A stretch of DNA of 64,000 bases from positions 1 through 64,000 of the forward strand of contig CACHDI010000006.1 of assembly GCA_902578545.1 (NCBI GenBank). The letters are read 5' to 3'. Below are positions 1 to 64,000 of the stretch, piece after piece. This stretch comes from an uncultured Alphaproteobacteria bacterium. GTDB lineage: Bacteria; Pseudomonadota; Alphaproteobacteria; Rhodobacterales; Rhodobacteraceae. Position 1 is the first letter of the stretch, and every line of letters begins with the position of its first letter. The notes beneath the pieces were generated by a model that was given only the letters and a program-made list of their open reading frames with translations, was not told the DNA's origin and did not search any database. The translations under genes were made by a program, and so were the position numbers.

Positions 1-876
1 TCTGCTGGAATTATTTCAGCAAGAGGTAGAGATTTACAGGGACCATATGATGATTTTATACAAACAGATGCTGCAATTAATAGGGGAAATTCAGGTGGAC
101 CTTTATTTAATACTGATGGAAAAGTTATAGGTGTAAATACAGCAATATTATCACCAAATGGCGGATCTATAGGCATCGGATTTTCTATGTCATCTGTAGT
201 TGTCAAAAAAGTGGTAAACCAATTACGTGATTTTGGTGAGACACGTAGAGGTTGGTTAGGCGTTAGAATTCAGAATTTAAATTCTGAAGTAGCTGAAGCT
301 TTAGGGTTAGAGAGTACAGATGGTGCTCTTGTTACAGACGTACCAGATGGTCCTGCAAAAGAAGCTGGCATTAAGTCAGGAGACGTTATAATAGAATTTG
401 ATGGAGTTACTATTAATGATAGTAGTTCATTAGTTAAAGTTGTTGGAGATAGTGATGTAGGTAAAGATGTTAGTGTTTTAATTTGGAGAGATGGTAATAA
501 AAAGAAAGTTACTGTAACATTAGGAAGGCTAGAAACGGTACAAATCTCAGATGAGAGAAATCAAAGGCGAACTAATAAAGTCAACCAATATGCTGGTATG
601 AGTTTTACTGATTTAAATGATGAAATTAGAAAACGTTTTGATTTATCTGAAGATACTATTGGAGTAGTGGTCATAGGAATAAACGATGACTCACCTGCTG
701 CTGCAAGAGGAATATTAGCTGGAGATATTATTCAAAAAGTTGATCAAGTAGATATTCAGAATTCAACTCAAATATTAAAATTGATTGAAGAAGCTAAAAA
801 TAAAAATAAAAGTTCAATCCTTTTTCTTATTAAGAGGGGATCAAATGTAAGATTTATTGCTATACCAGTTGAATAA
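1..876 (+). CDS. HtrA/DegP-family periplasmic serine protease, 5' end cut off by the window
   Basis: The frame is open from base 1, so this is the C-terminal 291 residues of a longer protein; the ATG at 187 is internal. The catalytic serine motif GNSGG (Ser at visible residue 31) closes a trypsin-like domain. Two PDZ domains follow, at about residues 75-165 and 190-285, the second containing a [14 protein letters not shown] segment. This is the classic HtrA/DegP/DegQ layout of an envelope protease-chaperone that degrades misfolded exported proteins. The His and Asp of the triad and the signal peptide lie outside the window, so DegP, DegQ and MucD cannot be told apart. Confidence 0.9.
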
Positions 877-896
877 ATTTATAAATCTAGTATTAG

Positions 897-1286
<390 letters not shown>

Positions 1287-1305
1287 ATTAATTTAATTAG
1301 TCAAA

Positions 1306-2565
1306 TTAGTTAGTATATTTTTTTGCTATGTCCTTTCTGTGGAATTCATTCTCCCAGTTTATTTTATTTACCGCTTCATAAGTTTTCTTTCTAGCCTCAT
1401 TTAAATTTGAAGATCTTGAAGTTATGCTTAAAACTCTTCCTCCATTAGTGACAATATTTTCATCTATACATTTTGTTCCAGAGTGAAATATTTCTATATC
1501 TGTAGAATTATTAAATTTCTCTACACCCTTTATTTTAAAACCAGTTTCATATTTGTTTGGGTACCCACCTGAAGCCATTACAACAGTAACACCAAAATCG
1601 TCAGCGTAATTAATTTTTATTTTACTGAATTCATTTGTAGAGCAATAAAATAAAGCATCTAATAGTTGCGCACCAAGTCTAATTGCAATTACTTGGCATT
1701 CTGGGTCTCCTAATCTTACGTTGTATTCTATAAGTTTAGGTCCTTTATGAGTGATCATCAAACCAGCATAGAGAATTCCGGAAAAAGGTGTTCCCCTTTC
1801 ATCCATTTCTATTAAAGTTGGAGTGACAATTTTATCTAAAATTTCTTTCTCTACTTCTGGTGATATATTTAAAGCAGGAGAAAAAGCACCCATTCCACCA
1901 GTGTTTGCACCTAGATCTTCGTCATAGATCTTTTTATAATCTTGAGCACTTCCTAATAATTTAAAATTTTTCCCATTGCAAATCACAAATAAACTAGCCT
2001 CATTTCCAACCAGAAACTCTTCGATTAATAAGGTGATTTTTTTGTTTTGTTTAAGGTATATATTTTTAATTATTTCAATAGCCTCGGATTTTTTGTTTAA
2101 GATGAATACTCCTTTACCAGCTGCCAGACCATCCAGTTTTATAACAAATGGTGGTACGAATTTTTCAATAAAATTAAGGGCATCTTTTTTTGAAGATGCT
2201 AAAATATAATTAGCAGTAGGTATGTTTTTAATATCACATATTGATTTTGTGAAACTTTTTGATGACTCTAAAAAAGCTGCCTCCTTAGTTGGTCCGAAGC
2301 TAAGTATATTATTTTTATTTAGACTATTTATTAACCCGTTAGCCAATGGAGCCTCAGGACCTACAACGACAAAATCTATTTTGTTTAACTTGCAGTAAGA
2401 AATTATAAGATCATTATCAAGAATATTTAAATCCTTACAAATAGCTAGTTTTTCGATACCAGCATTACCTGGGATACAATGAATTTCTTGGCATTTGGGA
2501 TTCTGAGAAAAAGCCCAAACTAATGAATGTTCTCGTCCGCCACTTCCTATGACAAGTATTTTCAA
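1306..2565 (-). CDS. purD: phosphoribosylamine--glycine ligase
   Basis: The 419-residue protein is the normal length for GARS. It starts with a GSGGREHSL nucleotide-binding loop and has an ATP-grasp core (KLDGLAAGKGV near residue 145) and the NVRLGDPECQ signature. It joins glycine to 5-phosphoribosylamine in purine synthesis in the cytoplasm. It is transcribed divergently from xseA across an 80-bp gap, an arrangement common in alphaproteobacteria. Confidence 0.97.
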   Translation of the reverse strand: MKILVIGSGGREHSLVWAFSQNPKCQEIHCIPGNAGIEKLAICKDLNILDNDLIISYCKLNKIDFVVVGPEAPLANGLINSLNKNNILSFGPTKEAAFLESSKSFTKSICDIKNIPTANYILASSKKDALNFIEKFVPPFVIKLDGLAAGKGVFILNKKSEAIEIIKNIYLKQNKKITLLIEEFLVGNEASLFVICNGKNFKLLGSAQDYKKIYDEDLGANTGGMGAFSPALNISPEVEKEILDKIVTPTLIEMDERGTPFSGILYAGLMITHKGPKLIEYNVRLGDPECQVIAIRLGAQLLDALFYCSTNEFSKIKINYADDFGVTVVMASGGYPNKYETGFKIKGVEKFNNSTDIEIFHSGTKCIDENIVTNGGRVLSITSRSSNLNEARKKTYEAVNKINWENEFHRKDIAKKYTN

Positions 2566-2645
2566 TTTTAGCCTATTAAATTTTTGTTATTAGAATCGGA
2601 TTTATTAGTTTACATATATTAATCATTATTATGGGAAATTAAAAA

Positions 2646-4001
2646 TTGATAAATAATTTAACAAATTTAAAGGAGTTTTCTGTATCTGAAATTTCTTTAT
2701 CCATAAAAAAACATATTGAAAATGAGTTTACTTTAGTCAAAGTAATTGGTGAATTAGGTAGGATATCAAAACCTTCTTCTGGACATATCTATTTTGATAT
2801 GAAAGACGAAAGATCTAGTTTATCTTGTGTTGTTTGGCGTAATACTTTGAAAGATCAAGAAGAGTTTTTGGAAGAAGGCTCCGAGGTTATTGCATTAGGA
2901 AGAATAACTACCTTTTCTGGTCAAAGTCGATATCAACTTGTAGTTCAAGATGTTTTCCCTTCTGGTGCAGGAAGTTTAATGGCGTTGTTTCAAAAAAGAA
3001 AACAAACATTTTTAAATGAAGGTTTATTTGATCAATCTAGGAAAAAACCCATTCCATTTTTGCCAGAGGTAATAGGGGTTATAACTTCAGAAAGTGGGGC
3101 AGTATTTCAAGATATACTTCATCGATTAAAAGAACGTTTTCCGAGAACAGTAATATTATGGTCGGTTCCTGTACAAGGTGAAGAAAGTGCAAGAAGAGTA
3201 GCTGAAGCTATTGTTGGATTTAATTCATTTGAATTTCAGAAACAATACAAAAGACCTGATTTATTAATAGTTGCCAGGGGAGGTGGTTCTTTAGAAGATT
3301 TATGGGGATTTAATGAAGAAATAGTAATTAGGGCTGTAGCTAACAGTAAAATACCAATAATTTCAGCGATTGGGCATGAAACAGATACCACGCTAATTGA
3401 TTATGTAGCTGATAAGAGAGCTCCCACACCAACTGCTGCTGCAGAAATGGCAGTTCCTGAAAAAATACAATTATCAGAACAAATAAAAAACTTATGTCAA
3501 AGACTTGATCGATCTATTGATACTAAAATTGAATGGGAAAAACAAAAACTATCTTCATTTGCAAAAAGTATAAATAATGTAACACTCATTTTATCTGATT
3601 TTAATCAGCGCTTCGATATTTTAATGATAAAATTCCCAAATATTCTTCTTAGTTATTTACAAAGGAAAAGAGAAAATCTATTTAAGTTGAATCTGTCTAC
3701 GATTGAAAAAAATAGTTTATTAAAAGATATTAGATTTAGAAAAGATGGCTTAGTAAAGATAGAGAAATCAATAAATCTTTTATTTAAAAATGTTTTAGAT
3801 ACAAAAAAAAACTACTTAGACAATTTATATAAAATTTATAGTGCCTTAAGTTATAAAAGAACACTTGCAAGAGGATATTCGATTATTAGAGACAAAAAAA
3901 TGAATTTGGTAACTAGTAAAACTTCTGCTATTAAAGCTCATGAATTATCAATCGAATTTAGTGAAGATACAATTGAAGTTGAAGTAAAAAGTAACAAATA
4001 G
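2646..4001 (+). CDS. xseA: exodeoxyribonuclease VII large subunit
   Basis: The 451-residue protein carries an N-terminal OB-fold (about residues 8-105), the catalytic region with GVITSESGAV and ARGGGSLEDLWGFN motifs, and a coiled C-terminal half, as in XseA. It degrades single-stranded DNA together with XseB, which is not in this window. The start is a TTG at 2646; the N-terminal residues NLKEFSVSEIS align with where XseA proteins normally begin. Confidence 0.96.
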   Translation: MINNLTNLKEFSVSEISLSIKKHIENEFTLVKVIGELGRISKPSSGHIYFDMKDERSSLSCVVWRNTLKDQEEFLEEGSEVIALGRITTFSGQSRYQLVVQDVFPSGAGSLMALFQKRKQTFLNEGLFDQSRKKPIPFLPEVIGVITSESGAVFQDILHRLKERFPRTVILWSVPVQGEESARRVAEAIVGFNSFEFQKQYKRPDLLIVARGGGSLEDLWGFNEEIVIRAVANSKIPIISAIGHETDTTLIDYVADKRAPTPTAAAEMAVPEKIQLSEQIKNLCQRLDRSIDTKIEWEKQKLSSFAKSINNVTLILSDFNQRFDILMIKFPNILLSYLQRKRENLFKLNLSTIEKNSLLKDIRFRKDGLVKIEKSINLLFKNVLDTKKNYLDNLYKIYSALSYKRTLARGYSIIRDKKMNLVTSKTSAIKAHELSIEFSEDTIEVEVKSNK

Positions 4002-4056
4002 TTTTCTTATTATTATAAATTTTACAACTTCTCATAATTAATAAATAGGATACTTA

Positions 4057-5262
4057 ATGAAATTCTTTAGAAAATTAAAGGAAAAATTATTTTCTACATC
4101 ATCAAAATTCAACAATGGTTTAGAAGAGATTGTTGATAAACAAAAAGATGAAATTTTTAATCAAGATAATAATGAGAATGAAGATTCCAATAATCACATT
4201 TCATCAAATATGAAAGAAGACTTAAGGGAACAAAAAAAAGAAATAGAAACAGCAAGCATTAAGGATGAAAAAAGAAATAAAGTTACTGAAAAGCAGCCGT
4301 CTTTTTTTGAAAAAAATAAGAAAACTAATATTGAATTAGATGAAAAACAAAAAGAGACACAAGAAAAAAAACCTAGTTTCTTCAAAAAAATAATTAAATC
4401 TGTAGAAAAAGTAACAAAAAGAAGGAAGTTAGATGACACTATGTTAACTGAGATTGAAGACCTTTTGATCTCTTCTGATCTTGGTGTGGCTACATCCTCC
4501 TTTATAGTTGAAAAAATAAAAAAAGAAAATTTTTCAAAGGAACTAGATATTACTCAATTAAAAAAACTAATCAGTAGTGCAATTTATGAAATTATGAATG
4601 CTCCAAAAACTATTACTGAGATTAAAAATGATCAGCTTAATATTTGGCTTTTCGTCGGCGTCAACGGTTCTGGGAAAACCACAACCATAGGTAAAATTGC
4701 AAAACAAGAAAAAGAAAATGGTAATAAGGTAATACTGGCTGCTGCTGATACTTTCAGAGCAGCTGCTGTTGAACAACTTTCAATTTGGAGTGAACGTGCT
4801 GGGATTCCTATGATAAAGGGTGAGGAAAAGAGTGATCCTGCCTCAGTTGTTTATAAAGCAATAGAAGAATCAAAGAAAGGTAAATATGACCTACTTCTAA
4901 TTGATACAGCTGGAAGACTTCAAAATAAAACAGATTTAATGGAAGAACTTGAAAAAATTATTAGAGTAATAAAAAAGCAAGATCCAACTGCACCTCACAA
5001 TTGTATTATTGTGCTAGATGCTACATCTGGTCAGAATGTAAATTCTCAAGTGGAAATATTCTCAAAAACTGCAGGTTTAACTGGGATTGTTATGACTAAA
5101 TTAGATGGAACAGCAAGGGGTGGAGTATTAGTAAGTGTTACAAATAAGTTCAACTTACCTATATATAGAATTGGTTTAGGTGAAAAAATTGATGATTTGG
5201 AAATTTTTGATCCTAAACTCTTTTCAAAGGTTATTGTTGGTTTGGACAATGATACTATTTAA
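4057..5262 (+). CDS. ftsY: signal recognition particle receptor FtsY
   Basis: The protein has 401 residues. An acidic, lysine- and glutamate-rich A region (1-115) is followed by the N domain and a G domain with P-loop GVNGSGKTTT (201-210), the DTAGR motif and TKLDGTARGG. It docks SRP-ribosome complexes at the inner membrane for cotranslational insertion, which matters here because many membrane proteins (photosystem, Ccm) are encoded nearby. A 63-bp gap separates it from yciB. Confidence 0.97.
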   Translation: MKFFRKLKEKLFSTSSKFNNGLEEIVDKQKDEIFNQDNNENEDSNNHISSNMKEDLREQKKEIETASIKDEKRNKVTEKQPSFFEKNKKTNIELDEKQKETQEKKPSFFKKIIKSVEKVTKRRKLDDTMLTEIEDLLISSDLGVATSSFIVEKIKKENFSKELDITQLKKLISSAIYEIMNAPKTITEIKNDQLNIWLFVGVNGSGKTTTIGKIAKQEKENGNKVILAAADTFRAAAVEQLSIWSERAGIPMIKGEEKSDPASVVYKAIEESKKGKYDLLLIDTAGRLQNKTDLMEELEKIIRVIKKQDPTAPHNCIIVLDATSGQNVNSQVEIFSKTAGLTGIVMTKLDGTARGGVLVSVTNKFNLPIYRIGLGEKIDDLEIFDPKLFSKVIVGLDNDTI

Positions 5263-5325
5263 CTAAAGTAAATTTCAGCATAAAAATTATGTTGATTTTA
5301 TTATATAACATAGGAGTACTGCACA

Positions 5326-5946
5326 GTGAATGAAGATAATAAGGAAAGACCTTTTTCAAAATTAGTTTTAGAAATTGGTCCACTAATTATATTTTTTGTG
5401 TGTTACTATAAAGCACCAATACCTGAAAATATAGTAAATGATATAGATGCAGCAAATCTGTTTAAGATAATATTTGCAACTAAAATATTTGTTCCAGCAA
5501 TTTTAATTGCTTTATTTATTAGCTGGTTACAAACAAAAAAAATAGCAAAAATGCCTTTAATTACGGCCATTTTGGTTGTTGTATTTGGAGGATTAACAAT
5601 TTGGTTAAATAATCCTGTATTTATCAAAATGAAACCAACAATTATTTATCTGATTTTTTCTGCAGTGTTAGTTTACGGGTTAATAAATAAAAAAAATTAT
5701 ATAAAATATTTAATGGGTTCAGCAATACCAATGAATGAAGAAGGCTGGTTTCTTTTGAGTAAGAGATTTGCAGGGTTTTTTATTTTACTTGCTTTAACTA
5801 ATGAGATTATCTGGAGATTTTTTTCTCAAGACTTTTGGGTAAATTTTAAAACATTTGGTTTACCAATTCTCTTGATTATATTTATGGCAATGCAGTTTAA
5901 TTTATTCAATAAATATTCAAATAAAATAAATAAAGATTTAGATTAA
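5326..5946 (+). CDS. yciB: inner-membrane-spanning protein YciB / septation protein A (IspZ)
   Basis: The protein has 206 residues with several predicted membrane helices, the EIGPLIIFF segment near the start and the conserved NEIIWRFFSQDFWVNFK region at about residues 160-180. The start is a GTG at 5326 preceded by the Shine-Dalgarno TAGGAG at 5311-5316. YciB-family proteins are linked to cell envelope synthesis and septation. The ftsY-yciB-(ccmG) neighbourhood is frequent in alphaproteobacteria. Confidence 0.93.
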   Translation: MNEDNKERPFSKLVLEIGPLIIFFVCYYKAPIPENIVNDIDAANLFKIIFATKIFVPAILIALFISWLQTKKIAKMPLITAILVVVFGGLTIWLNNPVFIKMKPTIIYLIFSAVLVYGLINKKNYIKYLMGSAIPMNEEGWFLLSKRFAGFFILLALTNEIIWRFFSQDFWVNFKTFGLPILLIIFMAMQFNLFNKYSNKINKDLD

Positions 5947-5953
5947 TATTCGA

Positions 5954-6499
5954 TTATTGATTAATGAATTTATAAAATTTTGTTTTCATTATCTCTTTTG
6001 TAATTGGACCGGCATGTCTAAATAAAACCCTACCTTCTTGATCAATTGCGAATGTCTCAGGTACCCCATAAACACCCCACTCTATGGCATTTCTTCCTGA
6101 TTGATCTGTTCCAATTTTAAGAAATGGATTACCATACTCTTTTAAAAAGTTAAGGGCTGAATTTTTTTTATCTTTGTAGTTTACTCCATAAAGTTCAACG
6201 TTTTCTAATTCTGATAATCTTTCTAGTTGAGGATGTTCTACTCTACAAGGTGGGCACCAACTAGCCCAAAAATTAACTAACCTGATTTTATTGTCCTTTA
6301 TAGAATCTAAATCTTTTTTGCTTACTAAATCGTAATTTCCTAAGTTTTCAAGCACAAGAGGTGGGGGAGATTTGCCAATTAAAACAGATGGTAGGCTTTC
6401 CCTATCATATTTTTGTAATGCAACAAAAGCTATTAGGATTAATAAAAAAAAAATTAAAAGAGGAAAAAATTTAAAAAAATTGATTTTTTTATTTATCAT
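5954..6499 (-). CDS. ccmG: cytochrome c biogenesis thiol:disulfide oxidoreductase CcmG/DsbE
   Basis: The 181-residue protein is anchored by one N-terminal helix (about 9-28) and has a periplasmic thioredoxin fold with the WCPPC active site at Cys82/Cys85. It keeps apocytochrome c CXXCH cysteines reduced for heme ligation. It is the last gene of the minus-strand unit ccmA-B-C-D-G and overlaps the 3' end of ccmD by 11 bp. The YGVPETF cis-proline segment supports CcmG rather than a generic thioredoxin. Confidence 0.95.
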   Translation of the reverse strand: MINKKINFFKFFPLLIFFLLILIAFVALQKYDRESLPSVLIGKSPPPLVLENLGNYDLVSKKDLDSIKDNKIRLVNFWASWCPPCRVEHPQLERLSELENVELYGVNYKDKKNSALNFLKEYGNPFLKIGTDQSGRNAIEWGVYGVPETFAIDQEGRVLFRHAGPITKEIMKTKFYKFINQ

Positions 6500-6644
6500 T
6501 TAAATTATCAATATTTAAATTTTTGAGGTCTCTTTTTACTTTTTTTGCGTCTAAATAGGTAGATACAATTACAATAGCTACAAGAGAAAATGTTCCTACG
6601 TAAGAAATTAATATTTCAAAAGTATATTTGCCAAAATCCAACAT
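6489..6644 (-). CDS. ccmD: heme exporter protein CcmD (51 residues)
   Basis: This is a 51-codon gene between ccmC and ccmG. It starts at ATG 6644, where the ccmC stop and this start share one base (TAATG). The product begins MLDFGKYTFEILISYVG, has a single membrane helix (about 9-30) and a basic tail with YLDAKKVKRDL, which is the CcmD pattern. CcmD helps release holo-CcmE from the CcmABC complex. The position, size, helix and conserved tyrosine support the call. Confidence 0.9.
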   Translation of the reverse strand: MLDFGKYTFEILISYVGTFSLVAIVIVSTYLDAKKVKRDLKNLNIDNLNDK

Positions 6645-7384
6645 TAACCATCCCTAGCATTTAATAAAATATTAATTTTTCTTTTTTGTATTTCTGTCTT
6701 TATTCTTATTAATAACAAAGTCAAAAACAACAATACAAATCCTATAATGCATATAATAAGAGGAAAATAAAATACATTATCAATATTTTCCTCTTTATCT
6801 AATGATAAGGATGGTCCCTGATGAAGACCTTGATCCCAAAAAAACACAGCATATCTAGAAAGAAGTGCGAAAATAGAACCAACTATACATAGCCAAGATG
6901 ATAAGTCTCCTATTTTGTCACTGAACTTCATAGTCTGCCAAATTGACAAATATCCAAGATAAAACATTAATAAAATTGCAAAGGAAGTTAGTCTTGGATC
7001 CCAAGCCCAATATGTACCCCAAATTGGCTTTCCCCAAATTGCTCCAGTTAATACGGCTGACAAAGTCATAATTAGGCCAATTAATGCTGCTGATTTTGCA
7101 GCTATTAAACTAACATGGTGCCTTCTTATTAACCAAATAATTGATGCTAAAAGCATCATGAAGTATATATTAATTGCTAGAAAAGCAGTTGGTACATGTA
7201 CAAAAATGATTTTTACTGATGATCCTTGCCTGTAATCCTCTGGTGTAAAAAATAGGCCCCATACTAGACCTAAAGATAAGGTTATAATTGTTAATATCAA
7301 AAAAAAAGGTATTATTTTATTTGCTATACTTAAAAAATTATTTGGATTTGCAAACTCCCATATGTTTTTTCTAAATTTGATCAT
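6644..7384 (-). CDS. ccmC: heme exporter/heme handling protein CcmC
   Basis: The 246-residue protein has six predicted helices, the tryptophan-rich WGTYWAWDPRLTS motif at about residues 122-134 and periplasmic histidines (His63 in VHVP, and His near DQGLHQGP) that hold heme for transfer to CcmE. It lies 8 bp after ccmB and overlaps ccmD by one base. Length and motif are standard for the family. Confidence 0.97.
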   Translation of the reverse strand: MIKFRKNIWEFANPNNFLSIANKIIPFFLILTIITLSLGLVWGLFFTPEDYRQGSSVKIIFVHVPTAFLAINIYFMMLLASIIWLIRRHHVSLIAAKSAALIGLIMTLSAVLTGAIWGKPIWGTYWAWDPRLTSFAILLMFYLGYLSIWQTMKFSDKIGDLSSWLCIVGSIFALLSRYAVFFWDQGLHQGPSLSLDKEENIDNVFYFPLIICIIGFVLLFLTLLLIRIKTEIQKRKINILLNARDG

Positions 7385-7392
7385 TGGTTATC

Positions 7393-8055
7393 TCATGTGT
7401 AATGAATTTTAATTATTAGTGAAGTGATAAAAGGGGTAATTGCAATACATATCAATGATAAAGCAAAAAGAATTAAATGTGCCATTATGTCGTAGGTTGA
7501 ATTTGTTATTAAGAGAGATATTTTCATTCCAAATATAATAATAGGAAGAAAAGTAGGAAGTATAAAAATTGAAATTAATAAATTCCCTCCTTTTTCACCT
7601 AAAGTCAAAGCAGCTCCGATTGTTGAAATGAAGCTTAAAGCGGGTGTAGATAATAGCATTACAAAACAAATTAATATAGAATGGTATATTGTGATACCTA
7701 GAGGAAAACTGATTAAAGGTATTAAGGTTATAATAGGTAAATTGGTTGTTATCCAATGAACAATTGATTTAATAAAGATAATTGTTTCTATTGACGTATT
7801 TGATAAGATATATAAGTCAAGAGTACCATCATCAAAATCCTCCTGAAACATTGTTTTAATTGAAAGTAGAGAAGAAAGAGAAATGGCAATCCAAATTATT
7901 GCTAATAAAGTTTTTTCGGAACTTTCTCCAATTTGACCAAATCCAATACCAACTATTAAAATTAAAATAATAAAAAAACTTGTTGAAAGTAATATGCCTT
8001 TATTTGCTAATGCAAAAAGTAACTCATATTTTAAAAGGTGAAAACTCAATTTCAT
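7393..8055 (-). CDS. ccmB: heme exporter permease CcmB
   Basis: The 220-residue protein has six predicted helices and the MFQEDFDDGTLD segment (about residues 69-80) characteristic of CcmB. It is the membrane partner of the CcmA ATPase in the complex that frees heme-loaded CcmE during cytochrome c maturation. It begins 4 bp after ccmA. Confidence 0.95.
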   Translation of the reverse strand: MKLSFHLLKYELLFALANKGILLSTSFFIILILIVGIGFGQIGESSEKTLLAIIWIAISLSSLLSIKTMFQEDFDDGTLDLYILSNTSIETIIFIKSIVHWITTNLPIITLIPLISFPLGITIYHSILICFVMLLSTPALSFISTIGAALTLGEKGGNLLISIFILPTFLPIIIFGMKISLLITNSTYDIMAHLILFALSLICIAITPFITSLIIKIHYT

Positions 8056-8059
8056 AGGA

Positions 8060-8695
8060 TTAAATGAAAGGATCTCTTTCGCGGTTCTTTGGTGGATTTA
8101 AGGTCAAAATTATATCTTGATTATTCGACGAAATGAAGGCTTCATGAGACGCCACTATTGCTATACCTCCTTTTTTTTGGTGATCTTTTAAATAATTTTT
8201 TAATCTACTTACATTTTCAATATCTAACGAAGTTGTAGGTTCATCTAAAAGCAAAACTTTCTTATTATCTATTGATAATCTTGATAAACCTACTCTTCTT
8301 TTTTGACCTTCGGAGCATTCATAAATTCTTCTATTAAGAATTCTTTTCAAATTAAATGAGTCCGCCTCAAAGTTATATTTTTTTTCTGAGATACCTTCCC
8401 AGAAATCAATTTGCTGTTTTACTGTTAGATAGTTCTTCAGAGAATTACTATGTCCTATGTAAAAAAAATTATTATAAATTATATCGTTCCTATTTGTTAT
8501 ATCTTCATTGTTTAAACTGATTTTACCAGTCCATACTTTAATAAAGCCTGCTAATAATCTGAGGAGTGTTGATTTGCCTGAACCATTAGGTCCTTTAATA
8601 AAGCAAACATCACCGGATTTAATTTTAAAACTTAGATCTGAAAAAATCAATTTTCCATCTCTTTTGCATGATAATGAGGATCCTATTAAATTCAT
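8060..8695 (-). CDS. ccmA: heme ABC exporter ATP-binding protein CcmA
   Basis: The 211-residue ABC ATPase has Walker A GPNGSGKST near residue 36, a signature region around SEGQKRRVGLSRL and Walker B KVLLLDEPTTSLD. Being first in the ccmABCDG unit identifies it as CcmA rather than another ABC protein. It powers release of holo-CcmE. Confidence 0.95.
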   Translation of the reverse strand: MNLIGSSLSCKRDGKLIFSDLSFKIKSGDVCFIKGPNGSGKSTLLRLLAGFIKVWTGKISLNNEDITNRNDIIYNNFFYIGHSNSLKNYLTVKQQIDFWEGISEKKYNFEADSFNLKRILNRRIYECSEGQKRRVGLSRLSIDNKKVLLLDEPTTSLDIENVSRLKNYLKDHQKKGGIAIVASHEAFISSNNQDIILTLNPPKNRERDPFI

Positions 8696-8992
8696 TTTTT
8701 TAATTTCATATTTACAGAAAACAAAATTTTTGATCTGAGATATTTTTCTATTTTATATACATAGTAATCAATTTTTTGAAATAATTAATATTAAAATATG
8801 TGTCATAAAATTTTTGAGGAAATTTATTCTCTGAAATTAAAAAATTCTTTTTATTTACATTTAATATATGATAAATAAATTTTGTATCCATTTACTTGTA
8901 TTTAAATCAATATTTAAAATAAGTTTATTACTTGAAAGCTTATGATTGTAAGTATAAATAGAATTACTTTAATTTTATAATGGGACAATAAA
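8696..8992. other. AT-rich divergent intergenic region between ccmA and acnB
   Basis: These 297 bp hold the start-proximal DNA of two divergent units, ccmABCDG (minus) and acnB (plus). I see no open frame with a ribosome binding site, no RNA gene and no palindrome of note. The base composition is close to pure A/T runs, so promoter boxes cannot be picked with confidence. Confidence 0.6.
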
Positions 8993-11782
8993 ATGAGCTT
9001 ATATAATGCTTATTTGAATGAAATTTCAGAAAGAAAGAAAATTGGATTGTCTCCTAAACCTATTGATAGTGGAGATCTAACAAGCGAAATTGTTTCTAAA
9101 ATAAAGAATAATAAAAACAAGGAAAGAGATAATGCTTTAAATTTATTAATATATAATACCCTTCCTGGAACAACGTCTGCTGCAAGAGTAAAAGCGGATT
9201 TCTTAAAGGAAATCATAACAGGTAAAATTCAAATAGAAGAAATCACCCAAACCTTTGCATTTGAACTTCTTTCACACATGAAGGGAGGTCCATCTATTGA
9301 GGTTCTTTTAGATCTTTCACTTGGAGAAAACAAGAAAACTGCAAAAAAATCAGTTCAAATCTTGAAGTCCCAAATTTTTCTTTATGAACATGATACTAAT
9401 AGATTAATAGAAGCATACAAAGGTGGTAATGAAATAGCCAAGGAATTATTGATAAGCTATTCAAATGCTGAATTTTTTACTAGTTTACCCAATGTAGAGG
9501 AGGAATTAAAAATTGTTACCTATGTTGCTGCAGAAGGCGACATTTCTACAGATTTACTTTCTCCAGGTAACCAGGCTCACTCTAGGTCTGATAGGGAATT
9601 ACATGGTCAATGTTTTATTTCAAAAACTGCTCAAGATGAAATAAATAAACTTAAAGAGCTTCATCCTGATAAGAGGATCATGATAGTGGCAGAAAAGGGA
9701 ACGATGGGAGTTGGTTCCTCAAGGATGTCTGGTATTAATAATGTAGCTCTTTGGACAGGGAAAAAATCTAGTCCATATATACCTTTTGTTAACTATTTTC
9801 CAATTGTTGCTGGGACAAATGGAATTTCACCAATATTTATGACAACAGTTGGGGTAACTGGAGGAATAGGAATTGATTTAAAAAATTGGAAAAAGAAACG
9901 AGATAATGACGGGAATGTTATCTTAAACAATGATGGGGAACCTATTCTTGAGCAGTCTTACAGTGTAGATACAGGAACAGTTTTAGTCATAAACACAAAG
10001 AAGAAAAAACTTTACGGTGAAGATGGTAAGGAACTAGTAGACATCTCCTCATCTTTTACTCCACAAAAAATGGAATTCATAAGAGCTGGAAGCTCTTATT
10101 CGATTATTTTTGGAAAAAAATTACAAAGCCTTGCTTCTAATGTTCTTGGTATAAAAAATAAAATTATATTTGCTCAATCAAAAATGAAACTTGCTGATGG
10201 AAAAGGGTTAACAGCTGTTGAAAAAATCTTTAATAAAAATGCAATAGATATACCACAAAATACTGTTTTACTTAGTGGTTCTGACGTAAGGGTTAAAGTT
10301 AATATTATTGGTTCTCAGGATACAACAGGTCTTATGACTTCCCAAGAACTCGAGGCTATGGCAGCTACAAAAATTTCAGACTCTGTTGATGGTGCTTATC
10401 AATCAGGATGTCATACTGCTTCTGTTTGGGATATAAAGGCTCAGAATAATATTCCCAAACTTATGAAATTTATGAACGATTTTGGTTTAATAACTGGCCG
10501 AGATCCAAAAGAAAAATATCATCCTATGACTGATGTTATTCATAAAGTATTAAATGACTTAACAGTAGACGATTGGTCTATAATAATCGGAGGTGATTCT
10601 CATACCAGGATGTCAAAGGGAATTGCTTTCGGAGCAGACTCTGGAACAGTTGCTCTTGCACTTGCAACTGGTGAAGTATCAATGGTGATACCTGAAACAG
10701 TTAAAGTTACCTTTAATGGTATGTTAAAAAATCACATTGATTTCAGAGATGTTGTACACTCTACTCAAGCTCAAATGTTAGATCAATTTGGTGAAAATGT
10801 TTTTCAAGGAAGAGTTATAGAAGTACACATAGGAACTTTGCTAGCAGATCAAGCTTTTACCTTCACTGATTGGACAGCTGAAATGAAGGCTAAAGCATCG
10901 ATTTGCATTTCTAGTGATGAAACCTTGATAAAATCTCTTGAAATTTCAAAAAAACGAATTCTTCTAATGATAAATAAAGGAATGGATAATGAGTATGAGA
11001 CACTTCATAAATTAATAAAAATAGCTGAAAAAAGAATTCAAGAAATTAAATCTGGTGAATTACCAGCAATCTCACCTGATAAAGATGCAAAATATTTTGC
11101 AGAAGTTGTAGTTGATCTAGATATAATAGACGAACCTATGATAGCTGATCCAGACGTTAATAACATTGATATTTCTAAAAGGTATACACATGATACTATA
11201 CGACCAATTTCCTATTATAAAGCTAACAAAAAAGTAGATTTAGGTTTTGTTGGTTCTTGTATGGTTCATAAGGGTGACATAAAAATAGTTGCTAAAATGC
11301 TAAAAAACCTGGAGGAAAAAACAGGAACTGTAGAGTTTAAGGCTCCATTAATAGTAGCCGCTCCAACCTACAATATTATAGATGAACTTAAGGATGATGG
11401 TGATTGGGATGTTTTACAGAAATACTCTGGATTTGAGTTTAATGATAATAACCCAAAAAATACCGCAAGAAAAAATTATAAAAATATTTTGTACTTAGAA
11501 AGGCCAGGTTGCAATCTATGTATGGGGAATCAAGAAAAAGCAGCTAAAGGTGACACCGTACTAGCTACATCTACTAGATTGTTTAAGGGAAGAGTAGTTG
11601 AAGACTCAGAAAATAAAAAAGGCGAATCTTTACTTGCTTCTACTCCTGTAGTTGTTTTATCCGCTATTTTGGGAAGAACACCTACTTTAGAAGAATATAA
11701 ATCTGCAGTAGAAAATATTGATCTTACTAAATTTACACCATTAAATCAGATAAAAAATAATGGATTATCTTTGCACTTCTAA
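8993..11782 (+). CDS. acnB: aconitate hydratase B (bifunctional 2-methylisocitrate dehydratase)
   Basis: The 929-residue protein is the AcnB type: an N-terminal HEAT-like domain precedes the swivel domain, the reverse of AcnA order. Fe-S ligands lie in GSCMVHKGD and in RPGCNLCMGNQ near the C terminus. It interconverts citrate and isocitrate in the TCA cycle and often 2-methylisocitrate as well. The gene stands alone, with gaps of 297 and 250 bp on either side. Many alphaproteobacteria rely on AcnA instead, so the B type is a modest peculiarity. Confidence 0.97.
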   Translation: MSLYNAYLNEISERKKIGLSPKPIDSGDLTSEIVSKIKNNKNKERDNALNLLIYNTLPGTTSAARVKADFLKEIITGKIQIEEITQTFAFELLSHMKGGPSIEVLLDLSLGENKKTAKKSVQILKSQIFLYEHDTNRLIEAYKGGNEIAKELLISYSNAEFFTSLPNVEEELKIVTYVAAEGDISTDLLSPGNQAHSRSDRELHGQCFISKTAQDEINKLKELHPDKRIMIVAEKGTMGVGSSRMSGINNVALWTGKKSSPYIPFVNYFPIVAGTNGISPIFMTTVGVTGGIGIDLKNWKKKRDNDGNVILNNDGEPILEQSYSVDTGTVLVINTKKKKLYGEDGKELVDISSSFTPQKMEFIRAGSSYSIIFGKKLQSLASNVLGIKNKIIFAQSKMKLADGKGLTAVEKIFNKNAIDIPQNTVLLSGSDVRVKVNIIGSQDTTGLMTSQELEAMAATKISDSVDGAYQSGCHTASVWDIKAQNNIPKLMKFMNDFGLITGRDPKEKYHPMTDVIHKVLNDLTVDDWSIIIGGDSHTRMSKGIAFGADSGTVALALATGEVSMVIPETVKVTFNGMLKNHIDFRDVVHSTQAQMLDQFGENVFQGRVIEVHIGTLLADQAFTFTDWTAEMKAKASICISSDETLIKSLEISKKRILLMINKGMDNEYETLHKLIKIAEKRIQEIKSGELPAISPDKDAKYFAEVVVDLDIIDEPMIADPDVNNIDISKRYTHDTIRPISYYKANKKVDLGFVGSCMVHKGDIKIVAKMLKNLEEKTGTVEFKAPLIVAAPTYNIIDELKDDGDWDVLQKYSGFEFNDNNPKNTARKNYKNILYLERPGCNLCMGNQEKAAKGDTVLATSTRLFKGRVVEDSENKKGESLLASTPVVVLSAILGRTPTLEEYKSAVENIDLTKFTPLNQIKNNGLSLHF

Positions 11783-12032
11783 ATTCAGAAGGTAAATCAA
11801 TCACACTTTCGATTTTTTATTGAGTTAATCTAAACTACTTAAGAATTTATAAAATTTGGTTTAAATTATTTTTATTTAATTAATTAAATTTAATTTGTTG
11901 GTAGTTGTTGATATTTATGAGTGGTAAGGTATATTTAAGAAAATTCATTATTTTAAAAGTTATTATTAAAAAAAAATGAAAATAAAAAAATAATATATTG
12001 TAAAAAATTAAACATCTCCAAAGAAAATAAAA
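11783..12032. other. AT-rich intergenic region, nothing recognised
   Basis: These 250 bp between acnB and the DUF2182 gene consist largely of A/T runs. No clear hairpin terminator, open frame with a ribosome binding site, or RNA gene is visible to me. It must contain the acnB 3' end and the promoter of the 12033-14737 genes. Confidence 0.5.
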
Positions 12033-12812
12033 ATGCAGTACTTCCAAAAACATTATATAGAGGTAAGTTGGCTATTTTTTTATTTAGTAATAATCATCAG
12101 TTGGATCTTAATATTTTTAATGATACTAGCCTCAGATAATACAGCAAGTATTGAAAATTTTTATGGATCAGAATTTCTATCCACGTTATGTCAACCCATA
12201 AATAAAATGAGTGATTGGCCCTATGCGTTTCTTATGTGGTCCTTAATGGGTATAGCAATGATGGTTCCCACAATACAACCTACATTAAAAACTTTTGGTG
12301 ATTTGAGTAACTTACATAATGTATCGTACTTCGGATTTGTCTCGCTTTTATTTGGATTTATAGTAGTTTGGGTCATCTTCTCTGGTGTCGCATCTTTATT
12401 ACAAATTTATTTAACACAATTAAGTTTGGTAAAATCTGACGGTATTTTTATACATTTTATTCCCTCTGTTACTTTACTTTTTCTTGCTGCTATTTATCAA
12501 TTTTCTGATCTAAAAAAAGCTTGTTTACATAGATGTAGGCATCCACTTTTATTTTTTTTAAATGATTGGAATGGTAGTTTTGTAGCTTCTTTTTTTGTTG
12601 GTTTAAGAGTAGGTTTATATTGCTTGGGTTGCTGTTGGCTTCTTATGATGCTTGCATTTGTGGGTGGAGTGATGAATTTGGGTTTTATGGGTTTAGCAAC
12701 ATTAGTTATGATAGCTGAAAAACTCCCAGATTATGGACGTTACGTAACTTTGCCATTATCTCTTTTACTTTTGATTTCTGGATCAATAGTTGTTATATCG
12801 AATTTTATTTAG
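12033..12812 (+). CDS. DUF2182 family predicted metal-binding integral membrane protein
   Basis: The 259-residue protein has about six or seven membrane helices. Family-typical features are the MWSLMGIAMMVPT motif (residues 68-80), a CLHRCRHPL segment (Cys164, His166, Cys168, His170) and a CLGCC cluster at 197-201, all possible metal ligands. Function is not established for the family. It sits 13 bp upstream of a DUF1326 gene, its usual partner, so the two probably work together at the inner membrane. A copper or other soft-metal role is inference only. Confidence 0.8.
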   Translation: MQYFQKHYIEVSWLFFYLVIIISWILIFLMILASDNTASIENFYGSEFLSTLCQPINKMSDWPYAFLMWSLMGIAMMVPTIQPTLKTFGDLSNLHNVSYFGFVSLLFGFIVVWVIFSGVASLLQIYLTQLSLVKSDGIFIHFIPSVTLLFLAAIYQFSDLKKACLHRCRHPLLFFLNDWNGSFVASFFVGLRVGLYCLGCCWLLMMLAFVGGVMNLGFMGLATLVMIAEKLPDYGRYVTLPLSLLLLISGSIVVISNFI

Positions 12813-12825
12813 AAGGAAATTATAA

Positions 12826-13461
12826 ATGAAGCCAGTATTAACAGCCTTTTTAAAAAAGTGGAAAATAAAAGGAGAATTAATCTTAAATTGTAATTGCACT
12901 GTTTTTTGTCCGTGTGTTGTTAGTTTAGGGAAACATCCACCTACAGAAGGATTTTGCCAAGCTTGGGCTGGTATAAGAATTGATGACGGATTCTATGATA
13001 AATATGACTTATCAGGTATCAATGTAGCAATGATGTTAGAAATTCCTGGTAGAATGGCCAGAGGTAACTGGAAGGCAGCAGTATTCATTGATGAAAATGC
13101 TAGTACGGAAGCTTACGATGGATTAGTTAAAATATTAAGTGGGCAAGCTAGGGGTACTACTGGACTATTTACAAAATTAGTAAGTGAAATTATTGGTGTA
13201 GAAAGTGCTGCTATTTCATATACCACAGAGGGTAAAACAAGGCATTTAACTGTTGGCAATAAGATACAGGGTTCAATTACTCCTATAGTTGGTAATGATC
13301 CTAATGAAGAGGTAATGGTTAAAAACACGAGATACTGGATGGGTTCTGATATTACAGTATCTGCTGCAGATAAGGGAAGAGTAAGAGCTTTTGGTAGAGT
13401 ATGGGATTTTAAAGGCTTGAGTTCTGAAATTTGCCAGATTGACTGGCACGGGCCTAATTAA
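12826..13461 (+). CDS. DUF1326 domain protein with CNC-x3-CPC motif
   Basis: The 211-residue soluble protein has four closely spaced cysteines near the N terminus (Cys22, 24, 28, 30 in NCNCTVFCPC) and otherwise follows the DUF1326 pattern, ending with a FGRVWDFKG...IDWHGPN segment. No signal peptide is evident. The cysteine set could bind a metal or Fe-S cluster. It is co-directional with the DUF2182 membrane gene and precedes a ccr-like gene by 34 bp. The family has no agreed biochemical function. Confidence 0.8.
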   Translation: MKPVLTAFLKKWKIKGELILNCNCTVFCPCVVSLGKHPPTEGFCQAWAGIRIDDGFYDKYDLSGINVAMMLEIPGRMARGNWKAAVFIDENASTEAYDGLVKILSGQARGTTGLFTKLVSEIIGVESAAISYTTEGKTRHLTVGNKIQGSITPIVGNDPNEEVMVKNTRYWMGSDITVSAADKGRVRAFGRVWDFKGLSSEICQIDWHGPN

Positions 13462-13495
13462 AATTTGAGTAAATAAATTAAATAAGGAGAAGAAA

Positions 13496-14737
13496 TTGGC
13501 TGAAAAAGAAGTTTATGAGTTAGGTGATAAACCTCAATTAGGTGTAGTTCCAAAAAAAATGCATGCTTTTTTAGTAAGACAAGATAGATTTGGAGCTCCA
13601 AAAGATGCTTGGAAAAGAGAAATAATAGATGTTCCAACTTTAGGACCAAAAGATGTTTTAGTTTATGTTATGGCAACTGGAATAAATTATAACAACGTCT
13701 GGGCTGCTCTAGGTTATCCTATAGATGTTATAGCAATTAGACAAAAAAAGGGAGAGCCAGAAGATTTTCATGCGGGTGGTTCTGATGCATCTGGAATTGT
13801 ATGGGCCATTGGTAGTGAGGTAAATAATGTAAAAGTTGGAGAAGAAGTTGTTATTCATTCGGGAACTTGGGCTCCTGATGATCCTTGGGTTGTTTCAGGG
13901 AAAGATCCTATGCTTGCACCCAGTGTAAAAGTATGGGGATATGAAACAAATTATGGGTCTTACTGCCAATTTGCTAAGGCACAATCTCATCAAATTTTAA
14001 AAAAGCCAAAACATTTAACTTGGGAAGAGTCTGCCTGTTATATGCTATGTGCCTCAACAGCTTATCGTCAATTAATGGGATGGACTGGGCATACTGTTGA
14101 AAAAGACGATGTCGTTTTAGTCTGGGGTGCAGCTGGAGGTCTTGGTGCTTTGGCTCTTCAAATTGTTGCTGCTTTGGGCGGTAAACCGGTTGCAGTTATT
14201 TCAAGTGAAGATAAAAGACAATTTTGCTTAGATAAAGGTGCTGTTGGAGTGATAAATCGAAATAATTTTGATCATTGGGGTGTTTTGCCAGATACGGACT
14301 CTGCAGATTTTAAAAATTGGGTTTCAGGAGCTAGGGCTTTTGGAAAAGCTATTTGGGATATTATAGGTGAACGTAAAAACCCTAGAATAGTTTTCGAACA
14401 TCCAGGAGAAGCTACATTGCCTACTTCATGCTATGTTTGTGATTTAGGTGGAATGGTTGTTATTTGTGCTGGCACAACTGGTTACAATGTTTCTTTAGAT
14501 CTAAGGTATCATTGGATGCAACAAAAAAGACTTCAAGGTTCACATGTAGCTAATGATGAACAATCTAGGGCAGTCAATGAATTAGTAATAGCAAAAAAAG
14601 TTGATCCATGTTTGTCTGAAACTTATAGTTTTGACCAAATAGGACATGCACATCAATTAATGCATGATAATAAACATCCTCATGGGAATATGGCATGTCT
14701 TGTAAATTCGTTATCTAAAGGGCAAGGACGTTCTTAA
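13496..14737 (+). CDS. ccr: crotonyl-CoA carboxylase/reductase-like enzyme
   Basis: The 413-residue zinc-type alcohol dehydrogenase/MDR protein closely follows Ccr. It has GINYNNVWA (the conserved Asn), [10 protein letters not shown], a long insert with [12 protein letters not shown], the nucleotide loop [37 protein letters not shown] and KRLQGSH with the conserved His. Ccr reductively carboxylates crotonyl-CoA to ethylmalonyl-CoA using NADPH and CO2. No other ethylmalonyl-CoA pathway gene is in this window, so crotonyl- and acryloyl-CoA cannot be separated as substrates. The start is the TTG at 13496, behind AAGGAG. Confidence 0.85.
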
Positions 14738-14809
14738 GGTTTTGAAAACTTTTATTGAATTTCTATTTTTACATAAAATTGAATACACCTTTAGTGAAAG
14801 ATATTTCTA

Positions 14810-16048
14810 TTGATTAGATTAGATGTTGATTTTGTAAGAAAGCAATTTCCCAGTTTTCAATTCGAGGAAGTAGTAGGCAATGGCTTCTTCGAAAACGCGG
14901 GGGGTAGTTTTATGTCTAAGCAAGTAATTGAACGACTTACTAGATATCATAATCAGAGAAGAGTTCAACCTTATTGGGTATTTAATTCTTCAAAGTTAGC
15001 AGGTGAAGAAATGGATGAATCCAGATCAAGAATGGCTGCTTTATTGAATGTAAGTAATAGTAGTCTACATTTTGGTCCTTCAACTAGTCAAAATACCTAT
15101 GTTTTAGCAAATGCCTTCAAAGATCTCCAAACTGATAGAAAAGTCATTATAGTAACCAATCAGGATCATGAAGCAAACTCTGGTGTTTGGCGAAGATTAA
15201 AAAATTTTGGATATACTGTAAAAGAATGGAAGGTTAGAAAAAATACAGGATCTTTGGTTTTAGATGATTTAATAAAAATTTTGGATAAAGATGTTTGTTT
15301 GGTTACTTTCCCACATTGTTCAAACATCATAGGTGAAATTAATCCTGTTGAGAAAATATGTGAATTATCAAAAGAAAATGGTTCTTATACTTGTGTAGAT
15401 GGAGTTAGTTATGTTCCTCATTCATTTCCTAATATTAAAAAAATTGGATGTGATATTTACATGTTTTCAACTTACAAAACTTATGGACCTCATTTAGGTA
15501 TAATGTATGTTGATGAAAATTTAAATAGGTTGTTACCAGTGCAAGGACATTATTTTAATGCTAAAGACCCAACTAAAACTCTAACACCAGCTGGTCCTGA
15601 TCATGCGCAAATTGCATCCGTTGCTGGAATAGTTGATTACATTGAAGAAATTGATAGGCATCATTTTAAAGATAATGAAGAAATAGCTACTCATTTAAAA
15701 GCTGAAAGAATAGGTAAATTACAGCGTGAGGCTGAAAGTGAAATTCTATTGCCTCTTTTTAATTTTTTAAAACAAAAAAAAGGAGTCAAAATTTTAGGTA
15801 ATATGGATCTTTCTATAGACAAGAAAGTTCCAACTATTTCTATTGATATCAAAGGTGATGTAGATGGAGTAGTTCAACAATTAAATAAGAAAGGACTAAT
15901 GGCTGGGTCAGGTGATTTCTATGCTGTAAGATTACTTGAATCGTTAGGTATTGAATTACCTGCAGGTGTGCTTAGATTAAGCTTTGTCCATTATACGAAG
16001 TCTAAAGAAATAGACTCATTAATAGAAGCATTAGATCAAATATTATAA
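14810..16048 (+). CDS. class V aminotransferase, cysteine-desulfurase-like protein
   Basis: The 412-residue fold-type I PLP enzyme has Asp197 in CVDGVSYVPH and the Schiff-base lysine at Lys223 in STYKTYGPH. It lacks a clear catalytic-loop cysteine of true IscS/SufS, so it fits the uncharacterised cysteine-desulfurase-like/isopenicillin-N-epimerase-like subfamily. The substrate is unknown. The start is a TTG at 14810. It is co-directional with the ccr-like gene, 72 bp downstream, which weakly suggests a shared transcript. Confidence 0.8.
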   Translation: MIRLDVDFVRKQFPSFQFEEVVGNGFFENAGGSFMSKQVIERLTRYHNQRRVQPYWVFNSSKLAGEEMDESRSRMAALLNVSNSSLHFGPSTSQNTYVLANAFKDLQTDRKVIIVTNQDHEANSGVWRRLKNFGYTVKEWKVRKNTGSLVLDDLIKILDKDVCLVTFPHCSNIIGEINPVEKICELSKENGSYTCVDGVSYVPHSFPNIKKIGCDIYMFSTYKTYGPHLGIMYVDENLNRLLPVQGHYFNAKDPTKTLTPAGPDHAQIASVAGIVDYIEEIDRHHFKDNEEIATHLKAERIGKLQREAESEILLPLFNFLKQKKGVKILGNMDLSIDKKVPTISIDIKGDVDGVVQQLNKKGLMAGSGDFYAVRLLESLGIELPAGVLRLSFVHYTKSKEIDSLIEALDQIL

Positions 16049-16149
16049 TATGTCATATATTGTTTAAATCAGAGAAAATTTAAAATGTTGAATTTTATAA
16101 TAATTAAAATACTAACCAAATCATTAATTTAACATTTTACGAATAATAC

Positions 16150-17430
16150 ATGAATAGCCAAAAAATTGCAGTAATTGGAGCGGGTATTTCTGGGCTTGGT
16201 TCAGCATTAATACTTAGTGAAAATCATGAGGTATATCTTTTTGAGAAAGAAAATAGATTTGGTGGTCACTCAAACACAATTACAATAAATAAAGAAGATA
16301 AACAATTCAAAGTTGATACAGGTTTTATTGTTTATAATGACAATAACTATCCTTACTTTTCCAGATTATTATCATACTTAAAAATTAAAACCATCTGGTC
16401 TGATATGTCTCTTGGTTTTTCATTTAATAATAAGAATTTTGAATACGCGTGTGATAATTTAAATAAACTTTTTGCTCAGCGTAAAAATTTCTTTAATTAT
16501 GGATATATAAAATGTTTAATTCAAATTTTAAGGTTTAATAAAGAGGCGCCATTACAACTTGCCAGAGGTGATCTGAAAGGATTAACCCTTAATGAGTTTC
16601 TTGTGCAAAATAATTATAGTAAGTTTTTTATTGATCATCTTATACTTCCAATGGCAGGTGCTATTTGGTCAACAAGTCTTTACGATATTTTAGATTTTCC
16701 TGCTGATAAGTTTGTAAACTTCTTCATTAATCATGATTTAATGACTGGTCTGAAGCCAGCCCAAAAATGGAGAACTATTGCAAACGGTTCGGAGCAATAC
16801 GTTAACAAAATTATCAACAATGTAAGAATAAAATCAAAGCTTAATGCCTATGTAATAAAAGTCGAAAGGTATCAAAATAAGTGTTTGATCCATTTTTCTC
16901 AAGGTCAGCGGGAAGAATTTGATCAAGTGGTTTTTGCAATATCTCCAACAATAATTAAAAATATTCTTAGTAATCAAACACCATCTGAAAGTAAAATTCT
17001 TTCAAAATTTAAAAATTCAAAAAATAAAGCGGTATTACATTCAGATCTCAAAGTAATGCCAAGACTAAAAAAAGTATGGTCAAGTTGGAATTTTGTAAAT
17101 AGTGGACTGAATGATTTTAAAGAAGATCCTCCAGGTGTAATTTATTGGATGAATAGATTACAAAATATCAATAAAGATTACCCTTTTTTTGTATCACTGA
17201 ATCCACAGGACGATATTGACGAAAAAAAAATTTATTATGAAACTGATTACACTCATCCTCTTTTTGACATAGAGACGGTAGGGGCTCAAAAAGAAATTAA
17301 TAAAATTCAGGGAAAAAATGGGGTTTGGTTTGCGGGTGCTTGGTTAGGAAATGGTTTTCATGAGGATGGTTTTGAATCTGCAATAAACATTTCAAAAAAA
17401 TTTAATAGTTTACCTGAATGGCTAAAATAG
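16150..17430 (+). CDS. FAD-dependent amine-oxidase-fold oxidoreductase, partner of a CFA synthase-like enzyme
   Basis: The 426-residue protein has an N-terminal dinucleotide loop GAGISGLGSALIL, an FGGHSNTI segment and a C-terminal FAD motif (WFAGAWLGNGFHEDGFESA), the signature of the NAD(P)/FAD flavoproteins encoded beside cyclopropane-fatty-acid-synthase-like genes. In Rhodobacter sphaeroides related genes belong to the RpoE-ChrR singlet-oxygen response and act on unsaturated fatty acyl chains; assignment here is by family and gene order. It is first of four co-directional genes (FAD oxidase, DUF1365, methyltransferase, transporter). Confidence 0.85.
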   Translation: MNSQKIAVIGAGISGLGSALILSENHEVYLFEKENRFGGHSNTITINKEDKQFKVDTGFIVYNDNNYPYFSRLLSYLKIKTIWSDMSLGFSFNNKNFEYACDNLNKLFAQRKNFFNYGYIKCLIQILRFNKEAPLQLARGDLKGLTLNEFLVQNNYSKFFIDHLILPMAGAIWSTSLYDILDFPADKFVNFFINHDLMTGLKPAQKWRTIANGSEQYVNKIINNVRIKSKLNAYVIKVERYQNKCLIHFSQGQREEFDQVVFAISPTIIKNILSNQTPSESKILSKFKNSKNKAVLHSDLKVMPRLKKVWSSWNFVNSGLNDFKEDPPGVIYWMNRLQNINKDYPFFVSLNPQDDIDEKKIYYETDYTHPLFDIETVGAQKEINKIQGKNGVWFAGAWLGNGFHEDGFESAINISKKFNSLPEWLK

Positions 17431-17467
17431 TATTAAATATTAAAATCATAAATTTTAGATCTATGTC

Positions 17468-18238
17468 ATGAAAAACTGTATTTATGTTGGAAATATTATG
17501 CATATGAGATTAGTTCCGAAAAAGCATAAATTCAATTATAGAGTTTTCAGTTTATTTTTAGATTTGGATTTTATTGACAATAAGAAGAATCATTTTAAAT
17601 TGTTAAAATTAAATAAGTTTGGTTTGATATCTTTTTTTAATAAAGATCATGGAAGTAGGACTAAAAATAAATTAAAGCCCTGGGTTAATTCATTACTCAT
17701 TAAAAATAACCTTCCGAAAGCTAGCAAAATATTTTTATTAAGTTTTCCAAGAATTATGGGTTTAGGGTTTAATCCTTTATCAGTTTATTTTTGTTATGAT
17801 AAAAAAATTTTAAAATCTATTATTTATGAAGTAAAAAATACGTTTGGCGATCAAGTTCCTTATGTTTTTGAAGCTAAAATTGATAAAGATGGAGCTATAA
17901 GACATTCCCAAAAAAAAGAAATGTATGTATCACCTTTTATTGATATGAATCAGAATTATCATTTTTCAATATATCCACCTAATAAAAGAATAGCGATACG
18001 TATAAAAGAGGAAGGAGGAGATGGTGACATTTTGATAGCTACACAAAATGGAGTTTATAAAGAGCTAACTGATTTTAATTTACTTTTAACTTTAATAACT
18101 CACCCTCTAATGGGTATTAAAGTAATTCTTGCAATTCATTGGCATGCACTTAGATTATTCTTAAAGGGTATACGATTTCATTCTTATACTGAGTGGGTAA
18201 GCAACAAATATGGATTAAAAAAGGGGGTTAATAGGTGA
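17468..18238 (+). CDS. DUF1365 family protein
   Basis: The 256-residue protein opens with CIYVGNIMHMRLVPKKHKF and contains the GLGFNPLSVYFCYD motif, both diagnostic of DUF1365. It has no evident signal peptide. These genes almost always lie between an FAD oxidoreductase and a CFA-synthase-like methyltransferase, as here, and are presumed to assist fatty acyl modification; the activity is unknown. The stop overlaps the next gene's GTG by 4 bp (GTGA), implying coupled translation. Confidence 0.88.
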   Translation: MKNCIYVGNIMHMRLVPKKHKFNYRVFSLFLDLDFIDNKKNHFKLLKLNKFGLISFFNKDHGSRTKNKLKPWVNSLLIKNNLPKASKIFLLSFPRIMGLGFNPLSVYFCYDKKILKSIIYEVKNTFGDQVPYVFEAKIDKDGAIRHSQKKEMYVSPFIDMNQNYHFSIYPPNKRIAIRIKEEGGDGDILIATQNGVYKELTDFNLLLTLITHPLMGIKVILAIHWHALRLFLKGIRFHSYTEWVSNKYGLKKGVNR

Positions 18239-19440
18239 AGGAAGATAATGTAGAGAGTAAAACAAGATTACCAAGATGGTTTAAGGGAGTTTCGGTAATT
18301 TTAAAAAATCTACGTAGAGGTTCGTTAGAAATTATACTTCCTGATAAAAGATCTTTTATATTTCAAGGAAAAGAAAAAGGTCCATTGGGTATAATATTTG
18401 TTAAAAATAATGATTTTTTTTCTAGAATTATACGAGAAGGTGATAATGGTTTTCCAGAATCTTATATGGATGGTTGGTGGGATACTCCTGATTTATTAGC
18501 TGTTCTAGATGTGATAATGTTAAATAACAAAGAAATTGGTTATAGTTTTCCAGGTACTTTTTTATTAAGAAATTATGAAAGATTAATTCATTGGTGGAAA
18601 TCCAATTCAAAAAAACAGGCCAAAAAAAATATCTTTTATCATTATGATTTAGGTAATGATTTTTACTCGAGATGGCTGGACAAATCTATGACATATTCGT
18701 CAGCTCTCTTTAATTCAGATAAAGAGAGTTTGGAGAAAGCTCAAGAAAATAAATATTATAATATTTGCAAAAATATTAATCCTAAACCTGATGATCATTT
18801 GCTGGAGATTGGATGTGGTTGGGGAGGATTTATGGAGTATGCAATTAAAAAGTATAAGGTTAATGTTACCGGTATAACTATATCAAAGGCCCAGCATGAT
18901 TTTACCAAGAAAAGATTGTTTGAAGCAGGCTTAGCTGATCGAGCTAAAGTAGTCCTTAATGATTACAGAAATCAAAGAGGTCAATTTGATGGAATAGCAT
19001 CCATAGAAATGTTTGAAGCTGTTGGAGAGAAATATTGGCCAATATATTTTAGTACCCTAAAGAATCTTATGAAAACTGGTGCAAAGTCAACATTACAAAT
19101 AATTACAGTTGCAGATGAACTATTTCCAAAATATAGAAAAAATGTTGATTTTATTCAAAAATATATCTTTCCAGGTGGGATGTTGCCTAGTAAGAAAGTA
19201 TTAGAAAAACAATTTCTCCAAGTCGGTTTAAAAAATGTAAATCTCAAAAGTTTTGGTTCCAGTTACTCAAAAACCTTAAGACTATGGCACACTAGCTTCA
19301 ATTCAGTATGGGATGATATATCTTCAGTTAAATTTGATGACAGATTTAAGAGAATGTGGAACTTTTACTTAGCATCATGTGCAGCAGTTTTTCATTCAAA
19401 GACTGGGGATGTAATTCAAGTTACTTTAAAGAAATCATAG
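18235..19440 (+). CDS. cfa: cyclopropane-fatty-acyl-phospholipid synthase-family methyltransferase
   Basis: The 401-residue SAM-dependent enzyme has the glycine-rich motif LLEIGCGWGGFM at 189-200, YHYDLGNDFY (about 135-144) and FIQKYIFPGGMLPS, all typical of Cfa. It transfers a methyl group to a phospholipid acyl double bond, giving cyclopropane or methyl-branched products. In this gene context it may be the branch that leads to methylated or furan fatty acids (UfaM-like) rather than cyclopropane rings; sequence reading cannot decide. The start is the GTG at 18235. Confidence 0.88.
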   Translation: MKEDNVESKTRLPRWFKGVSVILKNLRRGSLEIILPDKRSFIFQGKEKGPLGIIFVKNNDFFSRIIREGDNGFPESYMDGWWDTPDLLAVLDVIMLNNKEIGYSFPGTFLLRNYERLIHWWKSNSKKQAKKNIFYHYDLGNDFYSRWLDKSMTYSSALFNSDKESLEKAQENKYYNICKNINPKPDDHLLEIGCGWGGFMEYAIKKYKVNVTGITISKAQHDFTKKRLFEAGLADRAKVVLNDYRNQRGQFDGIASIEMFEAVGEKYWPIYFSTLKNLMKTGAKSTLQIITVADELFPKYRKNVDFIQKYIFPGGMLPSKKVLEKQFLQVGLKNVNLKSFGSSYSKTLRLWHTSFNSVWDDISSVKFDDRFKRMWNFYLASCAAVFHSKTGDVIQVTLKKS

Positions 19441-19452
19441 TGTGAAATTTTC

Positions 19453-20778
19453 TTGCTTAAAATCTTAGTATATGGTTTTCCCTCTCTACCATTAGCGTCT
19501 TTATATTTTAGTATATACGTCCTATTGGGGGAATTTTATTTTGATAATTATGGTCTTTCACTTTCGATTATTGGTTCAACTTTTATTATTATAAGATTAA
19601 TTGATGCATTTTCTGACCCAATTATGGGTTATATTAGTGATAATTTTATTTCAAAGTACGGAAAAAGAAAACCTTGGGTAATAATAGGTGGTACGATATT
19701 TGTTTTTTCAACTTGGTTTCTCTTCGTCCCTATATTTAATTCAGTAGGCTTTAATTACTTCTTTTTTTGGTTATTGATGGCCACAATTGGTTGGACTGTT
19801 GCTTATGCTCCATATTATGCAATGGGGGCTGAGTTAAGTATGGATTATTTGGAAAGAAGTAATGTTACTTTTTGTAGAGAATTATTCACCATCTTAGGTA
19901 TAGTTATTGCATCTTTATTGTATTCAATTAGTTTTGATTTTGAATACTATATATTCAGAAATGGAATAAGTTCCAAAGAGGGTTTAATACAGATATGTAT
20001 TTTTTCTTCTTTTGCTTTTTTATTTTCAATGATTTTGTTTTTATTTGGACACAAAGACAAAAAGGAGTTTTCAAATAATAAAAATAATAATTTTAACATT
20101 TTTGAAATTTTTTCTTCCTTACAAAAACAGGAATTAATGCGAAAGTTACTTTTTTCTCATTTTATCAACGGCCTTGCTAATGGACTACCACCTGCTTTAT
20201 TTGTATTCTTTGTAAACTCAATATTAAAAAGCCCTGAATTAACTGGTTTTTTATTATTTTTATATTTTTTGGGTGCTTTAATGGGAGTTCCCTTGTGGGT
20301 TTTTTTAAGCAGCAAGTACGACAAACATAGGGTTTGGTGTTGTGCAATGATATATGCCTGTTTTATATTTATGTTTGTCCTTTTTTTAGATGAGGGTGAT
20401 TTAACGTTATTTGTTGTTATTTGTATTTTTAGTGGTTTGGCATTAAGTGCAGACTTAGCTATTCCAAGCTCGATCCAAGCTGATATTATCGATTTAGAAT
20501 TTTTAAAAACTGGTAAAAGACTTACTGCCCAATTCTTTGCTTTCTGGGGTGTTGTTTCAAAAGCGGCCATTGCTTTATCAACAGGAATAGCTCTAATCTT
20601 ACTTGATATTGTAGGATTCAATTCTGGTGATAATAATTCAACATTTGTATTATTTTGGCTTTCTTTTATTTATGGAGGATTACCTATTATTTTAAAAATA
20701 GTTTCAATTTATTTAATGTGGGATTTCAAACTAGACAGAAAAGCTCATGCGGAGATTTCATTAAAATTAAAAAATTAA
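19453..20778 (+). CDS. MFS transporter of the GPH (MelB-like) family
   Basis: The 441-residue protein has about 12 membrane helices, DAFSDPIMGYISDN near the N terminus and GKRKPWVI after helix 2, both hallmarks of the glycoside-pentoside-hexuronide:cation symporters. The substrate is unknown. Such a transporter regularly accompanies the FAD oxidase/DUF1365/Cfa gene set, so it may move a lipid-related compound rather than a sugar. The start is a TTG at 19453, 12 bp after cfa. Confidence 0.82.
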   Translation: MLKILVYGFPSLPLASLYFSIYVLLGEFYFDNYGLSLSIIGSTFIIIRLIDAFSDPIMGYISDNFISKYGKRKPWVIIGGTIFVFSTWFLFVPIFNSVGFNYFFFWLLMATIGWTVAYAPYYAMGAELSMDYLERSNVTFCRELFTILGIVIASLLYSISFDFEYYIFRNGISSKEGLIQICIFSSFAFLFSMILFLFGHKDKKEFSNNKNNNFNIFEIFSSLQKQELMRKLLFSHFINGLANGLPPALFVFFVNSILKSPELTGFLLFLYFLGALMGVPLWVFLSSKYDKHRVWCCAMIYACFIFMFVLFLDEGDLTLFVVICIFSGLALSADLAIPSSIQADIIDLEFLKTGKRLTAQFFAFWGVVSKAAIALSTGIALILLDIVGFNSGDNNSTFVLFWLSFIYGGLPIILKIVSIYLMWDFKLDRKAHAEISLKLKN

Positions 20779-20813
20779 AAAATTAAAAAATTAAAAAATT
20801 AAAAAATTAAAAA
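20767..20813. repeat. short A/T tandem repeat, period 8 (TTAAAAAA)
   Basis: TT dinucleotides recur every 8 bp at 20767, 20775, 20783, 20791, 20799 and 20807, each followed by six A. The array runs from the last codons of the GPH transporter gene into the gap before the convergent SDR gene. Imperfect copies follow to about 20838. It is probably a slippage-prone simple repeat with no coding role beyond the transporter's tail. Confidence 0.85.
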
Positions 20814-20850
20814 TTAACGAATTAAAAATTAAGAATTTTTATGAGTAAAT

Positions 20851-21696
20851 TCAAAAAAAGTTATCCATTATTCTTTTGGGAATATATGGCCAAATTTTTT
20901 GGCTGTAATCTTTCGTTGGGTTATATCTAATTTTGGGATTTTTTGTTTCAATGCTTTTTATTATTACATTTGCTAATTTTTCCATTGGTAAAGAATTTTG
21001 ATCAAATTGCTCAAGAGAGTTCAAAATTCTTTTGAATGGAACTGAATATTTGGTTTTACCAAACTTATCTTGTTCTTTTTGTTTTTTTACCGTTTGCCAA
21101 ATTGGTGTAGAAATAGAACCAGGCGCTACTATTATTACCTTTATTCCAAAAGGTTTTAATTCTCTCCTAAGAGATTCTGAAAATGCTTCAACAGCATGCT
21201 TGCTCGCACAATAACTACTCATAAAAGGAGAGCCAATCTTACCTCCTAAAATACTACTTATGTTAACTATTCTACCAGGTTCACCAAGTAAACTATGATC
21301 AGTACCCAACAATGGTAAAAATATCTTTGTACAGAGAAATGTACCTAATATTTTTGTATCCAGCTGTTTTTTAAAATCACTAGTTGGTAAATATTCAACA
21401 GGACCTAAAGTAGCAATTCCTGCATTGTTTATCAGTGCAGATAGCGTTTTATTTCCAAGATAATTTTTTACTTTTTCTTTAGCATTTAAAACTTGCTTTT
21501 CATTGGTCACATCCATTATGAGGGCATTAAAATTTTGACCAAACTCCTTTTCTAACTCCAATACATCTTTTTTATTTCTAACAGTCCCAAAAACATTATA
21601 GCCCCTTTCAATAAATGATTTACATAAACCTCTTCCTATTCCGCTTGAGGTTCCAGTGATAACAACAGTACCAGAAAATTTAATTAGACTTTCCAT
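20851..21696 (-). CDS. short-chain dehydrogenase/reductase
   Basis: The 281-residue classical SDR has the cofactor loop TGTSSGIGRG (14-23), NNAGIATLGP, and the catalytic Ser...Tyr-x3-Lys in NISSILGG...YCASKHAVEAF. The substrate is unknown. It overlaps the end of the DUF6134 gene by 13 bp and is therefore probably co-transcribed with it. An SDR also belongs to the singlet-oxygen-linked lipid gene set of R. sphaeroides, which fits the neighbouring cfa cluster. Confidence 0.88.
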   Translation of the reverse strand: MESLIKFSGTVVITGTSSGIGRGLCKSFIERGYNVFGTVRNKKDVLELEKEFGQNFNALIMDVTNEKQVLNAKEKVKNYLGNKTLSALINNAGIATLGPVEYLPTSDFKKQLDTKILGTFLCTKIFLPLLGTDHSLLGEPGRIVNISSILGGKIGSPFMSSYCASKHAVEAFSESLRRELKPFGIKVIIVAPGSISTPIWQTVKKQKEQDKFGKTKYSVPFKRILNSLEQFDQNSLPMEKLANVIIKSIETKNPKIRYNPTKDYSQKIWPYIPKRIMDNFF

Positions 21697-22358
21697 AATG
21701 AATGCATGTTACCAACACTTTGTTTAAGTAAGAATTCAGCTTGCGAACCACCAGCATAAAATCTACTTCCTAACCATTCTCCATCATTGCCATAAAGTAA
21801 TTCTAGGTCGAGGTCTCCACTTATTTTCCAGAGAGTCGCTGGAATTTCGCCATCAACACTTTTAGCCATATCAGGACCTATTTTATTAGCATTAACAGAT
21901 AAAGGATCTCCATCTTGGGTGCTGATCCAGATTTTTCTTTTTAGAAAATCAGGTGAAAAATAACTAGTTGTTGCAGGATTACCTTTTACTAAACCAGAAA
22001 ATTTAGATCCCTCAATTTGAAAACCCTTATTTTTTCTTTCACCTCTTACAAATTCAGTTTTTTTACCAATGATAGTTTTTGATTTAATTTTAGTTAAAAC
22101 TCCAGCTTCCCAAATTTCTTCATTTTTAAGATTATATGAAAAGGCATCAAAGTTAAAAACTTTTACTGAAATTTTGACTTCAATATTTGCAGTAATTTTT
22201 TTTCCTGATCTTTTGAGTTTAATATTAGAAAAACCAACATCTAAACCACGCCATATTAAAGAAAAATAAGTGGATGCATTTTCAGCCATTGATATAACGG
22301 GATAAAGTCCTGTAATAATTAAAGAACTAGCTCCAGTTATAAAATTTCTTTTTTTCAT
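21684..22358 (-). CDS. DUF6134 family exported protein
   Basis: The 224-residue protein has an N-terminal export signal (MKKRNFITGASSLIITG, hydrophobic to about residue 22). The mature part is beta-rich and matches DUF6134 in layout, ending with FYAGGSQAEFLLKQS. The likely location is the periplasm or outer face of the inner membrane. Its function is unknown. It is first in a two-gene unit with the SDR gene and divergent from the MscS channel gene. Confidence 0.65.
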   Translation of the reverse strand: MKKRNFITGASSLIITGLYPVISMAENASTYFSLIWRGLDVGFSNIKLKRSGKKITANIEVKISVKVFNFDAFSYNLKNEEIWEAGVLTKIKSKTIIGKKTEFVRGERKNKGFQIEGSKFSGLVKGNPATTSYFSPDFLKRKIWISTQDGDPLSVNANKIGPDMAKSVDGEIPATLWKISGDLDLELLYGNDGEWLGSRFYAGGSQAEFLLKQSVGNMHSLWKV

Positions 22359-22521
22359 TATGATATGGTTAATTGCTATTTAAAGGGATTTTATATATTA
22401 GTCTTAAATTAATTGAACTATCATTATTTAACATTATTGTACAGAAAGATCATAATTCGTAAATTAAGAGGTTTTAATTTAATTCGTTTGAATAATAAAT
22501 TTAATTGGTGATGAAAAGTAT

Positions 22522-24882
22522 ATGTTTATAGACTCCAAAAATTTTTTATTGAATTTCTTTTCTATGTTAAAATTTTCTTTTTTTATTTGTCTTTTTAAAT
22601 TATTGACTTCTAATCTCATTTTTGCAAGCGAGGGTATAAGGTCAGAAGTTGAATATAATCAGATACTTAAAATTTCAAAAGAAATTATAGATAGTGAAGC
22701 TTCTTCTGAATATTCCCTTAGAATAGTAAGGTCAAATTTAGTTGAGTTACGCACTGAATTATTATCGATCGAAAAAAAACAACTTAATATAATTAATAAT
22801 ATTAATGAACAACTGGATGCAGTAGCATTACCTTCAATCAACGAAGAATTGATTTCTGAATCTCTAAAACAATTCAAAGAGAAATTAAATTCTGATCTGG
22901 CAAATGCAAGTTTTCCTTTGGCTTATTCTAGATCATTTAGGGAAAAAGCAGAACAATTTATCTCTTCTATTGACCAGATCTTATTAGGTCGTTTTAAGAC
23001 AAAGCTTTTGTCAAAAGGACCATCTCCTCTCAATATTTTTTCTTGGAATGTTACTTGGTCAGATTTAGTCAAAATTAAAAATGAAATAATCAAACAATTA
23101 GATTTTTCAAATATAGCTACAATTCTTGGAAAGAATGTTGCTTTTTTTAATCCATTTATACTGATGGTAGTCGGTTTATTATTTATTTATTCAAGGTTTT
23201 TCTTCAAAAAAAAATTAAAACTATACATTAATCAATCATCTTCTCCCATCTATTCAAATATTTTTTTAGCGATTGAAAATATAAACCATGTTTTATTACC
23301 TCTTTTAGGTTTATTTATATTTTTTGAAGGATTAGAACAGATACCTTTTTTTGGTCTTTATCATAATTTATTTATAAGTCATGCATTTATGATAACTTCA
23401 ATCTTTATTATTTCAAATTGGTTAGTGTTAAGTTTGGCATCAAGGAGTGTTAGAGTTGGCCAGTTTTTTGATTTCAAAGAAACACAGGAGCGATATCTAA
23501 TAAGTTTAGTAAATAAACTGGCAGCTTTATTTGCAGCCATATTATTCGTTGATATGTTAAATCTTGGATTTGTCTTGAGTCAAAAATCAATTGCTAATCT
23601 TTATTTTCCATTAATTATTATGATTTCTATTATTCTATTTTCGTTAAATAGAAAAATTACAGATTCTGGTAATTATCAAATTGCTGGCAAAAACTATGGA
23701 TTTATTACAGTTTTTTTAAACAAATCAATTTTTCTACTTACAATATTAATACCTTTTTTATCAGTTCTAGGTTTTTTGGAAGCGACATTATATTTAATAA
23801 AGTCAATCATCCTTACATTTGGTATCTTAGGAAGTGCTTATGTTTTATTTAAAGTTTTGGATACTTTTACACAGAGTTTGATAGCTTATTTCTTATCTAA
23901 AGAAATTAATTCAGAATCAGAACCTAGGCAGAAATTAAGCTCAAGTATCTTGTCACTGTTTTTTCTTGTAGGATCTTTTCTTTTACTCCTTTTAGTATGG
24001 GGTTTTAGTGTAAATAACTTACAAGATCTATGGTTCAAGATTAATGAGGGTATTCCTTTTGGAAACAGTAATATTACTCCTTCAAGTTTAGTAAAGTTTC
24101 TTATAATTTTTTTTATTGGCTACTATTTAACTAAATTATTAAAAAAAATAATTAATGAAAAAGTACTTCCATCGACTAAATTAGATACTGGAGGCAAGAA
24201 CGCTTTATTATCTGGTTTAGGATATATTGGAATTTTTGTTGCAGCTTTAATTGCTTTGTCTTCTACTGGGCTTGATTTATCTAGTTTAGCGATATTGGCG
24301 GGTGCTTTATCTGTTGGGTTGGGTTTTGGTATGCAAACTATTGTTTCTAATTTTGTTTCTGGAATAATAATGCTTATTGAGAGGCCTATTAAAGAGGGAG
24401 ATTGGATTGAGGTTTCAGGTTTTTCAGGAACGGTTAAAAAAATATCAGTAAGGTCAACACATATCCAAACATTTAATAAGGCTACTGCTATAATTCCTAA
24501 TTCAGATATTATATCTAGTTCTGTTGTAAATTGGATGCATGATGAAGTTGATGGAAGAGTTTCTGTTCCTATAGAGGTTGCTTATGATAGTGACGTAGAG
24601 TTGGTTAAGAAAATATTATTAGATACTGCAAATAGTCATTCAAAAGTAATGTCAGAACCCGAGCCGGTTGTTCTATTGAGGGGGTTTGGAGAAAGCGCTA
24701 TTAAGTTTGAGTTAAGAGCTTTTGTGAATGAAAAATTTAGCTTATTTATTCAATCAGATTTAAATTTTGAGGTGCTAAAAAAATTTTCTGATCAAGGAAT
24801 CGAAATTCCATTTCCAAAAAGGGATATAAATTTATCATTAAATAAAAATGATTTAAAAATTTTAAAAGGAAACAAAAAATGA
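22522..24882 (+). CDS. large MscS-family mechanosensitive ion channel
   Basis: The 786-residue protein has an N-terminal signal or membrane segment (about 8-35), a periplasmic coiled region to about residue 170, many membrane helices, and the MscS pore helix and beta domain at about 580-700 (AILAGALSVGLGFGMQ, then ERPIKEGDWIEV and ATAIIPNSDI). The long N-terminal half puts it with the MscK/YjeP-like large MscS proteins. It releases solutes on hypo-osmotic shock. It overlaps the next gene by 4 bp (ATGA). Confidence 0.92.
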   Translation: MFIDSKNFLLNFFSMLKFSFFICLFKLLTSNLIFASEGIRSEVEYNQILKISKEIIDSEASSEYSLRIVRSNLVELRTELLSIEKKQLNIINNINEQLDAVALPSINEELISESLKQFKEKLNSDLANASFPLAYSRSFREKAEQFISSIDQILLGRFKTKLLSKGPSPLNIFSWNVTWSDLVKIKNEIIKQLDFSNIATILGKNVAFFNPFILMVVGLLFIYSRFFFKKKLKLYINQSSSPIYSNIFLAIENINHVLLPLLGLFIFFEGLEQIPFFGLYHNLFISHAFMITSIFIISNWLVLSLASRSVRVGQFFDFKETQERYLISLVNKLAALFAAILFVDMLNLGFVLSQKSIANLYFPLIIMISIILFSLNRKITDSGNYQIAGKNYGFITVFLNKSIFLLTILIPFLSVLGFLEATLYLIKSIILTFGILGSAYVLFKVLDTFTQSLIAYFLSKEINSESEPRQKLSSSILSLFFLVGSFLLLLLVWGFSVNNLQDLWFKINEGIPFGNSNITPSSLVKFLIIFFIGYYLTKLLKKIINEKVLPSTKLDTGGKNALLSGLGYIGIFVAALIALSSTGLDLSSLAILAGALSVGLGFGMQTIVSNFVSGIIMLIERPIKEGDWIEVSGFSGTVKKISVRSTHIQTFNKATAIIPNSDIISSSVVNWMHDEVDGRVSVPIEVAYDSDVELVKKILLDTANSHSKVMSEPEPVVLLRGFGESAIKFELRAFVNEKFSLFIQSDLNFEVLKKFSDQGIEIPFPKRDINLSLNKNDLKILKGNKK

Positions 24883-25598
24883 TAACCCATAATTTATTTT
24901 GGGAAGATCCTTATAAAAAACAAGCTAGTTCTTGTTTGGAAACTATTATTGAAGAAGAAGGCCTAATTTTTGAAAAATCACTTTTTTATCCTACAAGTGG
25001 AGGTCAACCATGTGATCTTGGTATGATAGAGTTTGAAAATTTTTCCTTGAAGGTGGTAAATGTAAAAAAAACTGCAACAGGCAAAGCCTTAATTGTTCCC
25101 GATTTTATTCCTGATAATTTAAAACTAGGTGAACCAGCTAAACAAATTATTGACTGGGATCTTAGATATAAGCATATGAGAATGCATACAGCTTTACATC
25201 TACTTTCAGTTGTTATTCCTTTTCCTGTTACTGGTGGACAAATAGGAAGTACTAAAAGTCGATTAGATTTTAATATGCCCGATGCTATTACTGATAAACA
25301 AATAATTGAAGATAAACTGAATAGCCTAATTGCTAATGATTTATTTACAGAACAATTATGGATAACAGAAGAAGAATTAGAAAAAAAACCTGAATTGGTC
25401 AAAACAATGTCTGTTTCTCCTCCTAAAGGTAGCGGTGATATACGACTGATTTGTATTAGATCTGAGATAGATCAGGTCGACTTGCAACCTTGTGGTGGAA
25501 CTCATATTAAAAATGCGAGTGAAATAGGAAAAATTGTAATAGGGAAAATTGAGAAAAAAGGTAAAAACAACCGCCGTGTAAATATTCATTTTGATTGA
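24879..25598 (+). CDS. alanyl-tRNA editing protein, AlaX-like
   Basis: The 239-residue stand-alone editing domain related to the AlaRS/ThrRS second additional domain has metal ligands His103 and His107 in MHTALHLL and the C-terminal CGGTH motif. It hydrolyses mischarged Ser- or Gly-tRNA(Ala). Its start overlaps the MscS stop (ATGA), so the pair is translationally coupled. A tRNA-Ser gene lies just downstream. Confidence 0.93.
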   Translation: MITHNLFWEDPYKKQASSCLETIIEEEGLIFEKSLFYPTSGGQPCDLGMIEFENFSLKVVNVKKTATGKALIVPDFIPDNLKLGEPAKQIIDWDLRYKHMRMHTALHLLSVVIPFPVTGGQIGSTKSRLDFNMPDAITDKQIIEDKLNSLIANDLFTEQLWITEEELEKKPELVKTMSVSPPKGSGDIRLICIRSEIDQVDLQPCGGTHIKNASEIGKIVIGKIEKKGKNNRRVNIHFD

Positions 25599-25650
25599 TA
25601 AATATGTTCACTAGACAATATTAAAAAATTTTTTTAATAATAACCAAACT

Positions 25651-25740
25651 GGAGAGGTGGCCGAGTGGTCGAAGGCGCACGCCTGGAAAGTGTGTAGGCG
25701 GGTAACCGTCTCCAGGGTTCGAATCCCTGTCTCTCCGCCA
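25651..25740 (+). tRNA. tRNA-Ser (anticodon GGA)
   Basis: This 90-nt gene has a 7-bp acceptor stem (GGAGAGG against TCTCTCC with a terminal G-T), the GGCCGAGTGG D arm, an anticodon stem CACGC/GTGTG around the loop CTGGAAA (anticodon GGA), a long class II variable arm, GGTTCGAATCC in the T arm and an encoded CCA end. GGA reads TCC/TCT serine codons. Confidence 0.97.
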
Positions 25741-25756
25741 CTTTAATGAAAATAAT

Positions 25757-26950
25757 ATGATACTTTATATTTTTCCAATTGTTTGTGCTTCTATTATAGT
25801 AGCTGTAAGTTTTGGTAGTCGCCAAATACTTCCGTTGAGTATAGACGGCATTACTACAGATACGGCATTAGATTATATAACACTAAGCATTGCCTTTGCA
25901 GTTGGACAAGTAATGTGGGGTTTTGCAAATTATGTAGGGGGAATGATTGCAGACAAGTTTGGGGACGAAAAAGCATTATTCTTAGGTATAGTATTATCTG
26001 CTTCTGGCTGTTTTCTCATCCCATATTGTAATACTACTTTAGAAATAGTGATTGCGGTAGGACTACTTTCAGCTGGAGGATCTGGAATTGCTGGATTAGC
26101 TGTTGCAATGTCTGCGGTTAATAAAAAAGTACCTGAAAAAAAAGCTGGTCTTGCATTTGGAATATTAAATGCTGGAGGATCAGTTGGACAAACACTTTTG
26201 GCTCCTCTAGCTGTAATAATAATTATAAATTATGGGTGGATATTTGCACTTAATTGTTTAGCGATTTTATTACTTTTGACTTTACCTTTCACTTATTTTT
26301 TAAAGAATGAAAAGCCAAAAATAAAACCAGTCAATGGTAATGATAAAGTAGATATTTTTGGGATGATTAAATTAGCCTTTCAAACTCCAAGCTATAACTT
26401 TCTAGCATTAGGATTTTTTACTTGTGGGTTTCATGTAGCCTTTATATCAACACATATGCCTGGTGTAATTGCATATTGTGGACTACCTACCTCTTTGACT
26501 GGTTGGTCTTTAGCCTTTATTGGTTTATTTAATATTTTGGGTAGTCTATTTGCTGGTTGGTATATTTCTTCGAGAAGTAAAAAGTTATTTTTATCATCAA
26601 TTTATTTTTCAAGGGCTTTGATTGTAATTCTTTTTTTGATTTCACCTAAAACTGAATTTGTATTTCTTATTTTTTCTGCCCTTTTAGGGGTAACATATTT
26701 ATCCACGGTTCCACCAACTGCAGCTTTAGTAACTAAAATGTTTGGGCCTAGTTGTATGGGTACTTTATTTGGAATTGCTCTATTTTCTCATCAAATAGGT
26801 GCTTTTTTTGGCGCCTATTTAGGTGGTTATTTTTTTACTATTACGGGTGAATATACTTTTGTCTGGTTAATTGACATAATTTTAGCTATCTTTGCCGCTA
26901 TAATACACCTGCCTATTAAGGAAAAATTAGTAACAGCTAGATCTATATGA
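25757..26950 (+). CDS. major facilitator superfamily transporter
   Basis: The 397-residue protein has about 12 helices and the MFS loop motif GGMIADKFGDEKAL between helices 2 and 3. It resembles the oxalate/formate-antiporter and CynX/NimT-like groups of small organic anion carriers, but the substrate cannot be read off. The start ATG at 25757 is 16 bp after the tRNA gene; trkH follows at 46 bp on the same strand. Confidence 0.85.
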   Translation: MILYIFPIVCASIIVAVSFGSRQILPLSIDGITTDTALDYITLSIAFAVGQVMWGFANYVGGMIADKFGDEKALFLGIVLSASGCFLIPYCNTTLEIVIAVGLLSAGGSGIAGLAVAMSAVNKKVPEKKAGLAFGILNAGGSVGQTLLAPLAVIIIINYGWIFALNCLAILLLLTLPFTYFLKNEKPKIKPVNGNDKVDIFGMIKLAFQTPSYNFLALGFFTCGFHVAFISTHMPGVIAYCGLPTSLTGWSLAFIGLFNILGSLFAGWYISSRSKKLFLSSIYFSRALIVILFLISPKTEFVFLIFSALLGVTYLSTVPPTAALVTKMFGPSCMGTLFGIALFSHQIGAFFGAYLGGYFFTITGEYTFVWLIDIILAIFAAIIHLPIKEKLVTARSI

Positions 26951-26996
26951 TAATTTGTTATATTGGCTTAATTTTTAAAAGTTATTTGAGGTAATT

Positions 26997-28445
26997 ATGC
27001 TCTCTAAAGAGTTACGGTCAGCAAGTCAAATAGTTGCACTGGTGGGACTGTTCTTCTCAATATTAATGTTTATACCTTGGCTAGCATCTGTTGCTGCTGG
27101 CTGGAAAGGTGGAGAACATTTTCTATGGTCAGGATTAACTGCTGGTTTTGTATGTATTCTCGTTTTGTTAGCCACAAGAGGAGAGACACCAAAAATTTCA
27201 GCAAGATTTGGAATTTTAGTTGTAAATTTTTTGTGGTGGGTGGTTCCATTAATTTGTGCGCTACCCTTTATATTGGCATTACCCGAACTAACTTTAATTG
27301 ATGCAATTTTTGAGGCAACCTCTGGTCTAACAACAACTGGAGCTACAGTTTTAACTGATTTAATAAATCAACCTCGACCAATTTTACTTTGGCGATCTTT
27401 AATGCAGTGGATTGGTGGACTTGGAATTTTATCATTGGGATTAATTTTATTACCTTTCTTGAGAGTAGGAGGGATGCAGTTGTTTAGGATGGAAAGTTCT
27501 GATAGGGCTGATAAACCACTTCCTAGATTGATCGAAATTTCAAAATCAATAATTTTAATTTATTTAGTTTTATCTGGAATATGTGCCTTTTCATATATTG
27601 CAGTTGGTGTTGGGCCATTTGATTCAATTGCACATGCCATGACTACAGTAGCTACTGGTGGTTTTTCAACTCACGACGAATCAATAGGATATTATCAAAG
27701 TTCAAAAGTATTATGGGTTTCTATTACTTTTATGATTTTGGGAGGTCTACCATTTAGTTTTTTTATAGCAATTTTTTTTACAAGAAATATTCCAAAAATT
27801 GATCCCCAAATAATCTTTTTTTTGAGTTTAATAATAGTAGCGAGTATAAGTATTATTCTAGTGGATATGACATATGAAGAAATTTCTTTTTTCAAAATTA
27901 CTCAATATATTTTTAATATTGTAGCAATTATAACTACAACAGGATATGCCTCTGGAGATTTCATGTCTTACTCTGGAATTGGGCCAGTTCTATTTTTCTT
28001 TTTGATTTTTGTAGGAGGTTGTGCAGGATCTACCTCTGGCGGAATAAAAATTTATCGTTTTGTAATTTTAACTCAATTGATTAAATCGTCACTCAATGAA
28101 TTGATTTATTCAAAGGGTGTTTTTTTAATGCGATATGGTAAACAAGTAGTGGATCAGGCTGTATTTAGATCAGCAATGATTATGATAACAACTTTTTTAA
28201 GTTTTTTAGCATTAATTACTATTATTTTGGGTGCAATGGGTTTAGATTTCATCACAGCGTTATCTGGTGCAGCTAGTGCTTTAGCAAACGTTGGACCAGG
28301 TATCGGTGATATTATCGGACCTTCAGGAAACTATGCTACTCTTGATGATCCAGAAAAATTTGTACTTATTATTGCAATGATTTTAGGAAGGTTAGAATTA
28401 TTAGTAGTCATGGCTTTATTTATGCCAATGTTATGGAGAGATTAA
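26997..28445 (+). CDS. trkH: Trk-type potassium uptake protein TrkH
   Basis: The 482-residue membrane protein has four pore-loop repeats. Visible filter segments include TSGLTTTGATV, TVATGGFSTHD, ITTTGYASGD and LANVGPGIG. It takes up K+ with a TrkA regulatory subunit that is not in this window. GAGG lies just before the ATG at 26997. Confidence 0.95.
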   Translation: MLSKELRSASQIVALVGLFFSILMFIPWLASVAAGWKGGEHFLWSGLTAGFVCILVLLATRGETPKISARFGILVVNFLWWVVPLICALPFILALPELTLIDAIFEATSGLTTTGATVLTDLINQPRPILLWRSLMQWIGGLGILSLGLILLPFLRVGGMQLFRMESSDRADKPLPRLIEISKSIILIYLVLSGICAFSYIAVGVGPFDSIAHAMTTVATGGFSTHDESIGYYQSSKVLWVSITFMILGGLPFSFFIAIFFTRNIPKIDPQIIFFLSLIIVASISIILVDMTYEEISFFKITQYIFNIVAIITTTGYASGDFMSYSGIGPVLFFFLIFVGGCAGSTSGGIKIYRFVILTQLIKSSLNELIYSKGVFLMRYGKQVVDQAVFRSAMIMITTFLSFLALITIILGAMGLDFITALSGAASALANVGPGIGDIIGPSGNYATLDDPEKFVLIIAMILGRLELLVVMALFMPMLWRD

Positions 28446-28475
28446 TCTAAGCTAATATATTTTATGGAGATAATT

Positions 28476-29168
28476 ATGAAAAAGGTTTTTCATTCAGCTG
28501 AACAAGCAATAGATGGGTTGATTTTTGATGGAATGAAAATTGCAGCCGGGGGTTTTGGTCTATGTGGGATTCCAGAAGAGTCAATAGCAGCGCTAAAAAT
28601 GTCTGGTATCAAAAATCTGATAATTGCTTCCAATAATGCAGGAGTAGATGATTTTGGTATTGGTTTATTGCTACAATCCAAACAGGTAAAGAAAATGATT
28701 TCGTCATATGTCGGTGAAAATTCAGAATTTATGAGACAATATTTAAGTGGAGAATTGGAATTAGAATTTAATCCACAAGGTACATTGGCTGAGAGAATGA
28801 GAGCTGGTGGGGCAGGCATCCCTGGCTTTTATACTAAAACAGGGGTTGGAACAGTGATTGCTAAGGGTAAAGAGCATAAAGATTTTAATGGTCAAACTTA
28901 TATTTTAGAGGAATCTTTTGTAGCGGATTTATCGATAGTTAAAGCTTGGAAGGGTGATGAAGAAGGAAACTTAATATACCGTAAAACAGCAAGAAACTTT
29001 AATCCAGTTGCAGCCACATGTGGAAAAAAATGTATAGCTGAAGTAGAAGAATTAGTTCCTATCGGTTCTATAGATCCTGACCATATTCATACACCAGGTA
29101 TATTTGTTAATCGGATATTCGTAGGCAAACACGAAAAGAGAATTGAAAATATGACTTTATCAGAATGA
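28476..29168 (+). CDS. scoA: 3-oxoacid CoA-transferase subunit A
   Basis: The product has 230 residues from the ATG at 28476. That codon has GGAGA at 28466-28470 in front of it; an upstream in-frame ATG at 28464 runs into this Shine-Dalgarno and is unlikely to be used. Family motifs are GGFGLCGIPE, ASNNAGVDDFG and the C-terminal DPDHIHTPGIFV. With subunit B it moves CoA from succinyl-CoA to acetoacetate (or similar 3-oxoacids) for ketone body or polyhydroxybutyrate-linked metabolism. scoB follows 10 bp downstream. Confidence 0.94.
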   Translation: MKKVFHSAEQAIDGLIFDGMKIAAGGFGLCGIPEESIAALKMSGIKNLIIASNNAGVDDFGIGLLLQSKQVKKMISSYVGENSEFMRQYLSGELELEFNPQGTLAERMRAGGAGIPGFYTKTGVGTVIAKGKEHKDFNGQTYILEESFVADLSIVKAWKGDEEGNLIYRKTARNFNPVAATCGKKCIAEVEELVPIGSIDPDHIHTPGIFVNRIFVGKHEKRIENMTLSE

Positions 29169-29178
29169 GGACTTATTT

Positions 29179-29805
29179 ATGTGGGATCGGAATCAGATGG
29201 CTGCTAGAGCAGCAAAAGAAATTAAAAATGGAATGTATGTAAATTTAGGTATAGGTATTCCTACACTTGTTTCAAATTTTATATCAAATGATATAAATAT
29301 TACTTTGCAATCTGAAAATGGTATGTTGGGTATGGGACCATTTCCAACTAAAGAAAATGTAGATCCAGATTTAATCAATGCAGGAAAACAAACTATTACT
29401 GAACTGGGAAAAACTAGTTATTTTTCAAGTGCAGATAGTTTTGCAATGATAAGAGGTGGTCATATCGATATGGCTATTTTAGGGGCTATGGAGGTTTCTG
29501 AAAAAGGAGATTTAGCTAATTGGATGATACCGGGTAAACTTGTGAAGGGTATGGGGGGTGCTATGGATCTAGTATCTGGAGTAAAAAGGGTGATTGTGAT
29601 CATGGACCATACAAATAAAAACGGTGAAAGTAAATTTCTTAAAGAATGTTCCCTACCATTGACAGGAAAAAATGTTGTTAATTCTGTGATAACGAATTTA
29701 GGAATGTTTGAGATAGCAGAAAAAGGTGTAAAAGTTTTAGAAATTGCAGATGGTTCAACAATAGATGATATTAAAAAGTCTACTGAGGCTCATATTATAA
29801 ATTAG
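29179..29805 (+). CDS. scoB: 3-oxoacid CoA-transferase subunit B
   Basis: The 208-residue protein begins MWDRNQMAARAAKEI. The catalytic glutamate lies in LQSENGMLGMGP, which forms the glutamyl-CoA intermediate, and GGHIDMAILGAMEV is also typical. It pairs with scoA upstream. Its 3' end overlaps the convergent MFS gene by 11 bp. Confidence 0.95.
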   Translation: MWDRNQMAARAAKEIKNGMYVNLGIGIPTLVSNFISNDINITLQSENGMLGMGPFPTKENVDPDLINAGKQTITELGKTSYFSSADSFAMIRGGHIDMAILGAMEVSEKGDLANWMIPGKLVKGMGGAMDLVSGVKRVIVIMDHTNKNGESKFLKECSLPLTGKNVVNSVITNLGMFEIAEKGVKVLEIADGSTIDDIKKSTEAHIIN

Positions 29806-31024
29806 TATTAAGAATTTTCTTTGTTTTTATTGATAAATAAATCAGACCTATTGCCGATAGCGACATTACAAAAGACATCATCATAAATTGCACATTTAAA
29901 TTAATTTGGTTATCTAGCATTAATCCACTTAAAAATGGTCCTAATGCAGAGGCTATTACCATAAAAGAAGTGGCTATAGCTCGCACATCTCCAAGATATT
30001 TTGTACCAAAATATTCTGGCCAAAAAGTTCCACTTAAAGAATTACTTATGCCTTGCATTATACCTAATAAGCTAAATGGAATTACAAAAAAAATTGGGTC
30101 TTTTAAAAAAATCATTGACAAAAAACCTAGTACTCCAGGGATTTGGTAATAGGGTATTACGGTCCGTACTCCAAACTTGTCTATAATATAACCAGTTAAA
30201 AAGGTAAAAATAATACTTGTAAATGTATAAAATGGAATAAGTATAGCAAATTGTGAAGCAGACCAATTATTTTCTATCCCAAGTGTAACCTGTTGAAAAA
30301 AGAAGATTGTTAAAAACATAGAATGTACGACAATTGCAAATATCATTGGCCATGCAATCCATGAATTAAGTACTTCATATTTAGTCCAATATTTATTATA
30401 AATTCCTACTTCTTTTTTTATAAGTGAAGTATTATCAATATTACTAGGAGTTCTTTCGTGAGTTAAAAGTATTTTAATTATAATAGAGATTAATACTAAT
30501 ATTAAACAAGCTAACCCCCAGGAAGGTCTCCACCCAAAAACCCCAATTAATGTAACAAAGATAATTGGTAATAGAGCTTCTCCAAAGGTAAAACCAAGAC
30601 TTGTAAAAGCAACAGTTTTGCCTCTATTCTTCGAAAACCATTTACCACATAATACCATTGACAAATGACTGGCAAAACCTTGCCCAAAAAATCTAAGGCC
30701 AAAAATTATCAAAAATAAAAGAACGATATTTTCAGCAAAAATCATCAAAAAACAAAAAAATGCAAGTGAAATAATCACTACAATACTCAGATTAACAGAT
30801 TTAAATTTCTCAGTAATCCCTCCTAATTTAAACATCAGAGCAGCTGACAAGCATGTCCCTAATGCATAAATACTTCCCCATGTTGTATGGCTTATTTCAA
30901 AATCATATCGAATATATCCAGCAAAAATGGCGATAAAAAAAGTTTGCCCAAAGGATGCCCCAAAGTAAAGTAGAGTAGTTACTACTAACCATCTAAAATT
31001 AGTATAATAAAAATTATTCTTCAT
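29795..31024 (-). CDS. major facilitator superfamily transporter
   Basis: The 409-residue protein has about 12 membrane helices, GKWFSKNRGKTVAF in the loop after helix 4 and TGYIIDKFGVRTV between helices 8 and 9. This arrangement recalls monocarboxylate-type carriers; the substrate is unknown. It is convergent with scoAB (11-bp overlap) and 34 bp downstream of the dksA-like gene on the same strand. Confidence 0.85.
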   Translation of the reverse strand: MKNNFYYTNFRWLVVTTLLYFGASFGQTFFIAIFAGYIRYDFEISHTTWGSIYALGTCLSAALMFKLGGITEKFKSVNLSIVVIISLAFFCFLMIFAENIVLLFLIIFGLRFFGQGFASHLSMVLCGKWFSKNRGKTVAFTSLGFTFGEALLPIIFVTLIGVFGWRPSWGLACLILVLISIIIKILLTHERTPSNIDNTSLIKKEVGIYNKYWTKYEVLNSWIAWPMIFAIVVHSMFLTIFFFQQVTLGIENNWSASQFAILIPFYTFTSIIFTFLTGYIIDKFGVRTVIPYYQIPGVLGFLSMIFLKDPIFFVIPFSLLGIMQGISNSLSGTFWPEYFGTKYLGDVRAIATSFMVIASALGPFLSGLMLDNQINLNVQFMMMSFVMSLSAIGLIYLSIKTKKILNTNL

Positions 31025-31058
31025 TTGTATTTACCTAAATCTATTAAAGTAGGTATTT

Positions 31059-31472
31059 TCAACCTTTCATGCATTCAAAGCATTTTTTTACTGTAGGATT
31101 TGATTGAAGACGTTTAAATTCTATATCTTCTCCACAATCTATGCAAACCCCAAAATCATCTGTTTGGATATTATTTAAAGCTTGTTCTAACTGTTTCAGG
31201 CGTACCTTTTGTCTCTCTAATTTAGCAATAGACATTTTTTGATCCATAATACTATCCATCCTGGAAAGGCGTCCGATAAGTTGTTGGTCAAGCTCAACTA
31301 CATTTGATTTGTTTTCAAGCATTTCTATAGCGTGTAAAGTTTCATTTAACTCATGCTTAATACTAATTTCTATTTCAATGAATTTTTTTTTCATTTCATT
31401 TAGTAGTTTATTAAATAAAAGATTGAATCTATTATTAATGTAGTCACTCAAATTTGATAAAAAATCATACAA
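31059..31472 (-). CDS. TraR/DksA-family zinc-finger protein
   Basis: The 137-residue protein has a coiled-coil N-terminal two-thirds (about 20-103) and a C4 zinc finger at the end (Cys110, Cys113, Cys131, Cys134). DksA-family proteins bind the RNA polymerase secondary channel and alter transcription initiation with ppGpp. The acidic coiled-coil tip typical of canonical DksA is not obvious, so it is left at family level. Confidence 0.88.
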   Translation of the reverse strand: MYDFLSNLSDYINNRFNLLFNKLLNEMKKKFIEIEISIKHELNETLHAIEMLENKSNVVELDQQLIGRLSRMDSIMDQKMSIAKLERQKVRLKQLEQALNNIQTDDFGVCIDCGEDIEFKRLQSNPTVKKCFECMKG

Positions 31473-31500
31473 CTAATTCCAAATAATTAGAAAGAAATAT

Positions 31501-32274
31501 ATGTCTGAAAATGTAATTGAATTTAAGGTTTTAGATGGAGTTGCAAATATTCTTTTATCTAGGCCAAAGCAATATAATTCATTAAATGGAGAATTGAGAA
31601 ATAAATTCTTACAAATGTTGAACGAAATTGAAAATGATGTTTCCATCAGAGTTATAGTAATTAGAGGTTCTGGACCAGGTTTCTGTGCAGGTGCTGATTT
31701 AATTGAAACATCTGCAGAAGATATACCCATTCAACTAGAAAATGAATACAAACCCATTTTTGAGAAAATTGTAAATGGAAAAAAAATTTTCATAGCAGCA
31801 GTACATGGATCTGCTGCTGGTATAGGATCCACATTAGCACTTGCTTGCGATTTTTTGGTTATGAGTCAAAATTCAAAGCTATCTTTTGTTTTTTCTAATA
31901 TTGGACTAATTCCAGATGGTGGGGCACATTGGTCATTATCTCAAAAATTAGGTTATAATAAGGCCCTAGAGTTCATTGTTAATGGAGAACATGTGAGTGC
32001 TACTGAGTGTGAAAAATTAGGGCTAGCAAATAAGGTTTTTGCCGAAGAAAACTTTATGGATGAGGTTGATTCATGGGCTCATAGGTTAGCTAAAAGATCT
32101 CCCCTGGTTGCAAAAGGAACAAAAGAACTTCTACGTTTTTCAAAAAATAACGATTATTGGTCTACATTCAATAAAGAAATAAAAATACAAGGTGATTTAG
32201 CCAAAACAGATGATTTTAACAATGCCGTTAAAGCTTTTTTTAAAAAAGAAAAACCTCAATTTTTTGGCAAATAA
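31501..32274 (+). CDS. enoyl-CoA hydratase/isomerase
   Basis: The 257-residue crotonase-fold protein has the oxyanion-hole segments GFCAGADL and AAVHGSAAGIGSTLALACD. The second acidic residue lies in GLIPDGGAHW, where an Asp replaces the usual hydratase Glu; this is more like PaaG-type isomerases. It acts in acyl-CoA degradation; the exact substrate is unknown. It is divergent from the dksA-like gene over 28 bp. Confidence 0.9.
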   Translation: MSENVIEFKVLDGVANILLSRPKQYNSLNGELRNKFLQMLNEIENDVSIRVIVIRGSGPGFCAGADLIETSAEDIPIQLENEYKPIFEKIVNGKKIFIAAVHGSAAGIGSTLALACDFLVMSQNSKLSFVFSNIGLIPDGGAHWSLSQKLGYNKALEFIVNGEHVSATECEKLGLANKVFAEENFMDEVDSWAHRLAKRSPLVAKGTKELLRFSKNNDYWSTFNKEIKIQGDLAKTDDFNNAVKAFFKKEKPQFFGK

Positions 32275-32310
32275 TTAATCATTAAATACGACTAATTTAT
32301 TAGGATTAGC

Positions 32311-33189
32311 TTGATCAGAGCCTTAAGTATAAAAAATTATTATATTAAAAGTATATTTTTGATGCTTTTAACAGGGCTTTGTTTTGTTGCTGTAATGGTC
32401 AGTGTTAAGTTTTTGAGTAAAGACTTACCCCCAACACAAGCAGCTTTTTTTAGATATTTATTTGGTTTAATACTAATTTTACCTCTTATTAGATTGCAAT
32501 TTAAAAAATCTATAAAAAAAATACCAATTTTAAAACATGGCTTAAGAGGAGTCGTCCATGGTCTTGCTGTAGTCCTTTGGTTTTTTTCAGTTGCTAACAT
32601 TCCAATGGCGGATGTAACAGCAATAAACTATTTAACACCAATTTTTACTACACTTGGTGCAATTTTAATTTTTAAAGAGGCCATTACATTCAACAGGATA
32701 TTTGCTCTTGTCTTATCATTTATTGGAGCAATGCTAATATTGAAACCAGGATATGAAGTTTTGTCTAATGGTAAAATTGCTCAACTTTTAAGTACAATAT
32801 TTTTTGCGATTTCATATTTAATTGCCAAAAATCTTACAAAAACAGAAAGCACCCATTCTATTGTTATTTTTCTAACTTTATTTGCAACAATTACATTATT
32901 CCCTTTTACACTTTTTATTTGGACCAACCCAATTATGTCTGATTTGCTATTACTATTAGGAGTTGCAATATTAGGTACTCTCGGTCACTATTTTATGACA
33001 ATTGCGTTATCCTTAGCGCCCTTATCCATTACGCAACCAGTAATTTTTTTCCAATTAATATGGTCAACTATAATTGGATTATTATTATTTGATGAGTCTT
33101 TAGATTTTTTTATATTAATAGGCGGAGCCTTAATAGTAATAGCTATAGTAAGGCTTTCAGCTAATGAAAATCTATCCTTAGAAAAATAA
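32311..33189 (+). CDS. EamA/DMT-superfamily transporter
   Basis: The 292-residue protein has ten predicted helices in two repeats; FFRYLFGLILILPL and INYLTPIFTTLGAIL are typical of the EamA drug/metabolite family. The substrate is unknown. The TTG at 32311 is used here; an ATG at 32362 would trim 17 residues before helix 1 and is a fair alternative. A hairpin terminator follows directly. Confidence 0.87.
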   Translation: MIRALSIKNYYIKSIFLMLLTGLCFVAVMVSVKFLSKDLPPTQAAFFRYLFGLILILPLIRLQFKKSIKKIPILKHGLRGVVHGLAVVLWFFSVANIPMADVTAINYLTPIFTTLGAILIFKEAITFNRIFALVLSFIGAMLILKPGYEVLSNGKIAQLLSTIFFAISYLIAKNLTKTESTHSIVIFLTLFATITLFPFTLFIWTNPIMSDLLLLLGVAILGTLGHYFMTIALSLAPLSITQPVIFFQLIWSTIIGLLLFDESLDFFILIGGALIVIAIVRLSANENLSLEK

Positions 33190-33219
33190 AACCCCAAAGA
33201 GTATATGTTCTAAGGGGTT
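33190..33219. terminator. hairpin terminator shared by the eamA gene and the fccB end
   Basis: The inverted repeat AACCCC (33190-33195)/GGGGTT (33214-33219) has a few more pairs beyond a 2x2 mismatch. Read on the minus strand it is followed by TTTTATTTTT, so it should end the crtA-bchIDO-fccAB transcript; read on the plus strand it is followed by TATATTTTAT and can serve the eamA gene. Confidence 0.75.
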
Positions 33220-33240
33220 ATATTTTATAATATGTTATTT

Positions 33241-34503
33241 TTATCCAAACATATCAGAAGTTATGCCGGCATACCAACCAAGGCTTTCTTCATAAGTTGC
33301 TTTTCTAACAGATGCATCTTCTCCTGTTTTGGAAACAAAACCTGAGACTTTAGCAATTTTCTCGTCTGTTGCTTCATAGCTTGCTCCAACTTTAATACCA
33401 TCGTTAGTATCAACTAAGGACCAACAAGTATTTGAAAATTTAGCTGGGAACACCTTTGAGTCAGTTAGTTCACCTCTAACTGCCATTGAACATACTTTTG
33501 CTTGAGAGTTTGCAGAAAAACCTGATTTTGGCATATCACCCTGGGCTGCTGCATCACCAAGTATATGTATATCACTATTTTTTCTACTCTGCATTGTATG
33601 AGCTATAGTTGGGGCCCAATTACCATCTGTTACTCCTGCAAGCTCTGCTATTTTGCCAGCTTTCATGGCAGGAATAACATTACAAACATCAACTTTTTCA
33701 GTTTCACCATCAATGATAACTTCCATGCTAGCTGGTCTTACTTCTACACCTTTACCACCCATCTCAGGACCAATCATTTCGATCATTCCTGGATAGTGCT
33801 TACTCCAGCCTTCTTCAAATAGACCTTGTTTTGAGAATTTTGGTTTTGGTTCTAGTATTAATATTTTTGCACTAGGATTTGTTTTCTTAAGCTTATGCGC
33901 AACCATTGAAACTCTTTCATATGGTCCTGGAGGACATCTGTAAGGGTTCGGTGGTGCAACCATACAATAAGTACCACCTTGTCTCATATTCTCAATTTGA
34001 GCATTCAATAGTTGAGTTTGTGATCCAGCTTTATAGGAATGTGGCATTTTATTTTGTGAAGATAAATCCCAACCAGGTACCGAATTGTCTACAAAATCAA
34101 TTCCTGGAGAAAGGATTAGTTTATCATAATTAACAGTACCTCCTCCAGCTAGGGATACAGTCTTACCATTAGAATCAACATCTACTGCCCAGTCGTGGAC
34201 AACATTAATTCCATAATCACTAGCTAATTTACCGTAGCTATGTCCTATAGATTCGAAGTCTCTAAATCCCCCTAAATATAAATTTGAGAAAAAACAGGTA
34301 TAATAGCTTCTCGTTGGTTCAACTAATGTTACATCAATAGCACCTTTTGAATCTTTGGCGATATATCTTGCTGCTGTTGCTCCACCAGCTCCACCACCTA
34401 TCACAACAACTTTTGGTCTTGATGCTCCAAATACCATAGGAGAAGAGATAGTAGCGGCTATTCCAGCAGAAGCAGAAATAAAATTTCTTCGGTTTAATTT
34501 CAT
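33241..34503 (-). CDS. fccB: flavocytochrome c sulfide dehydrogenase, flavoprotein subunit
   Basis: The 420-residue protein has a twin-arginine signal (NRRNFISASAG, cut near residue 27). It has a dinucleotide loop VVIGGGAGGATAA and SYYTCFFSN, where Cys70 matches the covalent-FAD cysteine of Allochromatium FccB. YRCPPGPYER (Cys190) and Cys360 fit the redox-active pair. It oxidises periplasmic sulfide to sulfur and passes electrons to FccA. A strong AAAGGAGG precedes the ATG. It is last in a chain that starts at crtA, with a terminator just beyond. Confidence 0.93.
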   Translation of the reverse strand: MKLNRRNFISASAGIAATISSPMVFGASRPKVVVIGGGAGGATAARYIAKDSKGAIDVTLVEPTRSYYTCFFSNLYLGGFRDFESIGHSYGKLASDYGINVVHDWAVDVDSNGKTVSLAGGGTVNYDKLILSPGIDFVDNSVPGWDLSSQNKMPHSYKAGSQTQLLNAQIENMRQGGTYCMVAPPNPYRCPPGPYERVSMVAHKLKKTNPSAKILILEPKPKFSKQGLFEEGWSKHYPGMIEMIGPEMGGKGVEVRPASMEVIIDGETEKVDVCNVIPAMKAGKIAELAGVTDGNWAPTIAHTMQSRKNSDIHILGDAAAQGDMPKSGFSANSQAKVCSMAVRGELTDSKVFPAKFSNTCWSLVDTNDGIKVGASYEATDEKIAKVSGFVSKTGEDASVRKATYEESLGWYAGITSDMFG

Positions 34504-34523
34504 ATTTGTTCCTCCTTTATAAT

Positions 34524-34907
34524 TTAATTATTTATCGATTCAAAAAAAATAGCAAGAGATGCTATTTCTTCATTTGATAGTCTTTGTGTTATCATCTCCA
34601 TAATTGGATGTTTACGTGCCCCACTTTTATATGAATGGAGCGCCCAAACAAATGATTCTACTGGCCAACCTGTGATTGAAGGGATACCCTCATCTAATCC
34701 TTGAGCGTGATGACAAGTAGTACATTCACTTGAAAGATATTCTCCGTAATCAATATCTCCAACTATTGCTAAAATTTCATCAGATACTTCAAATCCATCA
34801 TCATCTGATACTTCTTGACTTGCAAATATGGCAAAAATGAAAAATTTGAAATAAATGATAAGACAAATAAATAGCAGTGATAAACTTTTCATAATTAAAT
34901 TATACAT
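34524..34907 (-). CDS. fccA: flavocytochrome c sulfide dehydrogenase, monoheme cytochrome subunit
   Basis: The 127-residue protein has a hydrophobic signal (about 7-30) and one heme site CTTCH at 62-66, followed by GIPSITGWP and an axial Met candidate in HPIMEMI. It is a small class I cytochrome c accepting electrons from FccB in the periplasm; the FccA of Allochromatium is diheme, so this is the shorter monoheme form. It lies 20 bp before fccB and 28 bp after bchO. ATG 34892 (Met6) is an alternative start. Confidence 0.87.
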   Translation of the reverse strand: MYNLIMKSLSLLFICLIIYFKFFIFAIFASQEVSDDDGFEVSDEILAIVGDIDYGEYLSSECTTCHHAQGLDEGIPSITGWPVESFVWALHSYKSGARKHPIMEMITQRLSNEEIASLAIFFESINN

Positions 34908-34935
34908 AGGAAATGAGCTCCTGCAAGATATTTAC

Positions 34936-35829
34936 TTATTTAATAACTTGAATTTCATTATAAAAAGACTGAATTTGGTTAGATATTAGTTCTGGATCTT
35001 CTTCGTGCATAAGATGTCCTTGATTAGGATTCACTATGAATTTCGCTTTAGGTATTTCTTTTGATGCTTTTAGATTATCATTGTTTTGTACAATATTATC
35101 ATTTTCCCCAACTATTAAACAAATTGGAATTTCAATTTGCTTCCATCTCAATATTAGCTGATTTAAATTCCATTGAGACATCATAGAGAGTGTTCCTTCG
35201 ACGTGCTTTTTATCCGAAATTAATTTTCTATAATACAAGATACCTTCTGAACTAATCTTACTTCCTGTTAAATTCAGGAATTTTTCAACCTGACTTTTTG
35301 AAGAATATAATGAGGTAAAAAATGGGACAGTGAGTGGACTCATTGCTAGAAACTTGGCTAATAAAGGGTATAAAAATCCAGCCATACCTGTAAAATTTCC
35401 CAATGCCCCGTTAAGACATAAAATACCTTTAAAATTAATTTTTTTTGATAATGCTAAATTTAAGGCTACTGCAGATCCTGCTGAGTGACCTATGACTAAA
35501 TCTGGTTTGAGATTAAGTTTAATTAATAATAACTCTAAATCTTCTGTTATAAATTCTAAGCTGGATCGATTTTTTTTACCTAATTTCGTAAATCCATGAC
35601 CTGGTAAATCTATAAGAATGACCCTAAACCTTTTTTTTAAATGATCTAAAATTAATCTCCAACTATGTGTTGATGCACCAGCCCCATGAATAAACAATAA
35701 TACTGGAGATTTATTTTTATTTCTGTAAATTTTTTCAGTATCCTGAACATGCCAAGTATGTGGATCAGAGATAACGAAATTACTTAAGTTGTGGTGAGGC
35801 CAATCAAATTTTTCTTTATTCCAATCCAT
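34936..35829 (-). CDS. bchO: magnesium chelatase accessory alpha/beta hydrolase BchO
   Basis: The 297-residue alpha/beta hydrolase has the oxyanion segment FIHGAGASTHSW, the nucleophile Ser116 in GHSAGSA and His in NQGHLMHEEDP. Directly behind bchD (TAATG one-base overlap) it matches the bchI-bchD-bchO order of purple bacteria, where BchO is associated with Mg insertion into protoporphyrin IX. The biochemical role is not settled. fccA follows after 28 bp. Confidence 0.92.
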   Translation of the reverse strand: MDWNKEKFDWPHHNLSNFVISDPHTWHVQDTEKIYRNKNKSPVLLFIHGAGASTHSWRLILDHLKKRFRVILIDLPGHGFTKLGKKNRSSLEFITEDLELLLIKLNLKPDLVIGHSAGSAVALNLALSKKINFKGILCLNGALGNFTGMAGFLYPLLAKFLAMSPLTVPFFTSLYSSKSQVEKFLNLTGSKISSEGILYYRKLISDKKHVEGTLSMMSQWNLNQLILRWKQIEIPICLIVGENDNIVQNNDNLKASKEIPKAKFIVNPNQGHLMHEEDPELISNQIQSFYNEIQVIK

Positions 35830-37547
35830 TAATTTAATTGATTTAAAATAACATTTGATAGCTGATGAGCATTAGCTCGAGGGAGAAGTAAATATTTCCC
35901 TTGTAATTTTTGAGCTAAATCTTTTGCAGTTTCAGATTCTCTCTGAGATGTATCAATCACAATTGTTTTTAATTTATTTAATATAAATAATTTTGAAACT
36001 TTAGCACTATCATCTAAAGCAGATGCTCTTCCATTTTCACCTTTCAAATCAACATTGGCTTTACCGTCTGTTAAAATAACGTTAATAGGCGTGAATCCTT
36101 TTTGGGAATAATCAATAGATAATTTTAATGTTGACATTAATCCCAATGCTAAAGGTGTTCCTCCTCCCCCAGGAAGAGAACCTAAAACTCGTTTCGTTTT
36201 ACTCAGAGATCTTGTTGGAGTTAATAAAGTTTCAGCACTTTCACCTCTAAAAGATATTAGTGCTACTAAATCTCTTGAAGAATAGGCATTAGAAAGAAGT
36301 AATTCTACAGCCCCTTTTGCTTCCGCAAGTCTTCCTACTGCTAATGAACCTGATGCATCGACTGTAAAAATAATAACTCGATTTTTTAAATCCTTGAATT
36401 TTTTTATTTGTATATCAGAAGTTCTAAATTCAATTTTTAAATTATCTCTTATCGTCGATATTTCTTTTCTGACTAATTGCCAAGGTGCTGCTGATTTTAA
36501 TGTTCCTATAAAATCTAATTTGTTCCTTCCATTAGGAATTCCGTTTATAGAAGGAAGTGGACGTCCACGTTGGAAAGAGATTTTGCTTTGACCACTTCCT
36601 GATTTATTAGTGAAGGATTTATTGATCTCTTTTCCATGAACTATTTTTTCTAAAATATTTGATGGTAAATTTGTTTTTACAGCATCTAGTAGTAATTCAA
36701 TAGGAATATCATAGGTTTGTTTTTTATTTTCTAATTTTTCTTTACTATTTTCTTTTTTTTGCTGATTTTTTTCGAGATCATGCTCAGGAGTTTCAGGAAG
36801 GTGTTTTATTTTATGTGAAATTGTTAAACTTAAACTTTCAATTAAGTCTTTTTCCTCAACGGTATTTACTCCTCTAAGTGCTGCTAACGCACATGCAACT
36901 TTTATGGTAAAATAAGGTGTCCTCATACTAGTTATACCAGTTGAAGATGTTATTTCAAAAAGATATTTATAAATAAATTCAGGTACTTTTATTTTATCCA
37001 AAAGAAACTTTGCATTAGAAATATTATATCTTTTTATTTTTAAATTCTTTATTTTTTCTAATGGAATTGTATTAAGATCAATATAAAAACAAATTCTTTC
37101 TTTAAGACAATTAGGAACGTCCTCATCCTCTATTCCTTCATCAATCACTAACATTAAAAAGTTTGGTTTAGCATCCATTTTTTGTGCAAAAATTCCTGCT
37201 ACACTTGTGTCTAATCTCTCACCCATCATTAATTTGAATGTCTTTGGCTTACCTTCAAAAATACTTTTTGTGTGGATAAGTTTTCCTAATCTAAGGGTTT
37301 CAGAAAAATCTATCCCGCCATGAAGTTTCGAGTCCGCAATTTCAGGATATATTTTTTTTAAAGGAAATTTATTTAACTTTTTTTCTATAAGTTTAATTGC
37401 GATCCTTCTGGTTTCGCTATGTCGTGATTTTATTATTAAACCACCTAAATCAAAAGGAATTAATCGTAAAACTGTTATTATTTTTTCAAGGTTATATAAT
37501 GAATTTTCAATATAATCCTTATTACTAAAATTTGAATTGTCTTTTAT
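35829..37547 (-). CDS. bchD: magnesium chelatase subunit D, apparent ATA start
   Basis: The frame, read from 37547, gives 572 residues, close to other BchD proteins. The first in-frame ATG (37229) would delete 106 residues, although the upstream frame shows clear BchD N-terminal sequence (LIPFDLGGLIIKSR, then HGGIDFSETLRLGK). There is no in-frame ATG, GTG or TTG before that; ATA 37547 sits 5 nt after a perfect AAGGAGG. Domains: degenerate AAA+ region, acidic/Lys-rich linker (about 280-310), VWA/MIDAS domain with DASGSLAVGR. It scaffolds the BchI hexamer in ATP-driven Mg2+ insertion. Confidence 0.9.
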   Translation of the reverse strand: MKDNSNFSNKDYIENSLYNLEKIITVLRLIPFDLGGLIIKSRHSETRRIAIKLIEKKLNKFPLKKIYPEIADSKLHGGIDFSETLRLGKLIHTKSIFEGKPKTFKLMMGERLDTSVAGIFAQKMDAKPNFLMLVIDEGIEDEDVPNCLKERICFYIDLNTIPLEKIKNLKIKRYNISNAKFLLDKIKVPEFIYKYLFEITSSTGITSMRTPYFTIKVACALAALRGVNTVEEKDLIESLSLTISHKIKHLPETPEHDLEKNQQKKENSKEKLENKKQTYDIPIELLLDAVKTNLPSNILEKIVHGKEINKSFTNKSGSGQSKISFQRGRPLPSINGIPNGRNKLDFIGTLKSAAPWQLVRKEISTIRDNLKIEFRTSDIQIKKFKDLKNRVIIFTVDASGSLAVGRLAEAKGAVELLLSNAYSSRDLVALISFRGESAETLLTPTRSLSKTKRVLGSLPGGGGTPLALGLMSTLKLSIDYSQKGFTPINVILTDGKANVDLKGENGRASALDDSAKVSKLFILNKLKTIVIDTSQRESETAKDLAQKLQGKYLLLPRANAHQLSNVILNQLN

Positions 37548-37549
37548 TT

Positions 37550-37582
37550 TTACCTCCTTAAAGTCTTTATTTCAAAAATCAT
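37550..37582 (-). other. 10-codon mini-ORF bridging bchI and bchD
   Basis: ATG 37582 overlaps the bchI stop (ATGA). The frame reads MIFEIKTLRR and stops at TAA 37552-37550, so its last codons are the bchD Shine-Dalgarno itself and its stop is two bases before the inferred bchD ATA. This looks like a stop-restart device that hands ribosomes from bchI to bchD; no independent peptide function is proposed. Confidence 0.5.
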
Positions 37583-38586
37583 TTTCCCAATACTTCTTCA
37601 ATTGTTCTTTCAACTCTAATATTTGATCCAACATCATCTAATGGATCTTTCCTAAGTCTATGTGCCATGCAGATTGGAGCAACTTTTTTTAAATGTGAAA
37701 TTTCAACATTATCTTTATTTTCAAAAGAGGCTTGTGCTTTTGAAGTTCTTAATAAAGTTAATTCTCCTCTTAATCCGTCTGAACCTAGGGCAAGACATAA
37801 TTTTGCACAATTTTCTAAAATATTATTTGATACTTTTATGTTAGTAAGTTTTTTTCGTGCTCTGAGAATTTTTCTTCTTAATTTAGTATCTTCATTTTTC
37901 CAAAAAACAAAAAAATCTGAATCTTTATCATCAAACTTGGATCTTCTTTTAATTACTTCCATTCTCTCTTCTAATTGATTAGGGGATTTTACTTCAACTG
38001 ACAAACCAAAGCGATCAAGAAGCTGTGGTCTTAATTCTCCTTCTTCTGGGTTTCCTGAACCAATTAGTACAAATTTTGAATCGTGTTTTACTGATAATCC
38101 TTCTCTTTCAATTAAGTTTTCTCCAGATACTGCAACATCTAATAAAAGATCTACTATATGATCCTCCAGCAAATTCACTTCATCTATGTAGAGATATCCT
38201 CTATTGGCATGTGCAAGTAACCCTGGTTCAAAGCTTTTTTTACCTTCACTTAAAGCAACTTCCAAATTTAGAGATCCAACTACCCTATCTTCGGTTGAGC
38301 CAAGTGGTAAATCTATGATAGGTGTTGGTTTTTTTTCAAATTTTTTAGGGGAATTTTTACAATAGGAGCAATTATCACTCAGATTTTCACAATTATAAGG
38401 ACAGCCTTTTACAACATTTATTTCGGGTAAAAGCGCCGCCAGTGATCGAACAATTGTTGATTTTCCAGTACCTCGTTCTCCAAAAACTAAAACTCCACCT
38501 ATTAATGGATCGATAGCTGTAAGAATTAAAGCTTGTTTCATAGTTTTCTGTCCAACTATAGCAGAGAATGGATAATCTAAATTCAT
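37579..38586 (-). CDS. bchI: magnesium chelatase ATPase subunit I
   Basis: The product has 335 residues from ATG 38586, which is preceded by ATAGGAATAAA; starting at the upstream ATG 38628 would add 14 residues and overlap crtA. The protein then begins MNLDYPFSAIVGQ like other BchI. It has Walker A GERGTGKST, a four-cysteine zinc-like loop (CPYNCENLSDNCSYC region), Walker B YIDEVNLL and sensor/arginine motifs. The AAA+ motor drives Mg chelation with BchD and BchH. It lies 17 bp after crtA. Confidence 0.95.
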   Translation of the reverse strand: MNLDYPFSAIVGQKTMKQALILTAIDPLIGGVLVFGERGTGKSTIVRSLAALLPEINVVKGCPYNCENLSDNCSYCKNSPKKFEKKPTPIIDLPLGSTEDRVVGSLNLEVALSEGKKSFEPGLLAHANRGYLYIDEVNLLEDHIVDLLLDVAVSGENLIEREGLSVKHDSKFVLIGSGNPEEGELRPQLLDRFGLSVEVKSPNQLEERMEVIKRRSKFDDKDSDFFVFWKNEDTKLRRKILRARKKLTNIKVSNNILENCAKLCLALGSDGLRGELTLLRTSKAQASFENKDNVEISHLKKVAPICMAHRLRKDPLDDVGSNIRVERTIEEVLGK

Positions 38587-38603
38587 TTTATTCCTATAAT
38601 AAT

Positions 38604-39311
38604 TTATATCACTGATTTGCCACACCATTTTCCAATGGCTTTTATTACTTCAAACCTTGCATATAATTCTTCAGAAAACCAGTTTCCTTCTCTAACTGAT
38701 TTTATTGCTTTTGCATGGGGCCCGTCTTTTCTAGCAAAATCAGCCATTGTTTTTGCATTAGGCCAAATTGAAAAGGTTACTTGGTGAAACCAAGGAATTT
38801 CTCCTAAGCCCATTTTAAATAAAACATTTTTATCATTACCTATCACTTTTGAAATTGCAGGTACTTTAGACCAAAATTTTAGCATTATTTTTGGTTTTAT
38901 TGTTGCTCTAGTTAATGCGGCCAACATATGATCTTTTTTCTTGAATTCGTTTTTATTGGGTTTAAATGGGTTAGTTTTATCCCAATAACCTTTGCTTGAA
39001 ATTGGAGAAAGGAAAACAGTCCAGTTTTCAATGGAGTGGGTTCTATAATTCTCATATATTTTTCTTTCTTCAATATTATTTTCGGCTTCTCCTAAATTAT
39101 TCCAAACACTTAAGATAGCATAGACACTGGTATTTGGATAAGGAGTAAATCCTTCTCCTATTCCAGAACCAAATAATTTGAAGAAAGAGATTTGTTTTAT
39201 TTTTTTCAATTTTTTCCTTGCAAAACCCATTTGGCTAAAAGCCCATAGTTTTTGAAATACTCCTTCAAATCTAAAAAAACTTATTGCTACGATTTGTTCA
39301 TTTTGTTTCAA
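38604..39311 (-). CDS. crtA: spheroidene monooxygenase
   Basis: The 235-residue protein fits CrtA: GFARKKLKK and FKLFGSGIGEGFTPYPN early, ALTRATIKP in the middle, and REGNWFSEELYARFEV at the C terminus. It adds a keto group to spheroidene using O2, yielding spheroidenone, the quenching carotenoid of aerobically grown purple bacteria. It is first gene of crtA-bchI-bchD-bchO-fccA-fccB and divergent from crtI over 102 bp carrying a PpsR-type site. Confidence 0.95.
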   Translation of the reverse strand: MKQNEQIVAISFFRFEGVFQKLWAFSQMGFARKKLKKIKQISFFKLFGSGIGEGFTPYPNTSVYAILSVWNNLGEAENNIEERKIYENYRTHSIENWTVFLSPISSKGYWDKTNPFKPNKNEFKKKDHMLAALTRATIKPKIMLKFWSKVPAISKVIGNDKNVLFKMGLGEIPWFHQVTFSIWPNAKTMADFARKDGPHAKAIKSVREGNWFSEELYARFEVIKAIGKWCGKSVI

Positions 39312-39380
39312 AACTTATCCAATTAAATGTTAATAATTTTATTAAACTTTCTTTTACAAACAAGCATTCATTTAATATGT

Positions 39381-39398
39381 TGTCAAATTTTTCTGACA
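39381..39398. promoter_or_regulatory. PpsR/CrtJ-type operator in the crtA-crtI promoter region
   Basis: TGTCA-N8-TGACA is a perfect TGT-N12-ACA palindrome with extended CA/TG symmetry, lying in the 102-bp divergent gap between crtA and crtI. It is the known target shape of the PpsR/CrtJ repressor, whose gene is in this window. Confidence 0.8.
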
Positions 39399-39413
39399 TG
39401 ATAAGTTTATTAC

Positions 39414-41015
39414 ATGTTAAAAAGATCTGACAATAGTGATTTTGACTTTCCAAAATCTTCTGAAACTTTATTAAAGAAAGCTATAGTTATCGGAGCTGGG
39501 TTTGGTGGATTAGCCGCAGCAATGCGATTGGGATCTAAAGGGTATAAAGTTTCTGTATTTGATAAATTGAATAGTCTTGGTGGTAGGGGTACTTCATTAA
39601 ATCAAAATGGATATCGATTTGATTTAGGTCCAACTATTGTAACGTTGCCAAATATGTTCAGATCTCTTTGGAATGATTGTGGTAGAGATTTTGATAAAGA
39701 TGTAAAGCTTAAACCTCTTGACCCTTTTTATAAAATTAAATTCCCAGACAATTCAGAATTTTTTGCCTCTAACGACTCCGACAAGATGAAAAAACAAATA
39801 AAGTCGTTATTTCCTAATGATCTAGGTGGTTATGAAAAATTTATGAGAGAATCAAAAATCAGATATGACATAGCCTTTTCAGATGAAAAAAGTATTGGAA
39901 GGGTATCAATGCATAAGCTTTGGGACACACTAAAAGTTCTTCCTTTATTTGGCTTGTTGAGAGCAGACAGATCAGTATATCAAATGGCTGCAGCGAGAGT
40001 AAAAGATTCTAGGCTTAGATTTGCATTAAGTTTTCATCCATTATTTGTTGGAGGTGATCCATTTAATGTAACATCCATGTGGGGATTAGTAAGTCATATT
40101 GAAAAAGTCTATGGAGTGCACTGCGCTATTGGAGGATTTAGTGCTATTGCTAAGGCTATGGGTAGGATAATTTTAGAACAGGGTGGTAGTATTCATTTAA
40201 ATTCTGAGGTTAAAGAAATAACTTATAATAGGAAAAATGTTACTGGAATTAAATTAAAAGATAATCGAAGTTTTGAAGCAAACATTATAATTTCCAATTC
40301 AGACCCATCATACACATATAACGAACTTTTAAAGAAAAAAGAAAAAAAAAGATGGACCCCAAAAAAATTGAAAAACAAAAAATGGTCAATGGGATTATTT
40401 GTTTGGCATTTTGGTACAAAAAATACAAAAAATATGTGGCCAGATGTTGGTCATCATACAATTTTACATGGGCCAAGATATTCAGGCCATGTGAAAGACA
40501 TCTTTATAAATGGTGTTTTGTCTGAAGATATGAGTCTTTATATTCATCGACCCTCTGTCACGGACCAAACATGTGCTCCTGAAAATTGTGATACTTTTTA
40601 TGTTTTGTCGTGCGTTCCACACTTAGGGCATTCTAATCCAGTAATATGGGAAAAAGAAAAAGAAAAATATTTAAAAAAAGTAGCACAATTTTTGGATAAT
40701 AGATTACTTCCAGGGTTTCAAAAAACAATAGTTGAAAGCCATGTAATGACTCCAAATGATTTTGGGAAAAATTATTTAAGCCCAATGGGCACAGGATTTT
40801 CAATTGAGCCTAGAATGTTTCAAAGCGCTTGGTTTAGGCCACATAATATATCTGAAGAAATTGAAGGACTTTATTTAGTTGGAGCTGGAACTCATCCTGG
40901 TCCTGGAGTTCCAGGTGTAATTGCCTCAGCTGAAATTATAGCTAAAGAAATTAAAGATGCTAAGCAATACCAAAAGGAAAAAAATAATTTTTATGAAAAA
41001 ATAGATGCAAGGTGA
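39414..41015 (+). CDS. crtI: phytoene desaturase (CrtI type)
   Basis: The 533-residue protein has the FAD loop VIGAGFGGLAAAMRL (26-40), FDKLNSLGGRGTS, GPTIVTLP and the C-terminal carotenoid desaturase signature YLVGAGTHPGPGVPGV. It converts phytoene to neurosporene or lycopene; purple-bacterial spheroidene-makers use a three-step enzyme, which sequence alone cannot confirm. crtB follows after 6 bp. Confidence 0.96.
   Translation: MLKRSDNSDFDFPKSSETLLKKAIVIGAGFGGLAAAMRLGSKGYKVSVFDKLNSLGGRGTSLNQNGYRFDLGPTIVTLPNMFRSLWNDCGRDFDKDVKLKPLDPFYKIKFPDNSEFFASNDSDKMKKQIKSLFPNDLGGYEKFMRESKIRYDIAFSDEKSIGRVSMHKLWDTLKVLPLFGLLRADRSVYQMAAARVKDSRLRFALSFHPLFVGGDPFNVTSMWGLVSHIEKVYGVHCAIGGFSAIAKAMGRIILEQGGSIHLNSEVKEITYNRKNVTGIKLKDNRSFEANIIISNSDPSYTYNELLKKKEKKRWTPKKLKNKKWSMGLFVWHFGTKNTKNMWPDVGHHTILHGPRYSGHVKDIFINGVLSEDMSLYIHRPSVTDQTCAPENCDTFYVLSCVPHLGHSNPVIWEKEKEKYLKKVAQFLDNRLLPGFQKTIVESHVMTPNDFGKNYLSPMGTGFSIEPRMFQSAWFRPHNISEEIEGLYLVGAGTHPGPGVPGVIASAEIIAKEIKDAKQYQKEKNNFYEKIDAR
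39415..39432. promoter_or_regulatory. second TGT-N12-ACA match overlapping the crtI start
   Basis: TGT at 39415-39417 and ACA at 39430-39432 are separated by 12 bp, 16 bp after the first palindrome and inside the first codons of crtI. The inner bases are less symmetric (TGTTA...TGACA), so it could be chance; PpsR sites often come in pairs, which is why it is listed. Confidence 0.4.
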
Positions 41016-41021
41016 AATCAA

Positions 41022-42047
41022 ATGAAAATTGATAGTTATGATTTAGAGGAATGCAAATTACTGATAAAGGAGGGATCACATTCATTTTATGCTGCTTCAA
41101 AACTATTACCTAAATATGTACGAGACCCCGCCATAGTATTATATGCGTTTTGTAGAATTGCAGATGATGTTGTAGATAAAGAAACTAAAATTAAAAATCC
41201 AGCTCAGGATCTAAAGAAAAGGTTAAACCAAGTCTACAGTGGTCAACCTAGAAATTCTAGTACTGATAGAGCTTTTGCGGCTCTAGTTAAAAGCTATGAC
41301 CTTCCAAAACAATTACCTTTAGCTTTAATTGAAGGACTTAAGTGGGATCAGGATGGTAGAAGGTTTAGGAATTTATCTGAGTTATATAGTTATTGTGCTA
41401 GAGTAGCTTCTTCAGTTGGAGTAATGATGTGTATTTTAATGAATGTAAGGGATGAAGATGCACTTGCAAGAGCTTGTGATCTTGGCATAGCAATGCAGCT
41501 CACAAATATAGCAAGAGACATAGGAGAAGATGCTAGAAATAATAGAATTTATATTCCAACAGAATGGATGGATCAAAGTAATATATCAATTGAGGATTTC
41601 TTGGAAAATCCAGAAAACTTTCCTGAAGTAAGTTCTTTTGTAAAACAACTATTAAATAGAGCTGATTATTTTTATAAAAGGGCAGGAGCAGGATATTTTT
41701 CATTACCAAAGGAATGTAGGCCAGGAATTTTTTCAGCCGGAAAAATTTATTCTAAAATAGGTAAGCATATTGCAGCTTCTAATTATGATAGTATAAATAA
41801 CAGGGCTTACACTACGACCTTTGAAAAATTTTTAATGCTTATTTCTTCAATAGGAAACTCTGCATTAACAACAGTTATGCCTGTACCATCAACAATTCAT
41901 GCCTCTGCTATACCGGAGGTGGATTTTTTAGTAAGTTCCGTAAAACAACCAAAAGAAAGTAAAAAGTCTTTTAAAGAAAGGTCTAGTAAATTTATAAATT
42001 TACTTTTTGATTTAGAGCAAAAAGATCGAGCTCTTGCAGGAATTTAA
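41022..42047 (+). CDS. crtB: phytoene synthase
   Basis: The 341-residue protein has DDVVD at 48-52 and LTNIARDIGEDARNNRIYIP as the second aspartate-rich site, both Mg-diphosphate binding motifs. It joins two geranylgeranyl-PP to phytoene, the first carotenoid step. It sits in crtI-crtB-tspO, the standard Rhodobacter order. Confidence 0.96.
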   Translation: MKIDSYDLEECKLLIKEGSHSFYAASKLLPKYVRDPAIVLYAFCRIADDVVDKETKIKNPAQDLKKRLNQVYSGQPRNSSTDRAFAALVKSYDLPKQLPLALIEGLKWDQDGRRFRNLSELYSYCARVASSVGVMMCILMNVRDEDALARACDLGIAMQLTNIARDIGEDARNNRIYIPTEWMDQSNISIEDFLENPENFPEVSSFVKQLLNRADYFYKRAGAGYFSLPKECRPGIFSAGKIYSKIGKHIAASNYDSINNRAYTTTFEKFLMLISSIGNSALTTVMPVPSTIHASAIPEVDFLVSSVKQPKESKKSFKERSSKFINLLFDLEQKDRALAGI

Positions 42048-42078
42048 ATTATCAAATAAGCATCAAGAGAATTAATTA

Positions 42079-42531
42079 ATGGATTGGCTTACATTTGCTT
42101 TATTTTTTTTGACTTGTTGTGTAGCTGCATCTACAGGTGCATTATTTCCTCCAAATGAATGGTATAAAAATTTAGATAAACCATCTTGGAATCCTCCTAA
42201 TTGGTTATTTCCAATAGCATGGTCAATCCTTTACATTGTTATTGCTTATGTTGGAATGAGGATTTCAAGCATTGCAGGTTCAAAAAATTTTTTAATTGCT
42301 CTATGGGCTTTGCAAATCACCTTAAATACTATCTGGACACCCATTTTTTTTGGTTTAAATGATATTAAATTAGCAATGAAATTTATGGTGGGACTTTGGT
42401 TATCAGTATTATTAATGGTAATAACTTATTGGTTTTCAGATCCACTATCATCAATTTTGATATTCCCATATTTTATTTGGGTAAGTTTTGCAGCTGCTTT
42501 AAATTTTCGAATAATGCAATTAAATAATTAA
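42079..42531 (+). CDS. tspO: tryptophan-rich sensory protein TspO (CrtK)
   Basis: The 150-residue, five-helix protein has the conserved NEWYKNLDKPSWNPPNW region and WSILYIVIAYVG. In Rhodobacter TspO binds porphyrins and modulates photosynthesis gene expression in response to oxygen. It lies at its usual place behind crtB; it is convergent with crtC with a 9-bp gap. Confidence 0.95.
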   Translation: MDWLTFALFFLTCCVAASTGALFPPNEWYKNLDKPSWNPPNWLFPIAWSILYIVIAYVGMRISSIAGSKNFLIALWALQITLNTIWTPIFFGLNDIKLAMKFMVGLWLSVLLMVITYWFSDPLSSILIFPYFIWVSFAAALNFRIMQLNN

Positions 42532-42540
42532 ATTTTTAAA

Positions 42541-43500
42541 TCACCAATTATATCTTGGAGCTTTCACAGCCAGCATTGGTTTTAGGAATGGACTTGAAAA
42601 ACGATTAAGATCCAGTGCTTCATGAACACCTATACTTTTTTCACCAAATATCGAAGTTTGAACTCCAGCTCTTGTATAAAAAGGTGTATCAAGCATATGT
42701 TTAATTTGTTTTGGTTTAAAATTAAAATCTGACCTAGTTTCTCTTTTAACCAGCCATAAAGATCTTGATAAATTAGCTTTATCTGGAGGATTTAAAATTT
42801 TTTCTATTCCTCCATTGTTTTTAAATAAAAGAGCAATATTTACATCCTTTTCTTTTCTTGGAATTGCGTCATAAAAAGTATAACTACCTTTATCAGTCGG
42901 AAATCTTCCCCAAGTCCAATAAGAAAAATCTTTTTCTAGGGCGTTAGAACCAAAATTTGCGTCAAAATATCCATGACCTTCCCATTGCCAACCAGGTTTA
43001 TTGATATCAACTTCAATTTTTGAGATGGGAGAAAAGGGACGCCAAACATGGCTATTATCTGATAATAAATTACACTCTATTTCTGATATAAACTTAGGAA
43101 TTATTTTAACTGTCCCCTTTACATTATCAAAATGAGGAATGGAATATTCATCAAAATTTATAATTAAATGATCTTTGTTCCAATTAAATGAACTTGGTCC
43201 AACTTTGAGCATATTTTGAGTTCTTTTAAGTTTTTGTTTCCCTCTTTCGGTCATAGTCCATCTCCAGCCTTTTCCATACATGGCTACATTTATACAAACA
43301 TGATTTTGGGGGTCTTTTCTTTTGCTCCAGTAGTACCACGGCGAAAATACAGAGCCAATAAATCCGATTATTGATATCGCTCTATTTCCGTCATTTGAAA
43401 TACCGTCAACATACCACCATGCATATCCGTTTGGTTTTACATCTATGTCAAACTTAGGTCTTTCAATATCATTTCTGCCGCATGCTTTCCTGATAGGCAT
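42541..43500 (-). CDS. crtC: hydroxyneurosporene synthase (carotenoid 1,2-hydratase)
   Basis: The product has 319 residues from ATG 43500. The frame stays open to 43746, but that part only shadows crtD. The protein has YAWWYVDGISNDG, IGFIGSVFSPWYYW and HGYFDANFGS, all CrtC features. It adds water to the psi end of neurosporene or lycopene. The chosen start makes a 58-bp overlap with the end of crtD; no ATG, GTG or TTG lies between it and the conserved YAWWYVD block. Confidence 0.9.
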   Translation of the reverse strand: MPIRKACGRNDIERPKFDIDVKPNGYAWWYVDGISNDGNRAISIIGFIGSVFSPWYYWSKRKDPQNHVCINVAMYGKGWRWTMTERGKQKLKRTQNMLKVGPSSFNWNKDHLIINFDEYSIPHFDNVKGTVKIIPKFISEIECNLLSDNSHVWRPFSPISKIEVDINKPGWQWEGHGYFDANFGSNALEKDFSYWTWGRFPTDKGSYTFYDAIPRKEKDVNIALLFKNNGGIEKILNPPDKANLSRSLWLVKRETRSDFNFKPKQIKHMLDTPFYTRAGVQTSIFGEKSIGVHEALDLNRFSSPFLKPMLAVKAPRYNW

Positions 43501-44939
43501 GCCATGGGAATTCCCGCTCCTGGGTGTGTTCCTCCGCCTGCTAATAGCAAACCCTTTATTTTGCTTTTGTTTCTCGGCCTCATAAATGTCGAGCTTATTC
43601 CGTGGGGTGTTCTTCCGTAAAGCGAACCTTGAGAGCCAGGAAATAATTGCTCGAACTCCTTTGGAGTAGTTAGCATTTCTTCTGTTGGTTTTAAATCCAT
43701 TTTTAAGCCCATTGAATCCAAAATCGAAAATGTTATTTCCTTGCATTTGGTGTATTCCTTTTGTTTGTTATATTTCTTATGATTATAAGTTGGAGATCCA
43801 TTTATTATTATTTCAAAACGACCCAATGACTTTTCTTTTGGCCTAGGATTATTAATACTACCTTGAGCACAAATATATAGGGTAGGGTCTTTAGGTATTT
43901 CACCCCGTTTAATGTCATCAAATTCTGATTTATAGTTTTTATTAAATAAAACATTGTGATGGAGTAAATCTAATCCTTGAGTTTTAGCAGCAAAACTCCA
44001 TACATATGCGGATAAAGACCTTTTGTTTATATTGTTATTAGATACGGCATTTTGTATTTCATCTCCTAATAGGCCATCAAAAAGTGCTTTTGGATCTCCA
44101 TTAAATATAATAGTATCACAATCAATAACCTTATTATTTTTTAACTCTATTCCATTTATTTTATTATTTTTCATCAAGATTTTTTTTACCTTATTCTTAT
44201 AAAAAAAACTTGCATCTGATCTTTTTGAAATTGTTTCAATTTGCTTTACAAGATCGTACATTCCTCCTGCTATTCTCCAAACACCCTGGCATTCTACATG
44301 CCAGATCAGTGATAAAATACTTGGAGAATTAAATGGTGATCCGCCGACATAAGTAGAATATCTAGAAAATAATTGTTTTAATCGATGGTCTGAGAAGTTT
44401 TCATTGAGATAACCGTATAATATTTTATTTTTTATTAATAAGTCCTTTAAAAGCTTAATGTTTTTAAATCCATTAATTAAAACTGGAAAAATATCAGGTT
44501 TTGAATTCATAATTATAGGGTCTTTAAATAAACCAAAAAGATCCTTAGAGAATTTATCAAATTTTTCAAATTCTAATGCTGATTTGTTGCCAGCAAAATG
44601 CTTAATTTCTTCTAAATTTTTTTCAAAGCAAGAATATAAATCAAGTGAACTACCGTCTCTCCACCAATGTCTTGCTATTATTTCTTCTTTGATAAATTTC
44701 AATTTTTCATCAATCTTATAACCACACGAATGGAATAAATCTGCAAAAACGTTATACATCGTTAATACAGTAGGACCAGCGTCAATAGGACCAACTTTAC
44801 TATCAAAATATCTAATTTTTCCACCTGGCTTTTCATGTTGCTCATAGACTTCAACATTAATACCTGAAGTAGAAAGCTTCATAGCAGCTGCTAATCCAGC
44901 AATTCCTGCACCAATAATTATTACTTTTTTATTTCTCAA
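43443..44939 (-). CDS. crtD: 1-hydroxycarotenoid 3,4-desaturase
   Basis: The 498-residue CrtI-like flavoprotein has VIIIGAGIAGLAAAMKL at 5-21 and GLLLAGGGTHPGAGIPMACL at the end. CrtD is told from CrtI by position (crtD-crtC pair divergent from crtE) and by its lower similarity to the desaturase at 39414. It makes the 3,4 double bond in demethylspheroidene. Its promoter region carries two PpsR-type sites. Confidence 0.93.
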   Translation of the reverse strand: MRNKKVIIIGAGIAGLAAAMKLSTSGINVEVYEQHEKPGGKIRYFDSKVGPIDAGPTVLTMYNVFADLFHSCGYKIDEKLKFIKEEIIARHWWRDGSSLDLYSCFEKNLEEIKHFAGNKSALEFEKFDKFSKDLFGLFKDPIIMNSKPDIFPVLINGFKNIKLLKDLLIKNKILYGYLNENFSDHRLKQLFSRYSTYVGGSPFNSPSILSLIWHVECQGVWRIAGGMYDLVKQIETISKRSDASFFYKNKVKKILMKNNKINGIELKNNKVIDCDTIIFNGDPKALFDGLLGDEIQNAVSNNNINKRSLSAYVWSFAAKTQGLDLLHHNVLFNKNYKSEFDDIKRGEIPKDPTLYICAQGSINNPRPKEKSLGRFEIIINGSPTYNHKKYNKQKEYTKCKEITFSILDSMGLKMDLKPTEEMLTTPKEFEQLFPGSQGSLYGRTPHGISSTFMRPRNKSKIKGLLLAGGGTHPGAGIPMACLSGKHAAEMILKDLSLT

Positions 44940-44956
44940 AATGAATTCTTTTATAA

Positions 44957-44974
44957 TGTCAGTAAATATTTACA
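44957..44974. promoter_or_regulatory. PpsR/CrtJ-type operator, first of a tandem pair between crtD and crtE
   Basis: TGTCAGTAAATATTTACA is TGT-N12-ACA. With the second copy 6 bp further on, it fills the 99-bp divergent gap, and should control crtDC and crtEF together. Confidence 0.85.
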
Positions 44975-44980
44975 TACTTT

Positions 44981-44998
44981 TGTCAAAAAAAATAGACA
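44981..44998. promoter_or_regulatory. PpsR/CrtJ-type operator, second of a tandem pair between crtD and crtE
   Basis: TGTCAAAAAAAATAGACA is TGT-N12-ACA, starting 24 bp after the first site, so both lie on nearly the same DNA face, as needed for cooperative repressor binding. Confidence 0.82.
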
Positions 44999-45038
44999 TA
45001 AATTAAGATTTATGTTAGCTCTAAGTTTAGGAGTTATT

Positions 45039-45920
45039 ATGAAAAATATAAGAAATATTCACGAAAGAGTTAATTTAGCGCTTCTAAAAACACTTAAGGA
45101 TGCTAGAAAAACCCCAACCCCACCGAAGTTAGCAGCCTCTATTGACTATGCCATTTTCCCTGGTGGAGCTAGAGTTAGACCCAATCTATGCCTATCGGTT
45201 GCGGAGGCTTGTGGTGAAGACGATTTTGCAATTGCTGAGTCCGCAGCAGTAGCCTTGGAGTTTATTCATTGTGCTAGCTTAGTTCATGATGATTTACCTT
45301 GTTTTGATGATGCTGAACTCAGGAGGGGCAAACCAACAGTTCACAGAGCTTTTGGTGAAACTGTGGCAGTTTTAGCAGGAGATTCCTTAATTATTTTAGC
45401 TTATGAAAATTTGGCAAAAGGATGTGAAAAGAAACCACAAAGGTTAATCCAATTGATTAAAATATTGTCTAAGTCCTCTGGTGTTCCCTTTGGTATATGT
45501 TCTGGCCAAGGTTGGGAAAGTGAGGATAAGATTAATTTAAGTGCATATCATCAATTAAAAACTGGTTCTCTATTTGTTGCTGCAACCTGCATGGGTGCGG
45601 TTTCAACTGGTGAAGATCCAGAGCCATGGGTAGAATTAGGAGCTAGGATTGGAGAAGCATTTCAAGTGGCAGATGATTTAAAAGATGTTACATGTTCACA
45701 AAAATCTATGGGAAAACCAACTGGACAAGATATAAAAAATTCTAGACCAAGTGCGGTTGCTGAATTTGGGGTAGATGGTGCAATCAAAAGATTGCAAGAC
45801 ATTTTGAGTGGTGCAATTGCTTCAATTCCGTCTTGTCCTGGTGAGGCCAGATTATGCGATATTGTAAGATACCAAGCTAAACAGTTAATGCCTTCCTTTG
45901 CAGCAGATAAAGTTCTTTAA
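45039..45920 (+). CDS. crtE: geranylgeranyl diphosphate synthase
   Basis: The product has 293 residues from ATG 45039, which has AGGAG at 45029-45033; the upstream ATG 45012 lacks a ribosome site. DDLPCFDD (84-91) and QVADDLKD are the two aspartate-rich motifs of trans-prenyl synthases. It supplies the C20 precursor for carotenoids and, through bchG/bchP, for the bacteriochlorophyll tail. crtF follows after 17 bp. Confidence 0.95.
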   Translation: MKNIRNIHERVNLALLKTLKDARKTPTPPKLAASIDYAIFPGGARVRPNLCLSVAEACGEDDFAIAESAAVALEFIHCASLVHDDLPCFDDAELRRGKPTVHRAFGETVAVLAGDSLIILAYENLAKGCEKKPQRLIQLIKILSKSSGVPFGICSGQGWESEDKINLSAYHQLKTGSLFVAATCMGAVSTGEDPEPWVELGARIGEAFQVADDLKDVTCSQKSMGKPTGQDIKNSRPSAVAEFGVDGAIKRLQDILSGAIASIPSCPGEARLCDIVRYQAKQLMPSFAADKVL

Positions 45921-45937
45921 AAACACCGATATTATTA

Positions 45938-47029
45938 ATGGACATTTTCTCCAATTGGTTGAATAATCTAGTATCAAAACCTTCTTTTCACACATTTATC
46001 AAAAAGATACCTATAATAAGACAGTTAGCTTTCAATGAAGGTGAAAAAATTTATGACCTGGTAGCTGGTTTTGTTTATTCGCAGATACTTTTAGCTTTTA
46101 TTGAATTGAGTTTAATCGATTTTTTTATTTCCGGTAGAAAAAAAATTGACGAGATATCTAAGTATACAGGGTTATCAAATAACAAATGTTTATTATTATG
46201 TAACGCTGCTACCTCTATTGGTTTACTAAAAAAGAGAAGAGACTCTACTTTCAAACTTACAAGACTTGGAGCTGCCATAAAGGGTGTAAGAGGATTAGAT
46301 AAGATGATTTTACATCATAAGATTTTTTATAGAGATCTTATTGACCCAGTAAAATTATTGAATGAAAATTTTGATACTGAATTAAGAAATTTTTGGAAAT
46401 ACGTTCCGTCTACTAAGAAAATAACTAAAGAAGAAGCCAAAAATTATTCTGAATTGATGGGAGTTTCACAATATATCGTAGCAGAAGAAACGCTAAATTT
46501 GGTAAAATTGAATGGTTTTCAAAAACTACTAGATGTTGGGGGTGGTAATGGTACTTTTATTTTGGAGGTAATGAAACTTTATCCAAATTTAACGTTAGGA
46601 GTTTTTGATTTACCAAGTGTTATTGAAGAAACCAAAATAAAAATTAGCCATCTTATTGATGTTTCTAGAATCAATTTAATAGCAGGAAATTTTATAAAAG
46701 ATGGATTGCCACACGGTTATGATATTATTTTTTTAAACAGAGTGTTGTATGATCATAATGACACAGTTGTCGAGATAATTTTAAATAAAATATATGATGC
46801 TTTAACTCCTAAAGGGCAATTAGTCATATCTGAACCTATGGCAGGTAATCATTATCCAACCCGAGCTGGAGATGCTTATTTTGGTTTTTATACTATGGCT
46901 ATGACTTCTGGGAAGCCTAGAAACAAGGAAGAACATTTCAAATTCTTGAAAAAAAATGGTTTTCGACACTTAAAACTTGTTTCAAGCCCTAATGATTTTA
47001 TTACTTCAGTAATAGTTGCAAAAAAATAA
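45938..47029 (+). CDS. crtF: demethylspheroidene O-methyltransferase
   Basis: The 363-residue protein has an N-terminal winged-helix dimerisation region and a class I SAM fold with LDVGGGNGTFIL at 198-209 and SEPMAGN near residue 305. It O-methylates the 1-hydroxy group, finishing spheroidene. Its place between crtE and bchC matches Rhodobacter. Confidence 0.95.
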   Translation: MDIFSNWLNNLVSKPSFHTFIKKIPIIRQLAFNEGEKIYDLVAGFVYSQILLAFIELSLIDFFISGRKKIDEISKYTGLSNNKCLLLCNAATSIGLLKKRRDSTFKLTRLGAAIKGVRGLDKMILHHKIFYRDLIDPVKLLNENFDTELRNFWKYVPSTKKITKEEAKNYSELMGVSQYIVAEETLNLVKLNGFQKLLDVGGGNGTFILEVMKLYPNLTLGVFDLPSVIEETKIKISHLIDVSRINLIAGNFIKDGLPHGYDIIFLNRVLYDHNDTVVEIILNKIYDALTPKGQLVISEPMAGNHYPTRAGDAYFGFYTMAMTSGKPRNKEEHFKFLKKNGFRHLKLVSSPNDFITSVIVAKK

Positions 47030-47050
47030 AATCAATAAATTGAAATTAAT

Positions 47051-47068
47051 TGTCAATATTTATTGACA
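47051..47068. promoter_or_regulatory. PpsR/CrtJ-type operator, first of a pair upstream of bchC
   Basis: TGTCAATATTTATTGACA is a near-perfect TGTCA...TGACA palindrome. Its right half forms a TTGACA -35 box at 47063-47068. Confidence 0.9.
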
Positions 47069-47090
47069 ATATAAACTGTCAGTATAAAAT
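47063..47090 (+). promoter_or_regulatory. sigma-70-like promoter of the bchC superoperon
   Basis: TTGACA (47063-47068), a 16-bp spacer, then TAAAAT (47085-47090). Both boxes are inside the two PpsR palindromes, so bound repressor would exclude RNA polymerase, as described for bchC of Rhodobacter capsulatus. Confidence 0.65.
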
Positions 47091-47094
47091 TACA
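47077..47094. promoter_or_regulatory. PpsR/CrtJ-type operator, second of a pair upstream of bchC
   Basis: TGTCAGTATAAAATTACA is TGT-N12-ACA, separated from the first site by exactly 8 bp, the spacing known from the R. capsulatus bchC promoter. Confidence 0.85.
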
Positions 47095-47136
47095 CTAGTT
47101 TTGCAAAATGAATCTTTTTAATTGAGGTTAAATATA

Positions 47137-48081
47137 TTGATTACAAAAGCTGTAGTTATGTCAAATCCTGGCAAATTGGCAATAGAATCTGTTGAGTTGA
47201 AGAAATGCCAAACTGAAGACGTCGTCGTAGATATTCATTATTCAGGGATTTCTACAGGGACAGAAAAATTATTTTGGAATGGCAAGATGCCAGCTTTTCC
47301 AGGAATGGGCTATCCATTGGTTCCAGGTTATGAGTCAACAGGTGAAGTGGTTCAGGCATCTAAAAGTTCTGGATTTAAAGAAGGAGATATTGTTTTTGTA
47401 CCTGGTGCTGATTGTTATTCCGGTTCTGTAAGGAGTCTATTTGGTGGTGCTGCAAAAAGAGTTATTTCGCCATCTAACAGGTTAATAAAGATTGACAGTA
47501 CCATGGGAGTAAACGGCGCACTTTTTGCCTTAGCTGCAACAGCCCGACATGCGATTGCCGGTTTTGGTAATAGAATGCCAGAAGTAATAGTAGGTCACGG
47601 TGTTTTAGGAAGGCTATTAGCTAGACTTGTTATACTTGCAGGAGAAAAACCTCCCATTGTTTGGGAAAAAAATATATTTAGGCATGCGGGTGCTAGAGAT
47701 TATGAAGTTGTATTACCTGAATTCGACAGCAGATCAGATTATGATTGTATTTATGATGTAAGTGGAGATTCTGATATACTAGATAGCCTGATTGGTAAGG
47801 TGAAAAAAGGTGGTGAGGTCGTAATGGCAGGCTTCTATCCTGAAAGAGTAAGTTTTGGATTTGCTCAAGCTTTTATCAAAGAAGTTTCAGTTAGGGTTTC
47901 GGCAGAATTTACACCTGAAGATGTAGCAACTACCAAGCTTCTTATAGAGGATGGATCATTATCATTTGATGGGCTTGTGAGCGATGTATTTCAAGTAAAC
48001 AAGGCGACTGAAGCATACAAAGTGGCATTTGAAAAGGCTGAATGTCTCAAAATGGTTCTAGATTGGAGAAATGCAGCATGA
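47137..48081 (+). CDS. bchC: bacteriochlorophyllide C-3(1) hydroxyethyl dehydrogenase
   Basis: The product has 314 residues from TTG 47137, placed 9 bp after GAGG. An upstream TTG at 47122 overlaps that Shine-Dalgarno. The start ITKAVVMSNPGKLAIES aligns with other BchC. It is an MDR-fold dehydrogenase with GTEKLFWNGKMP, GYPLVPGYESTG and VGHGVLGRLLARL. It oxidises the 3-hydroxyethyl group to 3-acetyl in bacteriochlorophyll a synthesis. It opens the bchCXYZ-puf operon and overlaps bchX by 4 bp. Confidence 0.94.
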   Translation: MITKAVVMSNPGKLAIESVELKKCQTEDVVVDIHYSGISTGTEKLFWNGKMPAFPGMGYPLVPGYESTGEVVQASKSSGFKEGDIVFVPGADCYSGSVRSLFGGAAKRVISPSNRLIKIDSTMGVNGALFALAATARHAIAGFGNRMPEVIVGHGVLGRLLARLVILAGEKPPIVWEKNIFRHAGARDYEVVLPEFDSRSDYDCIYDVSGDSDILDSLIGKVKKGGEVVMAGFYPERVSFGFAQAFIKEVSVRVSAEFTPEDVATTKLLIEDGSLSFDGLVSDVFQVNKATEAYKVAFEKAECLKMVLDWRNAA

Positions 48082-49103
48082 CAGTAGAAACAATAAATGT
48101 AAAAGGTAATGCTAATAAAGTTCTTGAAGAACATCATAGTAGGTTAAAATCAGAAGCTAAAGAAATTAATAATGAACTTCATACGGCTAAACCAAAGAAA
48201 AAGTGTCAGATAATTGCAATTTATGGCAAAGGTGGCATTGGTAAGTCTTTTACTTTAGCTAATTTAAGTTGCATGATGGCTGAACAAGGTAAGCGAGTAT
48301 TATTAATAGGTTGCGATCCAAAGTCAGATACTACATCTCTCCTTTTTGAAGGAAAAGCTTGCCCAACAATCATTGAAACATCCACTAAAAAGAAGCTTTC
48401 TGGAGAAGAAGTTGCCATAGGTGATGTTTGCTTCAAGAGAAATGGTGTATTTGCAATGGAATTAGGCGGTCCTGAAGTAGGAAGGGGATGTGGTGGTCGT
48501 GGTATTATTCATGGTTTTGAATTACTGGAAAAACTTGGTTTTCATGATTGGGATTTTGATTATGTATTACTAGACTTCCTTGGAGACGTCGTCTGTGGAG
48601 GCTTTGGTTTACCCATTGCAAGGGATATGGCGCAAAAAGTAATTGTAGTTGGATCTAATGACTTACAGTCACTATATGTTGCCAATAATGTTTGTTCTGC
48701 AGTTGAATATTTCCGAAAATTAGGTGGAAGTGTTGGTGTAGCTGGCATAGTTATCAATAGAGATGATGGAACTGGAGAGGCAAAGAAATTTGCTGAAAAA
48801 GTAGGAATTCCTGTACTCAGTACTATTCCTGCTGACGATGATATAAGAAGGAAATCTGCGATGTATCAAATTATTGGTACAAAGCAAAGCCAGTGGGGAA
48901 CTCTTTTTGAGACATTAGCTTCCAATGTAGCAGATGCTCCTCCTGTAAGACCAAAGACACTAAATCAAGACCAATTATTGGGATTATTTGATGGTGGTGA
49001 GACAGGAGCAGGTTTCACATTAGTGCCTGCAACTGATGCTGATATGCGCGGTAAATTTTCAAAACCAAAAAAATCTTTAGAAGTAATTTATGACAAAGTT
49101 TGA
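48078..49103 (+). CDS. bchX: chlorophyllide reductase iron protein (subunit X)
   Basis: The product has 341 residues from ATG 48078 (ATGA overlap with the bchC stop). It is a NifH-like ATPase with P-loop GKGGIGKS (50-57) and [4Fe-4S] ligands Cys138 (GRGCGG) and Cys173 (DVVCGG). It feeds electrons to BchYZ for reduction of the chlorin ring to bacteriochlorin, the step that separates bacteriochlorophyll a from chlorophyll. Confidence 0.96.
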   Translation: MTVETINVKGNANKVLEEHHSRLKSEAKEINNELHTAKPKKKCQIIAIYGKGGIGKSFTLANLSCMMAEQGKRVLLIGCDPKSDTTSLLFEGKACPTIIETSTKKKLSGEEVAIGDVCFKRNGVFAMELGGPEVGRGCGGRGIIHGFELLEKLGFHDWDFDYVLLDFLGDVVCGGFGLPIARDMAQKVIVVGSNDLQSLYVANNVCSAVEYFRKLGGSVGVAGIVINRDDGTGEAKKFAEKVGIPVLSTIPADDDIRRKSAMYQIIGTKQSQWGTLFETLASNVADAPPVRPKTLNQDQLLGLFDGGETGAGFTLVPATDADMRGKFSKPKKSLEVIYDKV

Positions 49104-49124
49104 GAGATAATCCAGGTTCTATTA

Positions 49125-50696
49125 ATGAGTACTGAAATAAAATATGATCAAACAAATGAGGTGAAATTGACTGAAGCAAGTCAAAATTCAATAGAAGATT
49201 TGGAGATACCCTCCAAGCCTGTTTCATCTGGGTGTCATTCAAAGGACAATAAAGAAAAGTCTATAAAGTCCTTAAATAGTAATAATGAAATATTAGACAA
49301 ATTTAGAAAAGATTATCCACTTGGGCCGCATGATAAACCGCAAAGTATGTGTCCAGCTTTTGGATCTTTACGTGTTGGCTTGAGAATGAGAAGAGTTGCT
49401 ACAATTTTATCAGGATCTGCATGTTGTGTTTATGGTTTAACTTTTGTTTCACATTTTTATGGAGCAAGAAGATCGGTGGGTTATGTTCCTTTTAGCTCAG
49501 AAACACTTGTATCTGGAAAATTATTTGAGGATATAAGAGATTCGGTTCATAAAACCGCTGATCCTTCAAAATATGACGCAATTATTGTAACAAATTTATG
49601 TGTCCCAACAGCATCTGGTGTTCCATTAAGGTTACTTCCAAAGGAAATAAATGGTGTAAGAATTATTGGTATTGATGTTCCTGGCTTTGGTGTCCCAACC
49701 CATGCAGAGGCAAAAGATGTTCTGGCAGGAGCTATGCTTAATTATGCTAGAAAAGAAGCAGAGAAAGGACCAGTTGCAACACCTCTTTCAGGAAAGTCTG
49801 ATAGACCAACTGTCGCTTTATTAGGTGAAATGTTTCCTGCTGATCCAATTGGAATAGGAGGAATATTATCTTATTTAGGTTTGGCAGCAGGTCCTGTTGT
49901 ACCATGTCGTGAATGGAGAGAACTATATGGTGCTTTGGATTGTTCATTAGTTTCAGCTATTCATCCCTTTTATACTGCTTCAATAAGAGAGTTTGAAGAA
50001 GCTGGAAGACCAATTTTAGGTTCAGCCCCAGTTGGAACTGAAGGAACTGATGACTGGATTCAATCAGTAGGAGAAATTTTAAACATTAAAAAGAATATGA
50101 TTTCAACATGTAAAAATGAAATTATACCAAAAATAAAAGAAGGTCTAAAATTAAATAAGATTAAAGGGACAATAACACTTTCTGGTTATGAAGGGTCTGA
50201 ATTACTTGTTGCGCGTCTTCTTACTGAAAGTGGAGCTAAGATACCTTATGTTGGAACGGCATGCCCAAAGACTAAATGGTCACAAAAAGACAAGGAATGG
50301 CTAGAGGCAAAGGGAACTATGGTTAAATTTAGAGCCAGTTTAGAAGACGATTGTGCCGCAGTTGAAGCAATCAAGCCGAATCTAGCGATTGGCACTACTC
50401 CTGTAGTCCAAAAAGGTAAAGAATTAGGAATACCTTCTTTATATTTTACAAATTTAATTTCAGCTCGTCCTTTAATGGGTGTTGCTGGAGCTGGAAGTCT
50501 AGCACAAGTAGTAAATGCAGCAATGAAAAATAAAAAAAGAATGGCAAATATGAAAAGCTTTTTTTCCGGAGTAGGGAAAGATGATACATCAGGAATTTGG
50601 GAAAAAAGTCCAAATTTAAAGCCTCAATTTCGGGAACATAATTTGAAAAAAATTGAAAAAAGAAAAAAAGCTGCAAAAGCAGCGGAGATGATTTAA
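49125..50696 (+). CDS. bchY: chlorophyllide reductase subunit Y
   Basis: The 523-residue NifD-like protein has cysteines in [11 protein letters not shown] and [10 protein letters not shown] and another in TNLCVPTAS, which supply cluster ligands. It forms the catalytic BchYZ heterotetramer with BchZ. A low-complexity charged N-terminal 60 residues precedes the conserved part. It shares one base with bchZ (TAATG). Confidence 0.95.
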
Positions 50697-52150
50697 TGCT
50701 AATTCAAGATCATGATAGAGCTGGTGGATATTGGGGGTCTGTATATGCTTTTTGTGCAATAAAAGGTCTCCAAGTTGTAATTGATGGACCTGTTGGATGT
50801 GAGAATTTACCCGTGACATCTGTTTTGCATTATACCGACGGATTACCACCTCATGAATTACCAATAGTAGTTACTGGATTAGCAGAAGAAGAGTTAGGAC
50901 GTGAAGGAACCGAAGGTTCTATGAAACGTGCATGGAAAACTTTAGATCCAGCATTGCCGTCTGTAGTTGTTACAGGATCAATTGCAGAGATGATTGGTGG
51001 TGGAGTAACTCCTGAGGGAACAACCATTCAAAGGTTTCTTCCTCGAACAATTGATGAAGATCAATGGCAGTCAGCTGACAGAGCCATGACATGGATTTTT
51101 ACTAATTTTGGACAAACAAAAGGTAGAATGCCTAAAGAAACTAAAAGAGAGGAGGGGTCAAAACCAAGAGTAAATATTTTAGGCCCCATGTATGGAACAT
51201 TTAATATGCCGTCTGATCTAGCTGAAATAAGAAGGTTAGTAGAGGGTATAGGAGCAGAAATAAATATGGTTTTTCCCCTAGGTAGTCACCTAGCTGATGC
51301 CAATAAATTAGTAAATGCAGATGTAAATGTTGTTTTATATAGAGAGTTTGGAAGAGGTTTGGCGGAAGTTCTTGATAAACCTTATCTACAAGCACCAATT
51401 GGAATAGACTCTACTACTAAATTTTTACGTAAATTAGGAGAATTATTAAAACTAGATCCCGAACCATTTATTGAGCAAGAAAAACATTCAACAATAAAAC
51501 CAGTTTGGGATTTATGGAGATCTGTAACTCAGGATTTTTTTGCAACTGCAAGCTTTGGAATAGTTGCAAATGAAACATATTCACGTGGAATTCGTAATTT
51601 TTTAGAAAACGATTTGGGATTACCTTGTAGTTTCGCAGTAGCAAGAATTTCAGGAAAAAAAACCAATAATGACGAAGTAAGATCATTAATAAGGGATAAA
51701 AGACCTTTAGTATTAATGGGGTCAATTAATGAAAAAATGTACTTGGCTGAATTAAAAAATGGTTTTGGTCCTAGCCCATCATTTATTCCTGCAAGTTTTC
51801 CAGGTGCTGCAATAAGAAGATCTACGGGAACACCAATGATGGGATATGCAGGAGCGACTTATTTGCTTCAGGAGGTATGTAATAGTTTATTTGATTCTCT
51901 TTTTCATATTCTGCCATTGGGGTCGGATATGGATGAAGTCGATGCGACACCTACAAATTTAAAGAGGGATTTTCCTTGGGATAAAGATGCTCAAGAATTT
52001 TTGGACAAAATTGTCCAAGAGCATCCAGTCATAACAAGAATATCAGCAGCAAAGAACTTAAGAGATGAAGCAGAAAGATCTGCTTTAGCGGAGGGTGACG
52101 AAAGAGTTGTTTTAGAAACAATAAAGAAAATAAGAAATAAAAAATTATAG
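50696..52150 (+). CDS. bchZ: chlorophyllide reductase subunit Z
   Basis: The 484-residue NifK-like partner of BchY has [13 protein letters not shown] with the cluster cysteine near residue 38, then [12 protein letters not shown] and the C-terminal protochlorophyllide-reductase-type domain (about 430-475). One base overlaps bchY. pufQ follows after 27 bp, giving the bch-puf superoperon. Confidence 0.96.
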
Positions 52151-52177
52151 TAAAAAAGGAAACGGGGAGAAAGAAAA

Positions 52178-52414
52178 ATGAAACAGTCAGCAGTTAGAGA
52201 TTTTAGTGTTTCAGAATATAGGAAAACTATAAAATTTGAGTATAGGGTTTATTTTGCGCTCATTTTTTTAATTTCAATTCCTCTAGCTACTTTTGCATGG
52301 ATAGCTTGCTTAACTATGAACATCTTTAAATTAAAGACTGTGCAAAATGAGGGCATTTTTAAAAGGGCATGGGGTCATGCGCAAGTAATAACCCCAATGA
52401 TATTTACCGCATGA
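52178..52414 (+). CDS. pufQ: PufQ, bacteriochlorophyll-synthesis-linked protein
   Basis: The 78-residue protein has one membrane helix (about 27-48) and ends GHAQVITPMIFTA, close to the ITPEIF ending of Rhodobacter PufQ; its place between bchZ and pufB is also the same. PufQ is thought to help deliver bacteriochlorophyll intermediates or assemble LH1. The Shine-Dalgarno GGGGAGAAAG precedes the ATG. Confidence 0.9.
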   Translation: MKQSAVRDFSVSEYRKTIKFEYRVYFALIFLISIPLATFAWIACLTMNIFKLKTVQNEGIFKRAWGHAQVITPMIFTA

Positions 52415-52428
52415 TTGTGGTTAACGAA

Positions 52429-52501
52429 ATTCGATGGCTTAGCTATCGAATAGTTCTGAGCCATGAGGGCTCAGAAAATCAACCCTACGAGAAATCGTGG
52501 G
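52429..52501 (+). promoter_or_regulatory. three consecutive RNA hairpins in the pufQ-pufB spacer
   Basis: Stem 1: ATTCGAT (52429-52435)/ATCGAAT (52445-52451). Stem 2: TTCTGAGCC (52454-52462)/GGCTCAGAA (52468-52476), 9 bp with a 5-nt loop. Stem 3: 52484-52490/52495-52501, 7 bp with one G-U and a GAAA tetraloop. They probably mark the processed 5' end of a stable pufBA message, as reported for Rhodobacter puf mRNA. Confidence 0.75.
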
Positions 52502-52531
52502 ATCAGTCGAAAACAATCCGGAGGATTAAAC

Positions 52532-52690
52532 ATGGCTGGAAATAACGACCTGTCATTATCAGGTTTAACAGAGGACCAAGCACAGGAACTTCATAGTGTT
52601 TATATGAGCGGTCTTTGGACATTCACACTAATGTGTGTTTTAGCTCATATTGCAACATGGATTTGGCGTCCTTGGTTCTATTTCAGTTAA
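52532..52690 (+). CDS. pufB: light-harvesting LH1 beta polypeptide
   Basis: The product has 52 residues from ATG 52532, preceded by CCGGAGGATTAAAC. An open frame extends to 52463 but crosses the hairpin leader and is not coding. It starts [18 protein letters not shown]; His39 in [11 protein letters not shown] is the bacteriochlorophyll ligand, and it ends RPWFYFS. It is an inner-membrane, single-helix antenna subunit around the reaction centre. Confidence 0.96.
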
Positions 52691-52701
52691 AGGAGAATTA
52701 A

Positions 52702-52860
52702 ATGAGTCAATTTTATAAAATATGGCTGATTTTTGACCCACGTAGAGTGTTCGTGGCTCAAGGCGTATTTCTCTTTTTATTAGCAGCGTTAATTCATTTA
52801 GTGCTGCTAAGCACAGAACACTTCAATTGGTTTGAGGCAGCAGCGAAGGCAGCAGGCTAA
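52702..52860 (+). CDS. pufA: light-harvesting LH1 alpha polypeptide
   Basis: The 52-residue protein begins [17 protein letters not shown]; His32 in [11 protein letters not shown] is the bacteriochlorophyll ligand, followed by the [10 protein letters not shown]-terminal segment. The ATG at 52702 has AGGAG at 52691-52695, 11 bp after pufB. It pairs with PufB to form the LH1 ring. The composition (GC about 40%) is well above the surrounding genes. Confidence 0.95.
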
Positions 52861-52874
52861 GCCAATTTAAAGTG

Positions 52875-52913
52875 GCCGTGGGCGGGCTCCCCCCCAAACA
52901 ACCCGCCTACGGC
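52875..52913 (+). promoter_or_regulatory. strong intercistronic hairpin between pufA and pufL
   Basis: A 12-bp GC-rich stem, GCCGTGGGCGGG (52875-52886) against CCCGCCTACGGC (52902-52913) with one G-U, has a 15-nt C-rich loop. It has no T tract, so it is an mRNA-stabilising or 3'-blocking hairpin rather than a plain terminator. In R. capsulatus the equivalent element keeps pufBA mRNA in excess over pufLM. Confidence 0.9.
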
Positions 52914-52978
52914 AAATCAAATGTAGAATTATTGGATGTAAATGAAAAAAATTAAGAATTTTAATAGGAGGTCGCGAG

Positions 52979-53869
52979 ATGGCATTACTCAGTTTTGAGA
53001 GAAAGTATCGTGTTCCCGGAGGCACCTTAATCGGAAGAGACTTATTTGATTTTTGGGTAGGTCCTTTTTATATTGGCTTTTTTGGTCTTATGACCATGTT
53101 TTTTGCCTCATTAGGTACTTTACTTATCTTATGGGGAGCCGCTTTACAGGGAACTTGGAATCCTTTCCTTATAAGTATTAATCCACCAGCCTTGGAGTAT
53201 GGGTTACAGTTTGCTCCATTGAGAGATGGAGGATTATGGCAAATAATTACTATTTGTGCACATGGTGCATTTATTGCGTGGTTATTAAGAGAAGTAGAAA
53301 TTTGTAGAAAATTAGGTATTGGATTTCACATACCAGTTGCATTTGGCGTTGCAATATTTGCATATACTTCGTTAGTTGTAATAAGGCCAGTGTTGATGGG
53401 TGCATGGGGACATGCATTTCCATACGGAATTTTTTCTCATCTAGATTGGGTTTCATACACAGGATACGCATATATTAATTTTCATTTTAATCCAGCACAT
53501 TGGGTTGCAATTACATTTTTCTTTACGACAACTCTTGCCCTTTCTCTTCATGGTGGGTTGATATTATCTGCAGCAAACCCCGAGAAAGGAAAGGAATCTA
53601 AAACACCAGATCATGAGGATACGTATTTCAGAGACTTTATAGGTTATTCAATTGGAACTTTAGGAATCCACAGAATAGGATTGTTACTAGCTTTAAATGC
53701 AGGATTTTGGTCAGCAGTATGTATATTGATTTCAGGTCCAGTATGGATATTTCCTGAGGGTTCTAGTTGGGTTGAGTGGTGGAATTGGTGGCCAAGATTG
53801 ACCACTTTCTCTGATGCTCAATATCAAGAAACAATGAACTTTATTAATAGTCTCGAATGGACGCAGTAG
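52979..53869 (+). CDS. pufL: photosynthetic reaction centre L subunit
   Basis: The 296-residue protein has five helices. Ligands fall at R. sphaeroides numbers +1: His154 (accessory BChl), His174 (special pair), His191 and His231 (non-heme Fe), and the QB-site acids Glu213 and Asp214. It therefore looks fully functional. The start at 52979 has AATAGGAGG 6 bp before it. pufM begins about 10 bp after its stop. Confidence 0.98.
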
Positions 53870-53879
53870 GAGGTTTATG

Positions 53880-54842
53880 ATGGCAGAATATCAAAATATT
53901 TTTACACAAGTCCAAGTAAAGGGTCCACCTGAAATGGGAATGGACGAGACTGGAGAATTATCAAGTGAAAGAACAAAAACAACTAGAAATAATACTTGGC
54001 TGGGTTATTTAGGTAATGCTCAGCTTGGTCCCATCCATTTGGGTATGTTTGGTGTTGTTTCGATATATTTGTTCTTTGTTTGGTTTTTTCTTGTTGGATT
54101 TGGAATGCTTCAACAAGTCAATTTTGACTTTGCTCTTTTTATAAGAACCTTATTTTGGTTATCACTTAATCCTCCACCAGAAGAGTATGGATTATCATTT
54201 CCACCAATAAACGATGGTGGATTGTATATGATAGCAAGTTTTTGTTTGCTATTTTCTGTACTTAGTTGGTGGATAAGGTCTTACTTAAGGGCTCATGAAT
54301 TAGGTATGGGAAAACATATTTGTTGGGCTTTTGCTGCTGCAATATGGTTGTTTTTGGTGATTGGATTATTTAGACCTATCGCAATGGGTTCATGGTCTGA
54401 AATGGTTCCCTACGGTATTTTTCCTCATCTAATTTGGACTAATAATTTGTCTGTTGCTTGGGGTAATCTATTTTATAATCCTTTTCATGCTTTATGTATT
54501 GTTTTTTTGTATGGATCAGCCCTATTATTTGCAATGCATGGTGCCACAATATTAGCAACATCCAGACTTGGTGGAGATCGTGAGTTAGAGCAAATTTATG
54601 ATCGAGGAACTGCATCTGAAAGAGCAGCGTTGTTCTGGAGGTGGACAATGGGGTTTAATGCATCAATGGAAGGAATTCATCGTTGGGCCTGGTGGTTTGC
54701 AGTACTTGTGCCTATTACTGGAGGAATTGGAATTCTACTTACCGGTACTGTTGTGGATGACTGGCGATATTGGGCAATAGAACACGGTTTTGCTACTGAA
54801 ATAGAATATTCAGTACCTGAATCTACATTGTTAGGAGATTAA
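53880..54842 (+). CDS. pufM: photosynthetic reaction centre M subunit
   Basis: The product has 320 residues from ATG 53880 (spacing 6 from AGGAGG; the ATG at 53877 is only 3 away). It begins MAEYQNIF like the R. sphaeroides protein. Pigment and iron ligands match at +1: His183, His203, His220, Glu235, His267; the special tyrosine is Tyr211. The C-terminal tail after the last helix runs some 13 residues longer than in R. sphaeroides. Confidence 0.98.
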
Positions 54843-54844
54843 TC

Positions 54845-55600
54845 ATGGAACCATTTTTTTCAAATTTTGATATAGCTCAACTAAGTCTTTACCTATTCTG
54901 GGCTTTTTTCATTGGTTTAGTGATTTATCTTCAAAGGGAAAACATGCGAGAGGGATACCCATTAGAGAATGAGCAATCTAATACTGCCCATAATCAAGGA
55001 ATGTATCCTGTACCAACACCTAAAACGTTTAAGCTCATGCATGGACGGGGAGAAGTAAGTGTTCCCAATAATGTAGGAGAAACGAGAAAATTAAAGCTCG
55101 AAATTAAAAATGTCGCAAATGGATCACCATTATTTCCAAGTGGTGATCCAATGGATGACGGCTTAGGGGCTGCTGCATGGACAGAAAGAAGAGATGTACC
55201 AGAACTGGATGGTCATGGAAAACCAAAGATCAGACCTATGAGTAGTCTAAAAGGTTTTGAGGTTTCTGCAGGAAGAGACCCTAGAGGAATGGACGTGGTC
55301 TCGGCAGATAAAGTCGTGGTTGGACAGGTAATAGATATGTGGATTGATGTGCCTGAGCAGTTGGTAAGATATCTAGAAATAGAATTAAAAGATAAATCAA
55401 AACGGTTATTACCTATGCCTTTATCAAAAATAAATAGTAAGTCTGTAGATGTTCATTCTTTATATGGGAAACATTTTAAAAAAGTTCCTTCTATAAAAAA
55501 ACCAAAAGAGGTAACTATGCTTGAAGAAGAAAAAGTAAGTGCTTATTACACTGGTGGAAAACTTTATGCTTCTTATGATAGATTAGTCTCACCAGTTTAG
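54845..55600 (+). CDS. puhA: photosynthetic reaction centre H subunit
   Basis: The 251-residue protein has one N-terminal helix (about 12-30), YLQRENMREGYPLE after it, then the cytoplasmic PRC-barrel with GDPMDDGLG, RDVPELDGHG and EVTMLEEEKV, all close to R. sphaeroides H. It starts 2 bp after the pufM stop. In most purple bacteria puhA is in a separate bchFNBHLM-lhaA-puhA unit and pufX or pufC follows pufM, so the location is unusual. Confidence 0.97.
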   Translation: MEPFFSNFDIAQLSLYLFWAFFIGLVIYLQRENMREGYPLENEQSNTAHNQGMYPVPTPKTFKLMHGRGEVSVPNNVGETRKLKLEIKNVANGSPLFPSGDPMDDGLGAAAWTERRDVPELDGHGKPKIRPMSSLKGFEVSAGRDPRGMDVVSADKVVVGQVIDMWIDVPEQLVRYLEIELKDKSKRLLPMPLSKINSKSVDVHSLYGKHFKKVPSIKKPKEVTMLEEEKVSAYYTGGKLYASYDRLVSPV

Positions 55601-55610
55601 ACTATTGAAA

Positions 55611-55643
55611 ATAATAGGAGAGAAAATATATCTCTCCTATTAT
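55611..55643 (+). promoter_or_regulatory. 13-bp hairpin between puhA and dxs
   Basis: ATAATAGGAGAGA (55611-55623) pairs perfectly with TCTCTCCTATTAT (55631-55643) across a 7-nt loop. The following bases are CAAAAGGGGG, not a T tract, so it is better read as an mRNA-stability or processing element protecting the puf-puhA message than as a terminator. It ends 15 bp before the dxs start. Confidence 0.8.
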
Positions 55644-55657
55644 CAAAAGGGGGAAAA

Positions 55658-57580
55658 ATGTCAGAAACAAAGATATTAGACACTGTTAATTTTCCATCAG
55701 ATTTAAAAAAATTATCTGATTTTGAACTTAAAAAATTGGCTAACGAGTTAAGGCAAGAGACTATCTCAATTGTATCTAAAACAGGTGGACATCTAGGTTC
55801 AAGCCTAGGGGTCGTAGAGTTAACCGTTGCCATACATTCTGTATTTAATACTCCATTTGATAAATTAATATGGGATGTAAGTCATCAATGTTATCCTCAT
55901 AAAATCTTAACTGGTAGAAGACAAAGTATGATTACACTAAGACAAGACAAAGGTTTATCAGGTTTTACAAAGAGATCTGAAAGTGAGTTTGACCCATTTG
56001 GAGCAGCTCATTCTTCAACATCTATTTCTGCAGCATTAGGATTTACTGTGGCTCGAGATTTAGGGTCAGGTGTGGGAGACTCTATTGCAGTGATAGGTGA
56101 TGGTTCAATAAGTGCAGGAATGGCATATGAAGGTTTAAATAATGCTGGTTCCGAAGGACGTAGGCTATTTGTGATATTAAACGATAATGAAATGTCAATA
56201 GCACCTCCAGCTGGTGCAATGTCAAAATATTTATCAAGTTTATATGCAAATAATGAATTTTATAGTCTAACTCAACTAGCCGAGGGATTAGCAAAAAATC
56301 TACCTGGTCCATTACAAGAAGGTGCTAGACGTGCAAAAAGTATAATTACAGGTCTTGCATCTGGTGGTACTTTCTTTGAAGAATTAGGATTTTCCTATCT
56401 TGGTCCTATAAATGGTCATGATTTAGATCAATTGTTACCTGTATTAAGATCAGTAAAGGCGCGAGCAAAAGGGCCTATTTTGATTCATTGTGTTACTAAA
56501 AAAGGAAAGGGCTATTACCCAGCAGAAAGTTCTGCTGATAAATATCATGGAGTATCAAAATTTGATATAATTTCTGGAGAACAAAGTAAATCCAAGCCAA
56601 ACGCACCTTCCTACACTTCTGTATTTGGAAAAGCTTTAGTTAGTGAAGCTTCTAGAGATCATCGTATTGTAGCAGTGACAGCTGCCATGCCTTCTGGTAC
56701 GGGGATAAATCTTATGCAAAAGGAATTTCCCCAAAGGACATTTGATGTTGGTATTGCAGAGCAGCACGCTGTTACATTTGCTGGTGGAATGGCTGCTGGG
56801 GGCTTAAAGCCATTTTGTGCAATATATTCTACTTTTTTACAAAGAGGATATGATCAAATTGTTCATGATATAGCTTTACAAGGATTACCAGTTAGGTTTG
56901 CAATAGATAGAGCGGGTTTAGTTGGTGCAGATGGAGCTACTCACGCAGGTTCTTACGACATAGCATATTTGTCAAACTTACCTGGTTTTGTTGTTATGGC
57001 TGCTGCAGATGAGTTAGAATTAATGAATATGGTTGCAACTGCAGCATCTTATAATGATGGTCCAATAGCATTTAGATATCCAAGAGGAGAAGGAGTAGGG
57101 ATAGACCTTCCAGAAAAAGGGACCCCCCTAGAAATTGGAAAAGGTCGCATCATAAAGGATGGAAAAAGTGGGGTTGCAGTTCTAAATTTTGGAGCCCATT
57201 TGAAAGAAGTAAAAGAAGCTTCTGAAGTTTTACTTCAAGCTGGTATTGATATAACAGTAGCTGATGCTAGGTTCGCTAAACCACTTGATGAAGAACTTGT
57301 AACTAATTTAGCTAAAAATCACTCTGTTCTAATTTCTATTGAAGAAGGAGCTATTGGAGGTTTTGGCTCTCATTTATCAAATTATTTAAGTGAATCTGGA
57401 TTATTAGATGATAACTTGAAATTTAGGGCAATGTTTCTTTGTGATAAATTTATAGATCAAGGAAAACCTGAAAACATGTATAAAGAAGCTGGTTTAGGTG
57501 TTCAGGATATAATAGATAAAGTTAAGAAATTAATGGGTGTATCTGTAGTTAAATTTAAAAACAACAATCTGTCAGCTTAA
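55658..57580 (+). CDS. dxs: 1-deoxy-D-xylulose-5-phosphate synthase
   Basis: The 640-residue thiamine-diphosphate enzyme has the [12 protein letters not shown] region, the ThDP motif [34 protein letters not shown] and the C-terminal transketolase domain. It makes the first intermediate of the MEP isoprenoid pathway, feeding carotenoid and phytyl/geranylgeranyl supply. Placement at the end of the puf operon, behind a GGGGG ribosome site, suggests light- and oxygen-coordinated expression. Confidence 0.96.
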
Positions 57581-57602
57581 AAAGTAGATATTTATCTAAA
57601 AA

Positions 57603-58124
57603 CTATCCTAATATCTCCATTGAATGCTCTTGCATATAAATTTTAAACCATTCTGTGAAAATTGTAGGATTATTTTCTATTTCTTTTAAAACTGACAATA
57701 TCTTTATCCATTTTGTAGACTTCACTTCTTTCGGATTTGGATCTATAATTAAGTCAAAATTTTTTGGAATTTCAGCAATAAAAACACTCACTACTTCGTG
57801 CTCTATAAGGTCGTTCCCAACATCTGCTTTATATTCAATTTCTTTGCAAAACTTCAAATCCAAAGATTTTATATTAAGCTCTTCTTCAAGCCTTCTTATT
57901 GCACATGTATAAGAACTTTCTTCCCAATGAGGATGAGTACAAACGGTATTAGCCCAAAGATTTGGACTATGATATTTGCACGCAGCTCTCTGTTGCAATA
58001 ATATTTCATTATTTCTTTTTACAAAGACAGAAACGGCTGGATGCTTTAAACCTTTTTTATGTACTTCTAACTTATCTACAGGAGATAATACATCGTCTTG
58101 CCAGGCAGCAATTTGCTGGTTCAT
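57603..58124 (-). CDS. idi: isopentenyl-diphosphate isomerase, type 1
   Basis: The 173-residue Nudix-fold protein has LWANTVCTHPHWEES with the catalytic Cys, and RRLEEELNI as the Nudix box with the glutamates. It interconverts IPP and DMAPP. It is last in the ppaA-ppsR-bchG-MFS-bchP-idi unit, overlapping bchP by 4 bp (ATGA). It is convergent with dxs over 22 bp. Confidence 0.95.
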   Translation of the reverse strand: MNQQIAAWQDDVLSPVDKLEVHKKGLKHPAVSVFVKRNNEILLQQRAACKYHSPNLWANTVCTHPHWEESSYTCAIRRLEEELNIKSLDLKFCKEIEYKADVGNDLIEHEVVSVFIAEIPKNFDLIIDPNPKEVKSTKWIKILSVLKEIENNPTIFTEWFKIYMQEHSMEILG

Positions 58125-59302
58125 GTTGTGGCTCTTATCAAACCAGTCAAATGAAGTAAATTCTTAATCATTATTTTCAAATGAGCAAAAGGTTTTTTTG
58201 TAACTAACTTTTTATTCATATAAGATTCAAATGTTAATCTTTGTACATCTTCGTCTTTGCATAAACTTACAAATCTTTCCCTTCTGTCGTCTGATCTGTA
58301 GTAAGCATTTTGCATAGCTTCCAAGACTCTAAATACAGTTTTGTGTTCAGACATAAATCTTTTTCTGGCTAATTTTAATAATTTTGGATTTTTATATTTT
58401 ATGCACTCATTAACTGCATATGCAGCTTCTTGGCCTCCAATCATTGCATAATAAATACCTTCTCCAGATGAAGGTGCAACCACCCCTGCAGCATCACCAG
58501 CTAATACAAGATCTTTACCATTATCCCAGTTATCAAGAGGTTTTAACGGTATTGGAGCACCCTCTTTTCTAATTGTATTACATTTGTCTAAACCAGAGGC
58601 TTCTCTTATTTTTGCAGTTGCCTCTTTAAGATCGAAACCATTCCTTCCAGTTCCCATACCAACACTAGCAGATTTTCCATGTGGGAATACCCAGCCATAA
58701 AAATCAGGTGATATTCTTCCGTCATAGATTACATCGCATCTGTCTGGATCATATATACCTCCTTTTGGTGCCTCAATAATTTCATGATAGGCAATAACAT
58801 AAGGGATACTTTTACCTCCTGGCATTTCTGATCTCGCTACATCTGATCTAGCTCCATCAGCTCCAATAATAAATCTAGATTTTAATTCAATTTCCTCTCT
58901 CGTTTTTTTATCTTTAAAAAAAACAGAAACAAGATCGTTTTCATTCGTTCTTTCTATCCTTAAAAAAGTACCAGTAAAGCGTTTTGCTCCTTTATTACTT
59001 GCGCGATTTCGAAGAAATTCATCAAAATTTTCTCTTTCAACCATTCCTACATAACCATTTTCTATAGGTATATCTACCATACGAGATGTAGGAGAAATCA
59101 TTCTTGCTGTCTTTATTTTTGCAACTATTTGACTGTCAGGAATATTAAAATCACGAATAAGTCTAGGTGGTACTGCTCCACCACATGGTTTAATTCTACC
59201 TTCTCTATCAATAAATGCAACTTTTCGATTTTGAAGAGCTAGCTCTGTAGCTGCTGTTGCTCCAGATGGTCCTCCACCAATTATAACAGTATCATAAATC
59301 AT
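58121..59302 (-). CDS. bchP: geranylgeranyl diphosphate/bacteriochlorophyll reductase
   Basis: The 393-residue flavoprotein has the loop IIGGGPSGATAATEL (6-20), the RIKPCGGAVPPRL segment and VLAGDAAGVVAPSSGEGI, typical of BchP/ChlP. It reduces the geranylgeranyl tail of bacteriochlorophyll to phytyl. It is encoded 12 bp after the PucC-like MFS gene. Confidence 0.96.
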   Translation of the reverse strand: MIYDTVIIGGGPSGATAATELALQNRKVAFIDREGRIKPCGGAVPPRLIRDFNIPDSQIVAKIKTARMISPTSRMVDIPIENGYVGMVERENFDEFLRNRASNKGAKRFTGTFLRIERTNENDLVSVFFKDKKTREEIELKSRFIIGADGARSDVARSEMPGGKSIPYVIAYHEIIEAPKGGIYDPDRCDVIYDGRISPDFYGWVFPHGKSASVGMGTGRNGFDLKEATAKIREASGLDKCNTIRKEGAPIPLKPLDNWDNGKDLVLAGDAAGVVAPSSGEGIYYAMIGGQEAAYAVNECIKYKNPKLLKLARKRFMSEHKTVFRVLEAMQNAYYRSDDRRERFVSLCKDEDVQRLTFESYMNKKLVTKKPFAHLKIMIKNLLHLTGLIRATT

Positions 59303-59314
59303 TTTATATCTTCA

Positions 59315-60610
59315 CTATAACGTTAGTTTTGTTTTAGCGGGTATTGTAATTAGTCTAGTAGCAAGAGCAGCAGATGCCAAGAATAAAATTCCTTCAATTG
59401 TAAATATTATTCCATATGAAAAAGCTACATCTTTTGTAATACTTTGTAAAACATCTACAAATAAAGTAGAAAATATCATTGCATTTCCAGCTGCTATGGC
59501 TTGACCAGCTCCCCATAAACCCATTCGTGTGCCTTCACGTTGTTTAATTCCATATCCTGCGAGCTCCATCATTGAACCGATTGCGCCTACCGCAAAATTA
59601 CCATTAAAGAAACCCAATAATGCAACAGAATACTTTAAGACATCTTTTGAAGGAGAAATTTGTCCCAATAGGGCAATTAAAATAAGTGCTGATCCAGACC
59701 CGATACATCCAAAAAGTACCCAAAATCTTAAAGAACCAAACTTAACACCTGTTACCAAAAGGCCAACAATTATCATTCCCAATAAAATTCCACTTTGATG
59801 ATAACCTGTAAGTTGAGTAGATTCACCTACTGAGAAATTAAAAATTAATCCAGCATAAGGTTCAAGTATTGGTTCTTGCATAAAATATGCAGTCATAGAT
59901 AAAAAGACAAATATGGTAAACCATCTCGTATTTGGCTCTAGTAATACTTGTTTAAGACCCTGAAAGAAAGTAACCTCAACTGGTTCAAGGTGTTTGTTAA
60001 TTTTTGGTTTAAAAGTTCTTTCTAGTTTATAAAGTGTTATAAAAGATATAATAATCCAAAACAGGCTTATAACGGTTACAATCTTCAATAACTTTTCAAT
60101 AGTATATGGATCAATGATTTTTCCAACGAATATTGCTGTAAAAGCTGCTCCAAAAATCATCATTATCCAAGTTATGGTAGCTGCAGCAGCCTTTTTCCTA
60201 TAATCAGTTCTAGTTGCTAAAAAAGCTAATAAAGAAGTACCAGATGCACCAACACCTATTCCTATTAAGGTGTAAGCAAAAATTGATAATACCAAACCTA
60301 GTAGGTAATTTTTTGGAATTAGTAAAATACCTAAACATGCTAATATTGATCCAAGGCATAATATAATTACACCTGTAATGATCCAAAAAGTTCTATTACC
60401 ACCTTTATCAGATAAGAAACCCCAGTTTGGCCTACTTATTTGGATAAAATAATGTAATGCTAAAAGAAGACCGGGAATTATTTGTAATAATGAAAGTTCT
60501 ACAACCATAACTCTGTTAAAGGTTGAGGCTGCAATAGATACCAATGATCCTAATGCCATTTGGATAAACCCTAATCTGATTATTCCAAACCACGAAAGGT
60601 ACATATTCAA
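59315..60610 (-). CDS. PucC/LhaA-family MFS-like protein between bchG and bchP
   Basis: The 431-residue protein has about 12 helices. The family is the BCD (bacteriochlorophyll delivery) group of MFS proteins, as in ORF428 of R. capsulatus, with FIQISRPNWGFLSDKGGNR, TRMGLWGAGQAIAAGNA and FNRVMVVEL. Its relatives assist light-harvesting complex assembly or pigment delivery. It overlaps bchG by 4 bp (ATGA). Exact function is unproven. Confidence 0.9.
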   Translation of the reverse strand: MNMYLSWFGIIRLGFIQMALGSLVSIAASTFNRVMVVELSLLQIIPGLLLALHYFIQISRPNWGFLSDKGGNRTFWIITGVIILCLGSILACLGILLIPKNYLLGLVLSIFAYTLIGIGVGASGTSLLAFLATRTDYRKKAAAATITWIMMIFGAAFTAIFVGKIIDPYTIEKLLKIVTVISLFWIIISFITLYKLERTFKPKINKHLEPVEVTFFQGLKQVLLEPNTRWFTIFVFLSMTAYFMQEPILEPYAGLIFNFSVGESTQLTGYHQSGILLGMIIVGLLVTGVKFGSLRFWVLFGCIGSGSALILIALLGQISPSKDVLKYSVALLGFFNGNFAVGAIGSMMELAGYGIKQREGTRMGLWGAGQAIAAGNAMIFSTLFVDVLQSITKDVAFSYGIIFTIEGILFLASAALATRLITIPAKTKLTL

Positions 60611-61503
60611 AAATATCCTAAACCAATAGCACTAATCATCATCCCTGTAACATATGAAAGTACCCCAGTTCCGTTATACCAAGGAACTAATTTTTTTGGA
60701 TTTTTGAGCATTTTTGACATGGCAACAATTTGGGTGCAAAGCAAAATAAATATTATGAAAGCAATAAAATACATTTTTAATTGAACAAATATGCCAATTA
60801 CCACAATTTGTGCTAAGGTCATAATTAAACAAGATAATAATCCTGCTTTTTTAGGACCAAGTGTAACTGGAAGTGAATTAATTCCAAGCTTTTGATCTCC
60901 CTCAATTGCCTTAAAGTCATTAAGGACCATGATACCATATGCTCCAAAGGCATAAAATCCGGCTACTAATAGTATGGTTATTGAAGGAAATTGAGATGTT
61001 AAAATGGCTACCCCGGTAAACCAAGGCAATCCTTCATAACAAAGAGCCACAATACCTGGACCAATGATACCAGAACGTTTTAGTCTCAGTGGTTCTGCAG
61101 AATATGCCCAAGCGCATGAGATTGCAATTACCGTAGCAATAAATCCCCACAAACCTAAAAACCATGAAACAACAATCCCTATAATTGACATAAATACGGC
61201 TATCCAAAACCCCCAACTTCCTGGCACTTTACCTGAAGGAATAGGTCTGCTAGGTTCATTGATTGCATCTACTTCTTTATCACACCAATCGTTAATTGCT
61301 TGGCTCATGCCACAAACTATTGGCCCTGATAAAATTAATCCAATTAATAATATGATTGATGTATCTAATGAAATATTTGAGCTTGATACTGCCCCACATA
61401 AAAATGCCCACATAGGAGGAAACCAGGTAATAGGTTTTATTAGTATAATAATTGATGATATGGATGGAAAAGTTTTATGCTGATAGTTTTCTGTGGAGTT
61501 CAT
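60607..61503 (-). CDS. bchG: bacteriochlorophyll synthase
   Basis: The 298-residue UbiA-family prenyltransferase has about eight helices, the motif AINDWCDKEVDAINEPSRPIPSG as first aspartate-rich region, and NDFKAIEGDQKLG as the second. It esterifies bacteriochlorophyllide a with geranylgeranyl-PP. It starts at ATG 61503, 33 bp after ppsR, and no bchE or bchJ lies between them as in Rhodobacter. Confidence 0.96.
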   Translation of the reverse strand: MNSTENYQHKTFPSISSIIILIKPITWFPPMWAFLCGAVSSSNISLDTSIILLIGLILSGPIVCGMSQAINDWCDKEVDAINEPSRPIPSGKVPGSWGFWIAVFMSIIGIVVSWFLGLWGFIATVIAISCAWAYSAEPLRLKRSGIIGPGIVALCYEGLPWFTGVAILTSQFPSITILLVAGFYAFGAYGIMVLNDFKAIEGDQKLGINSLPVTLGPKKAGLLSCLIMTLAQIVVIGIFVQLKMYFIAFIIFILLCTQIVAMSKMLKNPKKLVPWYNGTGVLSYVTGMMISAIGLGYF

Positions 61504-61536
61504 TTTAAATCATTAAGTTGAAGAAATAGTACGTGA

Positions 61537-62928
61537 TTATAAAAGATTATGTTTCCTAAGTTTAACATAAAGACTTTGACGAGATAGGTGGAGCATTTCA
61601 GCAGTAGCCACTCTATTATTTTTAGTCATTTCTAGAGCAGTTTCTATACAAATTTTTTCGACAATATCACTTGTATCTGCAACTAAATCTTTTAAAGGAG
61701 CAGAACCTACTAATTTCGTAATTTTTCTTGTTGCTTTTTCGCTGACTACATTATCACTAGTATTTATCTCATTTTCATTTGGTTTGTAAGAAATTATGAA
61801 ACAAATATATTCTCCAAATTTTGTTGAAGTATAAGTGCTAGAAATTTCAATATCAGTTCTAATGTCAAAATTAGATATGAGTTGTGTTTTAAAAGGCATG
61901 GTAGAGCCATTCTCTAAAGTAGCTTCTATTAGTACTTTGAGGTCTACTATTCCTCTTGCTAAAAATTCAGAAAATGGTCTATCAATTATTAATTGTTGAT
62001 TTTCGCTTTTGCATAAAGAGAGAAAGCTGTCATTCACATATTTTATAATTCCCATTTTATTTGTAAAAACAATTCCATCACGTGTTTTTTCATAAAACTT
62101 ATTCAAAATATTAATAAATTCATTTTCTGATGAAGCTTCTTTTAATGTTTTCTCTAACCTTACTATAATACATATTTCGTTCTCTGCTCTAAACACAGAC
62201 GAGTGTAAGATAATATTATTTTTATTCTTTTCATTTATGTAAACAAAATCAGACTTATTAATTTTGTCAGATTTTAATTTTTCGATAAATTCTTTTTCAT
62301 TTTCATAGTTAAAAATTTTAGAAAGATTTATTCCAATTAATTTTTCTTTTTTTTGTTTTAGTAGTTTTGCAGCAGGATTATTTAAGTCCAAAATATTACC
62401 CAAGGATGCATCCAATATGACTAAGGCTTCTTCAGAAAACTCTATTAAAGCTTTATACTTAGTTTCAAAACTTCTAAATTTAGAATATTCTCTTTCTAAT
62501 GCTAATTGTGAATTTACAAACCTCTTTTGTACTTCAGCAATTTGAGATAAATCATTTCCGATGAGTATTATATTTTTTTTATCTTCAGTTTTGAAACCTT
62601 TATACCTTACAGGAAATTCACCTGTATCTGTAGATACATGATTTAATTCAAACCCTTTTGTAGAAAGTATATTTATTTCAGTAAGGGAAGTAATCTGCAA
62701 ATCAAGCTTTTCTTTACTTTCAATTGTTAAAAAATCAAAAATATTCTTATTTAACCAACTGTTTAGATTTTTATTTATATTTTTGTTAGGTAAATTAATT
62801 TTTAAAATTTTACCTTTTAGATCTATTAAGAGGTTTATGTCACCAATATTAGATATAATTCTTGAATACATTTCATTTGTAGAAACTAAAGTAGTATTTG
62901 TACCGTGATGTTTTAATTTATTAGCCAC
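61537..62928 (-). CDS. ppsR: PpsR/CrtJ transcriptional repressor of photosynthesis genes
   Basis: The 463-residue protein has an N-terminal region, two PAS domains (about 155-260 and 275-385), and a Fis-type helix-turn-helix at 425-463 (NRVATAEMLHLSRQSLYVKL). Cys253 and Cys427 lie where R. sphaeroides PpsR has its redox pair Cys251/Cys424. It is a repressor that binds TGT-N12-ACA under oxygen, and such sites occur in this window at crtA/I, crtD/E, bchC and ppaA. It lies 25 bp after ppaA. Confidence 0.95.
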   Translation of the reverse strand: MANKLKHHGTNTTLVSTNEMYSRIISNIGDINLLIDLKGKILKINLPNKNINKNLNSWLNKNIFDFLTIESKEKLDLQITSLTEINILSTKGFELNHVSTDTGEFPVRYKGFKTEDKKNIILIGNDLSQIAEVQKRFVNSQLALEREYSKFRSFETKYKALIEFSEEALVILDASLGNILDLNNPAAKLLKQKKEKLIGINLSKIFNYENEKEFIEKLKSDKINKSDFVYINEKNKNNIILHSSVFRAENEICIIVRLEKTLKEASSENEFINILNKFYEKTRDGIVFTNKMGIIKYVNDSFLSLCKSENQQLIIDRPFSEFLARGIVDLKVLIEATLENGSTMPFKTQLISNFDIRTDIEISSTYTSTKFGEYICFIISYKPNENEINTSDNVVSEKATRKITKLVGSAPLKDLVADTSDIVEKICIETALEMTKNNRVATAEMLHLSRQSLYVKLRKHNLL

Positions 62929-62953
62929 TAATTCAACACACTTGATTTTAACT

Positions 62954-63730
62954 TTATATAATTTTTAAAGAATTTTTATTGTATTTTAGATTTAGTTCGA
63001 TCAAGACTTGTTCTATATTTTGTGAAACAAGATCAACTTTAAGTTTTTCATTGGTTTTTTTGTAGGTATTAACAAGGTTTCCACCTAACACAACAGGTAC
63101 CTTTTTTTCTATAATATTTCCTATTTGGATAGTTAATTTGTTAATATCATCAACCATGAAATTATTTGCAGAAGATATTCCAATAAATTCATAATGTTCG
63201 TTATAAAGTAAGTCCTCTAATTCTTCATTTTTATAGTCTAATGTTAAAAATGGTTTAGTACCAAAGCCTCGAAGTTTTCTTGTAGCTGCAATTCCACCAT
63301 ATGTATGATGCTCCCCTGTTGGGATAAGCATAAGTATTTTCGTATTGGAGGATTTAACTTTTAAATTTGCTAAATATTGATGTTCCATTTTTGAATTTAA
63401 AAACTGTATTTTGCCTAAAGCAATTGTTACTTCTGAAAAAGTTATCTCATCAGAAACCCATTGGTCTCCAAGTCTTTTAGCAATTATTGGGAAGTATGAG
63501 TCTAAAATAAGTTCAATAGAACGACCATAATCTAAAAATTTTTTTATCAATTTTTCATTAGATTTGAGAGACTTAGATTTAATAAAAGTAAAGAGTTTAT
63601 CTAGATCAGACTCAAAGTTAATAGCTGAAGTAGTTTTATTTTTTTCTATTAATTTTTCTAAGGTTTCTAAAACTAGTGGATTTACAATTGATATGTTATT
63701 TAAATTTTTTAACTCTTCAGTTGAGTTCAT
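62954..63730 (-). CDS. ppaA: PpaA/AerR cobalamin-binding antirepressor
   Basis: The 258-residue protein has a helical segment with RLGDQWVSDEITFSEVT (about 86-102), then a B12-binding (SCHIC) domain with the GEHHTYGG motif at 139-146 whose histidine would coordinate cobalamin. AerR/PpaA reads light through B12 and modulates PpsR/CrtJ. Its pairing with ppsR matches Rhodobacter. It is first gene of the minus-strand unit ending at idi. Confidence 0.92.
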   Translation of the reverse strand: MNSTEELKNLNNISIVNPLVLETLEKLIEKNKTTSAINFESDLDKLFTFIKSKSLKSNEKLIKKFLDYGRSIELILDSYFPIIAKRLGDQWVSDEITFSEVTIALGKIQFLNSKMEHQYLANLKVKSSNTKILMLIPTGEHHTYGGIAATRKLRGFGTKPFLTLDYKNEELEDLLYNEHYEFIGISSANNFMVDDINKLTIQIGNIIEKKVPVVLGGNLVNTYKKTNEKLKVDLVSQNIEQVLIELNLKYNKNSLKII

Positions 63731-63874
63731 AACTATAACCTTTTAAATGCATCGATTCGCTAATTAAAGGCAATAAGAAACTCAATTTAAATAATTTCAA
63801 TAATTAACGAATTAAAAACATTATTTTTGTAATTTTAGTTTTAGAAGTTCATTTTATTTCCATTTATAATCACA

Positions 63875-63902
63875 ATTATGTTTAATTTTAAAAAAATGTC
63901 AA
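63875..63902 (-). promoter_or_regulatory. sigma-70-like promoter for ppaA-ppsR-bchG-bchP-idi
   Basis: On the minus strand TTGACA (63902-63897), a 16-bp spacer and CATAAT (63880-63875). The -35 box is half of the PpsR palindrome, suggesting autoregulation. The 5' leader before ppaA would be about 140 nt. Confidence 0.55.
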
Positions 63903-63914
63903 AGATTATTGACA
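63897..63914. promoter_or_regulatory. PpsR/CrtJ-type operator upstream of ppaA
   Basis: TGTCAAAGATTATTGACA is TGTCA-N8-TGACA, a perfect match to TGT-N12-ACA with extended symmetry. It offers TTGACA boxes facing both ways, so it may control both ppaA and a divergent gene outside the window. Confidence 0.85.
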
Positions 63915-64000
63915 TTATTGTATTTTATCAGATGTTTGGGATATTTTTATTTTTTTAAAAAAAAATTTTTTACAATAAAAATCAAAATATATTGGTTTTA

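Follow-up and report, generated by a model that had tools for sequence, protein, structure and literature searches.

Two predicted PpsR/CrtJ operators 8 bp apart over the predicted bchC promoter of an AT-rich member of the Rhodobacteraceae, and their conservation in photosynthetic proteobacteria

At the bchC promoter of R. capsulatus, the repressor CrtJ footprints on two sites separated by 8 bp, one at -47 to -30 and the other at -21 to -4; C249 and C420 are given as its redox cysteines (PMC5362033, accessible part of the text). In R. sphaeroides, a ChIP-seq peak of PpsR has been placed at bchCXYZ-pufQ (PMC4344238, accessible part). PpsR of Rubrivivax showed redox-dependent, more sigmoidal binding to a pair of sites 9 bp apart but not to a pair 8 bp apart (PMC4452267, accessible part). 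Since binding by the Rubrivivax protein looks more cooperative at 9 than at 8 bp, spacing alone cannot decide whether a pair of operators is bound cooperatively. No cross-genome survey of the gap at bchC stood out in a literature search that covered main texts, few subscription papers among them.

Does the R. capsulatus arrangement extend to an AT-rich genome? We analysed a 64,000-nucleotide stretch of DNA, hereafter the window, from an uncultured alphaproteobacterium of the Rhodobacteraceae. With a probability of roughly 93%, we interpret the element at 47051-47094 as a Rhodobacteraceae bchC promoter of the sigma-70 type, TTGACA-N16-TAAAAT, set within two PpsR/CrtJ operators, such that PpsR would repress it and relief of repression would allow transcription of bchCXYZ, with read-through into puf, puhA and dxs. 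The element comprises the following features.

47051..47068, + strand: upper predicted PpsR palindrome, TGTCAATATTTATTGACA, ending on the right in the predicted -35 box TTGACA at 47063-47068 (sequence, pattern scan, conserved columns)
47069..47076, + strand: 8-bp gap between the palindromes, ATATAAAC (sequence, pattern scan)
47077..47094, + strand: lower predicted PpsR palindrome, TGTCAGTATAAAATTACA, which holds the -10 box TAAAAT at 47085-47090 (sequence, pattern scan)
47098, + strand: predicted transcription start, from the R. capsulatus register (-4 corresponds to 47094)
47124..47127, + strand: probable Shine-Dalgarno motif GAGG (sequence)
47137..48081, + strand: bchC (TIGR01202, 402 bits), with a probable TTG start at 47137

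An initial annotation of this DNA had described two 18-bp TGT-N12-ACA sites separated by 8 bp, the upper one containing TTGACA and the lower one TAAAAT, had likened them to the R. capsulatus bchC promoter, and had predicted cooperative repression of the whole bchCXYZ-puf-puhA-dxs unit. Sequence and pattern scan confirm sites and boxes to the base, and gap and register are indeed those of R. capsulatus. The upper site lies over the -35 box and the lower over the -10 box, as predicted from the sequence, with a spacer of 16 between the boxes. In a promoter scan of 46900-55800, these boxes were the best of 19 promoter-like sites, with 11 of 12 letters; shuffled sequences held 28.4 such sites, more than the real region does. 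The promoter occupies the 107-bp space between crtF, which ends at 47029, and bchC, and a start at 47098 would give a leader of 39 nt. By simple arithmetic, the centres of the palindromes are 26 bp apart. With 10.5 bp to a turn, this is roughly 2.5 turns, which on straight B-DNA would place the two on opposite faces of the helix. No third palindrome immediately precedes the pair in the window; the next exact site is found 287 bp upstream, inside crtF. As for the coding sequence, the listed bchC frame starts with TTG at 47122, but most homologue alignments begin at its residue 4-10. The start is therefore probably TTG 47137 (residue 6), preceded by GAGG, and TTG 47122 is unlikely to serve.

Could chance in AT-rich DNA account for the palindromes, or are they targets of a different regulator that recognises a TGT/ACA or TTGACA-like motif? 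The genome of the window (1.957 Mb, 83% complete) holds 335 single TGT-N12-ACA sites, compared with 336 for a reversed-motif control, and the window itself holds 18, against 14.0 in shuffles. Single sites thus occur at the background rate, which fits such an explanation, and are uninformative. The pair statistics contradict it. From the single-site rate, the whole genome should contain only 0.057 exact pairs at gap 8, and such a pair would arise between crtF and bchC, a space of 107 bp, with a probability of 1.9e-6. Close pairs were sought genome-wide as TGTC-N11-ACA, 2-20 bp and TGT-N12-ACA, a pattern to which a pair is visible only if one of its ends reads TGTC. It returned three distinct places, all of them in this photosynthesis cluster (crtA/crtI, crtD/crtE and bchC), and the reversed control gave one match genome-wide. 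Half-sites outside the promoter hexamers are moreover conserved in GC-rich and AT-rich loci alike (see below). Chance in AT-rich DNA is ruled out by the pair counts together with this conservation, and we consider the broader explanation, with another regulator included, extremely improbable. The other predicted PpsR sites of the cluster are these.

44957..44998: second predicted PpsR pair, crtD/crtE intergenic region, gap 6 (pattern scan, genome pair search)
39381..39432: third predicted PpsR pair, crtA/crtI, gap 16, with its second site overlapping the listed crtI start
63897..63914: single predicted PpsR site, aerR-bchF intergenic region (pattern scan)

A further exact site in the aerR-bchF region lies past the end of the window (L124:1057-1074), 142 bp from the site at 63897-63914.

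How widely is the layout shared? Our family sample consisted of 295 genomes from 294 genera, so that nearly every genus is represented by a single species; it was taken from a larger group and includes the genome of the window. BchC was found in 120 of the 295, and the exact pair at gap 8 in 99 of these 120 upstream regions, that of the window among them. To these we added 80 named alpha-, beta- and gammaproteobacterial loci, which are the best 80 of a longer list and overlap the family sample, and 26 loci from a sample spanning the class, where BchC is present in 27 of 385 genomes. The resulting 226 loci were reduced to 213 distinct ones by removal of 12 duplicate upstream regions and a short contig end (L123); a partial second BchC match (L234) was never entered. 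The counts that follow come from related genomes and hence are not independent. The pair at gap 8 is exact in 143 of the 213 loci and one letter off in 45, so that 188 retain at least 11 of the 12 letters. Among the remaining 25, 17 have 10 letters at this gap, four have 9, two have 8 and two (L157 and L178) have 6, which amounts to no trace. Second in frequency is a gap of 6, at which 30 loci show 11 of 12 letters. TTGACA is in place in 178 of the 188 loci, and TAnnnT in 162. The gap-8 layout is thus common to most of the photosynthetic proteobacteria examined.

To weigh conservation of the promoter alone as the source of this pattern, we considered the 177 of 213 loci that are selected solely by the hexamers TTGACA-N16-TAnnnT. 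Outside the hexamers, the upper left TGT is present in 162 of these, the lower left TGT in 150 and the lower right ACA in 159, compared with a trinucleotide background of 1.5% and with 0-7 occurrences at shifted positions. That the outer half-sites are kept in loci chosen by their hexamers rules out conservation of the promoter alone and shows that the operators themselves are conserved.

Persistence of the layout in AT-rich DNA, as had been claimed for the window, also holds for most of the AT-rich loci sampled. Besides the window, 11 loci have a G+C content of at most 0.47, a value that refers to the fetched stretches, some of only 700 bases; seven of them carry the exact pair, one is a letter off and three are without it. 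Because AT-rich relatives with another layout are found among the 25 divergent loci, the gap-8 arrangement is not indispensable. In three such relatives (L039, L127 and L130), the lower bchC operator has been lost, and the remaining pair has a gap of 5-6 with TTGACA in its second site. Relative to the projected bchC start, this pair stands at about -200 (L127:9229-9270; about -205 to -164 in L130 and L039), and beyond it lies a free TTTAAT, the presumed -10 box. The genome with the altered promoter of L039 (G172), unlike the other 28 of 29 searched, yielded no PpsR match; it is 91% complete and the contig breaks off shortly past bchC, so that the absence may be an assembly gap and loss of PpsR there cannot be inferred.

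Why should the two operators be 8 bp apart? One explanation, compatible with our main reading and to which we assign even odds, is that the distance is set by the promoter and not by contacts between PpsR molecules, PpsR itself tolerating or preferring 5-7 bp. Operators that each cover part of a promoter whose spacer is 16 bp must lie 8 bp apart, and a conserved gap of 8 then says little about cooperativity. Spacings at places where no promoter imposes them speak for this explanation. A third site, sometimes with a fourth, lies within 60 bp upstream of the bchC pair in 35 of the 188 loci (for example L013, L030, L051 and L057). No promoter constrains its position, and it lies mostly 6-7 bp from the pair, or else 14-18 bp: the gap is 4-7 in 25 of the 35, 10 in two and 14-18 in eight. 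Adjacent pairs upstream of crtE, surveyed in 70 loci, show gaps of 6 (9 pairs), 7 (12), 8 (6) and 13 (7), and the window's own crtE pair has a gap of 6. Outside bchC, the 80 named loci hold 50 pairs at gaps of 0-30, the commonest being 6 (10 pairs), 7 (15), 8 (7) and 13 (7); three control motifs, which have fewer sites, gave 1, 1 and 0 pairs. The three AT-rich relatives that lack the lower site, with their gap of 5-6, fall in line. Several observations point the other way. Gap 8 also occurs in the six crtE pairs just mentioned, and L038, L057 and L121 carry three consecutive bchC sites at gap 8, cases that stand outside the 35 counted above. In addition, CrtJ of R. capsulatus is reported, in the title of Ponnampalam et al. 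(1998), to interact cooperatively, here on the 8-bp bchC pair. Gaps vary where the promoter does not constrain them, and on this evidence the 8 bp at bchC would reflect the promoter inside the operators. The comparison separates a spacing that is probably promoter-fixed (8 bp at bchC) from unconstrained spacings (mostly 5-7 bp), a contrast that amounts to a testable statement on how PpsR dimers meet on DNA.

Downstream of bchC, the window contains a series of genes on the same strand.

48042..52150, + strand: bchX, bchY, bchZ
52178..54842, + strand: pufQ, pufB, pufA, pufL, pufM; PufQ and two antenna proteins of the LHC family were identified, with pufB and pufA told apart by their order
54845..55600, + strand: puhA (TIGR01150, 328 bits)
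55658..57580, + strand: dxs

On the main reading, PpsR of the window would bind both palindromes at bchC and, once bound, would deny RNA polymerase access to the -35 and -10 boxes. Its relief would permit transcription of bchCXYZ, and read-through would extend to the puf genes, puhA and dxs. How far might this control reach? Adjacent genes from bchC to bchZ overlap or almost abut, and their co-transcription is likely. The series continues with pufQ 27 bp after bchZ, puhA 2 bp after pufM and dxs 57 bp after puhA, and all terminator-like sites on the + strand of 46900-55800 are intragenic; it is possible that puf, puhA and dxs are co-transcribed with bchCXYZ. A shorter reach, in which PpsR controls bchCXYZ while puf and puhA are expressed mainly from a RegA/PrrA-type promoter of their own upstream of pufQ, as in R. 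capsulatus, falls only a little short of an even chance. An internal puf promoter is known in R. capsulatus as part of its superoperon structure, and the gaps between pufQ and pufB (117 bp) and between pufA and pufL (118 bp) leave room for promoters or processing. Against such a division stand the overlapping or nearly abutting genes from bchC to bchZ, and neither an exact PpsR site nor a strong sigma-70-like promoter on the + strand was seen near pufQ, although RegA-type promoters are invisible to the scan. The pattern scan recovered no exact PpsR site between 47094 and 61550. By eye, we also spotted inverted repeats at 52415-52531 (pufQ-pufB) and, G+C-rich, at 52861-52978 (pufA-pufL), which resemble the known stabilising hairpins of puf mRNA.

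The position of puhA directly after pufM is unusual among the loci examined. It is the only puhA match in its genome and lies between pufM and dxs. Further along the contig, the usual place of puhA is empty, for the end of the presumed lhaA at L124:11049 is followed by the start of puhB at 11060; this lhaA, named by position, is without an NCBIfam match at 1e-30. Of the 295 family genomes, 121 encode puhA, and in the best 29 loci from the 120 other genomes the gene is flanked by lhaA and puhB every time, including in the genome that provides the best match for both BchC and PuhA (G281). A search of 81 bchC loci for PuhA (1e-8) found none, 59 of the 81 showing pufM with at least 1 kb beyond it, and no relatives of the window's PuhA were found in viral contigs. 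In a literature search for a puf-puhA arrangement, the accessible parts of the texts gave only the usual lhaA-puhABC order; related layouts may, reportedly, be described by Yutin and Beja (2005). The one genus mate searched (G090, 97% complete) has no match for bchC or puhA, so the genus may have seen a gain or a loss of phototrophy.

The presumed repressor is encoded in the window, next to a second gene of interest.

61537..62928, - strand: ppsR, presumed repressor of the bchC promoter (TIGR02040, 323.6 bits, cut-off 275.4), with PAS domains and a Fis-type helix-turn-helix (HTH_8)
62954..63730, - strand: gene beside ppsR, presumably aerR/ppaA-like, with weak matches to the B12-binding family PF02310 at 21 bits (cut-off 32.1) and to CarH at 24 bits, both below cut-off

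We take the second gene to be aerR/ppaA-like from its position next to ppsR, a known arrangement. Compared with solved structures, the window's PpsR matched PpsR entries and nothing else, the best being 4hh2, PpsR of R. sphaeroides. PpsR was matched in 28 of the 29 phototrophic relatives searched, in 27 of them above the cut-off. For the alignment, relatives were selected by the string RQSLY.KL in the helix-turn-helix, which for this reason is itself no evidence, and one locus without the string (L263) was left out. Identity between the window's protein and 27 relatives is 29-37% over the whole length, whereas the final 46 residues contain 30-36 identical positions. The DNA-binding domain is thus conserved, and this, the gap shared with R. 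capsulatus and the conservation of both palindromes support the reading of the element as a PpsR/CrtJ-repressed bchC promoter.

The redox cysteines have fared unequally. The cysteine of the helix-turn-helix region is present, as C427 in the window's PpsR and in 28 of 28 aligned sequences. The first redox cysteine is replaced by V256; this position is Cys in 25 of the 28, Val in two and Ala in one, and the window's protein has a cysteine, C253, three residues before it. V256 and C427 were matched to C249 and C420 by alignment and by the R. sphaeroides numbering, in which the two cysteines are C251 and C424. Given V256 and the spacing result from Rubrivivax, cooperative, oxygen-dependent repression at the window's bchC is plausible, and sequence alone does not suffice to predict it. 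It has also been tempting to connect the two peculiarities of this locus: an AT-rich lineage of Rhodobacteraceae would have moved puhA behind pufM, the bchC promoter with any puf promoter would govern the three reaction-centre subunits, LH1, bchCXYZ and dxs, and a repressor with altered redox cysteines might answer to light/B12 or another cue and not to a disulphide of the C249-C420 type. We consider this scenario rather unlikely as a whole. Outside the window, the genome also codes for one protein with a BLUF domain (G000:C9:63074-63337, open frame of 158 aa), a possible second light input.

How does the locus compare with systems already described? Tandem PpsR sites are known in Congregibacter litoralis, which, unlike the source of the window, is a gammaproteobacterium (PMC2654016, accessible part). 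In Dinoroseobacter shibae, two PpsR motifs lie over the -35 and -10 regions, as in the window, but the gene is bchF (PMC10890935, accessible part). The R. sphaeroides motif TGTCCAATAAAGTTGACA resembles the window's upper site, and the order of genes from bchC to puf is shared; binding was measured in R. sphaeroides and one motif is listed, whereas the sites of the window are predicted from sequence (PMC4344238, accessible part). In R. capsulatus, the promoter that drives bchC likewise has two TGT-N12-ACA sites at gap 8, the upper over -35 and the lower over -10 (PMC5362033, accessible part). Unlike R. capsulatus, the window is AT-rich, includes puhA in the downstream unit and has Val in place of the first redox cysteine. 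Its bchC promoter nevertheless belongs to a well-known class, and most of the sampled loci from photosynthetic proteobacteria, several with a G+C content of about 35-47% among them, preserve almost every base of the promoter-operator design established in R. capsulatus.
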